A stretch of DNA of 39,410 nt, taken from an uncultured Lachnospiraceae bacterium (GTDB lineage: Bacteria; Bacillota; Clostridia; Lachnospirales; Lachnospiraceae). A program made the position numbers and the translations under genes. The stretch spans positions 1 through 39,410 of the forward strand of contig CAOKPU010000024.1 of the NCBI GenBank assembly GCA_948470755.1, given 5' to 3'. The notes beneath the pieces are model-generated. The model was given only the letters and a program-made list of their open reading frames with translations, ran no database searches and was not told where the DNA came from. Within the stretch, counting starts at the first letter, position 1. Each line of letters opens with the position of its first letter. Positions 1 through 39,410 of this stretch are shown piece by piece.

Positions 1-779
1 CGGACGGGGCGACAGGGCCAACGGGAGCAACAGGAGCCGACGGAGCAACAGGGCCAACGGGAGCAACAGGAGCGGACGGGGCAACAGGGCCGACGGGAGC
101 AACGGGAGCGGACGGGGCAACAGGGCCGACGGGAGCAACAGGAGCGGACGGGGCGACAGGAGCGACAGGGCCGACGGGAGCAACGGGAGCAGACGGGGCA
201 GCAGGCCCAACAGGGGCAACAGGCCCGACAGGAGCGACAGGCCCTACTGGTGTTGCAGGTACCGGCGCCATCATTCCGTTTGCATCAGGAATACCGGTTT
301 CTTTGACGACGATTGCCGGGGGCCTTGCCGGTCTTCCTGCTTTTATCGGCTTTGGAAGCAGTGTGCAGGGATTGACGCTATTGGGATCTACAATTGATAT
401 TACAAATGCCGGCGGAACGCTTTCTAACTTTGCATTCCAGGTGCCGCGTGCAGGTATCATTACTTCGTTCAGCGCATTCTTCAGTACGACGGCGGCGTTG
501 TCTTTGGTAGGCTCCACTGTTGCGGTAAATGCACAGATTTACCGATCTGCAACGCCGAACAATGTATTTACGCCGGTTGCGGGGACTTTGATTAGCTTGA
601 CACCGTCGCTTTCCGGGGTTATTTCGGTTGGAACGCTGCTAAATGGCACGCTTACAGGGCTTAATATTGCGGTAACGGCTCAAACCCGGCTGATGCTGGT
701 ATTTTCAGCAACGGCGAGCGGGCTGTCTTTAGTCAATACAGTTGCCGGATATGCAAGCGCTGGCTTAAGTATTAATTAA
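1..779 (+). CDS. Collagen-like exosporium/spore-surface glycoprotein with BclB-type C-terminal domain (5' partial)
   Basis: The reading frame is open from base 3, so the N-terminus lies off the window. Up to about base 254 it encodes uninterrupted Gly-X-Y triplets (units such as [12 protein letters not shown]), the pattern of collagen-like stalks. From about base 255 it becomes a hydrophobic beta-rich domain beginning [13 protein letters not shown] and ending [10 protein letters not shown], which matches the exosporium BclB C-terminal domain family from memory. Such proteins form surface filaments on spores (BclA/BclB in Bacillus) and are often O-glycosylated on the Thr of GXT triplets; here nearly every triplet carries Thr, Ala or Pro. 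The stop TAA is at 777-779 and a hairpin follows directly. The identity is confident; the exosporium location is inferred from the family. The contig start inside the repeat probably reflects an assembly break. Confidence 0.88.
3..254 (+). repeat. 36-bp coding tandem repeat (Gly-X-Y)
   Basis: Tandem units of 36 bp (12 residues) start at 3, 39, 75 and 111 with few differences. Less regular 9-bp (GXY) units follow up to about 254. Third-codon positions vary (ggg/gga, aca/acg) while the protein is conserved, so the repeat is maintained at the protein level. Copy number is likely to vary between strains. Confidence 0.85.
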
Positions 780-786
780 TAATGCG

Positions 787-836
787 GATTCGGGTGTCAA
801 AAGGCCCATCCGGCGGGGCCGCCTGATACCCGAATC
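787..836. repeat. Palindromic repeat module A, short copy; likely terminator of the exosporium gene
   Basis: The arms GATTCGGGTGTCA (787-799) and TGATACCCGAATC (824-836) pair with a single G-U, and an inner GGCCC/GGGCC pairing extends the hairpin. The same arm sequence recurs at 3145-3384, as a degenerate copy at 5329-5360, and at 8878. It lies 8 bp after the stop codon and could terminate transcription, though no T-tract follows. Confidence 0.75.
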
Positions 837-853
837 TAATGCGGGATAAAAGA

Positions 854-888
854 ATTCCCGGGAGTTTCAGGAAAATCCCCGGGGGAAT
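854..888 (+). terminator. GC-rich hairpin downstream of the exosporium gene
   Basis: ATTCCCGGG (854-862) faces CCCCGGGGGAAT (877-888) across a short loop, giving a strong stem. No clear run of T follows, so its terminator role is tentative. The rest of 780-1000 shows no gene. Confidence 0.4.
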
Positions 889-1001
889 ATCTTAAAATGC
901 GGTGTTTTCCGCGGGTTACATGTATATGTTGTCTTTTCATTAAGCGGTCCTCAAAGTCGATGTTGTAAATTGTGTTGTTTTACGTACAGATTATTAATTT
1001 C

Positions 1002-1031
1002 TTTACGTAAATTAGCAATATATGTTATAAT
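1002..1031 (+). promoter_or_regulatory. Putative housekeeping promoter of the first chemoreceptor
   Basis: TTTACG (1002-1007) and TATAAT (1026-1031) are separated by 18 bp, a plausible sigma-A promoter. It lies about 100 bp before the chosen start codon, leaving a structured leader. Confidence 0.5.
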
Positions 1032-1047
1032 AAACATTAAAGAAAAA

Positions 1048-1084
1048 GTGGCTGCATATCCGGCAGACGGCGAATGCCAGCCAC
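1048..1084 (+). promoter_or_regulatory. Structured leader RNA hairpin upstream of the chemoreceptor
   Basis: GTGGCT (1048-1053) pairs with AGCCAC (1079-1084). After a bulged C, GCAT (1054-1057) pairs with ATGC (1074-1077), and CCG/CGG can close the apex. The stem sits between the promoter and the ribosome binding site. I do not recognise it as a known riboswitch class; it does not match the c-di-GMP-I consensus as I recall it. Confidence 0.4.
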
Positions 1085-1137
1085 AGATCGGGATTTTTGA
1101 TCTGATGAAAAATAAAGAGAAAAGAGAGGGAATGGAG

Positions 1138-3144
1138 ATGGGCCAGACAAAAAAGATAAAGCCCGGTACTGAAGCGTCAAGACGTCATGGTGCAGGGATT
1201 ACGGTAAAATTGGTTGCGGCTATTGTAGGGAGCGTTGTTATTGCGGTATCTGCGCTTTTAGCGGTGGTATATGACCAGATGTCCCAGACGTTGTTGGAAA
1301 AGAGCGAAGAAATGTTGCGTACTACTACCGGCAAGACGCTTCAAGAGACGAAAGCATGGATGAACCAGACCTTGACTATGCTGGAGGCGCAGAGAGACAC
1401 TATAGAGTATGAGGATATGGATATTGATGAAATGGTAGATTATATCAAACATACAGCAGGGAGCAACGATGCTTATCCGGCCGGCCTATATGTGGCATTG
1501 ACAGATGGATCGTTGTATCATGCATCTTTTGTGCCGGGGCCGGAATTCAACGCATTGGTAAAGAGCTGGTATTTGGATGGATTGGATTCTGCAGATTTCA
1601 TGTTAGGTGATGTGTATTTTGATGAGGACAGCCAGTCGTATGTAGTGGGGGCATCCGGCGTACTGAAGGATGGGAACGGTGCAGTGCGCGGTGTGGCAGC
1701 GGCAGATGTATATTTGGATTCTATTTCTAATATTGTCAGCAATATCCAGATAGAGGATACCGGCGGTATTTTTCTAGTCGATACACGTACGGATACGATT
1801 ATCGGACATAGGGATGCGGCGGTAGTCGGAGAAAAATTAAGTGAGGCCGATGGTATGTATGCTTATGTGGAAGAACAGATCCAGGCAGGGGAAATGGGGC
1901 TTGGGCTGTATGAAGATACTTATATTGAAATTGCCCAGGTAGAGGGAAGCAGTTGGATAGCGGTAGCCTATGTATCGAAGGCGGAGGTTTTAGCAGAACT
2001 TTACAGCCTGACGCGTACGATGACGACCGTGTCGGTCGTAGCAGTGTTCATATTGACTTTGCTTGTGATCATCCAGACCCGGCGGATCATTGGCAGGCCG
2101 GTAAGAGAGTTGAGCCGCGTGGCAACCCGGATTGCGGAAGGGGAACTAAACCAGTCTATCCGCTATAAATCAAGAGATGAACTGGGAGTTCTTGCGGATG
2201 ACTTTAACCGTGTTACTATAAGGCTGCGCGATTACATAAAATATATTGATGAAATATCAGATACTCTGCGTGAAATCGCAAAAGGGAATCTGGCATTTGA
2301 ATTAAAAAGCGAATATACCGGGGAATTTGCAAAAATCAAGGAGTCATTGGAAGAGATCGCCGTTGAACTCAATATTGCCATAGGGCAGATGAGTGTATCT
2401 TCCAGGGATGTTGCAGCCGGGGCGGCATTGATTTCAGATAGCGCGGTCAATCTGTCTCAAGGTTCGACGGAACAGGCGGCTGAAGTGGCATCGCTGGCGG
2501 GGAATATCGGAAAAGTGTCCGACAGTGTGCAGAATATTGCGCAAGGGGCGCAGAAAGCAAGTTGTATTTCCAAAGAAGTCAGGGGAGGGCTGCTGGAAAG
2601 CAATACAAAAATGCAGAATATGACGGAAGTGATCAGGAGGATAAGTGAAAAGTCCAATGCGATCAATAAGATTGTGAAGACGATCGACGATATTGCATTC
2701 CAGACGAATATTCTTGCGCTTAATGCAGCCGTAGAGGCTGCCAGGGCGGGGGAGGCCGGAAAAGGTTTTGCAGTGGTAGCTGAGGAAGTCAGGACTTTGG
2801 CGGGCAAATCTGCCAATGCGGCGCAAGAGACTACAGAACTTCTTGGAGAGACTATAGGCTCTATGGAAGAAGGGGTTGCAGCAGCCGATGATACAGCAAG
2901 ATCTATGCTGGCGGCAGCCGGGATGGCGGAGGAAATGGACAGCCTGATAGGAGGCATTGCGGATTATACAAAGCAGCAGGCTGTCATAGCGGAGGAAATC
3001 AGCCACGGGATTAATCAGATTGCCGTTGTTGTACAAAGCAATGTGGACATGGCGGAATCCAGCGCAGCCGCCAGCGAGGAATTATCCAGCCAGGCGGCGG
3101 CCTTAAAGGAATTGGTAGCCAGGTTCCAACTGAAAAAGGCATAG
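1138..3144 (+). CDS. Transmembrane methyl-accepting chemotaxis protein (Cache-type sensor)
   Basis: A chemoreceptor of 668 residues. TM1 is about residues 21-45, followed by a large extracellular sensor of about 245 residues that resembles a double Cache domain. TM2 is about 294-318, then HAMP and a long coiled-coil signalling domain. The hairpin tip near residues 517-551 carries the receptor hallmark with [20 protein letters not shown], which contacts CheA/CheW. The frame is open further upstream, but GAGAGGG at 1124-1130 is correctly spaced for ATG 1138; ATG 1132 is too close to it. The ligand cannot be told. The TAG stop lies inside the ATAGGA border of the following repeat. The gene is convergent with the next receptor. 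Confidence 0.9.
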
Positions 3145-3409
3145 GATTCGGGTGTCAAAAGGCCCATCCGGCGGCCCCGTCCGGCAAATGGCACAAAAGA
3201 TTTGTGCGCACTCTGTTGCACGGGACTTGCCGATGAGCCTCGGAAAGCAAAAATCGTGTTCAGCAGAGGCTTCCACGATTTTAGAGTCTCCTCTCCATCG
3301 TGCAAAAGCCGTTTGCACAAAATCCTTTTGTGCAATCTGCCAGACGGGGCCGCCGGATGGGCCTTTTGACACCCGAATCATCATAGGAAATTGCTCTGCA
3401 ATCTCCTAT
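3141..3409. repeat. MITE-like composite palindromic element between convergent chemoreceptors
   Basis: GATTCGGGTGTCAAAAG at 3145 onward and its reverse complement ending at 3378 form long near-perfect inverted arms of about 38 bp, continuing imperfectly to about 60 bp through the GCACAAAAG segments. The interior holds a further inverted pair (AAATCGTG/CACGATTT). Adjoining it is module B (3380-3412), the hairpin ATAGGAAATTGC-TCT-GCAATCTCCTAT. The whole unit is bordered by ATAGGA (3141-3146) and TCCTAT (3404-3409). It has no transposase, so it would depend on one supplied elsewhere if it is mobile. It probably also works as a two-way terminator. Confidence 0.8.
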
Positions 3410-5109
3410 AATACAAATTTATTCATCAGGCCTGCCATGATTTCTACCTGATCGTTTTGTTCTTCGCTGATGGCGGCTGTTTCTTCGGAAGTTGCTGCGT
3501 TATTATCAACTACTTCCAGTATTTGCCCTAAATCTGTATCAATCTGTTGCATATACTGTACATTTTGTTCCAAAAGTTCTGAAATACGGCTCATTTTCTG
3601 TGTAGCTGTCTGTGCGCCTTCCATAACGTCGGAAATGTTAAGCGCGGTTTCGTCCGCAATTAAAATCCCTTTTTCTACAGTGGCCGCCGTCACTTCAATG
3701 AGTTTGGTGGTTTCTCCGGCCGACTTGGCGGATTCTTCCGCCAGTTTCTTGACTTGTTCGGCTACCACGGCAAATCCCTTTCCGGCTTCGCCGGCGCGGG
3801 CGGCTTCAATAGCGGCATTTAAGGAAAGAAGATTTGTCTGTGAAGCGATATCCTCTATGACGACGATGATGGCTTTGATCTGTTCGGAACATTTGCTGAT
3901 TTCGCTGATGGCTTCTTTCAGCTCTTCCATTTTTTGATTTCCAATTAGCAGGGTCTGTCCTGCTTTTGATGCGATTTCCACGCATTCCCTGGCTTCGTTG
4001 GAGTTTTTGTCCATGTCGGCGTATAAATTTTCTGTTAGCGTGGTTAAATTGGATACGGTGGTAGCTTGTGCTGTACTTGCTTCCGCCAGATTAGTAGCAG
4101 CATCGGAGAGCTGAGTGGAACCGGTTTTGATCTGGTCGGACATTTCGCGGAGGCCCTGAAGAGTATGGCGGATTTCTTCGCTTATTTTATAAAAAGAATC
4201 TTTAATGGCTATAAATTCGCCTACATAATCCTGTTTTAAGGAAATATTATAATTTCCGTCCCCCATCTGGCTCAAAGTGTTGGTGATCTCGCCAATGATC
4301 TTAATGAGGTTTTCTTTCATAAACTGAATGGCGGTTACCATCCTGCCCACCTCGCTGTCGTCTTCCTTCATGTCGAAGGATGCGTGGAGATTCCCTTCCG
4401 ACATAGCAACCATTTGATCGGATACTTTGGTGATCGGCATCAGAAGCTCTTCTTTTGCGAATTTAATGGATACGATAATCTGGCGTATGACGTAGAGGAA
4501 TGATAAGAGGAACAGGACTTCCACTACTAATTGTATTGCGATTAAAGTATCTTTTTTGGAAGCCAGCCTGTCTTGGATCCGGTTGATGGCGGTATCTGTT
4601 TCCCGATTGATAACTTCGATATCGGTTTCGTATTTTTCGCCAAAAACATATTCGATTGCTGTTTCCCGGTTGCCTTCCGCTACGGATGCCATGGCCATTT
4701 CCTCCAAAGGGACCAGATTATCGGATAATTCGGCAATCTGTTTCATCGCGTTCCATTCTTCTTCGGTGATATCGTTTTTCTCCAGCCCAGCCCATGCAAT
4801 ATCCCTGTTTTTATCTGTGTTGAGTTCTTTCATATAGTCATTATAGTATTTTTCATCCCCGGTCACTACATAAGCCTGCACGGCATAGGTGAGGGCTTTG
4901 GATCCTAAGCGGTATTGATTTAAAAAGAGGGTGGTTTCTAACTGTTCTTCTTCCACAAGAACGACGTAGAAGTTGGCGGCAATAGAGACTGCTAACAGGA
5001 TACCGCCAAGGATGAGGGCGGTGACTGATTTATGGACGATCTGTTTTAAACGAAGTTCCTGGCTGTTTTTTCCGGCAGATTGAGCGGATGTCTTACTTGA
5101 ATTTTCCAT
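3406..5109 (-). CDS. Transmembrane methyl-accepting chemotaxis protein (four-helix-bundle sensor)
   Basis: A chemoreceptor of 567 residues. TM1 is about 29-52, followed by a helical extracellular segment of about 135 residues of the 4HB_MCP type, TM2 about 188-210, then HAMP and the signalling domain with tip motif [20 protein letters not shown]. The start ATG at 5107-5109 is set by GGAGG seven bases upstream (minus strand); an open frame extends 31 codons further without a better site. The TAG stop is formed by the TCCTAT border of the adjacent repeat. The sensor type differs from the neighbouring receptor, so the two are not recent duplicates. Confidence 0.9.
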
Positions 5110-5328
5110 ACGTTTTCCTCCGTGACATAAGTTTTGTTTGTGTTCATTGCATTTTTTAAATTTCATATTTATCTTCCGGATCCCCCTCGCTTTACTGTCC
5201 AAGAACCTAATATCACAAGAAAAATGCAGGAAATTAAAAAATGTAATTATTATTTAATTTTACCAATTTTTAAATGGAATGTCTACTTTTTTTTGTGGAT
5301 TTATTCTCTTAAGTAATGGGGCGGGAAG

Positions 5329-5444
5329 CCCTGCCGGATGGATCTTCTGAAACCCGGATTTATATAGGAAAGCCCCTTCATCGGGCGGGCATGAATTGAC
5401 GAAGAACCGAAGGTTCTTCATGAAGTGTCGAAGACACTTTTTTA
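5329..5444. repeat. Degenerate repeat module A joined to module C (first copy)
   Basis: The reverse complement of 5329-5360 matches the A arm with scattered changes (ATCCGGGTTTCAGAAG for ATTCGGGTGTCAAAAG). Next, module C runs from TATAGGAAAG to a double hairpin: GAAGAACC-GAA-GGTTCTTC (5401-5419) and AAGTGTC-GAA-GACACTT with a T-run (5423-5443). The last hairpin has the form of an intrinsic terminator reading rightward. Module C recurs at 8789-8870. Confidence 0.8.
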
Positions 5445-5487
5445 TAAATAGTTTATAAATACTTTATCCTTCTATTATAGATACACC

Positions 5488-5517
5488 TTGACATATATAA
5501 TAAATATTTGTTATATT
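5488..5517 (+). promoter_or_regulatory. hsp20 promoter
   Basis: TTGACA (5488-5493), a perfect -35 box, is followed after 18 bp by TATATT (5512-5517), or after 17 bp by TTATAT. It is about 90 bp upstream of the start codon and overlaps the palindrome at 5506-5532. Confidence 0.7.
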
Positions 5518-5532
5518 GCATATATAACAAAT
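5506..5532. promoter_or_regulatory. Perfect 11-bp inverted repeat overlapping the hsp20 promoter (candidate operator)
   Basis: ATTTGTTATAT (5506-5516) and ATATAACAAAT (5522-5532) are exact reverse complements around TGCAT. The site covers the -10 box and the expected transcription start, a classic repressor position. It resembles neither CIRCE (TTAGCACTC) nor a CtsR site (GGTCAAA). Confidence 0.6.
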
Positions 5533-5599
5533 GAAAAGGGATAAAACTAAAAAGGACTGCAAATAATAGCAGATAATAAAAAGATTGGAGGAATGCATT

Positions 5600-6052
5600 A
5601 TGTTGACACCTAGTATTTTTGGAAGGGATATGTTTGATGATTTTTTGGGGTTTCCGTTTTATGACGGTAAGGATTTTAAGAAAATAGAAAAGAAATTGTA
5701 TGGCAGCCGGGATAAAAACTTGATGAAAACGGATGTGAAGGAGCAGGAAGGAAGTTATGAACTGGAGATGGACCTGCCGGGGTTTCAAAAGGATGATGTA
5801 AAGGTTTCCCTGGAAAATGGTTATCTGACGGTAAGTGCAGAGAAAGAAGAAGGGGAGGAAAAAGAAGCCGGCAAATATATCCGCAGGGAACGTTATGTTG
5901 GAAAATGCCAGAGGACTTTTTATATTGGAGAGGAAGTGGAGCAGGAAGACATTAAGGGAGAGTTTAAGCATGGCATTTTAAAGCTGTCCATCCCGAAAAA
6001 GGAATGCAGGCCTGTGGTGGAAGAGAAAAAATATATTCCTATTGAAGGATAA
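5600..6052 (+). CDS. hsp20: Small heat shock protein, Hsp20/alpha-crystallin family
   Basis: A 150-residue ATP-independent holdase chaperone. The alpha-crystallin domain spans about residues 38-130, with the family landmarks ELEMDLPGF, a run of charged residues, and GILKLSIPKK near the C-terminus. The tail YIPIEG contains the I-x-I motif used for oligomer assembly. The start ATG 5600 follows GGAGG by 8 bases; an upstream in-frame TTG overlaps the ribosome binding site and is rejected. It has its own strong promoter with an overlapping palindrome, suggesting dedicated stress control. It stands alone; no partner gene follows. Confidence 0.93.
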   Translation: MLTPSIFGRDMFDDFLGFPFYDGKDFKKIEKKLYGSRDKNLMKTDVKEQEGSYELEMDLPGFQKDDVKVSLENGYLTVSAEKEEGEEKEAGKYIRRERYVGKCQRTFYIGEEVEQEDIKGEFKHGILKLSIPKKECRPVVEEKKYIPIEG

Positions 6053-6536
6053 CGCCATAGGTTGGTTTAAAGAGTTTGGGACTTTTGATTTAAAGGAAGG
6101 CAAAATTAGGAAGAATGTAAGGATATGATGATTTATTTATGAAGGCTTCAAGCTTTAGGCCGGGGCTTTTCACCGTATGCCGGAATGAAGGCAGCGATGG
6201 GGCGGCAGGCTTAGGGCTTGGAGCTTTTCTGCCGTTAAAAAGCGGGGGCTGTTTTGCGTATCCTGCAGTATACGGAAGGGATAAAAATATGGGAATTTCA
6301 GGCAGTTTCCAATGAACCGGAGGAAAAGGAAGCCGTAAAAAACAAATGCCCCGGTGGTCAATCAGATTGGTTACAGGATGAAAAGAGTAAAACGGGCTTG
6401 ACATAGCATACTATTTTATAGGAAAATAATCCTAAAAGAGAATACAGGAAAAGGGACATGGGGACGGAAAGGAGAGAGAATAACGCAAGTTCCTTGTTTT
6501 TCCAAAGAATAAGTGAGAAGAGAAAGGGATTGACCG
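6053..6536. other. 484-bp intergenic region without a recognised gene
   Basis: No reading frame here has a ribosome binding site plus family signals. Features visible are a TTGACA at 6398-6403 with no convincing -10 at the right distance, and a small inverted repeat TAGGA-N6-TCCTA at 6419-6434 whose ATAGGA end recalls the repeat borders elsewhere. It probably contains the promoter for the FIST gene. Confidence 0.5.
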
Positions 6537-7592
6537 GTGAAACAATTTTATGGAATGAGCCAGAGCGGGAATTTGCAAGATGCGGTGAGGGGTCTTGTAA
6601 ACCCTAAGTTGATTATACTTATGTCAAATGACAAGCAGTTTGCAGAACATGTGGAAGAATTGCAGAAGCTTTATCCGAAAGTGCCTAGTATTGGATGCAT
6701 TGGGATGAGCTATGACACGATTATAGTAGAAGGAGGGGTCGGGATCGCTGCCTTCACGGAAGGGGTCAGCGCCGTTGTTAATCTTTTAGAACAGGTTTCC
6801 AGTATGCCTGTAAAATACATAAAGCGTTTGGAGCAGGATGTAGAGAAAATCAGCGCATCGCAAAGGGACACTGTATGCATTGACCTCTGTGCGGGAAATG
6901 ATGCTTGTGTGCTTACCACGATGTACAGCGTTCTTGGAAAAAGAGGGATACCTCTGATGGGAGGGACCGGGGATGGGGGGAAAGTATCGGTAAACGGCAA
7001 AATATATGAGGATGCCGTTGCTTATGCCCTGGTAAAAAATGAGACGGGCAAGGTCAAGGTGTACAAAGAAAATATGTATAGGCCTTTGGCGGGCTATCGG
7101 CTGATTGCTTCCAAAACAGACAGAAGCAAATATTATATCGGTGAACTGAATGGAAGGCCTGCAAAGCAGGTGTATCAGGAGATTTTACATATTAATGAAA
7201 ATGATATTACATCGCAGACGTTTAAGAACCCTTTTGGAAAGATCAACGGGAAGGACGTATGCATTATTTCCATAAAAGAAGTATCTGGCAGCGGGCTGTG
7301 CTGCTTCCGGCAGGTAAATGATTCGGATGTGCTTACTTTGCTGGAACTTAGGGATTACAGGCAGATTGTGGCGGAAACCATAGAGTCGATCAGGAAGGAT
7401 TTCTCCCATATTTCGGCTGTTTTTTCAGTAAATTGCCTTTTCCGTTATCTTCTGTTTAGCCAAAACGGCAATATGTCGGAATATTTGCATACCATGAGCG
7501 CATTGGGCAGCCATTGCGGGCTGATTGGATATGGGGAGCATTATAATAACCAGTTTGTCAACCAGTCTATGACTTGTGTGGTATTTGAATAA
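6537..7592 (+). CDS. FIST-domain sensory protein (FIST N + FIST C)
   Basis: A soluble protein of 351 residues with no signal peptide or membrane segment. The N-terminal half ([10 protein letters not shown], then PSIGCIGMS and GVGIAAF) and the C-terminal segment [19 protein letters not shown] match the two-part FIST domain, a ligand-binding module thought to sense small molecules in signal transduction proteins. The start is GTG 6537, preceded by AGAAAGGGA at a good distance. The next gene, 29 bp on, is a membrane-less chemoreceptor, so the pair probably forms a two-subunit cytoplasmic receptor. The family call is fairly sure; the ligand is unknown. Confidence 0.8.
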
Positions 7593-7621
7593 ATAGCGGA
7601 CGGAAGGAAGAGGAGAAGCAT

Positions 7622-8563
7622 ATGATTTTTAATGATAAAAAAGGAAAAGAACACAGGACGGAGCAGGATAAATTGTATCCTCTGATGCATGTGGCTTCCA
7701 GCATTCAGGATTATCAGAAAAAAGTGGTGGAAAAAGAAGTGAGTTCCCTGCAGGAATTAAGAGCGGTACAGCTTTCATTCGGCGGGGTGTTGAAAGAAAA
7801 TAATGCGCTGAAAGAAAAAATGGATGCTTTCCATGGGGTGTTTGAAACCGTAGGGCAGGTATCCGGCGAGTTTGAAGGAGTGAAAAAGGAAATTGAGGAT
7901 TCCGTCAACCGGGCGCAGGAACAGGTGAGCGGGTTAAAGAAAAGTTCGGAAGAAGTACAGGACCGGTTCAGTCAGATCCAAAGCACGTTTGATGATTTCC
8001 AGATTTCTGTAAAAGAAATTAAATCATGTATGAATAAGGTCATTACGATTGCTAACCAGACGGATATGCTGGCTATGAATGCATCCATTGAAGCGGCCAG
8101 GGCCGGGGAAAGAGGGAAAGGGTTTGCCGTTGTAGCGGATGAGGTAAAAAGCCTTGCGAATGAAATCAAGGGGCTTGTTAAAGCGGTGCATGTCAGCCTG
8201 GAAGAGGTAGAGAGCGGGACCGGCAAATTAAATGATACGATTAACTACTCCCAGGAAGCCTTAAGCCGGAGCCTTGAAAATGTAGATGTGACCTATGATA
8301 TGTTCGATAAGATTACAGTGGCGGCCAGCGGGGCGGATGTTGTCCAGGAACGGATCAATCAGGCAGTGGATTCTTCGCAGGCGGAGCTGGCCAACTTAAG
8401 CCAAGGATTTGACCAGATGAAAGCAAGGTATCAAAAGGTGTTAGAACATATTGAAAGGGCGAGCGAGATGGGGACAACGAAGAGCGCTATGTTCGAGGAC
8501 ATGGACAATATGGTGTCTCAGGTAGTGCCGATCATGAAAGAAATGCAAAAGAAAAAAATCTAA
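7622..8563 (+). CDS. Soluble (cytoplasmic) methyl-accepting chemotaxis signalling protein
   Basis: 313 residues, with no hydrophobic segment long enough to cross the membrane. A coiled-coil N-terminus (about 20-130) leads to the receptor tip at about 138-190, which contains [20 protein letters not shown] and should bind CheA/CheW. There is no recognisable sensor domain of its own. The start ATG 7622 has GAGGAG upstream. It lies 29 bp after the FIST gene and is surely co-transcribed with it. I infer that FIST supplies ligand sensing and this protein relays the signal. A strong terminator follows at 8603-8649. Confidence 0.87.
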
Positions 8564-8602
8564 TGAAAAAATCTTATGAAGCAAAAAATGATAGGAATGA
8601 AC

Positions 8603-8649
8603 CCGGGCAGATCCGATTGTATGAGGCAATCGGGTTTGCCTGGTTTTTT
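8603..8649 (+). terminator. Intrinsic terminator of the FIST-chemoreceptor operon
   Basis: CCGATTG (8613-8619) pairs with CAATCGG (8627-8633). The stem extends outward through GGGCAG and TTTGCCTGG with wobble pairs and is followed by six T (8644-8649). Confidence 0.8.
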
Positions 8650-8940
8650 GTATCATAGGAAATTGCTTTGCAATTACCTATGATACAAAAAACCTCCGGG
8701 AGGATGCGCACTGCGCGCAAGAGAAAAATGGCTGCTGTCACAGCCGCGCTCCGGCGCGAGTGTGCGTTAGGACGCACACTTTTTTACTTTATAGGAAAGT
8801 TCGTCGTCAGACGAGCATGAATTAACGAAGAACCGAAGGTTCTTCATGAAGTGTCGAAGACACTTTTTTATATCATAGGATTCGGGTGTCAAAAGACTCA
8901 TCCGGCGGCTCCGCCTGAGCAAATTGCACAAAAAGAAATT
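8650..8940. repeat. Hairpin-rich repeat island (modules B, C and A in series)
   Basis: Module B (8650-8686) is a near-perfect 37-bp palindrome: GTATCATAGG faces CCTATGATAC with AATTGC/GCAATT inside. Small stems follow (CCTCC/GGAGG, GGCTG/CAGCC, CGCGC/GCGCG) and then a terminator at 8759-8785. Module C (8789-8870) repeats the 5364-5444 copy with the same two GAA-loop hairpins. Module A's left half starts at 8878 (GGATTCGGGTGTCAAAAG) and fades out near GCACAAAAAG, lacking the right arm. No gene is present. Confidence 0.8.
8759..8785 (+). terminator. Intrinsic terminator within the repeat island
   Basis: AGTGTGCGT (8759-8767) and ACGCACACT (8772-8780) form a perfect 9-bp stem with a TAGG loop, followed by T (8781-8785). 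Confidence 0.75.
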
Positions 8941-8978
8941 TAATAAATGTATAAAATGCTGAAAGTAAGTAATTATAA

Positions 8979-9007
8979 TTGACAGTTTCTATAGAATATG
9001 CTATATC
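8979..9007 (+). promoter_or_regulatory. Promoter of the yhf operon
   Basis: TTGACA (8979-8984) and TATATC (9002-9007) are 17 bp apart. Transcription would begin near 9014, inside the operator at 9013-9032, so bound regulator should block initiation or early elongation. Confidence 0.7.
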
Positions 9008-9012
9008 TATGA

Positions 9013-9032
9013 ATATACAAAATTTTGTACAA
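9013..9032. promoter_or_regulatory. Operator O1, probable YhfZ binding site
   Basis: It contains the perfect 14-bp palindrome TACAAAATTTTGTA (9016-9029). Nineteen of 20 positions match 10106-10125 upstream of yhfY. A duplicated palindrome beside a GntR-type regulator gene points to autoregulation. Confidence 0.65.
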
Positions 9033-9141
9033 AGCAAAAAATCTTTCCGGCATGAAAAATCTGTGATACAATGTCACCAGTCGCAAGAAAGTAACGAATG
9101 GATAAAACGGAACTTCCGGAAGCTGAGGGGGACATAGGAGC

Positions 9142-10062
9142 ATGGGTGATTTATTATATCAGAAGATTGGATTGGCTGTAAACCGGATGGCTCAGGATTT
9201 TATGAGCCGGGCGGAGGGCGAAAGGATTCCTTCCATATCCGAATATCAGGAGAAACTGCAAGTGTCCAGAGGGACCGTACAAAACAGCCTTGCCTACCTG
9301 AAAGAAAAGGGGGCTGTAGAGCTGTTGAGCCATGGGCATATGGGAACCTATATTGAAAAACTGGATTATCGCAGATTGCAGGAATGCGGTATGAATAAAG
9401 GGTTGTTGGGCAGTATGCCTCTTCCCTATTCTATTTCTTACCAAGGGTTGGCAACGGCGCTGTACCATGTCCTGGAAAATTTCGATTTTAATTTAGTTTA
9501 TACCAGAGGTTCGGAAAGCCGTCTGCAATTGGTGGCGGAAGGAGTATATCAGTTTACGGTTTGCAGCTTATATGCGGCGGAAAAGGCTATGAGAAACCGT
9601 ACGGATATAGAAATCGCGGAGAACCTTGGATTGGGCAGTTATTTATCCCGCCATGTGCTGTTGCTGCGTAATACGGATGCGGACGGAATCAAGGAAGGGA
9701 TGAGGGTAGCTTATGACAGGACTTCTCTTGACCAAAGGGATATTACCTCTATGATTACGGAAGGCATCCATGGGATCCGGTTTGTAGAGTTGAGGGCGCA
9801 TCAGACGGTAAATGCAATACGGGGAGGCGTGATTGATGCCGGCGTCTGGAATATGGATGAAATTATTGAATCAGGATATCAGGGATTACATATAATACCT
9901 TTGGACGACCTGATAGATATCAGTAAATTTTCTACAGCGGCATTGGTAATACGCCGCGGTGAAGAAGCTTTGAAACAACTGCTTAGGCGTTATGTAAAGC
10001 CGTCGGAAATCCGCAAGGTTCAGGAAGATATAAAAGCAGGAAGGACTCCGGTAGATTATTAA
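9142..10062 (+). CDS. yhfZ: YhfZ-family transcriptional regulator (GntR-like HTH plus ligand-binding domain)
   Basis: 306 residues. A winged-helix N-terminus occupies about residues 1-75 (IPSISEYQEKLQVSRGTVQN is a typical GntR recognition helix region). The C-terminal part resembles a periplasmic-binding-protein fold effector domain: SRLQLVAEGVYQFTVCSLYA, then GIRFVELRAHQ and DAGVWNMDE. Length and sequence fit E. coli YhfZ (about 300 residues). It is the first gene of the yhf operon and sits just downstream of the promoter and palindrome it probably binds. The effector is presumably the pathway substrate, which is unknown. The start ATG 9142 follows GAGGGGG at suitable spacing. Confidence 0.85.
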   Translation: MGDLLYQKIGLAVNRMAQDFMSRAEGERIPSISEYQEKLQVSRGTVQNSLAYLKEKGAVELLSHGHMGTYIEKLDYRRLQECGMNKGLLGSMPLPYSISYQGLATALYHVLENFDFNLVYTRGSESRLQLVAEGVYQFTVCSLYAAEKAMRNRTDIEIAENLGLGSYLSRHVLLLRNTDADGIKEGMRVAYDRTSLDQRDITSMITEGIHGIRFVELRAHQTVNAIRGGVIDAGVWNMDEIIESGYQGLHIIPLDDLIDISKFSTAALVIRRGEEALKQLLRRYVKPSEIRKVQEDIKAGRTPVDY

Positions 10063-10092
10063 AGGCGGGGACGGTTTTTTTTCGTTTCAATG

Positions 10093-10125
10093 TACAAAAA
10101 AATGTATATACAAAATTTTATACAA
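10093..10125. promoter_or_regulatory. Operator O2 (tandem sites) upstream of yhfY
   Basis: A second copy of the operator (10106-10125) differs from O1 by one base (TTTTATACAA for TTTTGTACAA). A weaker third copy, TACAAAAAAATGTA, lies at 10093-10106, 16 bp upstream of the matching part. No clear -35/-10 pair is seen here, so O2 may act by looping or as a roadblock. Confidence 0.55.
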
Positions 10126-10144
10126 TATCTTGAAGGAGGGAGTT

Positions 10145-10492
10145 ATGTTAAAAAAAAGGATGCAGATTCTTGAACAGGGTGGAGTGATCAGCGGTAAGGT
10201 ATCCGGTTTTATGAATCTGGTGATTGACCTGATGAAAGAATGCTTTCCGGAATGGAGCCAGGAAAAAGAAGAAATGTTCACAACGCATCTGGCTATGGCA
10301 GCGGAACGTATTTGTAAAGGCGATATTGTAGACACTATGGAGGAAACGTCATGGGAAGAAGTGAAGGGATGCGGGGGATTCCATACGGCAGAGGATTTCT
10401 TTTTAAAAATGATGGAATTTTCTCCGGTAGAGTTCCCGGAAAGTGAAAAACGTTTCATATTACTGCATATCTGCAACATGCTGGAAGAATAA
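10145..10492 (+). CDS. yhfY: YhfY-like PRD-domain protein
   Basis: A small protein of 115 residues, almost wholly helical, with LMKECFPEWSQEKEEMFTTH and a mid-protein His typical of PTS-regulation-domain folds. In E. coli, yhfY encodes a stand-alone PRD protein of similar size (about 120 residues) in the same cluster. PRDs are normally phosphorylated on His by PTS proteins; no PTS gene is nearby, so its partner is unknown, though it may act with YhfZ. The start ATG 10145 follows GAAGGAGGGAG. It lies downstream of O2, 82 bp after yhfZ. Confidence 0.72.
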   Translation: MLKKRMQILEQGGVISGKVSGFMNLVIDLMKECFPEWSQEKEEMFTTHLAMAAERICKGDIVDTMEETSWEEVKGCGGFHTAEDFFLKMMEFSPVEFPESEKRFILLHICNMLEE

Positions 10493-10606
10493 AAATTTGC
10501 CGTTTCACTGCATAGGCTGCGAGTTTACCGGAAGCCGGAATGAGAAGAGGGCGGTAATGGGAAAGGCGGCAGAAGGCAGGGCGCATGAAAAGGAGGAAAA
10601 CATGAT

Positions 10607-10978
10607 ATGGTAAAAATTGTTGTAGGAGGACAAATCAATAAGCGTGAGATCGCAGATTTCACATGCAAATTCCTTGGAGACAAGGCAACTGTGGATGTAA
10701 AAGGCGATCTGGACGCCGCTATGGCGATGAAGGCGGGGCAATACGATTATTACATTGGGGCTTGCAATACCGGAGGAGGCGGGGCATTGGCATTAGCTTT
10801 GTCTTTATTGGGGGCGGATCATTGCGCTACTGTTTCTATGCCTGGCAAGATATTTCCGGATGAGGAAATCATTGCTGCGGTAAAGGATGGAAAAACCGCT
10901 TTTGGATTCACGGCGCAACATGCAGAAAAAGTATTGCCTGTTTTATTGACGGCGATTATGGAGAAAAAAGGAGAATAA
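10607..10978 (+). CDS. yhfU: YhfU family protein (DUF2620)
   Basis: 123 residues. The central motif DYYIGACNTGGGGALALA and the tail GKTAFGFTAQHAEKVLPVL are shared with E. coli YhfU as I recall it. The protein is soluble and Gly-rich, with an alternating beta/alpha pattern suggestive of a small nucleotide- or phosphate-binding fold, possibly similar to PTS EIIB-like domains (inference only). The start ATG 10607 uses AGGAGG at 10591-10596; the nearer ATG 10602 would stop after three codons. It is followed after 4 bp by the transporter yhfT, implying a functional pair. Confidence 0.82.
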   Translation: MVKIVVGGQINKREIADFTCKFLGDKATVDVKGDLDAAMAMKAGQYDYYIGACNTGGGGALALALSLLGADHCATVSMPGKIFPDEEIIAAVKDGKTAFGFTAQHAEKVLPVLLTAIMEKKGE

Positions 10979-10982
10979 GGAT

Positions 10983-12293
10983 ATGAAATATATAGTGATT
11001 ATTTTGATCGGCGCATTAGCCTCTATTTTAGCTAACCGCGGGATTGCCGTATTTAATGACGGGTTCCGTCCTATTGTACCTCAATATTTTGACGGAAGGA
11101 TCGGGAGGAAAGAATTAGCTACGATGAGCTTTGCCGTCAGCTTTGGGCTTGTCATTGGGTTTGGTATTCCTACATCTATTGCGGCCTCTATTATATTGAT
11201 ACATTGTCTGCTTTTGACGACCGATATTATCGGGACCTGGTGTCCGGATTCCAAAATAGGGATGATTATTTCAGGAGTCATTGGGGGGTTATACGGATTA
11301 GGGATTTTAGTGGGACTGGAAATTATTGTAAAGCTGTTTGGGATGCTTCCTTATAACTTCTTAAGCGATCTGGGAGGGGTATCTACTTATGTAACGGTAG
11401 CGTTCGCCGTTTTCCCGGCAGTAGCGGTAGGATATCAGCATGGCTTTGGGAAAGGCTCCATTACAGCCTGCATTACCGTATTGTCTTATTTCCTGATTAA
11501 GAAATTTGCCTCCTTTTCCATGGGGGACTATAGCGTAAGCCTGAATGCGGAAGGTATGTCCATGCTTGTGGGAACGGTTATGATGCTGGTGTTTGCAGCG
11601 CAGGTGAAAGGGGAAGGGAACGCGAATGAGGCTTTGACGGAGGTGTTTTCTGAAAAGCTGGCCAGAATACGTAAAAACTGGTTCCTGCTTGCAATTATGG
11701 GCGGTTTGGTAGCCTGCGGCACCAGCCTGGCGATTATTGCCGGCGATCCTACATCCCTGGCCCTGTTGGCGGAAGGCGCTTACAGCGATGCTGCTTTGGC
11801 GGCTTTTGCAAGGGCGATTGGATTTGTTCCTTTGGTATTTACCACGGCTATTGTAACGGGCGTTTACGCTCCGGCTGGCTGTACCTTTGTGTTTGTAGTC
11901 GGGCTGGCGCTTCATGGCAATCCGATAGTGGCATTGATAGCCGGCGCTGTAGTGATGATCGTAGAGCTGCTGTTGATCAATGTATTTGCCAAAGGGATGG
12001 ACAAATTTCCCGGGGTTAAAGAGATGGGAGAACATATCCGTACTTCGATGAATAAGGTAATTGAAGTAACGTTGTTAGTAGGTGCGGTGGCGGCTGCTGA
12101 AAAAATGGCGGCAAATGCGGCCGGAGTGTCCGGAATAGGCGCTTTATTTGTCATTGCCTGTCTGTTGTTAAACCGTCAGTCGAAAAAACCTATCGTAGAG
12201 ATGGCGGTAGGCCCGGTAGCATGTATTGTCTTTGGAGTACTTTTGAATATCCTGCTTATGGTCGGCCTGATTGCTATGCCGGCGGCGGGCTGA
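10983..12293 (+). CDS. yhfT: YhfT family membrane transporter
   Basis: 436 residues with about 10-12 hydrophobic segments and Gly/Ala-rich helices, such as LASILANRGIAVFNDGFRP at the N-terminus and GALFVIACLLLNRQSKKPIV near the end. Length matches E. coli YhfT (about 434). It is a polytopic permease without an ATPase partner, so probably a secondary transporter or a PTS-EIIC-like channel. Its immediate coupling to yhfU (4-bp gap, own AGGAG site) and the downstream enzymes indicates uptake of the pathway substrate, whose identity is unknown. Confidence 0.85.
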   Translation: MKYIVIILIGALASILANRGIAVFNDGFRPIVPQYFDGRIGRKELATMSFAVSFGLVIGFGIPTSIAASIILIHCLLLTTDIIGTWCPDSKIGMIISGVIGGLYGLGILVGLEIIVKLFGMLPYNFLSDLGGVSTYVTVAFAVFPAVAVGYQHGFGKGSITACITVLSYFLIKKFASFSMGDYSVSLNAEGMSMLVGTVMMLVFAAQVKGEGNANEALTEVFSEKLARIRKNWFLLAIMGGLVACGTSLAIIAGDPTSLALLAEGAYSDAALAAFARAIGFVPLVFTTAIVTGVYAPAGCTFVFVVGLALHGNPIVALIAGAVVMIVELLLINVFAKGMDKFPGVKEMGEHIRTSMNKVIEVTLLVGAVAAAEKMAANAAGVSGIGALFVIACLLLNRQSKKPIVEMAVGPVACIVFGVLLNILLMVGLIAMPAAG

Positions 12294-12309
12294 TGGATGT
12301 AAGGCATTT

Positions 12310-12329
12310 AAGGAGGCTTTACCATGTGA
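12310..12329 (+). promoter_or_regulatory. Start-stop minimal ORF (ATG TGA) with an ideal ribosome binding site upstream of php
   Basis: AAGGAGG (12310-12316) is 7 bases before ATG (12324), which is followed immediately by TGA. The ATG is in frame with php. Either this is a ribosome-stalling or reinitiation element, or a formerly extended php start has been closed by a stop codon. Confidence 0.4.
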
Positions 12330-12383
12330 AGGCTTTTTCGATATTGGATGCGGACGGGAAAACGGGTAAAGGAGTTAAGGGAT

Positions 12384-13253
12384 ATGATTGGTTATACATT
12401 GATGCATGAGCATACAACCATAGATTTGTCCGGAGTGAAAAAGGATATGGACTGTTGTCTGGACTGTTATGAGGAAACGGCGGAAGAGTACCGTTGGCTG
12501 TATGAAGTAGGCGTCCGCAGGATTGTGGATGTAACAAACGACGGGATGGGGCGTAATCCGGCTTACGTCAGCCGCATGGAAAAAGAAACAGGGCTTCAGA
12601 TCGTCCAGTCTACCGGTTTTTATAAAGAGCCGTTCCTGCCGGCATGGACGCAGGGGAAGACGGCAGAAGAACTGGCTGGTTTTATGATGAAAGAAATCGA
12701 AGAAGGAATCCAGGATGGGCCGAAAGCCGGGATGATCGGGGAGATTGGCACAAGTAAAAATGAAATGAAGATGAGTGAAAGAATGGTGTTCGACGCGGCG
12801 GTTATGGCGGCAAAAAGTACAGGAAAACCAATTTATACACATACTACGCTGGGGACATGGGCTTTGGAACAGGCGGATTATTTCAAAGGATCCGGGATGG
12901 ATGTAAGCAGGGTCATCATTGGACATATTGATTTATCAGGTGATCTTCAATATATACGTAAGGTTCTTGCTACCGGGGTCAACGTAGGTTTTGACACGAT
13001 AGGAAAAAATACGTATTTCCCTGATGAAAAGCGGGTGGAATTCTTAAAGGGACTGGAAGGGGACGGTCTGTTGGGACAGGTAGTGCTCTCTCTTGATTTA
13101 ACGAGAAAATCCCATCTTGCTTATCAGGGAGGTATTGGATACGTCTATCTTTTTGAGACATTCCTGCCAATGCTTAGGCAGGCAGGGCTAAGGGAAGAAA
13201 GCATTGAACAGATGTTGATTGGAAACCCGGGAAGGATATTAGGAGAGATCTAA
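12384..13253 (+). CDS. php: Php/YhfV phosphotriesterase-homology amidohydrolase
   Basis: 289 residues, amidohydrolase superfamily (TIM barrel, binuclear metal). Likely ligands are H8 and H10 (MHEH), a bridging carboxylate E120 (MIGEIGTSK; the E. coli homologue has Glu where phosphotriesterase has a carboxylated Lys), H153 (YTHTT), H181 (IIGHIDL) and D238 (LSLDLT). The substrate is not known; bacterial Php proteins are not reported as efficient phosphotriesterases. The start ATG 12384 gives an N-terminus (MIGYTLMHEH) like E. coli Php and follows AAAGGAG by 9 bases. It is part of the yhf operon. Confidence 0.9.
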   Translation: MIGYTLMHEHTTIDLSGVKKDMDCCLDCYEETAEEYRWLYEVGVRRIVDVTNDGMGRNPAYVSRMEKETGLQIVQSTGFYKEPFLPAWTQGKTAEELAGFMMKEIEEGIQDGPKAGMIGEIGTSKNEMKMSERMVFDAAVMAAKSTGKPIYTHTTLGTWALEQADYFKGSGMDVSRVIIGHIDLSGDLQYIRKVLATGVNVGFDTIGKNTYFPDEKRVEFLKGLEGDGLLGQVVLSLDLTRKSHLAYQGGIGYVYLFETFLPMLRQAGLREESIEQMLIGNPGRILGEI

Positions 13254-13265
13254 GGGGGAGGAATA

Positions 13266-14327
13266 ATGGCAGGGAATGAAGAGATGATCTATCATGCTAA
13301 AATGACCATGGCCGCTTTGAAGAATCCTTATGGCAGCGTGGAAAAAGTGTTTCCTTTGGCAATTGATCTGTTTTCTGAAAAAAAGGATGCCCGATATCTG
13401 GGAGTAAAAAACGTGCCGGCTGTGCCGGCGGATTTCATTTCCAGATTGGGGAAAGCAGGCTATGTGCTTCATACGCTGGATAGAGCGTCGTATGGAGGCC
13501 GGGCTGTGGATATAGGATTAAAGAATCCGGTCACCGGGCGTCCCATGACCGGCAGCAGCAGCGGTACTGCGATGAATGTTTTTTTGCATTTTAATGATTT
13601 AGGGGTTGGCACGGATGGAGGAGGCTCCGTGCTTGCCCCGGCTATGAGCCTGAATCTTTACGGATTGATCAGCCCGTTGTTATGTCCGGGGCAGATGAAA
13701 AAATATGAAAAACGGTCTACGGACGGGATATCGTTTGCCCCGTCTTTAGGGTTGATGGCACGCAGCCTGAGCGAATTACAAAATGGGCTGGAAGCGGGAT
13801 TGGATTGGCCGGTACGGCATATGGAGGAGGTGGGGGAAGAAGAGGCAATCCGTATACTGCGTCTGGACGGAGGCAAGGTCCTGGACGGAAAAGGGAAGAT
13901 GGTAGGAGAGGCTCCTGATTTGTCCGGCAGCAGGAAAGAGCTGATTGATTTTTTACAGGAATATCTGCCGGAGTGCGATTGCCTCATCAGCCGGGAAGGG
14001 CCGGTGGACGTAAACGGTATGGGGGATACTGTTTTTGGCCATTTTGATGAAAATACGGCATATTGCCAGCGAAAATCCGGCAAAGGGTTGATTCGCGTTG
14101 CCAATATGGCGGGGGCGACAGCCCTTTGTGTTCCGGAAAAGGCGCTTGGCTGTGGACAAGTCCTGCTTTGCCAGTCGGTCCCGGAAAAAATAAAAAAAAT
14201 TTTGCGGGCGGCAGAAGCCTTGGAACCATGGAAGGATGATCTGGTCACCTGGTATTTTGGGAATCTGGATCAATATCTGCAAGGCGGGGTGTTGGAACCG
14301 CAGGAACAGAAAAGGAGGATGCAATGA
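13266..14327 (+). CDS. Amidase-signature-like protein, apparently lacking the catalytic lysine
   Basis: 353 residues, shorter than usual amidase-signature enzymes (about 450-500). The Gly/Ser signature is present: TGSSSGTAMNV (cis-Ser among residues 97-99) and GTDGGGS with nucleophile candidate S121. The normal lysine motif (PVAVKDLF in typical members) appears here as FPLAIDLF (29-36), with the Lys missing. It is not part of the E. coli yhf operon; here it lies between php and yhfS, 12 bp after php, and overlaps yhfS by 4 bp (ATGA), so it clearly belongs to this pathway. It may hydrolyse an amide by altered chemistry, or be a binding protein. Confidence 0.68.
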   Translation: MAGNEEMIYHAKMTMAALKNPYGSVEKVFPLAIDLFSEKKDARYLGVKNVPAVPADFISRLGKAGYVLHTLDRASYGGRAVDIGLKNPVTGRPMTGSSSGTAMNVFLHFNDLGVGTDGGGSVLAPAMSLNLYGLISPLLCPGQMKKYEKRSTDGISFAPSLGLMARSLSELQNGLEAGLDWPVRHMEEVGEEEAIRILRLDGGKVLDGKGKMVGEAPDLSGSRKELIDFLQEYLPECDCLISREGPVDVNGMGDTVFGHFDENTAYCQRKSGKGLIRVANMAGATALCVPEKALGCGQVLLCQSVPEKIKKILRAAEALEPWKDDLVTWYFGNLDQYLQGGVLEPQEQKRRMQ

Positions 14328-15427
14328 AAACGTATCCATTACAGAGTATTACGATAGAAGAAGCGATGGATTTACAGTTTAAAGTGGTAGATTGTATTAC
14401 CAAAGAGTTTGCCGGCCATGAAATCCTGACCCGCGGGGATCTGGGGGTAGTGCCGGGATTGAATAAACCGATAATTACGATGAAAGCGGAAAAGGCAATC
14501 GCAGGAATATTCGATGCGGAAAGCAGTATTTTGGTAAGGGGGGCCGGTACAGGGGCAATCCGTTACGCCCTGTTTGCGGTGATGAAGGCGGGGGAAACTT
14601 TGCTGATACATACCGCGCCTGTTTATAGTACGACCCGGACGACGATTGAAATGTTAGGAATACGCACGGTAAGGGCTGATTTTAATGATCTGGGGAATAT
14701 CCGCCATATTTTTGCAAAGCATCCGGAAATAAAAGCGGCGTTGGTGCAATATACCAGACAAAGCACGGAAGATTCTTATGATATGGAAGAAGTGATCCGG
14801 ACGATCAAGGAATGCTGCAACGTGCCGGTGGTGACGGATGATAATTATGCGGTGATGAAGGTGCGCAAGAATGGAAGCCAATGCGGCGCCGATCTTTCCT
14901 GTTTTTCTACTTTTAAGCTGCAAGGCCCGGAAGGTATCGGGTGTATTGTGGGCAGGAAAAAATACATTGATATTTTAGTGGGACATCATTATTCCGGCGG
15001 CTGTCAGACCCAAGGCCATGAGGCGTTGGAGGCTTTGCGGGGGCTTGTATATGCGCCGGTATCCTTGGCTGTGCAGGCGAAGGTTAATGACCGTTTGTTG
15101 GAAAGGATTACATCCGGCGAACTGCCGGGAATCCGTCAGGCATTTTTAGCGAACGCCCAGTCGAAGGTGCTTCTGGTAGAGTTTGAAGAGCCGGTGGCGG
15201 AACAGATACTTTTGGAAGCTGAAAAGCTGGGAGCGGCTCCCAATCCGGTGGGGGCGGAATCAAAATATGAGCTGGCGCCGATGTTCTATCGCGTATCCGG
15301 TACATTCCGGGCTTCTGATGCGGAAATAACAAAAAGGATGATACGTATCAATCCTATGCGCAGCGGCGATGATACGGTGATCAGGATTTTGAAAGAGGCA
15401 ATGGAAAGGGTGGGAATATGTTTATAG
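14324..15427 (+). CDS. yhfS: YhfS, PLP-dependent fold-type I aminotransferase-like enzyme
   Basis: 367 residues, similar in length and motifs to E. coli YhfS: RGAGTGAIR (72-80) for phosphate binding, TDDNYAVMKV (171-180) with the Asp that contacts the pyridine nitrogen, and STFKLQGPEG with the Schiff-base Lys at K198. The family belongs to the cystathionine/aromatic aminotransferase-like fold, but its reaction is unproven. Coupled translation with the preceding gene (ATGA overlap) and with yhfX (10-bp overlap) suggests equal amounts of the three proteins. Confidence 0.88.
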   Translation: MKTYPLQSITIEEAMDLQFKVVDCITKEFAGHEILTRGDLGVVPGLNKPIITMKAEKAIAGIFDAESSILVRGAGTGAIRYALFAVMKAGETLLIHTAPVYSTTRTTIEMLGIRTVRADFNDLGNIRHIFAKHPEIKAALVQYTRQSTEDSYDMEEVIRTIKECCNVPVVTDDNYAVMKVRKNGSQCGADLSCFSTFKLQGPEGIGCIVGRKKYIDILVGHHYSGGCQTQGHEALEALRGLVYAPVSLAVQAKVNDRLLERITSGELPGIRQAFLANAQSKVLLVEFEEPVAEQILLEAEKLGAAPNPVGAESKYELAPMFYRVSGTFRASDAEITKRMIRINPMRSGDDTVIRILKEAMERVGICL

Positions 15428-16575
15428 AGAAGCTGCAAAAAGATAACACAAAATTGATCCATGCGGCGTGCAGGCTTCATCAGGAAGGGGGGATTCTCCC
15501 GGATTCCTATGTCGTTGACTTGGAACAATTCCGCAGGAATGCATCAATGATAAAGAAAGCGGCAGATGATAAAGGGATCCGTTTGTTTTTTATGTTAAAA
15601 CAGTTGGGGCGTAATCCTTTTTTAGCAAAGGAATTAATGAAATTAGGATATGAAGGTGCGGTGACCGTGGATTATAGGGAAGCGCAAGTGATGATGCGCC
15701 ATGGGATCCCGATAGGGAATGTAGGTCATCTGGTGCAGATACCGCAGGGAATGCTGCGGCAGATCGTGGATTATGGGCCGGAGTATATTACTGTTTTCTC
15801 AGAGGATAAAGCAAAGGCTGTCAGCCGGGCCGCATTGTCCTTGGGAAAAGTGCAAAAACTGATGATCCGCGTGTGCGATGATGCCGATATGATGTACAGC
15901 GGGCAGACGGCAGGGGTTTCTTTAAAAGAACTGCCTTCTTTTTTGGAGCATACAGCGGGTTATCAGGGGATAAGGATCGCCGGGGTCACTTCTTTCCCCT
16001 GTTATCTTTTCCGTGAGGATTTGGGGGATATCGCTCCTACGGCCAACCTTCAGACTGTGTTGCGGGCGGTGGATGTCTTGAAAAAATACGGCATAAAAGC
16101 GGAAATTGTCAATACCCCTTCGGCAACTTGCGTAAGAACGCTGGATGTGATGGAAGGGCAGGGCGGCAATTGCGGAGAACCCGGACATGGCCTGACCGGG
16201 ACAACGCCGGCCCATGCAGTAATGGATCTGCCGGAAAAAAGCTGCGTTGCGTATGTGAGCGAGGTATCCCACAATTTTGAGGGAAAGGGTTATTGCTACG
16301 GCGGAGGTTTTTACCGCCGTTCCCATGTGGCTTATGCATTGGTGGGAGAGGATGCCCGGCATTTGCGCCGTACGAAAGTGGCGCCTCCGAGCCTGGAGAG
16401 CATTGATTATCATTTTGAATTGGGGGAATCTTGCAGGGTAGGGGAGACTGTCGTGATGGCCTTCCGTTATCAGATATTTGTCACTCGCAGTGATGTGGTG
16501 CTGTTGGAGGGAGTTGCGGAAGGTAATCCCGTAATAACCGGGATTTATGACAGCTTAGGAAATAAAAAGGATTGA
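15418..16575 (+). CDS. yhfX: YhfX, fold-type III PLP enzyme (alanine racemase-like)
   Basis: 385 residues, the same size as E. coli YhfX. The PLP lysine is K61 in FFMLKQLGRNP, within an alanine-racemase N-terminal barrel. Later motifs include IRIAGVTSFPC, NTPSATC and EPGHGLTGTTP. Likely an amino-acid racemase, epimerase or lyase acting on the compound that YhfS also handles. The start overlaps the end of yhfS by 10 bp; no separate promoter is seen. Confidence 0.87.
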   Translation: MFIEKLQKDNTKLIHAACRLHQEGGILPDSYVVDLEQFRRNASMIKKAADDKGIRLFFMLKQLGRNPFLAKELMKLGYEGAVTVDYREAQVMMRHGIPIGNVGHLVQIPQGMLRQIVDYGPEYITVFSEDKAKAVSRAALSLGKVQKLMIRVCDDADMMYSGQTAGVSLKELPSFLEHTAGYQGIRIAGVTSFPCYLFREDLGDIAPTANLQTVLRAVDVLKKYGIKAEIVNTPSATCVRTLDVMEGQGGNCGEPGHGLTGTTPAHAVMDLPEKSCVAYVSEVSHNFEGKGYCYGGGFYRRSHVAYALVGEDARHLRRTKVAPPSLESIDYHFELGESCRVGETVVMAFRYQIFVTRSDVVLLEGVAEGNPVITGIYDSLGNKKD

Positions 16576-16656
16576 TTCCCCGTATGCTTGCATCGGGGTT
16601 GTTGATTGAAAAATTTCATGCAGGGCAGATTGGGCATTGTAAGGAAGGATGAAGAA

Positions 16657-17868
16657 ATGAAACGGTTTATTGTCATTGTTTTGGATGGATTTGGTATAGG
16701 GGCTATGAAGGATGCCGAAAAGGCGCGGCCTGGCGATGAAGCGGCGAATACCCTTGGCAGCATCCTGAGGGATTTTCCGGATAGCTGTTTTACTAACCTG
16801 GAGCGGTTGGGGTTAATGAATGCATATGGGCGGGAAAGCCTTCGCATGAAATTTTCCCCAACTGCCAATGTAGGCCGGGCGGAGCTGATGCACTGGGGGG
16901 CGGATACGTTTATGGGGCATCAGGAGATTATGGGTACCTTGCCAAAAAAACCGACCGCACAGCCTTTCCAGGAGAAAGTGGATGGAATCTACGCCCATTT
17001 GCTGGAAAAAGGTCATAAGGTGGAAATACTCAGGAACGGGGATCTGCGTTATCTATTAGTGGATGATTATGTAACGGTAGCAGATAATATCGATGCCGAC
17101 TTAGGGATGGCTTATAATTGCACGGCCCCGCTGGATTATATTTCGTTTGACAAAGAACTGGAAATCGGACGTCATGTGCGGGAAGCCGCTACGGTAAACA
17201 GGATTATCCCGTTTGGGGGGACGGGAACCACGCTGCAGGACCTGCTGCGTGCAGAAGAGGTGAGGGAAGGGAAATATATCGGCATCCATGCCGTAAAATC
17301 CGGTTCTTACAATAAAGGTTATCAATGCCGGCATCTGGGGTATGGGGTGGATAAAAATGTACAGGCCCCAACGATCCTGACGGACGCCGGTATCCCGGTA
17401 ACGTTGTTTGGCAAGGTGGCGGATATCGTGGCGAATGACGGAGGGAAAAGCGTTTCCTGTGTCCCTACCGATGAAGTTTTGGATCTGACTATAGAAGAAA
17501 TTCAGGCGATGGAAAATGGTTTTATTTGTACCAACGTGCAGGAAACCGATTTGGCGGGGCATAGCCAGGACGCGGACTGGTACCGCCGTCTGCTGGAAAT
17601 AGCAGATGAAAGGATTGGCAGGATGATCCCTTTATTAAGCGGGGATGATATTTTGCTGGTTATGGCCGATCACGGGAACGATCCGGATATTGGGCATAAC
17701 AAGCATACAAGGGAGAATGTACCGTTGTTAGTCTATAAAAAGGGGGTATGCGGCATAGATCTGGGCCTGCGGGCTTCCCTGTCCGATGTAGGGGCGACGG
17801 TATGCAGATACTTTGGAGTAAAACAGCCGCAGAACGGCATTCCATTTCTGGAAAAATTGCAGCCGTGA
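16657..17868 (+). CDS. yhfW: YhfW, phosphopentomutase-like alkaline phosphatase superfamily protein
   Basis: 403 residues (E. coli YhfW about 408). Metal and phosphate-transfer motifs are present: D10 in VLDGFGIG, T84 in GADTFMGHQE (the phospho-acceptor Thr in phosphopentomutases), and DHGNDPDIGHNKHTREN near the C-terminus. It is related to DeoB but is a distinct branch always found with yhf genes. The start ATG 16657 follows AAGGAAGG by 8 bases; an upstream in-frame TTG is less likely. It is the last gene of the operon, ending 31 bp before a convergent gene. Confidence 0.86.
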   Translation: MKRFIVIVLDGFGIGAMKDAEKARPGDEAANTLGSILRDFPDSCFTNLERLGLMNAYGRESLRMKFSPTANVGRAELMHWGADTFMGHQEIMGTLPKKPTAQPFQEKVDGIYAHLLEKGHKVEILRNGDLRYLLVDDYVTVADNIDADLGMAYNCTAPLDYISFDKELEIGRHVREAATVNRIIPFGGTGTTLQDLLRAEEVREGKYIGIHAVKSGSYNKGYQCRHLGYGVDKNVQAPTILTDAGIPVTLFGKVADIVANDGGKSVSCVPTDEVLDLTIEEIQAMENGFICTNVQETDLAGHSQDADWYRRLLEIADERIGRMIPLLSGDDILLVMADHGNDPDIGHNKHTRENVPLLVYKKGVCGIDLGLRASLSDVGATVCRYFGVKQPQNGIPFLEKLQP

Positions 17869-17899
17869 GGCTTCATAAAGCGGCGGGAGGGGTGACAGA

Positions 17900-18520
17900 T
17901 TACCGAAGATGTTCCTGCGGGTTATCGTCTTCAAACTCAAAGACGCAACGTTCGTAAGCATTGATAATATGGGTGTCTTCATATTTATCATAACGCTTAT
18001 GGTTTCTTCCATAGGACATATGGACATGTCCGTGAAGGAAATATTTTGGGCGGTATTTTTCCATCAGCGTCCGGAATACCTGGAATCCCTGATGGGGCAG
18101 ATCCCGCCCGTCGTTTAGTTGATAGGCGGGGGCGTGGGTGACTAAGATGTCGAACCCTCCTTTCCGGAAAAGCTGGAACCATAATTTTGCCACACGCTGT
18201 TTCATTTGCCGTTCGGTATACTGATGTGCCCCCGGTTTATAACGCATGGAACCGCCAAGCCCGAGAATGCGTATCCCCTCGTGGACATAGATCTGATTTT
18301 CAATGCAGATGCATCCCTCCGGGGGGATTTTATCGTATTTCCCATCGTGATTCCCATGCACGTACAGCACCGGTACAGTGGAAAGAGTGACCAGAAAGGA
18401 GAGGTAGCGGGGATCCAGATCGCCGCAGGAAATAATCAGATCAATGCCCTCCAGCTTGCTTTTTTCGAAAAAATCCCATAAATATTTCGATTCTTCGTCT
18501 GCAATCGCCAGTATCTTCAT
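17900..18520 (-). CDS. Metallophosphoesterase (calcineurin-like)
   Basis: 206 residues. Conserved blocks are CGDLDPRY, GNHDGKYD, THAPAYQLND and HGHVHMSYG, giving a binuclear metal centre. The first block reads IADEESKY, so the usual Asp-x-His is Asp-Glu-Glu, with the His replaced by Glu. It starts 7 bp after the stop of the ParB/BMP fusion gene on the same strand and is probably co-transcribed with it. The substrate (phosphodiester or nucleotide) is unknown. Confidence 0.85.
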   Translation of the reverse strand: MKILAIADEESKYLWDFFEKSKLEGIDLIISCGDLDPRYLSFLVTLSTVPVLYVHGNHDGKYDKIPPEGCICIENQIYVHEGIRILGLGGSMRYKPGAHQYTERQMKQRVAKLWFQLFRKGGFDILVTHAPAYQLNDGRDLPHQGFQVFRTLMEKYRPKYFLHGHVHMSYGRNHKRYDKYEDTHIINAYERCVFEFEDDNPQEHLR

Positions 18521-18527
18521 AGATGCC

Positions 18528-20435
18528 TTATCCTTCCTTTTTTACTCCCTGCTGGTCAATAACAGGCACTGCATGTTCGTTCAATTCCTGTTTTTTAGGG
18601 ATGGTCCCGATGATATTCTCCGCCAGCCAGTCCATAGTCATGATTTCTTCCGGCGTAAGGGCTCTTTCCGGGTTGTCTACAACGATGCCCGTCTGGGAAT
18701 ATAGGATGCCGGAAAACGGATTGAACTGTCCTGAGCTGATAGTGGCTTTTAGCAGCTCTACCAAACGTTTTGTGCCGATGGGCAGATGCTGGGAACAAAT
18801 AACGTCAATGACGCCGGAGGACATACCCCACCAGTAATTGATTGCTTTTGTGGCGGAAGGGTTGTCATCATATTTCCATTTTCCGTCCATAATGGTACGG
18901 ATAAGCTGTTCATAGAACTTTCCCCAATGATAAAGAGGCATGGCGAGATTCCTCGTATACTCTCCTTCCATATGATAGATGCCAAAGAACCGGGAGGCTT
19001 CTTCCGGGATTACCATATCCCGGCCTGAAATGCAGGAAGAGCCGGTTTCTTTGATTTTTTCCGCGATATCAACGTCTTTCATAGTAGACCATTCCAAATA
19101 AACCTTTGCCCGGGGATTGATCATTTTCGCTCCCAGCGCAAAAGCGTTAATATTAGCGATAGAACCGTAGATCGGGTAGTTCGCTACGTAAGTCAGGCGG
19201 TTGTTTTCCGCCATCGCGCCGGCAATGGCGCCCATTAGGAATTTCGCCTCATGCATCCTGGAATAATAGGTGCGGATATAACGGTGGGAAGTATTTAAGG
19301 AACAGCTTAGGATCCGCGTTTCCGGGTGGGCGATAGCGGCCTTTACGCTGGCCTGCACAAAAGCAGGAGTAGTGGTAAAGATCAGGTTGCAGCCGGAAGA
19401 GATCGCTTCTTCTATCAGGGAATCTACATTTTCCGTTGTCCCATTTTCATAATATGCCGTATGCACTTCATCCGGGAAGGTCTGTTCCAAATAAAGCCTT
19501 CCGAGTTCGTGGGCGTAAGTCCACGCGGAAGTCCCCGGCGTCTTTTCGTAGATAAATGCAATCTTTAATTTGGGCGAGCTTAAAGGAAGCAGGATGTTTA
19601 ACAGCGGCTTTTTCTCCTGATTCGGTTTCATTTTCAGGTCGATTTCCTGGCCTTCCTGAAGAAGCTCGAATTCCTCCCAGGTCTTGAGCATCAATTCTTT
19701 TAAATCATTTGTTGTTTTTTCTTCGGTTGCGTTATATCCATGCAAAGTGATAAAAGAAAGGAATGCATCCCCCGGCGTAATATTTAATTTATTGCCGCCC
19801 TTTGCCTTATATTCGGCGCTGAACCTTGTATAAAAAGCGCTGAATTTTAATAAATCCTCGTCCGACCACATTTCGCCCGGTTCTTTCCCTACTGCTTTTT
19901 GAAGTTTGGCAAAGCTGCCTTCTTGAGAAAACCAGATGTAATTGATTGGGGCCAGACGGTAAAAATCCATGAATTCATAATATATTTTATTTTCTTTTTC
20001 TTCGGTGCGCCTTGGCACGATGCGGGTAACGTTGCCCGGGATGGAAACAACGCCGAAATATTTCATGACGCTGACGCGCTTGTTTCCTTCCAGCACATAA
20101 AATTTGTTCATATACTCGTAAGCTTTGATCGGTTCCCGGATTCCCTCTTTGATATGGCTGGTGCTAAGGGAAGACCATTTTTGGGCAAATTCCGAGTTCT
20201 CGCGCAGGATAGGCATAAAGTTGCCGGCAAAGGAGTTGCTTCTTCCAATGGTTTTGGTGCCGACAATCTGATCGGCGGGAATTTGCACAAGTCCCAAAGA
20301 TTGTTCGGAATAGGAACCCTTTTCCGGCATGATATCGTCTAAGACTTGAAGAGTCGGCTTCTCTCCATGGAGCATACGCGACTGATAGTCCTTTTTTCCT
20401 AATTTGTATGCTTTGCTATATTCTTCTCTTCCCAT
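18528..20435 (-). CDS. Cytoplasmic ParB-like/BMP (PnrA/Med-type) fusion protein
   Basis: 635 residues without a signal peptide or lipobox. Residues about 45-140 look like a ParB/sulfiredoxin-like domain: VQIPADQIVGTKTIGRSNSF and then FYVLEGNKRVSVMKYFG, the ParB G-x-R box. A helical middle part follows. Residues about 290-600 match the basic-membrane-protein (BMP) family of nucleoside-binding proteins (GTSAWTYAHELGRLYLE, IFTTTPAFVQ, NINAFALGAKM). BMP proteins are normally secreted receptors; here the fusion must act inside the cell, perhaps sensing nucleosides and binding DNA or CTP. It is the first gene of a minus-strand pair with the metallophosphoesterase. Confidence 0.78.
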   Translation of the reverse strand: MGREEYSKAYKLGKKDYQSRMLHGEKPTLQVLDDIMPEKGSYSEQSLGLVQIPADQIVGTKTIGRSNSFAGNFMPILRENSEFAQKWSSLSTSHIKEGIREPIKAYEYMNKFYVLEGNKRVSVMKYFGVVSIPGNVTRIVPRRTEEKENKIYYEFMDFYRLAPINYIWFSQEGSFAKLQKAVGKEPGEMWSDEDLLKFSAFYTRFSAEYKAKGGNKLNITPGDAFLSFITLHGYNATEEKTTNDLKELMLKTWEEFELLQEGQEIDLKMKPNQEKKPLLNILLPLSSPKLKIAFIYEKTPGTSAWTYAHELGRLYLEQTFPDEVHTAYYENGTTENVDSLIEEAISSGCNLIFTTTPAFVQASVKAAIAHPETRILSCSLNTSHRYIRTYYSRMHEAKFLMGAIAGAMAENNRLTYVANYPIYGSIANINAFALGAKMINPRAKVYLEWSTMKDVDIAEKIKETGSSCISGRDMVIPEEASRFFGIYHMEGEYTRNLAMPLYHWGKFYEQLIRTIMDGKWKYDDNPSATKAINYWWGMSSGVIDVICSQHLPIGTKRLVELLKATISSGQFNPFSGILYSQTGIVVDNPERALTPEEIMTMDWLAENIIGTIPKKQELNEHAVPVIDQQGVKKEG

Positions 20436-20594
20436 AATACCCCCTGATTTTCAGATTTATACCCCCCATTTTACTATAACTGCCCTTATCCGTAAATACC
20501 CAAATATGATTCTTCCATCCCGTCAGGCTTGCCGGGATTTATGCCGGATGCATACAAAACGGCATACATTGCTTTGGGCTTCTATTTTCCTTCA

Positions 20595-20623
20595 TTGCCT
20601 TTAACGGAATAAAGTAGTATAAT
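20595..20623 (+). promoter_or_regulatory. Promoter of the Cache chemoreceptor
   Basis: TTGCCT (20595-20600) and TATAAT (20618-20623) with a 17-bp spacer, 58 bp before the start codon. A weaker minus-strand pair (ACCCAA at 20498-20503, ACTATA at 20473-20478) could serve the divergent BMP gene. Confidence 0.7.
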
Positions 20624-20681
20624 AAAACGGGTAGGGGATGGGGGAGGGTACTTTCCCAAGGTGAAATATGGAGGGTGGACG

Positions 20682-22403
20682 ATGAAAAGAAGGACAAGAA
20701 GATTGAGCATTAGGCTCAAAATATTGTTGAGTACAAGCCTGCTGTTGATTTGCCTTTTTCTTTTGCTGGGGTTTAGTTTTTATAAGAGCATGGAAGAAAA
20801 TATGGTCAGCATGGGAGTGGAGCAGGCGGAGGTTGCCGCAAAAGTGGCGGTGAGCCGGATAGATGCTTCGGTGGCCGGTTTACAGCCAGGGGAGGAAGGG
20901 TCGCCGGAATATGAAAGGATGCTGCAGGCCCTTCTGGATGCAAAGCATACTTGCAATGTGGCTTATTTATACACTCTCAGTACGGACGGGAGGACGGTTT
21001 TTTACGGCATTGATACCGATGAAACCGGAAATAAGCGGGCGATTGGGGAACCTTTTGAATATAGTTATGAAGAATTGCAGTCGGTGTTTGCAGGCAATGT
21101 TTATGTACAGGATTACATAGATTCCACAGAAGACGGGGATCTGATTACCGCATATATCCCTGTTAAGGATGAAGGGAACCGTGTGGCAGCGGTTCTGGGA
21201 AGTGATTATGATGCTTCGGAAATTGTGGAAAGGCTTAACAGCATACGGGTCAGGATGCTGCAGATCGGGGCGGCCGGGGTGCTTTTGGCTCTTCTTATTT
21301 TAAATCTGGTTATAAGGACGATTACCCGCAGCCTTTGGACGGTCAATAAAAAAATTTATGAACTGGTACATAATGAGGGGGATTTGACGCAGAAGCTGGG
21401 TGTAAAGACCGGGGATGAAATGGAACTCATGGCGGATAATGTCAATGATTTATTGAAATATATCCGTGAGATTATGCTGCGTATTTCCGATAATTCAGGA
21501 AAGCTGAACGAATCGACGAAAATCGTATTTGGGAATTTAAAGAATGCAGGGGGGAACATCATGGATGTTTCCGCTACCATGGAGCAGATGAGCGCAGCCA
21601 TGGAGGAAAGTACGGCAACGCTGAACCAGATTGCGGAATCCGTGGAGGAAGCATATGCCAATATCCGGTACATTTCCGAACAGGCGGAGACGGGTAATCA
21701 TTATACGAAGGAAATTGAAGAAAAAGCAGGGAAGATCCGTTGCTATGCGGAAGAGGAACAAAGCAAAGCGCATACGCTTGTCATGGAACTGGCGGATGCC
21801 GTGAATGAAAAGATCCAAAAGTCGAAATCGGTGGAGGAAATAAATGTATTGACGGAAAATATTATCAGCATTACAGGGCAGACCAATCTTTTGGCCTTGA
21901 ATGCCAGCATAGAGGCTGCGCGGGCAGGGGAAGCGGGGAAAGGCTTTGCGGTAGTGGCCGATGAAATTGGGAAGCTGGCCTCAAATTCCGGGGTTGCGGC
22001 AGGTCAGATAAAGAAAGTCAGTTTACAGGTAATCGTGGCGGTGGAGGAATTGGCCCAGGAAGCGGAAAAAATGCTTCAATTTATGGAGCAAACAGCGTTG
22101 GAAGGATACAGGAAACTGCTGGGGGCCAGCCAGGGCTATCAGGAAGACGCCAGGAATATCCATGAAATGATGGAGAAGTTCGCACAAGATTCGGAATGCC
22201 TGGATCAGTCGGTAAATAAGATAAAGGAAGCTTTGCAGTCGGTAAGTTCCGCAGTGGAAGAAAATGCGAAGGGAATCGTCAATGTGTCCGAAGTATCCGC
22301 CCAGTTGACGGAAAGCATGGGCGATATTGAAAAGCGGGCGGATTTAAATAAGAAGATCGGGGAACAACTGCAAGGGGAGGTTGGAAAATTTAAATTGGAA
22401 TAA
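20682..22403 (+). CDS. Transmembrane methyl-accepting chemotaxis protein (single Cache-like sensor)
   Basis: 573 residues. TM1 is about 12-34, the extracellular sensor about 35-188 ([20 protein letters not shown] is typical of Cache domains), TM2 about 190-213, then HAMP and the signalling domain. The tip at about 390-430 has [20 protein letters not shown]. The start ATG 20682 is placed by GGAGGG six bases upstream; an in-frame GTG at 20661 lacks such a site. Flagellar and che genes are not in this window, so it must serve a chemotaxis system encoded elsewhere. Confidence 0.9.
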
Positions 22404-22459
22404 ATGTGGGAAAGTCTTCCCTTTCCTTCTTATATTTATTATAATAAACAAGGCAAAGG

Positions 22460-22526
22460 GCTTGTGTGCGCGCTGTCACCGCATGCCCGGCTATGCAAAA
22501 GAAGCAGCGCAGAAATGAGGTAAACA
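22460..22526 (+). repeat. Leader repeat, copy 1 (upstream of the cofE-like gene)
   Basis: The segment shares GGG.TTGTGT..GCGCG...TGTCAC, then TATGC..AAAA and GCAGCGCAG.AATG.AG with 35998-36066, in the same order and directly before the ribosome binding site. GGGC/GCCC and TGC/GCA pairings are possible in the RNA. Confidence 0.6.
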
Positions 22527-23717
22527 ATGGAAAGAAGAGTAGGAACGGTATCGAGAGGGATCCGCTGCCCCATCATACGGGAAGGGGACGATTTAGTAAA
22601 AATTGTAACAGACAGCGTATTAGAAGCGGCAAAGAGCGAAGGATTCGCCTTAAGGGACAAAGATGTGATCGCAGTAACCGAATCGGTCGTTGCCCGTTCC
22701 CAAGGTAATTATGCATCGGTGGATGACATCGCCCGGGATGTGGAAGAGAAGCTGGGCGGTCAGACGATAGGGGTTATTTTCCCTATTTTATCCAGGAACC
22801 GTTTTGCCATCTGTCTAAGGGGAATTGCAAAAGGAGCAAAGAAAATCGTGCTTATGCTAAGCTATCCCAGCGATGAAGTAGGAAACGAGCTGGTTTCTTT
22901 GGATAAATTGGATGATGCAGGCATCAATCCGTATAGCGATCTGTTGACTTTGGAAAAATACAGGGAACTTTTTGGGGAAAATAAGCATCCTTTTACCGGA
23001 GTGGACTACGTCCAATATTATGGAGATATTATCCGGGAAGAAGGGGCGGAAGTGGAAGTGATCTTTGCCAATGACTGCCGGAAGATCCTTCAATATACAA
23101 AAAATGTATTGAACTGCGATATTCATACCCGCGCCCGCACAAAGAAAATTTTAAAGGCCTGCGGGGCGAAGGTGGTATGCGGTTTGGACGATATATTGAA
23201 TGGCCCGGCCGATGGAAGCGGATACAATGAGAAATACGGGCTTCTTGGATCCAATAAATCCACGGAGAGTTCCGTGAAGCTTTTCCCAAGGGAATGTACG
23301 GATCTTGTTATGGATATCCAGAAAGAAATGCTGGACAGGACAGGGAAACATGTGGAAGTAATGGTATATGGAGACGGAGCTTTTAAAGATCCGGTGGGTA
23401 AGATATGGGAATTGGCGGATCCTTGCGTATCTCCGGCCAGCACGCCGGGCTTGGAAGGGACGCCGAACGAGGTGAAGTTAAAGTATTTGGCGGATAATGA
23501 TTTTAAGGATTTATCCGGGGAAGCCTTAAAAGAGGCGATTGAAAAACGCATCAGGGAGAAAAAAGATAACCTGGTGGGCGACATGGCGTCCCAGGGGACG
23601 ACTCCAAGAAGGCTGACGGATCTGATCGGCTCCCTTTGCGACCTGACCAGTGGTTCCGGGGATAAAGGTACGCCGGTGATTTTGATTCAGGGTTATTTCG
23701 ATAATTACGTCAGCTAG
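22527..23717 (+). CDS. CofE-like (F420-0:gamma-glutamyl ligase family) protein
   Basis: 396 residues. The N-terminal stretch (GTVSRGIRCPIIREGDDLVK, then DVIAVTESVVARSQG) matches the CofE fold. The rest has the Asp/Glu-rich segments expected for a metal-dependent glutamate ligase (VMVYGDGAFKDP). Classical CofE adds glutamates to coenzyme F420, but there is no F420 gene here and Clostridia are not known to make F420, so the acceptor is probably different. The start ATG 22527 follows GAGG. It stands upstream of the GTPase-NYN fusion and may share its transcript (20-bp gap to the earliest possible start). Confidence 0.82.
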   Translation: MERRVGTVSRGIRCPIIREGDDLVKIVTDSVLEAAKSEGFALRDKDVIAVTESVVARSQGNYASVDDIARDVEEKLGGQTIGVIFPILSRNRFAICLRGIAKGAKKIVLMLSYPSDEVGNELVSLDKLDDAGINPYSDLLTLEKYRELFGENKHPFTGVDYVQYYGDIIREEGAEVEVIFANDCRKILQYTKNVLNCDIHTRARTKKILKACGAKVVCGLDDILNGPADGSGYNEKYGLLGSNKSTESSVKLFPRECTDLVMDIQKEMLDRTGKHVEVMVYGDGAFKDPVGKIWELADPCVSPASTPGLEGTPNEVKLKYLADNDFKDLSGEALKEAIEKRIREKKDNLVGDMASQGTTPRRLTDLIGSLCDLTSGSGDKGTPVILIQGYFDNYVS

Positions 23718-23890
23718 AGCGAATATCCCCGCGGGCAATGAACCAAGCAACTGTGGATCATCTGATACTTACGGCATCCGTCAAATGTCTGTGTTACAGC
23801 CGTTTGGCGGATTGTCTGTGGGAAAAGCGGGATTATGGCTTCATGTTTAAAAGAGCCGGCATAGACGATGGGGCGGAAAGGGAGAACGGG

Positions 23891-26671
23891 GTGGTTATTG
23901 GGATATTGGCGCATGTGGATGCGGGGAAAACAACGTTGTCGGAAGCGATGCTATATGTAAGCGGCAGTATCCGGCGGATGGGAAGAGTGGATAATAAGGA
24001 TGCTTTTCTTGATACCTATGAATTGGAGAGAAGCCGGGGGATTACGATTTTTTCCAAACAGGCGGTTTTTCCACTGGGGGATAGGGTAGTCACGCTGTTG
24101 GATACTCCGGGGCATGTGGATTTCTCCGCAGAGATGGAAAGGACGCTGCAAGTGCTGGATTATGCGGTGCTTGTGATAAGCGGGGCGGACGGTGTACAGG
24201 GGCATACGCTGGTATTATGGCGGCTGTTGAAAAAATATAGAATACCGGTATTTTTATTTATCAATAAAATGGATCAGGACAGGGCGGATAAGGGAACGCT
24301 GATGGCGGGACTGAAAAAGCGCTTGAGCGGGGACTGTATTGATTTTACAAAAGAGCAGTCCCGGGAAGGGCAACAGGAATTTTATGAAAATATTGCAATG
24401 GCGGAAGAAGAGGTTTTGGATACCTTTTTAAAGCAAGGGATAGTAACGGAGGAAGAAATCAGGAGATTGATTGCGGAACGTAAAGTATTCCCTTGTTTTT
24501 TTGGTTCCGCTTTGAAAGCGGAAGGAGTAGGTGAATTCCTCGCCGGATTGGAATGCTATACGGAAAGAAGGGAATATCCGGAGGAGTTCGGTGCAAAAGT
24601 ATTTAAGATCACAAGGGATCATCAGGGGAACCGGTTGACTTTTTTGAAGGTAACGGGGGGGACTTTAAAAGCGAGGGCAATATTGAGCGGCGGTAAAGAG
24701 GGGGATGGGTGGGAGGAGAAAGTAAACCAGATCAGGATTTATTCCGGGGAAAAGTACCGTGTGGCTGATGAAGCGGGGGCAGGAAGCGTCTGTGCAGTGA
24801 CAGGGCTTAGCCATACGAAGCCGGGTCAGGGGCTGGGAGCGGAAAAGGAATCGCCGCTGCCTTTGTTGGAACCGGTTCTGGCATATCGGTTGAAGCTTCC
24901 TCCTGACTGCGACCCGGCCATGCTTTTTCCAAAGCTCCGGCTGTTGGAAGAAGAAGAGCCGCAGCTTCATCTTGTGTGGGATGAGACGCAAAAGGAGATA
25001 CGGGTAAAGATTATGGGGGAAGTGCAGACGGAAGTATTAAAGAGCCTGATTATGGATCGTTTCGGCGTTGCAGTCGGTTTTGGGATGGGCAGTATCTTAT
25101 ACAAAGAAACGATTGGGGCGGCAGTGGAAGGGGTAGGGCATTTTGAACCCTTAAAACATTATGCGGAAGTGCATCTTCTGCTGGAACCGGGCGAGGCGGG
25201 GAGCGGTCTGGTCTTTGCATCGGATTGCGGCAGGGATATGCTGGAAGGGAACTGGCAGAACCTTGTGCTGTCCCATTTGGAGGAAAAAGAGCATAAGGGA
25301 GTGCTGACCGGTGCGCCGATTACAGATATGAAGATTACCTTAATCGGAGGGCGGGCCCATCAAAAACATACGGAAGGCGGGGATTTCCGTCAGGCTTGTT
25401 ACCGGGCTTTGCGGCAGGGGCTGATGGAAGCACCGTCCATCCTTTTAGAGCCTTATTATGATTTCCGGCTGGAAGTCCCTGAAAAAATGATTGGACGCGC
25501 CATGACGGATATGGAAAAAATGAACGGGACTTTTTCCATGCCTGTGCTGGAAGGAGAGACGGCTGTCCTGACCGGGTATGCCCCGGTGGATTCCATGAGG
25601 GATTATCCCAAAGAAGTGGCGGCATATACAAAAGGGCATGGACGGCTATTGTGTACCTTCCATGGATATGGGAACTGTCATAACGCCGAAGAAGTGATCC
25701 GACAGGCGGGTTATGATCCGGACAGGGATATGGAGAATCCATCAGGCTCCGTTTTTTGCGCTCATGGGGCAGGCTTTTTTGTGGAATGGAATAAAGTCAA
25801 AGAATATATGCATGTGGAAAGCTGTTTTCCCGGCCCGGCATATGGGACGGAGGACGTTCCGCCCGGGGCGGCGGGCATAGATGAGGCTGCCAATGGCAGC
25901 TTTGGGGAAGGGAAGAAGAAAAAGGGGGATAAGGGAGACGAAGCAGCCCGGTGGCTTGGCACGGAAGAAGTGGATGCTATTTTAGCCCGGACATCCTATG
26001 CCAACAGGAAAGAAAAGAAGGCGCCGGAAAAGCGCAGGATAGGAAATCGGGGAACGGATTCCGGGAAAAGGGAGACTTTCGCCGGAGCAGATGGTCCCAT
26101 ACCTGCCCATGCCCGCCTTTACGGGCAAGGGAAAGCTATAGACATAAAAAAGACGGGGAAAAAGGAAAAATATCTGTTGGTGGACGGGTATAATATTATT
26201 TTTGCATGGGAGGATTTAAGAAAACTGGCGGAGACAAGCATAGATGGGGCGAGAGGCCGGTTGATGGATATTCTCTGCAATTATCAGGGAATAAAAAAAT
26301 GTGAACTGATCCTGGTGTTTGATGCTTACCGGGTCCAGGGCCATATAACGGAACTGTTTGATTATCACAATATCCATGTAGTTTATACGAAGGAAGCGGA
26401 GACGGCTGACCAGTATATTGAAAAGTTTGCCCATGAAAATGGGCGGAAGGCGGATGTAACGGTGGCAACTTCGGACGGGCTGGAACAAATTATCATCAGA
26501 GGGCAGGGATGCGCCCTAATTTCCGCCAGGGAGTTAAAGGAAGAAGTGGAAAGGACGTCGGAGGAAGCTTGTGCTGCTTATGAAAGAAAGCAGGAGGGCG
26601 GCAGGAATTATCTTCCGGATATGGCGGCAAAGGGAGCAAAAAAATTATTGGATCAGATAGGAAAGGGGTGA
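23891..26671 (+). CDS. EF-G/TetM-like translational GTPase fused to a YacP/Rae1-like NYN ribonuclease domain
   Basis: About 926 residues. The GTPase boxes are AHVDAGKT, RGITI, DTPGH, NKMD and GSAL, followed by EF-G-like domains II-V (HFEPLKHYAEVHLLLEPGEA lies in domain IV). This layout resembles ribosomal protection proteins (TetM/TetO). A Lys-rich linker (about 655-750) leads to a C-terminal NYN/PIN-like domain (about 760-890): LLVDGYNIIFAW, LILVFDAYRVQG, ETADQYIEK and VATSDGLEQ give the acidic residues of YacP/Rae1, a ribosome-associated A-site endoribonuclease in Bacillus. I infer a GTP-driven factor that brings a nuclease to ribosomes. GTG 23891 is chosen because GGGAG precedes it and homologues begin near GILAHVDAG; in-frame ATGs at 23843 and 23738 lack good sites. 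Confidence 0.83.
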   Translation: MVIGILAHVDAGKTTLSEAMLYVSGSIRRMGRVDNKDAFLDTYELERSRGITIFSKQAVFPLGDRVVTLLDTPGHVDFSAEMERTLQVLDYAVLVISGADGVQGHTLVLWRLLKKYRIPVFLFINKMDQDRADKGTLMAGLKKRLSGDCIDFTKEQSREGQQEFYENIAMAEEEVLDTFLKQGIVTEEEIRRLIAERKVFPCFFGSALKAEGVGEFLAGLECYTERREYPEEFGAKVFKITRDHQGNRLTFLKVTGGTLKARAILSGGKEGDGWEEKVNQIRIYSGEKYRVADEAGAGSVCAVTGLSHTKPGQGLGAEKESPLPLLEPVLAYRLKLPPDCDPAMLFPKLRLLEEEEPQLHLVWDETQKEIRVKIMGEVQTEVLKSLIMDRFGVAVGFGMGSILYKETIGAAVEGVGHFEPLKHYAEVHLLLEPGEAGSGLVFASDCGRDMLEGNWQNLVLSHLEEKEHKGVLTGAPITDMKITLIGGRAHQKHTEGGDFRQACYRALRQGLMEAPSILLEPYYDFRLEVPEKMIGRAMTDMEKMNGTFSMPVLEGETAVLTGYAPVDSMRDYPKEVAAYTKGHGRLLCTFHGYGNCHNAEEVIRQAGYDPDRDMENPSGSVFCAHGAGFFVEWNKVKEYMHVESCFPGPAYGTEDVPPGAAGIDEAANGSFGEGKKKKGDKGDEAARWLGTEEVDAILARTSYANRKEKKAPEKRRIGNRGTDSGKRETFAGADGPIPAHARLYGQGKAIDIKKTGKKEKYLLVDGYNIIFAWEDLRKLAETSIDGARGRLMDILCNYQGIKKCELILVFDAYRVQGHITELFDYHNIHVVYTKEAETADQYIEKFAHENGRKADVTVATSDGLEQIIIRGQGCALISARELKEEVERTSEEACAAYERKQEGGRNYLPDMAAKGAKKLLDQIGKG

Positions 26672-26678
26672 AAACAGG

Positions 26679-28676
26679 ATGGAAAAGAAAAGAAAAAGGG
26701 GATGCCGGATAGCAGGCTTGTTTGCGGCGGCTGTATCCATTATATTTTTCATAGGGATGTTGGCGGGAAGAACGGCGGAGGCAGGGGAAGGAAGCCGTGT
26801 CAGCATATTGTTTACCCACGATATGCATTCTCACATTAACAGTTTCCGGACAGTGTATAAAGGGGAGGATGTGGATATCGGGGGATTTGGGAGGATCCAG
26901 ACGATTATAAACAGACAGCGGGCAAAAGATCCGGAAACCTTGCTTGTGGATGGCGGCGATTTTTCCATGGGAAGCTTGTTCCAGACAGTGTATGAAACGC
27001 AGGCATCGGAAATAAGGCTGATGGGAGCTATGGGCTATGATGCCACAACCTTTGGCAATCATGAATTTGACTTTCGTTCCAAAGGGCTGGAGAATATGCT
27101 GCGGACGGCGGCAGAAAGCGGGGAGAGCCTTCCGTCGTTGCTTGTCTGCAATGTGGACTGGACGGATGCCGGAAAGGAGCAGGAAGGGATAAAAGAAGCT
27201 TTTGATGTATATGGGGTAAAAGAGTATGAAATCGTGGAGAAAAATGGGGTAAGGATTGCATTGATCGGAGTATTTGGGGAGGACGCATTAGCATGTGCGC
27301 CTACTTGCGCCCTTTCTTTCCAAAATCCTGCAGAGGCCGTAGCGGAAACGGTGGAGGAGATTTTGGCAAAAGAGGAGGTGGACATGCTAGTATGTCTTTC
27401 CCATTGCGGGACCAATGAGGATAAAAGGAAATCCGAAGACGAGATCATTGCCCAAAAAGTACCGGAATTAGATCTGATCATCAGCGGACATTCCCATACC
27501 ACCCTGGAGGAGCCTTTGACATATGGGGATACTTATATCGTATCGGCAGGGGAATATGGGAAGGCGGTGGGTTCCTTTGCCATGGTAAAGAAGGGGGACG
27601 GCAGATGGATGTTAGAGGATTACGAACTGCTGCCTACTACGGCAGAAGTGCCGGAAGATGAAGGCTTGAAAGAAAAAATAAAAGAATTTGAAAAAACGAT
27701 TGATGAAGATTATTTATCGATGTTTGGTTATACGGCGGATCAGGTATTAGCCCATAACCGGTATGATTTTAGCACAGTGCAGGATTTAGAGCAGATACAT
27801 ACGGAACATAATCTTGGGAATCTGATGGCGGATGCATATATATATGCGGTGGAAACGGCGGAGGGCTATGACGGCGTCCCGGTGGATATGGCGGTGGTAC
27901 CTAGCGGGACGATAAGGGATACTTATGTGCCGGGGGATATCACGGTCAGGAATGTGTTCGATTCTTTTTCTTTGGGTATTGGGAAGGACGGGATCCCGGG
28001 GTATCCGTTGGTCAGTGTATATCTGACAGGGAGAGAACTGAAAATAGCGGCTGAAATTGATGCTTCCATATCGGATTTTATGAAAACAGCCCGCTTATAT
28101 ATGAGTGGGATGAACATGGTTTACAACCCTAACCGACTGATCCTGAATAAAGTGACGGATGTTTATCTGACAAGGGATGATAACGGTATGATGAGGCCGG
28201 AAGGGGCCGGAGGGAATACGGAAAGAATTGAGCTGGAGGATGGCAAGCTGTACCGGGTCGTGGCGGATCTGTATTCCGGGCAGATGCTTAGCGCGGTAAC
28301 GGATATGTCTTATGGGATTCTTTCCCTGGTGCCTAAGCACGCGGACGGGACGCCCGTTGCGGATTTTGAGGACTGCATTATCTATGATGGGGATAGGGAA
28401 TTAAAAGCCTGGGCCGGCATTGCCAAATATGTGGCATCCTTTGAAGCCGGTGAAGACGGGATAGCCAATGTGCCGGGATATTACGGGGAAAGCCAGGGAC
28501 GGAAAGTGGCGGAGGACAAGAAGGATCTGGGAAGTCTTGTGGAAAAGCCTAACCGGTATGCGGTGATGATTATAGCAGCAGTTTTCCTGGCCGTGGCAGC
28601 AATAGCGGCAATTATTGCAGTAATTATCAAAATGTGGAAAAAAGCGGCCGGACGCCGGGCGGGCAATGGGAAATGA
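26679..28676 (+). CDS. Membrane-anchored 5'-nucleotidase / cyclic phosphodiesterase (UshA family)
   Basis: 665 residues. A signal peptide (about 1-35) ends near ...GRTAEA, and a C-terminal TM anchor (about 626-655) is followed by a basic tail, so the catalytic part faces outward. Metallophosphatase motifs are FTHDMHSH, DGGDFSMG, GNHEFDF, CLSHCG and SGHSHT. The C-terminal specificity domain has HTEHNLGNLMADA, and VAVPSGT-like MAVVPSGTIRDTY. It hydrolyses extracellular nucleotides to nucleosides, providing substrates for uptake. It begins 7 bp after the GTPase-NYN gene with a GGGGTG site, so it may belong to that operon. Confidence 0.9.
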   Translation: MEKKRKRGCRIAGLFAAAVSIIFFIGMLAGRTAEAGEGSRVSILFTHDMHSHINSFRTVYKGEDVDIGGFGRIQTIINRQRAKDPETLLVDGGDFSMGSLFQTVYETQASEIRLMGAMGYDATTFGNHEFDFRSKGLENMLRTAAESGESLPSLLVCNVDWTDAGKEQEGIKEAFDVYGVKEYEIVEKNGVRIALIGVFGEDALACAPTCALSFQNPAEAVAETVEEILAKEEVDMLVCLSHCGTNEDKRKSEDEIIAQKVPELDLIISGHSHTTLEEPLTYGDTYIVSAGEYGKAVGSFAMVKKGDGRWMLEDYELLPTTAEVPEDEGLKEKIKEFEKTIDEDYLSMFGYTADQVLAHNRYDFSTVQDLEQIHTEHNLGNLMADAYIYAVETAEGYDGVPVDMAVVPSGTIRDTYVPGDITVRNVFDSFSLGIGKDGIPGYPLVSVYLTGRELKIAAEIDASISDFMKTARLYMSGMNMVYNPNRLILNKVTDVYLTRDDNGMMRPEGAGGNTERIELEDGKLYRVVADLYSGQMLSAVTDMSYGILSLVPKHADGTPVADFEDCIIYDGDRELKAWAGIAKYVASFEAGEDGIANVPGYYGESQGRKVAEDKKDLGSLVEKPNRYAVMIIAAVFLAVAAIAAIIAVIIKMWKKAAGRRAGNGK

Positions 28677-28692
28677 TAAATAAGGACAGATT

Positions 28693-29049
28693 ATGATTTT
28701 TGGGGGAAAACCGATACTTCTCTGCTTCCTTGCCGGAGAGGCCGTGGCTGTGGAACCGGCAGTGGAGATCGGATATCGGTTTTTACGGATATTATCCTGT
28801 TTTTTCCCTCTGTTGTATATTTTATATATTCTAAGGGCCTGCCTCCAGGGGATGGGAAATCCCCTATTCCCTATGTTGTCAGGCATAGCGCAGCTTATCA
28901 TGCGTTGTTCATGCGCATTGTTTTTGACAAAACGGATAGGGGAAAGCGCAGTATTTTATGGGGAAATATCAGCATGGATTGGCGCCTGCGCTATTTTGGT
29001 ATATGGTTATTGCTTTGTCCGCAGCGTCCGGATAAGAAAGGAGGGATGA
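28693..29049 (+). pseudogene. MATE efflux transporter remnant (C-terminal third only)
   Basis: 118 residues with hydrophobic segments that match the end of MATE proteins (GYRFLRILSCFFPLLYILYI, then LRACLQGMGNPLFPMLSG). The first eight or so helices are absent: the reading frame begins 16 bp after the nucleotidase stop. A weak AAGGAC site lies upstream, so a short product is possible but would not transport. The remnant ends 1 bp before an intact MATE gene, consistent with a deletion in a former tandem pair. Confidence 0.72.
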
Positions 29050-29050
29050 T

Positions 29051-30394
29051 ATGCAAAAAGATTTAACCCAAGGGCCCATTGGCGCAAATCTGTTCCGGTT
29101 TGCCGTTCCTTTAATGATCGGCAACTTATTGCAGCAATTTTATAATATTGCGGATACGTGGATCGTGGGGCAGTTTTTAGGAGCGGATGCCCTTGCGGCT
29201 GTGGGGTCTTCCTATACGCTTATGGTTTTTCTCACGTCTATTTTATTAGGGTTATGCATGGGAAGCGGGGCCGTTTTTTCCATTTATTATGGAAGGAAAG
29301 ATGAAGAAAGATTAAAATCCAGCATTTTCCTTTCTTTTGCTTTTATCGGAGCGGTAACGGCGCTGTTGACGTTTTTCGTATTTGCAGGGCTGATGGTGAT
29401 TATCCGGCTGCTGCAGGTCCCGGTATCTGTAATCCCTTTGATGAGAGATTATCTGTGGGTTATCTTCTGGGGGATTCCGGCTACTTTTTTGTATAATTAT
29501 TTTGCCAACCTGCTCCGGGCAGTAGGGAATTCCGTGATGCCGCTGGTATTTTTGGGCGGGGCGGCGGTATTAAATATTTTATTGGATCTGGCGTTTGTCC
29601 TGGAATTTGGCATGGGCGTGGAAGGGGCGGCGGTGGCAACGGTTTTGTCCCAATATCTTTCCGGTTTGGGGATTATGGGATATACCTTGCTATGTGTTCC
29701 TATGCTCCGCATACAAAAGCGGCATATGGTATGGAAAAGGGATATTTTGAAAGAAATTACGGGGCTGTCTTTTCTGACATGCGTTCAGCAGTCGATTATG
29801 AACTTAGGGATATTGATGGTGCAAGGGCTGGTGAACAGCTTTGGCGCAGGGATAATGGCGGCCTTTGCGGCGGCAGTGAAAATAGATTCGTTTGCTTATA
29901 TGCCGGTACAGGATTTTGGAAACGCCTTTTCTACTTTTGTGGCGCAGAATTATGGGGCCGGGAAGCAGGACAGGATACGGGAAGGGATCCGTAGCGCATC
30001 CATTTCGGTATTTTTCTTTTGCGTGTTGATCAGCGGGGCGGTCTGCTTGTTTGCAAAACCTTTGATGGGAATATTTATACCGGCGTCTGAAACTTGGATT
30101 ATAGAAGAGGGGGTGCGCTATCTTAGAATAGAGGGTGCGTGCTATATAGGGATTGGCCTGCTGTTCTTGCTTTATGGATTCTACCGGGCGGTACACAGGC
30201 CGGGAATGTCGGTAGTATTGACTGTGATATCTTTGGGAACGAGGGTCGTCCTCGCTTATGCGCTGTCGGCTGTTTCATGGATTGGGGTGACGGGCATATG
30301 GGTTTCCGTGCCAATTGGATGGCTGCTTGCGGATGCGGCGGGGATTGGTTGGTATCTATTGAAGTATAAAGAGAAAAAGTGGGTGGAAGGATAA
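29051..30394 (+). CDS. MATE family multidrug/Na+ antiporter
   Basis: 447 residues with 12 predicted TM helices. The signature opening ANLFRFAVPLMIGNLLQQFY and NIADTWIVGQFLGADALAAVG, and the internal repeat start SFLTCVQQSIMNLGILMVQ with FGAGIMAAFAAAVKIDSFAY, are typical of the DinF/NorM-like branch. It probably exports cationic compounds using an ion gradient. AAGGAGGG lies inside the preceding remnant, so translation may be coupled to it. It is a different paralogue from the remnant. Confidence 0.9.
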   Translation: MQKDLTQGPIGANLFRFAVPLMIGNLLQQFYNIADTWIVGQFLGADALAAVGSSYTLMVFLTSILLGLCMGSGAVFSIYYGRKDEERLKSSIFLSFAFIGAVTALLTFFVFAGLMVIIRLLQVPVSVIPLMRDYLWVIFWGIPATFLYNYFANLLRAVGNSVMPLVFLGGAAVLNILLDLAFVLEFGMGVEGAAVATVLSQYLSGLGIMGYTLLCVPMLRIQKRHMVWKRDILKEITGLSFLTCVQQSIMNLGILMVQGLVNSFGAGIMAAFAAAVKIDSFAYMPVQDFGNAFSTFVAQNYGAGKQDRIREGIRSASISVFFFCVLISGAVCLFAKPLMGIFIPASETWIIEEGVRYLRIEGACYIGIGLLFLLYGFYRAVHRPGMSVVLTVISLGTRVVLAYALSAVSWIGVTGIWVSVPIGWLLADAAGIGWYLLKYKEKKWVEG

Positions 30395-30439
30395 TCGTGT
30401 CCAGGCCGTTTGATGGAAGTAAGAAAGGAGATTGACATT

Positions 30440-30862
30440 ATGAAACCATATATTCATAAGGTACAGTATTATGAAACGGATAAGATGGGAATTACCCATC
30501 ATTCCAATTATATCCGCTGGATGGAGGAAGCCAGGGTGGATTTTATGGAGCAGATTGGATGGGGCTATGACAAGATAGAAGAAAGCGGGATTATTTCTCC
30601 AGTGATAAGCGTGGAATGCGAATACAAAAAAAGCACTGCTTTTAATGACCGCATAAGGGTAGAAATTGAGGTCAAAGGGTACAACAGCATCAAACTGGTT
30701 CTGAAGTATGTGATGAAGGATATCTATACGGAAAGCATTGTGGCGGTAGGGGAATCCACGCATTGCTTCCTGAACGGGGAAGGAAACCCGATTATCTTAA
30801 GAAAGCAGTTTCCGGAACTGCATGACGTATTAAAGATAGGGTTGACGAATGAAGAAATGTAA
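30440..30862 (+). CDS. Acyl-CoA thioesterase (4-hydroxybenzoyl-CoA thioesterase / YbgC-like)
   Basis: 140 residues, a single hot-dog domain. The diagnostic segment YYETDKMGITHHSNYIRWME has the catalytic Asp followed by the helix-capping H-x-N-Y pattern. The substrate is probably a short or medium acyl-CoA. The start ATG 30440 follows AAAGGAG. It is 45 bp after the MATE gene and probably transcribed with it. Confidence 0.88.
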   Translation: MKPYIHKVQYYETDKMGITHHSNYIRWMEEARVDFMEQIGWGYDKIEESGIISPVISVECEYKKSTAFNDRIRVEIEVKGYNSIKLVLKYVMKDIYTESIVAVGESTHCFLNGEGNPIILRKQFPELHDVLKIGLTNEEM

Positions 30863-30917
30863 GCCTTTGCCGGGTTCGTTTCCTGCGGGAATCAAATAGG
30901 CTGTTCTAAAAGGCAGA

Positions 30918-30932
30918 TTATGATTAATATAG
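30918..30932. promoter_or_regulatory. Candidate PerR/Fur-like box upstream of rubrerythrin
   Basis: TTATGATTAATATAG matches about 12 of 15 positions of the PerR box (TTATAATNATTATAA). It overlaps a possible -10 (TAATAT, 30925-30930). Peroxide control of rubrerythrin is common in anaerobes, but this match is imperfect. Confidence 0.35.
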
Positions 30933-31061
30933 AATAAATTGGGCAGAATGTATGATGGAAACAGAAACAGCAGGAAACGGATAGATGGATGGTGAGAAAG
31001 CCATGCAGGGAACTGCTAAGAAACAAGAATGAAAAAATCATACAGGAGGTTCAAAGTAGGA

Positions 31062-31661
31062 ATGGATTTTAAAACCAGTGAAACAAAAGACAATCTGATG
31101 AGGGCGTTTGCAGGGGAAAGCCAGGCGAGGAACCGGTATACGTTTGCGGCGGGGCAGGCCAAAGGGAAAAATCTTTATGTGGTCAGTGCGGTTTTTCAAT
31201 ATACGGCAGAGCAGGAAAAAGAACATGCCGAAGTGTTTTACAATCATTTAAAGGAACTTTCCGGAGGGACCATACATGTGGATGGGGGGTATCCGGTGGA
31301 TTTATCGGACGATGTGGCAAAGCTTCTGCGTATGGCACAGCACAATGAATATGAGGAACATGACCCTGTTTACAAGGCCTTTGGGGATAAGGCGAAAGAA
31401 GAGGGGTTTATGGAAGTTGCGTCTTCTTTTCATAAAATAGCGGAAATTGAAAAAATCCACGGGGACCGTTTTGGACGCTTGGCGGAACTGTTAGAGCAGG
31501 GAAAGCTGTTTGTGTCCGATGTAAAGACGGCATGGATGTGTCTAAACTGCGGCTTTGTTTTTGAAGGGACGAAAGTCCCGGAAAAATGCCCGGTCTGCGA
31601 CCATGATAAAGGATATTTTATAAGGTTTGAACTGTCGCCTTATGAAAACGCATGGAAGTAG
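31062..31661 (+). CDS. rbr: Rubrerythrin
   Basis: 199 residues. A four-helix ferritin-like di-iron domain carries ExxH-type ligands (AFAGESQARNRY, QEKEHAEV, EIEKIHGDRF). A C-terminal rubredoxin domain has C-x2-C pairs (CLNCG and CPVCD). It reduces hydrogen peroxide using electrons from rubredoxin or NADH pathways, protecting an anaerobe from oxygen stress. AGGAGG lies 12 bases before ATG 31062, a long spacing; an in-frame ATG at 31029 lacks a ribosome binding site. Free-standing gene. Confidence 0.95.
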   Translation: MDFKTSETKDNLMRAFAGESQARNRYTFAAGQAKGKNLYVVSAVFQYTAEQEKEHAEVFYNHLKELSGGTIHVDGGYPVDLSDDVAKLLRMAQHNEYEEHDPVYKAFGDKAKEEGFMEVASSFHKIAEIEKIHGDRFGRLAELLEQGKLFVSDVKTAWMCLNCGFVFEGTKVPEKCPVCDHDKGYFIRFELSPYENAWK

Positions 31662-31680
31662 GGAATTGACAGAGGCAGGC

Positions 31681-31763
31681 AGCCCGGCAACTTAAGGCGG
31701 ATGATTTTGTTCCATAGGAGAACCTTTCTATGAAACAACTTTTTCCTCCTATGATGCCGGGCT
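31681..31763 (+). terminator. Large nested hairpin after rubrerythrin
   Basis: AGCCCGGCA (31681-31689) pairs with TGCCGGGCT (31755-31763). Inside, TTGTT-CATAG faces CTATG-AACAA. A T-rich stretch follows. The inner CATAGGAG...CTATG recalls repeat module B but is not a clear copy. Confidence 0.6.
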
Positions 31764-31773
31764 TCTTTAAGTC

Positions 31774-31802
31774 TTGTGCTGGGCTGGAAAATATAGTAGT
31801 AT
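31774..31802 (+). promoter_or_regulatory. Promoter of the TPR lipoprotein gene
   Basis: TTGTGC (31774-31779) and TAGTAT (31797-31802) with a 17-bp spacer, about 54 bp before the start codon. Confidence 0.5.
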
Positions 31803-31855
31803 ATTCCATAGGGAAAAGAAGTTGCAGCAAAGATGACAGTGGAAGAAGGTAGAGG

Positions 31856-32905
31856 ATGGGAAGACGAAAGAGGAGAAAAACAATTGTTTTGGCGTCGCTT
31901 TTGATCGGCGTGATCTTAGGAGGATGCGGGGAGGGCAAGACGTCTTCTATTGATGAGGGAATGGCGGCGGTGGAAACACTGGATTATAACACCGCTCTGC
32001 AGTGTTTTGATAAAGCAATGGCAGAGGGGGAAGACTTACGGCTTTTATATAGAGGGCAGGGGCTTGCGTATATGGGGCTGACCCAATATGACCAGGCGGT
32101 GGAATCTTTTGAAAAGGCGCTGGCTTCCGGCAACGGGCGTGTGGATGCGATTGATTATGATATCAACTATTATCTGGCTACCGCTTATTATAAGCTGGGG
32201 GATGCAAGCAGCAGCATTGGGGTGTATGACGCGATCATCGGGATGAACCCGAAAGACAGGCTGGCTTACCGTTTAAGGGGCAGCGTCAGGATAGCCGGAG
32301 ATTATGATAGGGCAAAAGAGGATTTTGATAAGGCGATCTCCCTTGCGAAGGAGGATTATGACCAACTGATAGATATTTATCTTGTGTTGGAGCAATATGG
32401 ATATAAGGAAGCCGGGCAGGAATATTTTCAGACAGCCCTCGGGAGCGATACGAAATCGATGACGGACTATCAGAGGGGACGGATTTACTATTATCTGGGC
32501 GATTACGATAATGCCAGGAATTATTTGGAGAAGGCCAGAAAGTCGGAAGGGTATGAGGCGGTTCTCCTGCTTGGGCAAACTTATGAAGAATTGGGTGATT
32601 TTAATTATGCCATAAGCGTTTACAGCAGTTTTATAGACAATGACCAGACGAATGCCAGCGTATATAACCGTCTGGGCCTTTGCAAGATGGAGTTAAAAGC
32701 CTATGATGAAGCGCTTGCGGCATTTCAGGCCGGAATGAATGTAGAAAACTGTACAATCATGCAGACGCTTAAATTCAATGAAATCGTTACATATGAACGG
32801 CTTGGCCAGTATCAGACGGCGGCCAGCCTTATGAACAGTTATCTGACGACATATCCGGATGACGCGGTGGCGCAAAGAGAGTATTCCTTTTTAAAAACAA
32901 GATAA
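31856..32905 (+). CDS. TPR-repeat lipoprotein
   Basis: 349 residues. A basic N-terminus and hydrophobic stretch end in a lipobox (VILGGC, C24), so the mature protein is lipid-anchored on the outer face of the membrane. The rest is a series of 34-residue tetratricopeptide units, for example GQGLAYMGLTQYDQAVESFE and then AYYKLGD, YYLGDYDNARNYLEKA, LGQTYEELGDFNYAI. TPRs bind partner proteins; the partner is not evident. Monocistronic, with its own promoter. Confidence 0.85.
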   Translation: MGRRKRRKTIVLASLLIGVILGGCGEGKTSSIDEGMAAVETLDYNTALQCFDKAMAEGEDLRLLYRGQGLAYMGLTQYDQAVESFEKALASGNGRVDAIDYDINYYLATAYYKLGDASSSIGVYDAIIGMNPKDRLAYRLRGSVRIAGDYDRAKEDFDKAISLAKEDYDQLIDIYLVLEQYGYKEAGQEYFQTALGSDTKSMTDYQRGRIYYYLGDYDNARNYLEKARKSEGYEAVLLLGQTYEELGDFNYAISVYSSFIDNDQTNASVYNRLGLCKMELKAYDEALAAFQAGMNVENCTIMQTLKFNEIVTYERLGQYQTAASLMNSYLTTYPDDAVAQREYSFLKTR

Positions 32906-32946
32906 GGGCAAGGCTTGCCGTATATAGCCTGAAAGAAAACCATGGT

Positions 32947-32990
32947 ACAAGATATTGTGTTTACATAAAAACGTTTGCATAATATCTTGT
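32947..32990. promoter_or_regulatory. Paired NrdR boxes upstream of nrdD (may also act as terminator)
   Basis: ACAAGATATTGT (32947-32958) and ATAATATCTTGT (32979-32990) are near-identical sites in opposite orientation, with centres 32 bp apart (three helical turns), as expected for the ribonucleotide reductase repressor NrdR. The same inverted arms could fold as a 10-bp stem followed by CTTTTTATT, giving a terminator for the upstream gene. Confidence 0.6.
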
Positions 32991-32998
32991 GCTTTTTA

Positions 32999-33027
32999 TT
33001 GACTTTTTATTTCCACGATGATACAAT
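32999..33027 (+). promoter_or_regulatory. nrdD promoter
   Basis: TTGACT (32999-33004) and TACAAT (33022-33027) separated by 17 bp. The -35 lies 8 bp after the second NrdR box. Confidence 0.72.
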
Positions 33028-33106
33028 GCCCATATGCGGTAAAAGGCAGGATAAAGAATAGAAAGCTGTTTATAGGAATGGATAAGGCAGAATAAGGGGG
33101 CTTAGA

Positions 33107-35509
33107 ATGTTTCAGGTTATAAAAAGGGATGGGGAAGTGACGGATTTTACTTTGGTAAAGATCAGCGACGCCATTATGAAAGCGTTTAACGCTACGGATG
33201 TCCAGTATAATAACGATATCGTGGACTTGCTGGCTCTGCGTGTAACGGCGGAGTTTCAGGGCAAAGTAAAAGACGGGAAGGTCCATGTGGAGGACATTCA
33301 GGACAGCGTGGAAAAAGTGTTAGAGCAGGCGGGTTATGCGGAACCGGCCAAAGCGTTTATCTTATATCGCAAGCAGCGGGAAAAGATGCGTAATATGAAG
33401 TCCACGATCCTCGATTATAAAGACGTGGTGAACAGCTATGTAAAAGTGGAGGACTGGCGGGTAAAAGAAAATTCCACGGTAACTTATTCCGTAGGCGGCC
33501 TGATCCTTAGCAATTCCGGCGCTGTGACGGCAAATTATTGGTTGTCGGAAATTTATGATTCCGAGATTGCGGACGCCCACCGGAATGCGGATATCCATAT
33601 CCATGATTTGTCTATGCTGACGGGTTATTGCGCGGGCTGGTCGTTAAAGCAGTTGATCAAGGAAGGGCTTGGCGGCATAACAGGCAAGATCACGTCGGCC
33701 CCGGCGGCCCATCTTTCCGTTTTATGTAACCAGATGGTTAATTTTTTAGGCATTATGCAGAATGAATGGGCGGGCGCGCAGGCGTTTTCTTCTTTTGATA
33801 CTTATCTTGCCCCTTTTGTAAAGGCGGATCATTTAAGTTATCCGGAGGTAAAAAAATGTATTGAATCGTTCATTTACGGCGTGAATACACCCAGCCGCTG
33901 GGGGACTCAGGCGCCCTTTTCCAATATCACGTTGGACTGGACTGTGCCGGATGACTTGGCAGAGCTGCCGGCTATCGTAGGCGGCAGGGAGATGGATTTC
34001 AGATATAAAGACTGCAAAGAAGAAATGGATATGGTCAATAAGGCGTTTATCGAAACGATGATAGAGGGTGACGCCAATGGAAGGGGGTTTCAGTATCCGA
34101 TCCCTACTTATTCCATTACACGGGATTTTGACTGGTCCGATAATGAAAACAATCGGCTGCTGTTTGAAATGACGGCCAAATATGGGACACCTTATTTTTC
34201 CAATTATATCAATTCCGATATGGAGCCGGGCGATGTGCGCAGCATGTGCTGCAGGCTGCGGCTGGATCTTAGGGAATTAAGGAAAAAAACGGGAGGCTTT
34301 TTCGGCTCTGGGGAAAGCACGGGGAGCGTAGGGGTGGTGACCATCAATATGCCCAGACTGGCCTATTTGTCCGCTAATAAAGATGATTTTTACAGGCGTT
34401 TGAACCGGATGATGGATCTGGCGGCGCGTTCTTTAAAAATAAAGAGAGAAGTGATTACGAAGCTTTTGGAGGAAGGGCTGTATCCTTATACAAAACGATA
34501 TCTGGGAAATTTTAACAACCATTTTTCCACCATCGGCCTTGTAGGGATGAACGAGGCCGGATTAAATGCAAATTGGCTGCGGGAAGATTTGAGAAGCAAA
34601 AAGACGCAGGAGTTTACAAAAGAAGTTTTAAACCATATGAGAAACCGCCTTTCCGATTATCAGGAAATGTACGGGGATTTGTATAATCTGGAGGCGACGC
34701 CTGCGGAAAGCACGGCTTACCGGCTGGCAAAACATGACAGAAAGAGATGGCCGGCCATCAAGACGGCGGGAAGACAGGGGGATACACCTTATTATACCAA
34801 TTCTTCCCATTTACCGGTAGATTATACGACGGATATTTTTGATGCATTGGATATTCAGGACGGGCTGCAGACGCTGTACACTTCAGGAACGGTGTTCCAT
34901 GCCTTCTTGGGGGAAAAGCTTCCGGACTGGAGGGCGGCTGCAAATCTGGTAAGGACGATTGCGGAAAATTACAGTCTTCCTTATTATACTTTGTCGCCGA
35001 CCTACTCCATTTGCAGGGAGCATGGTTATCTGTCCGGAGAAAAGAAGATATGCCCTTATTGCGGGAAGCCAACGGAGGTATACAGCCGCATTACCGGTTA
35101 TTACAGGCCGGTACAGAACTGGAACGACGGGAAATTACAAGAATATGAAAACCGGACGGAATATGATGCGGCAAATTCCGGCTTAAAGCGCCCTATGGCC
35201 AGCATGGTTACTTTGTCTGCCCGTACGGAGGACGGAGGCGTGAAAGTGCAAAAGCCGGAAAATGTAAAATACTTATTTACGACAAAGACATGCCCGAACT
35301 GTAAAACGGCAAAAGAATATTTAAGAGGGGATCAATACGTGGTCATTGATGCGGAAGAAAATGGGGAGCTGGCGGCCAAATATGGAGTGATGCAGGCTCC
35401 CACGCTGGTAGTGGTCAATGGCAATGCCTCTAAAAAGTATGTGAATGTTTCCAATATAAAAAGATATGTGGATGCAAGAAAGGAAGTTATAGCTTCTATG
35501 CAATGTTAG
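33107..35509 (+). CDS. nrdD: Anaerobic (class III) ribonucleoside-triphosphate reductase with fused C-terminal redoxin
   Basis: 800 residues. An N-terminal ATP-cone (about 3-92, VIKRDGEVTDF) provides allosteric control. The catalytic barrel contains SMCCRLRLDLREL, a zinc site (CREH and CPYCG) and the glycyl-radical loop RITGYYRPVQNWN (Gly near 665). Residues about 720-798 form a thioredoxin/glutaredoxin-like domain with CPNC (C729, C732) and a cis-Pro motif (APTLVV). It makes dNTPs without oxygen. The appended redoxin fits an NrdD type that takes electrons from a redoxin instead of formate. The activase gene nrdG is not next to it, which is unusual. Confidence 0.94.
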   Translation: MFQVIKRDGEVTDFTLVKISDAIMKAFNATDVQYNNDIVDLLALRVTAEFQGKVKDGKVHVEDIQDSVEKVLEQAGYAEPAKAFILYRKQREKMRNMKSTILDYKDVVNSYVKVEDWRVKENSTVTYSVGGLILSNSGAVTANYWLSEIYDSEIADAHRNADIHIHDLSMLTGYCAGWSLKQLIKEGLGGITGKITSAPAAHLSVLCNQMVNFLGIMQNEWAGAQAFSSFDTYLAPFVKADHLSYPEVKKCIESFIYGVNTPSRWGTQAPFSNITLDWTVPDDLAELPAIVGGREMDFRYKDCKEEMDMVNKAFIETMIEGDANGRGFQYPIPTYSITRDFDWSDNENNRLLFEMTAKYGTPYFSNYINSDMEPGDVRSMCCRLRLDLRELRKKTGGFFGSGESTGSVGVVTINMPRLAYLSANKDDFYRRLNRMMDLAARSLKIKREVITKLLEEGLYPYTKRYLGNFNNHFSTIGLVGMNEAGLNANWLREDLRSKKTQEFTKEVLNHMRNRLSDYQEMYGDLYNLEATPAESTAYRLAKHDRKRWPAIKTAGRQGDTPYYTNSSHLPVDYTTDIFDALDIQDGLQTLYTSGTVFHAFLGEKLPDWRAAANLVRTIAENYSLPYYTLSPTYSICREHGYLSGEKKICPYCGKPTEVYSRITGYYRPVQNWNDGKLQEYENRTEYDAANSGLKRPMASMVTLSARTEDGGVKVQKPENVKYLFTTKTCPNCKTAKEYLRGDQYVVIDAEENGELAAKYGVMQAPTLVVVNGNASKKYVNVSNIKRYVDARKEVIASMQC

Positions 35510-35554
35510 ATGACAGGGATCTGCAAGGGGAATGGAAAGGAGCATAAGCGGAAT

Positions 35555-35953
35555 ATGGAAAAAATTTATGTAAGGGTAAAAGGCATTATAAAAAAAGACG
35601 GAAAATACCTTTTAGTCAAAAGATGGGTGGATGACAGGATTCCGGATCCGTTTTTATGGGAATTCATCGATGCGGAAGTAAACTTTGGGGAAGCGCCGGA
35701 CGATGCAGTGCTTAGGGCCATTGGGGAAATCCTATCCGTTGAAGGGCAAATAGAAAGGATTGTTTATACCTGGTCTAATATGATCGGAGGTTCCCAATGT
35801 ATAGGTATCGCGTATATTTGTTCTATTGAAGACGATGGGAATATTGTCCTCGGGGAGGAATACGGCGAATGGGAATGGGTAGAGCGGGAACAGTTCCCGG
35901 ATTTTATTGAAAACAGATATGTATTAAATGATTTGAAGTATGTTGCACTTTAG
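35555..35953 (+). CDS. Nudix-fold protein with degenerate Nudix box
   Basis: 132 residues with the Nudix beta-alpha pattern (VKGIIKKDGKYLLVKRW, then the box, then WEWVEREQFPDF). The box reads AEVNFGEAPDDAVLRAIGEI: the first Gly is Ala and the REUxEE core is RAIGEI, so key metal-binding Glu residues are missing. It may bind but not cleave nucleotides. It is probably co-transcribed with nrdD. The start ATG 35555 follows AAAGGAG by 12 bases; an ATG directly at 35510 has no site of its own. Confidence 0.7.
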   Translation: MEKIYVRVKGIIKKDGKYLLVKRWVDDRIPDPFLWEFIDAEVNFGEAPDDAVLRAIGEILSVEGQIERIVYTWSNMIGGSQCIGIAYICSIEDDGNIVLGEEYGEWEWVEREQFPDFIENRYVLNDLKYVAL

Positions 35954-35972
35954 AAAGATAAGAGGAAAGAAG

Positions 35973-35994
35973 ATTGAAAATTAAAATTTTCAAT
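35973..35994. terminator. AT-rich palindrome after the Nudix gene
   Basis: ATTGAAAATT (35973-35982) and AATTTTCAAT (35985-35994) are exact inverted arms around AA. The stem lacks a distal T-run; it may be a weak terminator or an operator for pyrF. Confidence 0.4.
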
Positions 35995-35997
35995 CGC

Positions 35998-36068
35998 GGG
36001 ATTTGTGTCTGCGCGTTGCTTGTCACAAATTCGTTATGCGCAAAAAGCAGCGCAGGAATGGAGAAAAA
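35998..36068 (+). repeat. Leader repeat, copy 2 (upstream of pyrF)
   Basis: Related to 22460-22526. Here ATTTGTG pairs with CACAAAT around a GCGCG-containing loop, and TGCGC pairs with GCGCA just before the GGAG site. Confidence 0.6.
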
Positions 36069-36992
36069 ATGATCCAGAAACTGACGGACAAGATAAAGAA
36101 AACCAATGCCCCTATCGTAGTGGGGCTGGATCCAATGTTGAAATACATCCCTAAGCACATCACGGGGAAAGCATATGAAGAATTCGGAGAGACGTTAGAA
36201 GGGGCGGCAGAGGCTATCTGGCAGTTTAACAAAGAAATCATTGACCATGTTTATGATTTGATTCCCGCCGTCAAACCGCAGATTGCCATGTACGAACAGT
36301 TTGGGATTGAGGGGCTTAACGTATTTAAAAGGACATTGGACTACTGCAAAGAAAAAGGGCTGGTAGTCATCGGCGATATTAAGCGAGGGGATATTGGCTC
36401 CACTTCCGAGGCTTATGCGGTAGGGCATCTTGGTAAAGTAACGGTGGGAAGTAAATCATATGCGGGTTTTGATGAGGACTTTGCAACGGTAAACCCTTAT
36501 TTCGGCACGGATGGGATAAAACCTTTTATTGATGTATGCAAACAGGAAAAAAAGGGTATTTTTATATTAGTTAAGACTTCAAACCCAAGCAGCGGGGAGT
36601 TCCAGGACCGCGTGGTGGACGGCAGGCCGCTTTACGAGATCGTCGGGGAAAAGGTAGCGGAATGGGGAGGGCTTTATATGGGGGATTCCTACAGCTATGT
36701 GGGGGCGGTAGTCGGGGCGACCTATCCTGAGATGGGAAAAGCGCTGCGCGCAATCATGCCCAAAGCATACATCCTGGTGCCTGGTTATGGAGCCCAGGGA
36801 GGAAGAGGGGCGGATCTTGTCAACTTCTTTAATGAGGACGGCTTAGGGGCGATTGTTAATTCCTCCAGGGGGATCATTGCCGCATACCAGCAGGAAAAAT
36901 ACGCGAAGTTCGGGGAGGAATGTTTTGCAGAAGCGGCGCGCGCTGCTGTGGAGGAGATGCGGGATGATATTATTTCGGCATTGAATGGTTGA
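36069..36992 (+). CDS. pyrF: Orotidine 5'-phosphate decarboxylase (type 2)
   Basis: 307 residues, the longer PyrF2 branch. The catalytic Asp-Lys-x-x-Asp array is in VVIGDIKRGDIGST, with further motifs PIVVGLDPML near the N-terminus and YILVPGYGAQGG for phosphate binding. It converts OMP to UMP, the last step of UMP synthesis. The start ATG 36069 follows GGAG by 5 bases; the frame is open upstream through the repeat leader, which is not coding. pyrE follows. Confidence 0.95.
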   Translation: MIQKLTDKIKKTNAPIVVGLDPMLKYIPKHITGKAYEEFGETLEGAAEAIWQFNKEIIDHVYDLIPAVKPQIAMYEQFGIEGLNVFKRTLDYCKEKGLVVIGDIKRGDIGSTSEAYAVGHLGKVTVGSKSYAGFDEDFATVNPYFGTDGIKPFIDVCKQEKKGIFILVKTSNPSSGEFQDRVVDGRPLYEIVGEKVAEWGGLYMGDSYSYVGAVVGATYPEMGKALRAIMPKAYILVPGYGAQGGRGADLVNFFNEDGLGAIVNSSRGIIAAYQQEKYAKFGEECFAEAARAAVEEMRDDIISALNG

Positions 36993-37017
36993 ATATAAAC
37001 CCTAGATATGATAAAAT
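36989..37017 (+). promoter_or_regulatory. Putative pyrE promoter
   Basis: TTGAAT (36989-36994) overlaps the pyrF stop, and TAAAAT (37012-37017) follows after 17 bp. pyrE may therefore have its own promoter besides read-through. Confidence 0.5.
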
Positions 37018-37063
37018 CTGGAAAGATAAGCCAAAAAGCCTATAAGCGCGGAGGTTAATAGGA

Positions 37064-37738
37064 ATGGAAAGTTACAAAAAAGAGTTTATTGAATTTATGG
37101 TGGACAGCCAGGTGTTAAAGTTTGGGGAGTTTACCTTAAAAAGCGGACGCAGATCCCCGTTTTTTATGAATGCGGGCGGATACGTGACCGGGACGCAGCT
37201 TAAGAAGCTGGGTGAATATTACGCCAAAGCTATTTATGATAATTACGGGCTGGATTTTGATGTGCTGTTTGGACCTGCCTATAAAGGGATTCCCCTTAGT
37301 GTAGCGACTACAATGGCAATCAGCAGCCTGTATGGTAAAGATGTAAGATACTGTTCTAATCGGAAGGAAGAAAAAGACCATGGGGATGCCGGCATTCTTC
37401 TAGGGAGCGGTTTGCATGACGGGGACCGGGTGGTTATTATTGAGGATGTAACGACATCCGGCAAATCGATCGAAGAAACTTTTCCGATCTTAAAGGCTCA
37501 GGCGGATGTGGAAATCAAAGGGCTTATAGTATCCTTAAACCGTATGGAAAAAGGACGGGGAGAGAAAAGTGCGTTGCACGAGATAAAAGAGAAATATGGG
37601 TTTGACGCCCATGCGATCGTAACGATGAAAGAGGTTGTGGATTATTTGTACCAAAGGCCTTACGGAGACACGGTTTATATTGATGATGAATGTAAAGCAA
37701 GAATCGACGCATATTATGGGCAGTATGGCGCGGAATAG
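37064..37738 (+). CDS. pyrE: Orotate phosphoribosyltransferase
   Basis: 224 residues. The PRPP-binding motif is VVIIEDVTTSGKSIEE, the catalytic loop has the conserved FFMNAGGY region, and the RKEEKDHGD segment is the flexible loop with its Lys. It makes OMP from orotate and PRPP, feeding PyrF just upstream. GGAGG precedes ATG 37064 by 9 bases. No PyrR-type leader was recognised. Confidence 0.95.
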   Translation: MESYKKEFIEFMVDSQVLKFGEFTLKSGRRSPFFMNAGGYVTGTQLKKLGEYYAKAIYDNYGLDFDVLFGPAYKGIPLSVATTMAISSLYGKDVRYCSNRKEEKDHGDAGILLGSGLHDGDRVVIIEDVTTSGKSIEETFPILKAQADVEIKGLIVSLNRMEKGRGEKSALHEIKEKYGFDAHAIVTMKEVVDYLYQRPYGDTVYIDDECKARIDAYYGQYGAE

Positions 37739-37760
37739 GAAGAAGGGAACGAGGATCTAT

Positions 37761-37913
37761 ATGGAAGAGAAAATTTATAAAATAATGAGCGGGGCGGGAG
37801 CTTTGAATCTTGTAATAGGGGTGATAACGCTGGTAGCGGGGATTACCGGGGGAGTGCTTCTTATTATAAGCGGGGCTAAGCTTTTGGCAGGCAAATCAAA
37901 GATATTGTTCTAA
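37761..37913 (+). CDS. Small membrane protein, 50 residues
   Basis: A short protein with a hydrophobic core LNLVIGVITLVAGITGGVLL that would form one or two TM helices, ending with a Lys-rich tail. GAGG stands 6 bases before ATG 37761. It is 22 bp after pyrE and closed by a hairpin. Function unknown; many Lachnospiraceae have similar short proteins. Confidence 0.6.
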   Translation: MEEKIYKIMSGAGALNLVIGVITLVAGITGGVLLIISGAKLLAGKSKILF

Positions 37914-37918
37914 TATGG

Positions 37919-37947
37919 GTGGGCATCCCCTGATAGGGGATGCCCAC
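37919..37947 (+). terminator. Perfect 12-bp hairpin
   Basis: GTGGGCATCCCC (37919-37930) pairs exactly with GGGGATGCCCAC (37936-37947) around TGATA. It lacks a T-tract, so it may be a processing or regulatory hairpin as much as a terminator. Confidence 0.6.
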
Positions 37948-37977
37948 TTGGAAATTAAGTGACAGTGGAGGTATAGG

Positions 37978-38322
37978 ATGTTCCATAGGAAGAATCAGAA
38001 AGGAAGAAAAAAGGGCGGCTATATATTTACAGTGAGGAAACATCCGGAAAAAGGGATTATGTCAATGATTTTAGGTATCCTTTCGCTTTTGTCCGTAGGT
38101 GCGGCAGTCTATCTGGCTTATAGAAACGGGGGCGATGCGCAGCCCCAATATGCCGCTGCTGTTTTCCTTGTAACGCTTTTTTCTTTAGCAGGGCTGGTAT
38201 TGGGCGTACTTTCCAGAGTGGAGAAGGACAATTATTATTTATTCCCTCATTTGGGCATTGGATTGAATATGCTTTGCCTGGCGGCCATCAGTTATATTTT
38301 ATATGCGGGGATAGGCAACTAA
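37978..38322 (+). CDS. Small polytopic membrane protein of unknown function
   Basis: 114 residues. The basic N-terminus (HRKNQKGRKKGG) is followed by three predicted TM segments (about 30-48, 60-78, 92-111). It resembles an uncharacterised Lachnospiraceae family (possibly DUF6142, from memory). GGAGG lies 6 bases before the start. The next gene follows after 20 bp. Confidence 0.7.
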   Translation: MFHRKNQKGRKKGGYIFTVRKHPEKGIMSMILGILSLLSVGAAVYLAYRNGGDAQPQYAAAVFLVTLFSLAGLVLGVLSRVEKDNYYLFPHLGIGLNMLCLAAISYILYAGIGN

Positions 38323-38342
38323 GAAAGGATGGGATGTGATTT

Positions 38343-39361
38343 ATGATAGGGAATATACGGGAGCGTTATGGGCTGGCAAGAGGACGGATATGCAGATTGG
38401 GGGAAGAGGAAGGCATAGGGAACGCATATGGCTCTTATTTTCGCAAGACGGCTGTTTTTCTGCAGGAAGTGGCGCAAGTTTATGAAGAAGCGCAAAGCGG
38501 ACGGCTGTATGAAGCATCCTTGGAGCAATTACAGGAGAGGAATAAGAAGCTGTACTGGGACATCCTTCCGGAAAACTATGGGGAAAGCTATGGAAATCCG
38601 GGTTATGCGGTAAAAGCATTAGGGGAAGGCTGGGGGCAGCTTTTATCTTTTTTATATGCGGAGTTAAGGAGCATGATTGCTTTTGCTTATGAAAAAGACG
38701 TATGGGAGCTAACGATACGGATGGAACTTTTTTTGGAAATATATACGGCGTTTGCCTGTGCATGGGAAGAAGAAAAGGAGGCACCTGAATACGGATCTCT
38801 CCAGCAGATCATATATTGGTTTGTCAGCGACTATGTGGGGATATCATCGGAGAAGCGGCTGCGGGAACAGCTTTGCCCGGAGGAAGATTTTGCCTTACGG
38901 ATTATTATGGACAGCGATTTGGACGATCTGAGATATTTGTATTATTTTGGGGAATATATTACGGGACAGGAGTTGGAAACGGCCAGGCTCTTAAACAGTA
39001 TGCCGGCGGAGGAAATCGACAGGATGGCGCAGGCTTATACCGAGGGATACCGGATTGGTTTTGAAGTATGCAATAAAGATATTTCTAAAAAGAAAACCGT
39101 GAATATCCAATATCGCCTGGGGTTTGAACGGATGATCCGTAAAGCCGTTCAAAATTTTGCTGCGATGGGTTTACAGCCTTCCATTTATAGGGCAGGGGCC
39201 AGCTCCCTTAGGGGAAAAAGCATCCGCAAAAACGGATTCTCGGGTTCTGCGGCCAATAAACAATATGAATATGACCATAAAGAAGACGAGGCCCTCTACT
39301 TGGATGGGCAGATGACGAACCGCAGGCTGGAAGGGATGAGGGAGGCTTTTGAGCATTTGAA
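38343..39361 (+). CDS. Large cytosolic protein, possible aminopeptidase family (3' partial; truncated by adapter)
   Basis: At least 339 residues of real sequence, soluble and acidic, without TM segments. Notable stretches are IIMDSDLDDLRYLYYFGEYI, AYTEGYRIGFEVCNKDISKK and YRLGFERMIRKAV. I recall similar sequence at the N-terminus of proteins annotated as (leucyl) aminopeptidases in Lachnospiraceae, but no catalytic motif is visible here. The frame ends at 39383 only because adapter sequence supplies a stop: the residues DRKSVV are not biological. Confidence 0.6.
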
Positions 39362-39410
39362 AGATCGGAAGAGCGTCGTGTAGGGAAAGAGTGTTCGTGC
39401 ATGTGTAGAT
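39362..39410. other. Illumina adapter contamination with an 8-nt index
   Basis: AGATCGGAAGAGC begins at 39362 and continues through the TruSeq universal adapter to GTGT at 39394. The next 8 bases, TCGTGCAT, sit where the i5 index lies, and GTGTAGAT (39403-39410) is the start of the P5 segment. This is a library artefact and not genomic sequence. Confidence 0.97.

Follow-up and report, generated by a model that had tools for sequence, protein, structure and literature searches.

In Escherichia coli K-12 the yhf genes lie in the order yhfS, T, U, php, W, X, Y, Z (b3376-b3383), with no amidase gene among them, and are annotated as putative or uncharacterised. Extracts of published work mention repeat elements ahead of yhfZ (PMC2965389), a yhfZ knockout that emerged from a peptide-resistance screen (PMC12147183), and yhf genes in a table of RNA-switch predictions (PMC4448311); the extracts of these three sources give no function for the operon. 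No function or substrate was found in the open-access literature, in agreement with an earlier sequence-only reading of the locus described here. According to an extract of PMC5061867, the MurNAc salvage operons (murQ-murP-yfeW/PBP4B in E. coli, murQRP-amiE-nagZ in B. subtilis) follow a logic that the yhf clusters would have in common with them: a PTS, a serine hydrolase or amidase, and an amino-sugar phosphate product. Unlike these operons, yhf contains YhfT, a protein without a significant PDB match. A further comparable system is the SFCGS/DUF4312/DUF4311/DUF4310 operon, read at one locus (L167), which also has genes for a PRD protein, an amidohydrolase, a SelA-like enzyme and a KDGP aldolase. 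Like yhf, it places a stand-alone PRD protein by a small RpiB-like protein, together with membrane-type proteins, a hydrolase and a PLP enzyme, but the stretch read contains no phosphomutase or amidase-signature (AS) amidase.

The window, i.e. the whole 39,410-nucleotide stretch of DNA analysed, comes from an uncultured Lachnospiraceae bacterium. Between positions 9142 and 17868 it carries nine co-directional open reading frames on the + strand, corresponding to all eight E. coli yhf genes, each in the same family, plus an AS gene (AMI) that the E. coli operon lacks. The order differs from that of E. coli: yhfZ-yhfY-yhfU-yhfT-php-AMI-yhfS-yhfX-yhfW, with AMI between php and yhfS. With a family match for every gene, the sequence-only reading was right that the full set is present in one cluster in a new order and that its members make up a coherent set of metabolic enzymes. 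Its proposal that several genes are coupled by 4-10 bp overlaps holds for two junctions only, AMI/yhfS (4 bp) and yhfS/yhfX (10 bp); the remaining neighbours are spaced by 4 to 114 bp. For yhfY the ATG at 10145, preceded by AAGGAGGGAGTT, is the preferred start and a longer frame from TTG 10130 is open too; similarly, ATG 16657 is preferred for yhfW, with a longer frame open from TTG 16606. A search of the window against Rfam returned no RNA element at the gathering threshold.

The yhf neighbourhood is kept in 97 other loci, which answers the possible refutation put forward earlier, namely that the genes lack a conserved neighbourhood. Twenty of these loci run off their contigs, many rows are MAGs, and some are near-copies; the groups L087/L089/L090, L085/L107, L050/L051 and L154/L157, each of two or three close loci, are non-independent. 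Left out of the set were L024-L027, whose contigs equal those of L085 and L091-L093 in length, as well as L029 and L041, where there is no yhf cluster. Named loci are the best 80 of 411 found, so that the sample is biased toward the window's kin. Rows at or below 45 bits were dropped from locus, flank, residue and position counts, and the over-long frame that bears YhfU in L032 is excluded from the YhfU rows.

AMI (13266..14327) encodes a protein of 353 aa that matches PF01425 over the signature stretch alone, with 28.5 bits, barely above the cut-off of 27. GatA, FAAH and malonamidase E2 were among the matches of a PDB profile search, and AMI has in common with them the Lys-cisSer-Ser positions and the GTD-GGGS signature. 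The triad K48/S97/S121 is invariant in 65/65 aligned sequences, and the GGS signature is present. In FAAH and malonamidase E2 the nucleophile follows the cis-Ser at a distance of 24 residues, the same spacing as in AMI. Unlike GatA, FAAH and malonamidase E2, AMI combines a length of 353 aa with 49 residues from Lys to cis-Ser, a motif of its own (EGPVD..G.GDS) and a Pfam score barely over the cut-off. By these sequence features AMI is a member of the amidase-signature superfamily, with amide hydrolysis as its putative activity.

The amidase had been described as a gene added in this Firmicute; instead, it is recurrent, being present in 11 of the 18 yhfT+ genomes sampled and in 64 of the 97 yhfT loci, at four main positions. 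A search of 398 genomes with an AMI profile gave matches in 169, of which 160 were set aside as ordinary amidases (among the matches listed, the profile covers their signature region alone). The nine full-length matches all lie in yhfT+ genomes. Eight of the nine were used to build the profile, and their scores are therefore partly high by construction; what counts, at the level of profile matches, is the absence of any further full-length match among the 398 genomes. A single-protein search of the genome contigs with AMI found no relative. E. coli lacks AMI, as do 26 of the 77 whole clusters, and a quick YhfT tree with long branches (nagB labels from 8 loci, L085 missing) implies at least nine gains or losses, as might be expected of a hitchhiker inserted in the operon by chance and playing no part in the pathway. 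Against this stand the confinement of all nine full-length relatives to yhfT+ genomes, the invariant triad, the recurrence at four main positions and the retention of AMI beside yhfU-yhfT at loci that lack most other yhf genes. We rejected this explanation, already disfavoured, as very improbable.

YhfU (10607..10978; DUF2620, 142.7 bits) is predicted by structural modelling to adopt the RpiB fold. Its Cys53 is present in 98 of 98 aligned sequences, in a motif resembling the CGTG-type loop of RpiB, and it is a candidate catalytic residue; RpiB is longer than YhfU by about 20 residues. Identification of YhfU as a PTS EIIB is not favoured, RpiB being a better structural fit than the best EIIB. 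Alignment of YhfU with SFCGS by hhalign gave E 1.3e-4 and a probability of 53%. The neighbouring gene yhfT (10983..12293; PF10797, 514.9 bits) encodes a membrane-type putative transporter, modelled as helical with pLDDT 86.6. A Foldseek comparison with the PDB gave no match at E≤0.001 (best 0.18), and within that comparison YhfT resembles no solved PTS EIIC. Given this, and since YhfU is nearer to RpiB than to EIIB, classical PTS transport stays putative. The earlier claim of a transporter in the operon is thus weaker than stated; YhfT may act in transport. A relationship of YhfT to DUF4310 or DUF4311 was also considered and is not supported (hhalign against single sequences, E 0.32 and 0.22, respectively).

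The php/yhfV gene (12348..13253; PF02126, 253.1 bits) encodes a phosphotriesterase-family metallohydrolase related to E. coli PHP (4lef, 1bf6). Six presumed metal-ligand residues are conserved in 93/93 sequences, as are the candidate phosphate-binding residues K220, Y223 and R253, while R229 is found in 92/93. YhfW (16657..17868; NF009049 (PRK12383), 566.1 bits, cut-off 254) keeps the presumed metal ligands in every non-gap row (86 or 87 of 90); where phosphopentomutase has Thr85, all 86 non-gap rows carry Thr (45) or Ser (41). Judged by these ligands and by the acceptor Thr/Ser, YhfW is a phosphopentomutase-type metalloenzyme; its score against the DeoB equivalog TIGR01696 (145.4 bits) does not reach the cut-off of 341.2. 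The similarity of YhfW to phosphopentomutase, the RpiB fold of YhfU and a match of Php to the phospho-furanose lactonase family NF045706 (100.8 bits, far below the cut-off of 630) would fit a nucleoside- or vitamin-like conjugate of a phosphorylated pentose or pentonolactone, with YhfU and YhfW acting on pentose phosphate and Php as a phospholactonase. We consider such a substrate quite unlikely: the nagB linkage described below indicates hexosamines, any isomerase activity of the shorter YhfU is putative, and in the SFCGS operon the RpiB-like protein lies beside PRD, DUF4310-4312 and SelA-like genes.

The two PLP enzymes are YhfS (14324..15427), of fold type I (PF22475 YhfS-like_C, 148.1 bits; 4j8l YhfS), with the presumed PLP-binding Lys198 in 89/89 sequences, and YhfX (15418..16575), of fold type III (PF01168; PF21279, YhfX-like_C, 123.4 bits; 4kbx YhfX), with the presumed Lys61 in 92/93, the exception being one gap. 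YhfX has an alanine-racemase-like N domain; the earlier racemase hint, from which a chiral amino-acid part was suggested, is weaker than stated, YhfX being assigned by family only. YhfY (10145..10492) is a PRD protein according to its match to PF00874 (29.1 bits, cut-off 23) and two conserved histidines (95/95 and 92/95; E. coli has Asn at the second), which are putative phosphorylation sites; it consists of a stand-alone PRD domain.

Genes for NagB, HPr or enzyme I (EI) are located at the 3' end of the operon in 15 of the 97 loci. All 16 such genes found in the flanks are downstream and on the same strand, with chance rates based on this side-and-strand tally rather than on random operons. 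Of the nine clusters with nagB, three (L150, L154, L157) have no AMI, and nagB and AMI are therefore not invariably joint steps. PBP4B-like S12 hydrolases adjoin nine loci on either side of the cluster, a raw count for a common superfamily; at four further loci an S12 hydrolase is present without being an immediate same-strand neighbour of the operon. The best family for these proteins is PBP4B, yet their scores (232-300 bits) are below the cut-off of 385, and a PDB search with one of them at E 1e-20 was uninformative. The window operon itself carries none of nagB, HPr, EI or the S12 hydrolase, each of which is seen in a minority of clusters. With regard to the substrate, these accessory genes are more telling than AMI alone, and they indicate amino sugars. 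The S12 hydrolases could also be read as acting with AMI to free an amino acid from a non-sugar compound containing D-amino acids or peptides, YhfX then racemising and YhfS transaminating it, with nagB and HPr as general salvage neighbours. Two PLP enzymes each with a conserved Lys, an AS amidase in the operon, PBP4B as the best S12 family and the alanine-racemase N domain of YhfX all speak for this possibility. It leaves the phosphopentomutase-like YhfW, the RpiB-fold YhfU, the PRD protein and the strictly downstream nagB/HPr/EI genes unexplained, and we regard it as unlikely.

The regulatory gene yhfZ (9142..10062) encodes a GntR-type regulator with a YhfZ_C domain (NF041241 YhfZ_full, 326.8 bits, cut-off 260; PF14503; PDB relative 2ozz). 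Two operator-like palindromes were found, one upstream of yhfZ (9014..9032, TATACAAAATTTTGTACAA), a putative YhfZ site, and one upstream of yhfY (10107..10125, TATACAAAATTTTATACAA). Nothing else in the 3.0 Mb draft genome matches with at most one mismatch; at up to three mismatches, 0.05 are expected in the window. Similar palindromes lie upstream of yhfZ in 25/89 and of yhfY in 26/93 other clusters, the shuffle control for this comparison preserving blocks of two bases only. A wider regulon was rejected: with up to two mismatches in 31 genomes (L156 not among them), 250 forward matches were obtained versus 297 for the reversed pattern. We therefore limit our claim to the operon sites, to which YhfZ may bind.

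We tentatively favour, at somewhat under even chances, a PTS-linked salvage (catabolic) route for an amino-sugar-type compound that is phosphorylated and N-acylated and may come from the cell wall. The exported serine hydrolase that adjoins the operon in some genomes would release the compound outside the cell, and YhfT together with the cytosolic RpiB-fold YhfU would take it up. The PTS phosphoryl chain might phosphorylate it, or at least gate the system via the two histidines of YhfY. The AS amidase would then cleave an amide, removing an N-acyl or amino-acid part, while Php, YhfX, YhfS and YhfW would rework both the sugar phosphate and the amino portion. The presumed product, glucosamine-6-phosphate, would be converted to fructose-6-phosphate by NagB in genomes that encode it at the operon end, with YhfZ regulating the operon from the palindromes ahead of yhfZ and yhfY. 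Besides the minority occurrence of the accessory genes and their absence from the window operon, further points weigh against this route: YhfX and YhfS have no explained role in it, and the E. coli operon lacks AMI. A further proposal is that the operon represents an undescribed amino-sugar salvage system for an N-acylated compound, for instance a fragment of the cell wall, with a new PTS-coupled uptake, in which the RpiB-fold YhfU instead of an EIIB serves the EIIC-unlike YhfT, the stand-alone PRD protein is a phospho-sensor, AMI performs the committed, substrate-opening step, and the SFCGS/DUF4310-4312 operons form a second branch; we think this rather unlikely.

The Firmicute clusters add to the E. 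coli picture a regular AMI, 3'-end nagB and PTS carriers in some genomes, and PBP4B-like hydrolases in others. The predicted RpiB fold for DUF2620 and the candidate operator likewise come from these clusters. Combined, these features narrow an unknown operon to a few testable substrates.

The stretch 9142-17868 of the window carries nine genes, all on the + strand, which Pfam and NCBIfam assign to yhfZ, yhfY (PRD), yhfU (DUF2620), yhfT, php (yhfV), an amidase-signature gene (AMI; 13266-14327, + strand), yhfS, yhfX and yhfW. The eight yhf genes are shared with E. coli K-12, whereas AMI is missing there and the gene order differs. The preferred start codons of yhfY and yhfW are 10145 and 16657. 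A terminator-like hairpin (8603-8643) lies ahead of the operon, and the first gene 3′ of the operon runs in the opposite direction. The sequence-only reading had several genes coupled by overlaps of 4-10 bp; two such overlaps, of 4 and 10 bp, are present and support translational coupling, but 'several' was generous. Hairpins with T tails cluster between a chemotaxis gene and yhfZ (8603-8866), and 8500-18600 contains 19 terminator-like sites versus 9.7 expected. By reading, 6537-8563, just 5′ of the operon, encodes a FIST-like sensor protein and then a short protein of the methyl-accepting chemotaxis type, and further chemotaxis-type receptors lie at 970-3144, 3406-5202 and 20661-22403. From its translation we take the 977-aa product of 23738-26671 to be a GTPase of the ribosomal-protection/EF-G type, its C-terminal part (VDGYNIIFAW...) presumably resembling an NYN/YacP domain.

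Key residues, numbered as in the window proteins listed for the nine ORFs, are strongly conserved. AMI K48, S97 and S121, which by family we take to be the amidase-signature triad, are kept in 65/65 rows, and YhfU C53 in 98/98. YhfY His53 is found in 95/95 rows and His113 in 92/95, E. coli having Asn there. The presumed metal ligands of Php are conserved in 93/93 rows and those of YhfW in every non-gap row; K198 of YhfS (89/89) and K61 of YhfX (92/93, the remaining one a gap) are the presumed PLP lysines, the roles of metal and PLP ligands alike being assumed by family. The Thr85 position of YhfW, by family presumably the phosphothreonine site, is Thr (45) or Ser (41) in 86/86 non-gap rows.

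AMI had been described as an added gene. This holds relative to E. coli K-12; among yhf clusters at large, AMI is a regular member. YhfT (PF10797) scored above cut-off in 12/398 phylum genomes and 7/392 order genomes, together 18 different genomes, and the cluster includes AMI in 11 of these 18; yhfS is also missing in 4 of the 7 without AMI. An AMI profile matched 169 of the 398 phylum genomes, only 9 at full length (420-522 bits), scores that are partly given by construction because 8 of the 9 are rows of the profile. All 9 are yhfT-positive genomes, and no further full-length AMI was found among the matches listed for the 398 genomes, the next being a 36-bit match to the signature alone. 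Window AMI alone as query gave matches in 7/145 relatives. Six of these, among them the genome of the window itself, have AMI within a yhf cluster; the remaining match is short, covers the signature only and has no yhf cluster around it.

The best 80 of 411 relatives from a YhfT alignment search of genome contigs were combined with 17 other loci, giving 97 loci with the window excluded. AMI is present in 51 whole clusters (50 with yhfS, 1 without) and absent from 26 (22 with yhfS, 4 without); of clusters close to a contig end, 13 have AMI and 7 do not. It lies between yhfT and php in 31 loci, after yhfW in 9, between php and yhfS in 8 (the window arrangement), before yhfU and divergent in 7, last after yhfT in 5, last after php in 3, and between yhfY and php in 1. 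Hosts are for the most part Bacillota, labels among AMI-positive rows also including Spirochaetota, Elusimicrobiota and Coriobacteriia, nearly all MAGs. On a quick YhfT tree AMI presence changes at least 9 times, versus 22.7 in shuffles. Three reduced sets come from possibly incomplete assemblies: L116 (yhfU, yhfT and AMI only, its genome without YhfX-like_C), L111 (the same three with divergent yhfZ, yhfX being on a different contig) and G547 (yhfZ, yhfU, yhfT, php and AMI, YhfX-like_C not found). Four divergent yhf clusters (L049-L052; G618, G550, G610, G685) have neither yhfS nor AMI, and three of them end in HPr or EI.

A candidate operator, putatively bound by YhfZ, occurs upstream of yhfZ (TATACAAAATTTTGTACAA, 9014) and of yhfY (TATACAAAATTTTATACAA, 10107). 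Allowing ≤1 mismatch, the draft genome (3.0 Mb) has no other match (reversed control, 0). Sites with ≥15/18 matches to the palindrome were found upstream of yhfZ in 25/89 clusters (0.25 expected), yhfY in 26/93 (0.2), yhfU in 9/97 (0.3) and yhfS in 2/87 (0.1). Genome-wide, at ≤2 mismatches in 31 genomes, there was no excess (250 versus 297 in the reversed control).

ORFs of the 97 loci include NagB 10 times, HPr 4 times (L033, L049, L132, L140) and EI twice (L050, L051). These loci come from several lineages, though some are close kin. Without exception these 16 genes lie 3′ of the cluster on its strand, 13 of them no more than 193 bp from it; those of L154 and L157 are ~1 kb away with a HAD phosphatase in between, and a partial match in L112 is 4.3 kb away. 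NCBIfam models were above cut-off for nagB in 5/5 scanned, the HPr family in 3/3 and EI in 1/1. nagB occurs in Lachnospiraceae, Clostridium, Bacillaceae and family f62, and its presence changes at least 6 times on the YhfT tree. Cof-type HAD phosphatases adjoin five loci on the same strand (L030, L135, L146, L154, L157), four downstream and one upstream. PF00144 serine hydrolases adjoin or interrupt nine (L028, L034, L087, L089, L090, L095, L131, L137, L139), by similarity only in L034, L089 and L090; the L034 enzyme is in two pieces, and in L087, L089 and L090 it is placed behind nagB. Their top NCBIfam model is PBP4B in 6/6 scanned, below its cut-off, and N-termini judged by eye suggest export. 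L108, L109, L136 and L155 hold such an ORF not adjoining the operon on its strand. L134 has a YdjC-type deacetylase with a glucose/GlcNAc-type IIBC. The window operon has none of these accessories (nagB, HPr, EI, HAD phosphatase, PF00144 hydrolase, YdjC-type deacetylase, IIBC); its genome has a single above-cut-off nagB match, which lies on a different contig and has a stop codon recorded within it. Sugar-kinase genes (ROK, PfkB type) lie near two yhf clusters (L163:7114-8034, L086:16897-17832). An SFCGS/DUF4310-4312 operon occurs at L167:5394-13195 (G055); its SFCGS protein scored 24.2 bits against LacAB_rpiB, slightly below the 24.7 cut-off, and the 'glycine-rich SFCGS' family appears related to RpiB.

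The operon fits PTS-linked salvage of a phosphorylated, acylated amino-sugar-type compound; rival readings are a route for amino acids or peptides and one for pentose phosphates. MurNAc salvage operons contain, besides a PTS transporter, PBP4B in E. coli and the amidase AmiE in B. subtilis (PMC5061867). In amino-sugar salvage, AMI would be the amidohydrolase and NagB, in some hosts, the exit of the route; we infer the substrate, a role for YhfT in transport and the sequence of the reactions. A search of open-access papers, a scope outside which most subscription journals fall, found these yhf genes mentioned only in passing or at the level of annotation. The operon type is already known and uncharacterised, and the window carries a new variant of it.
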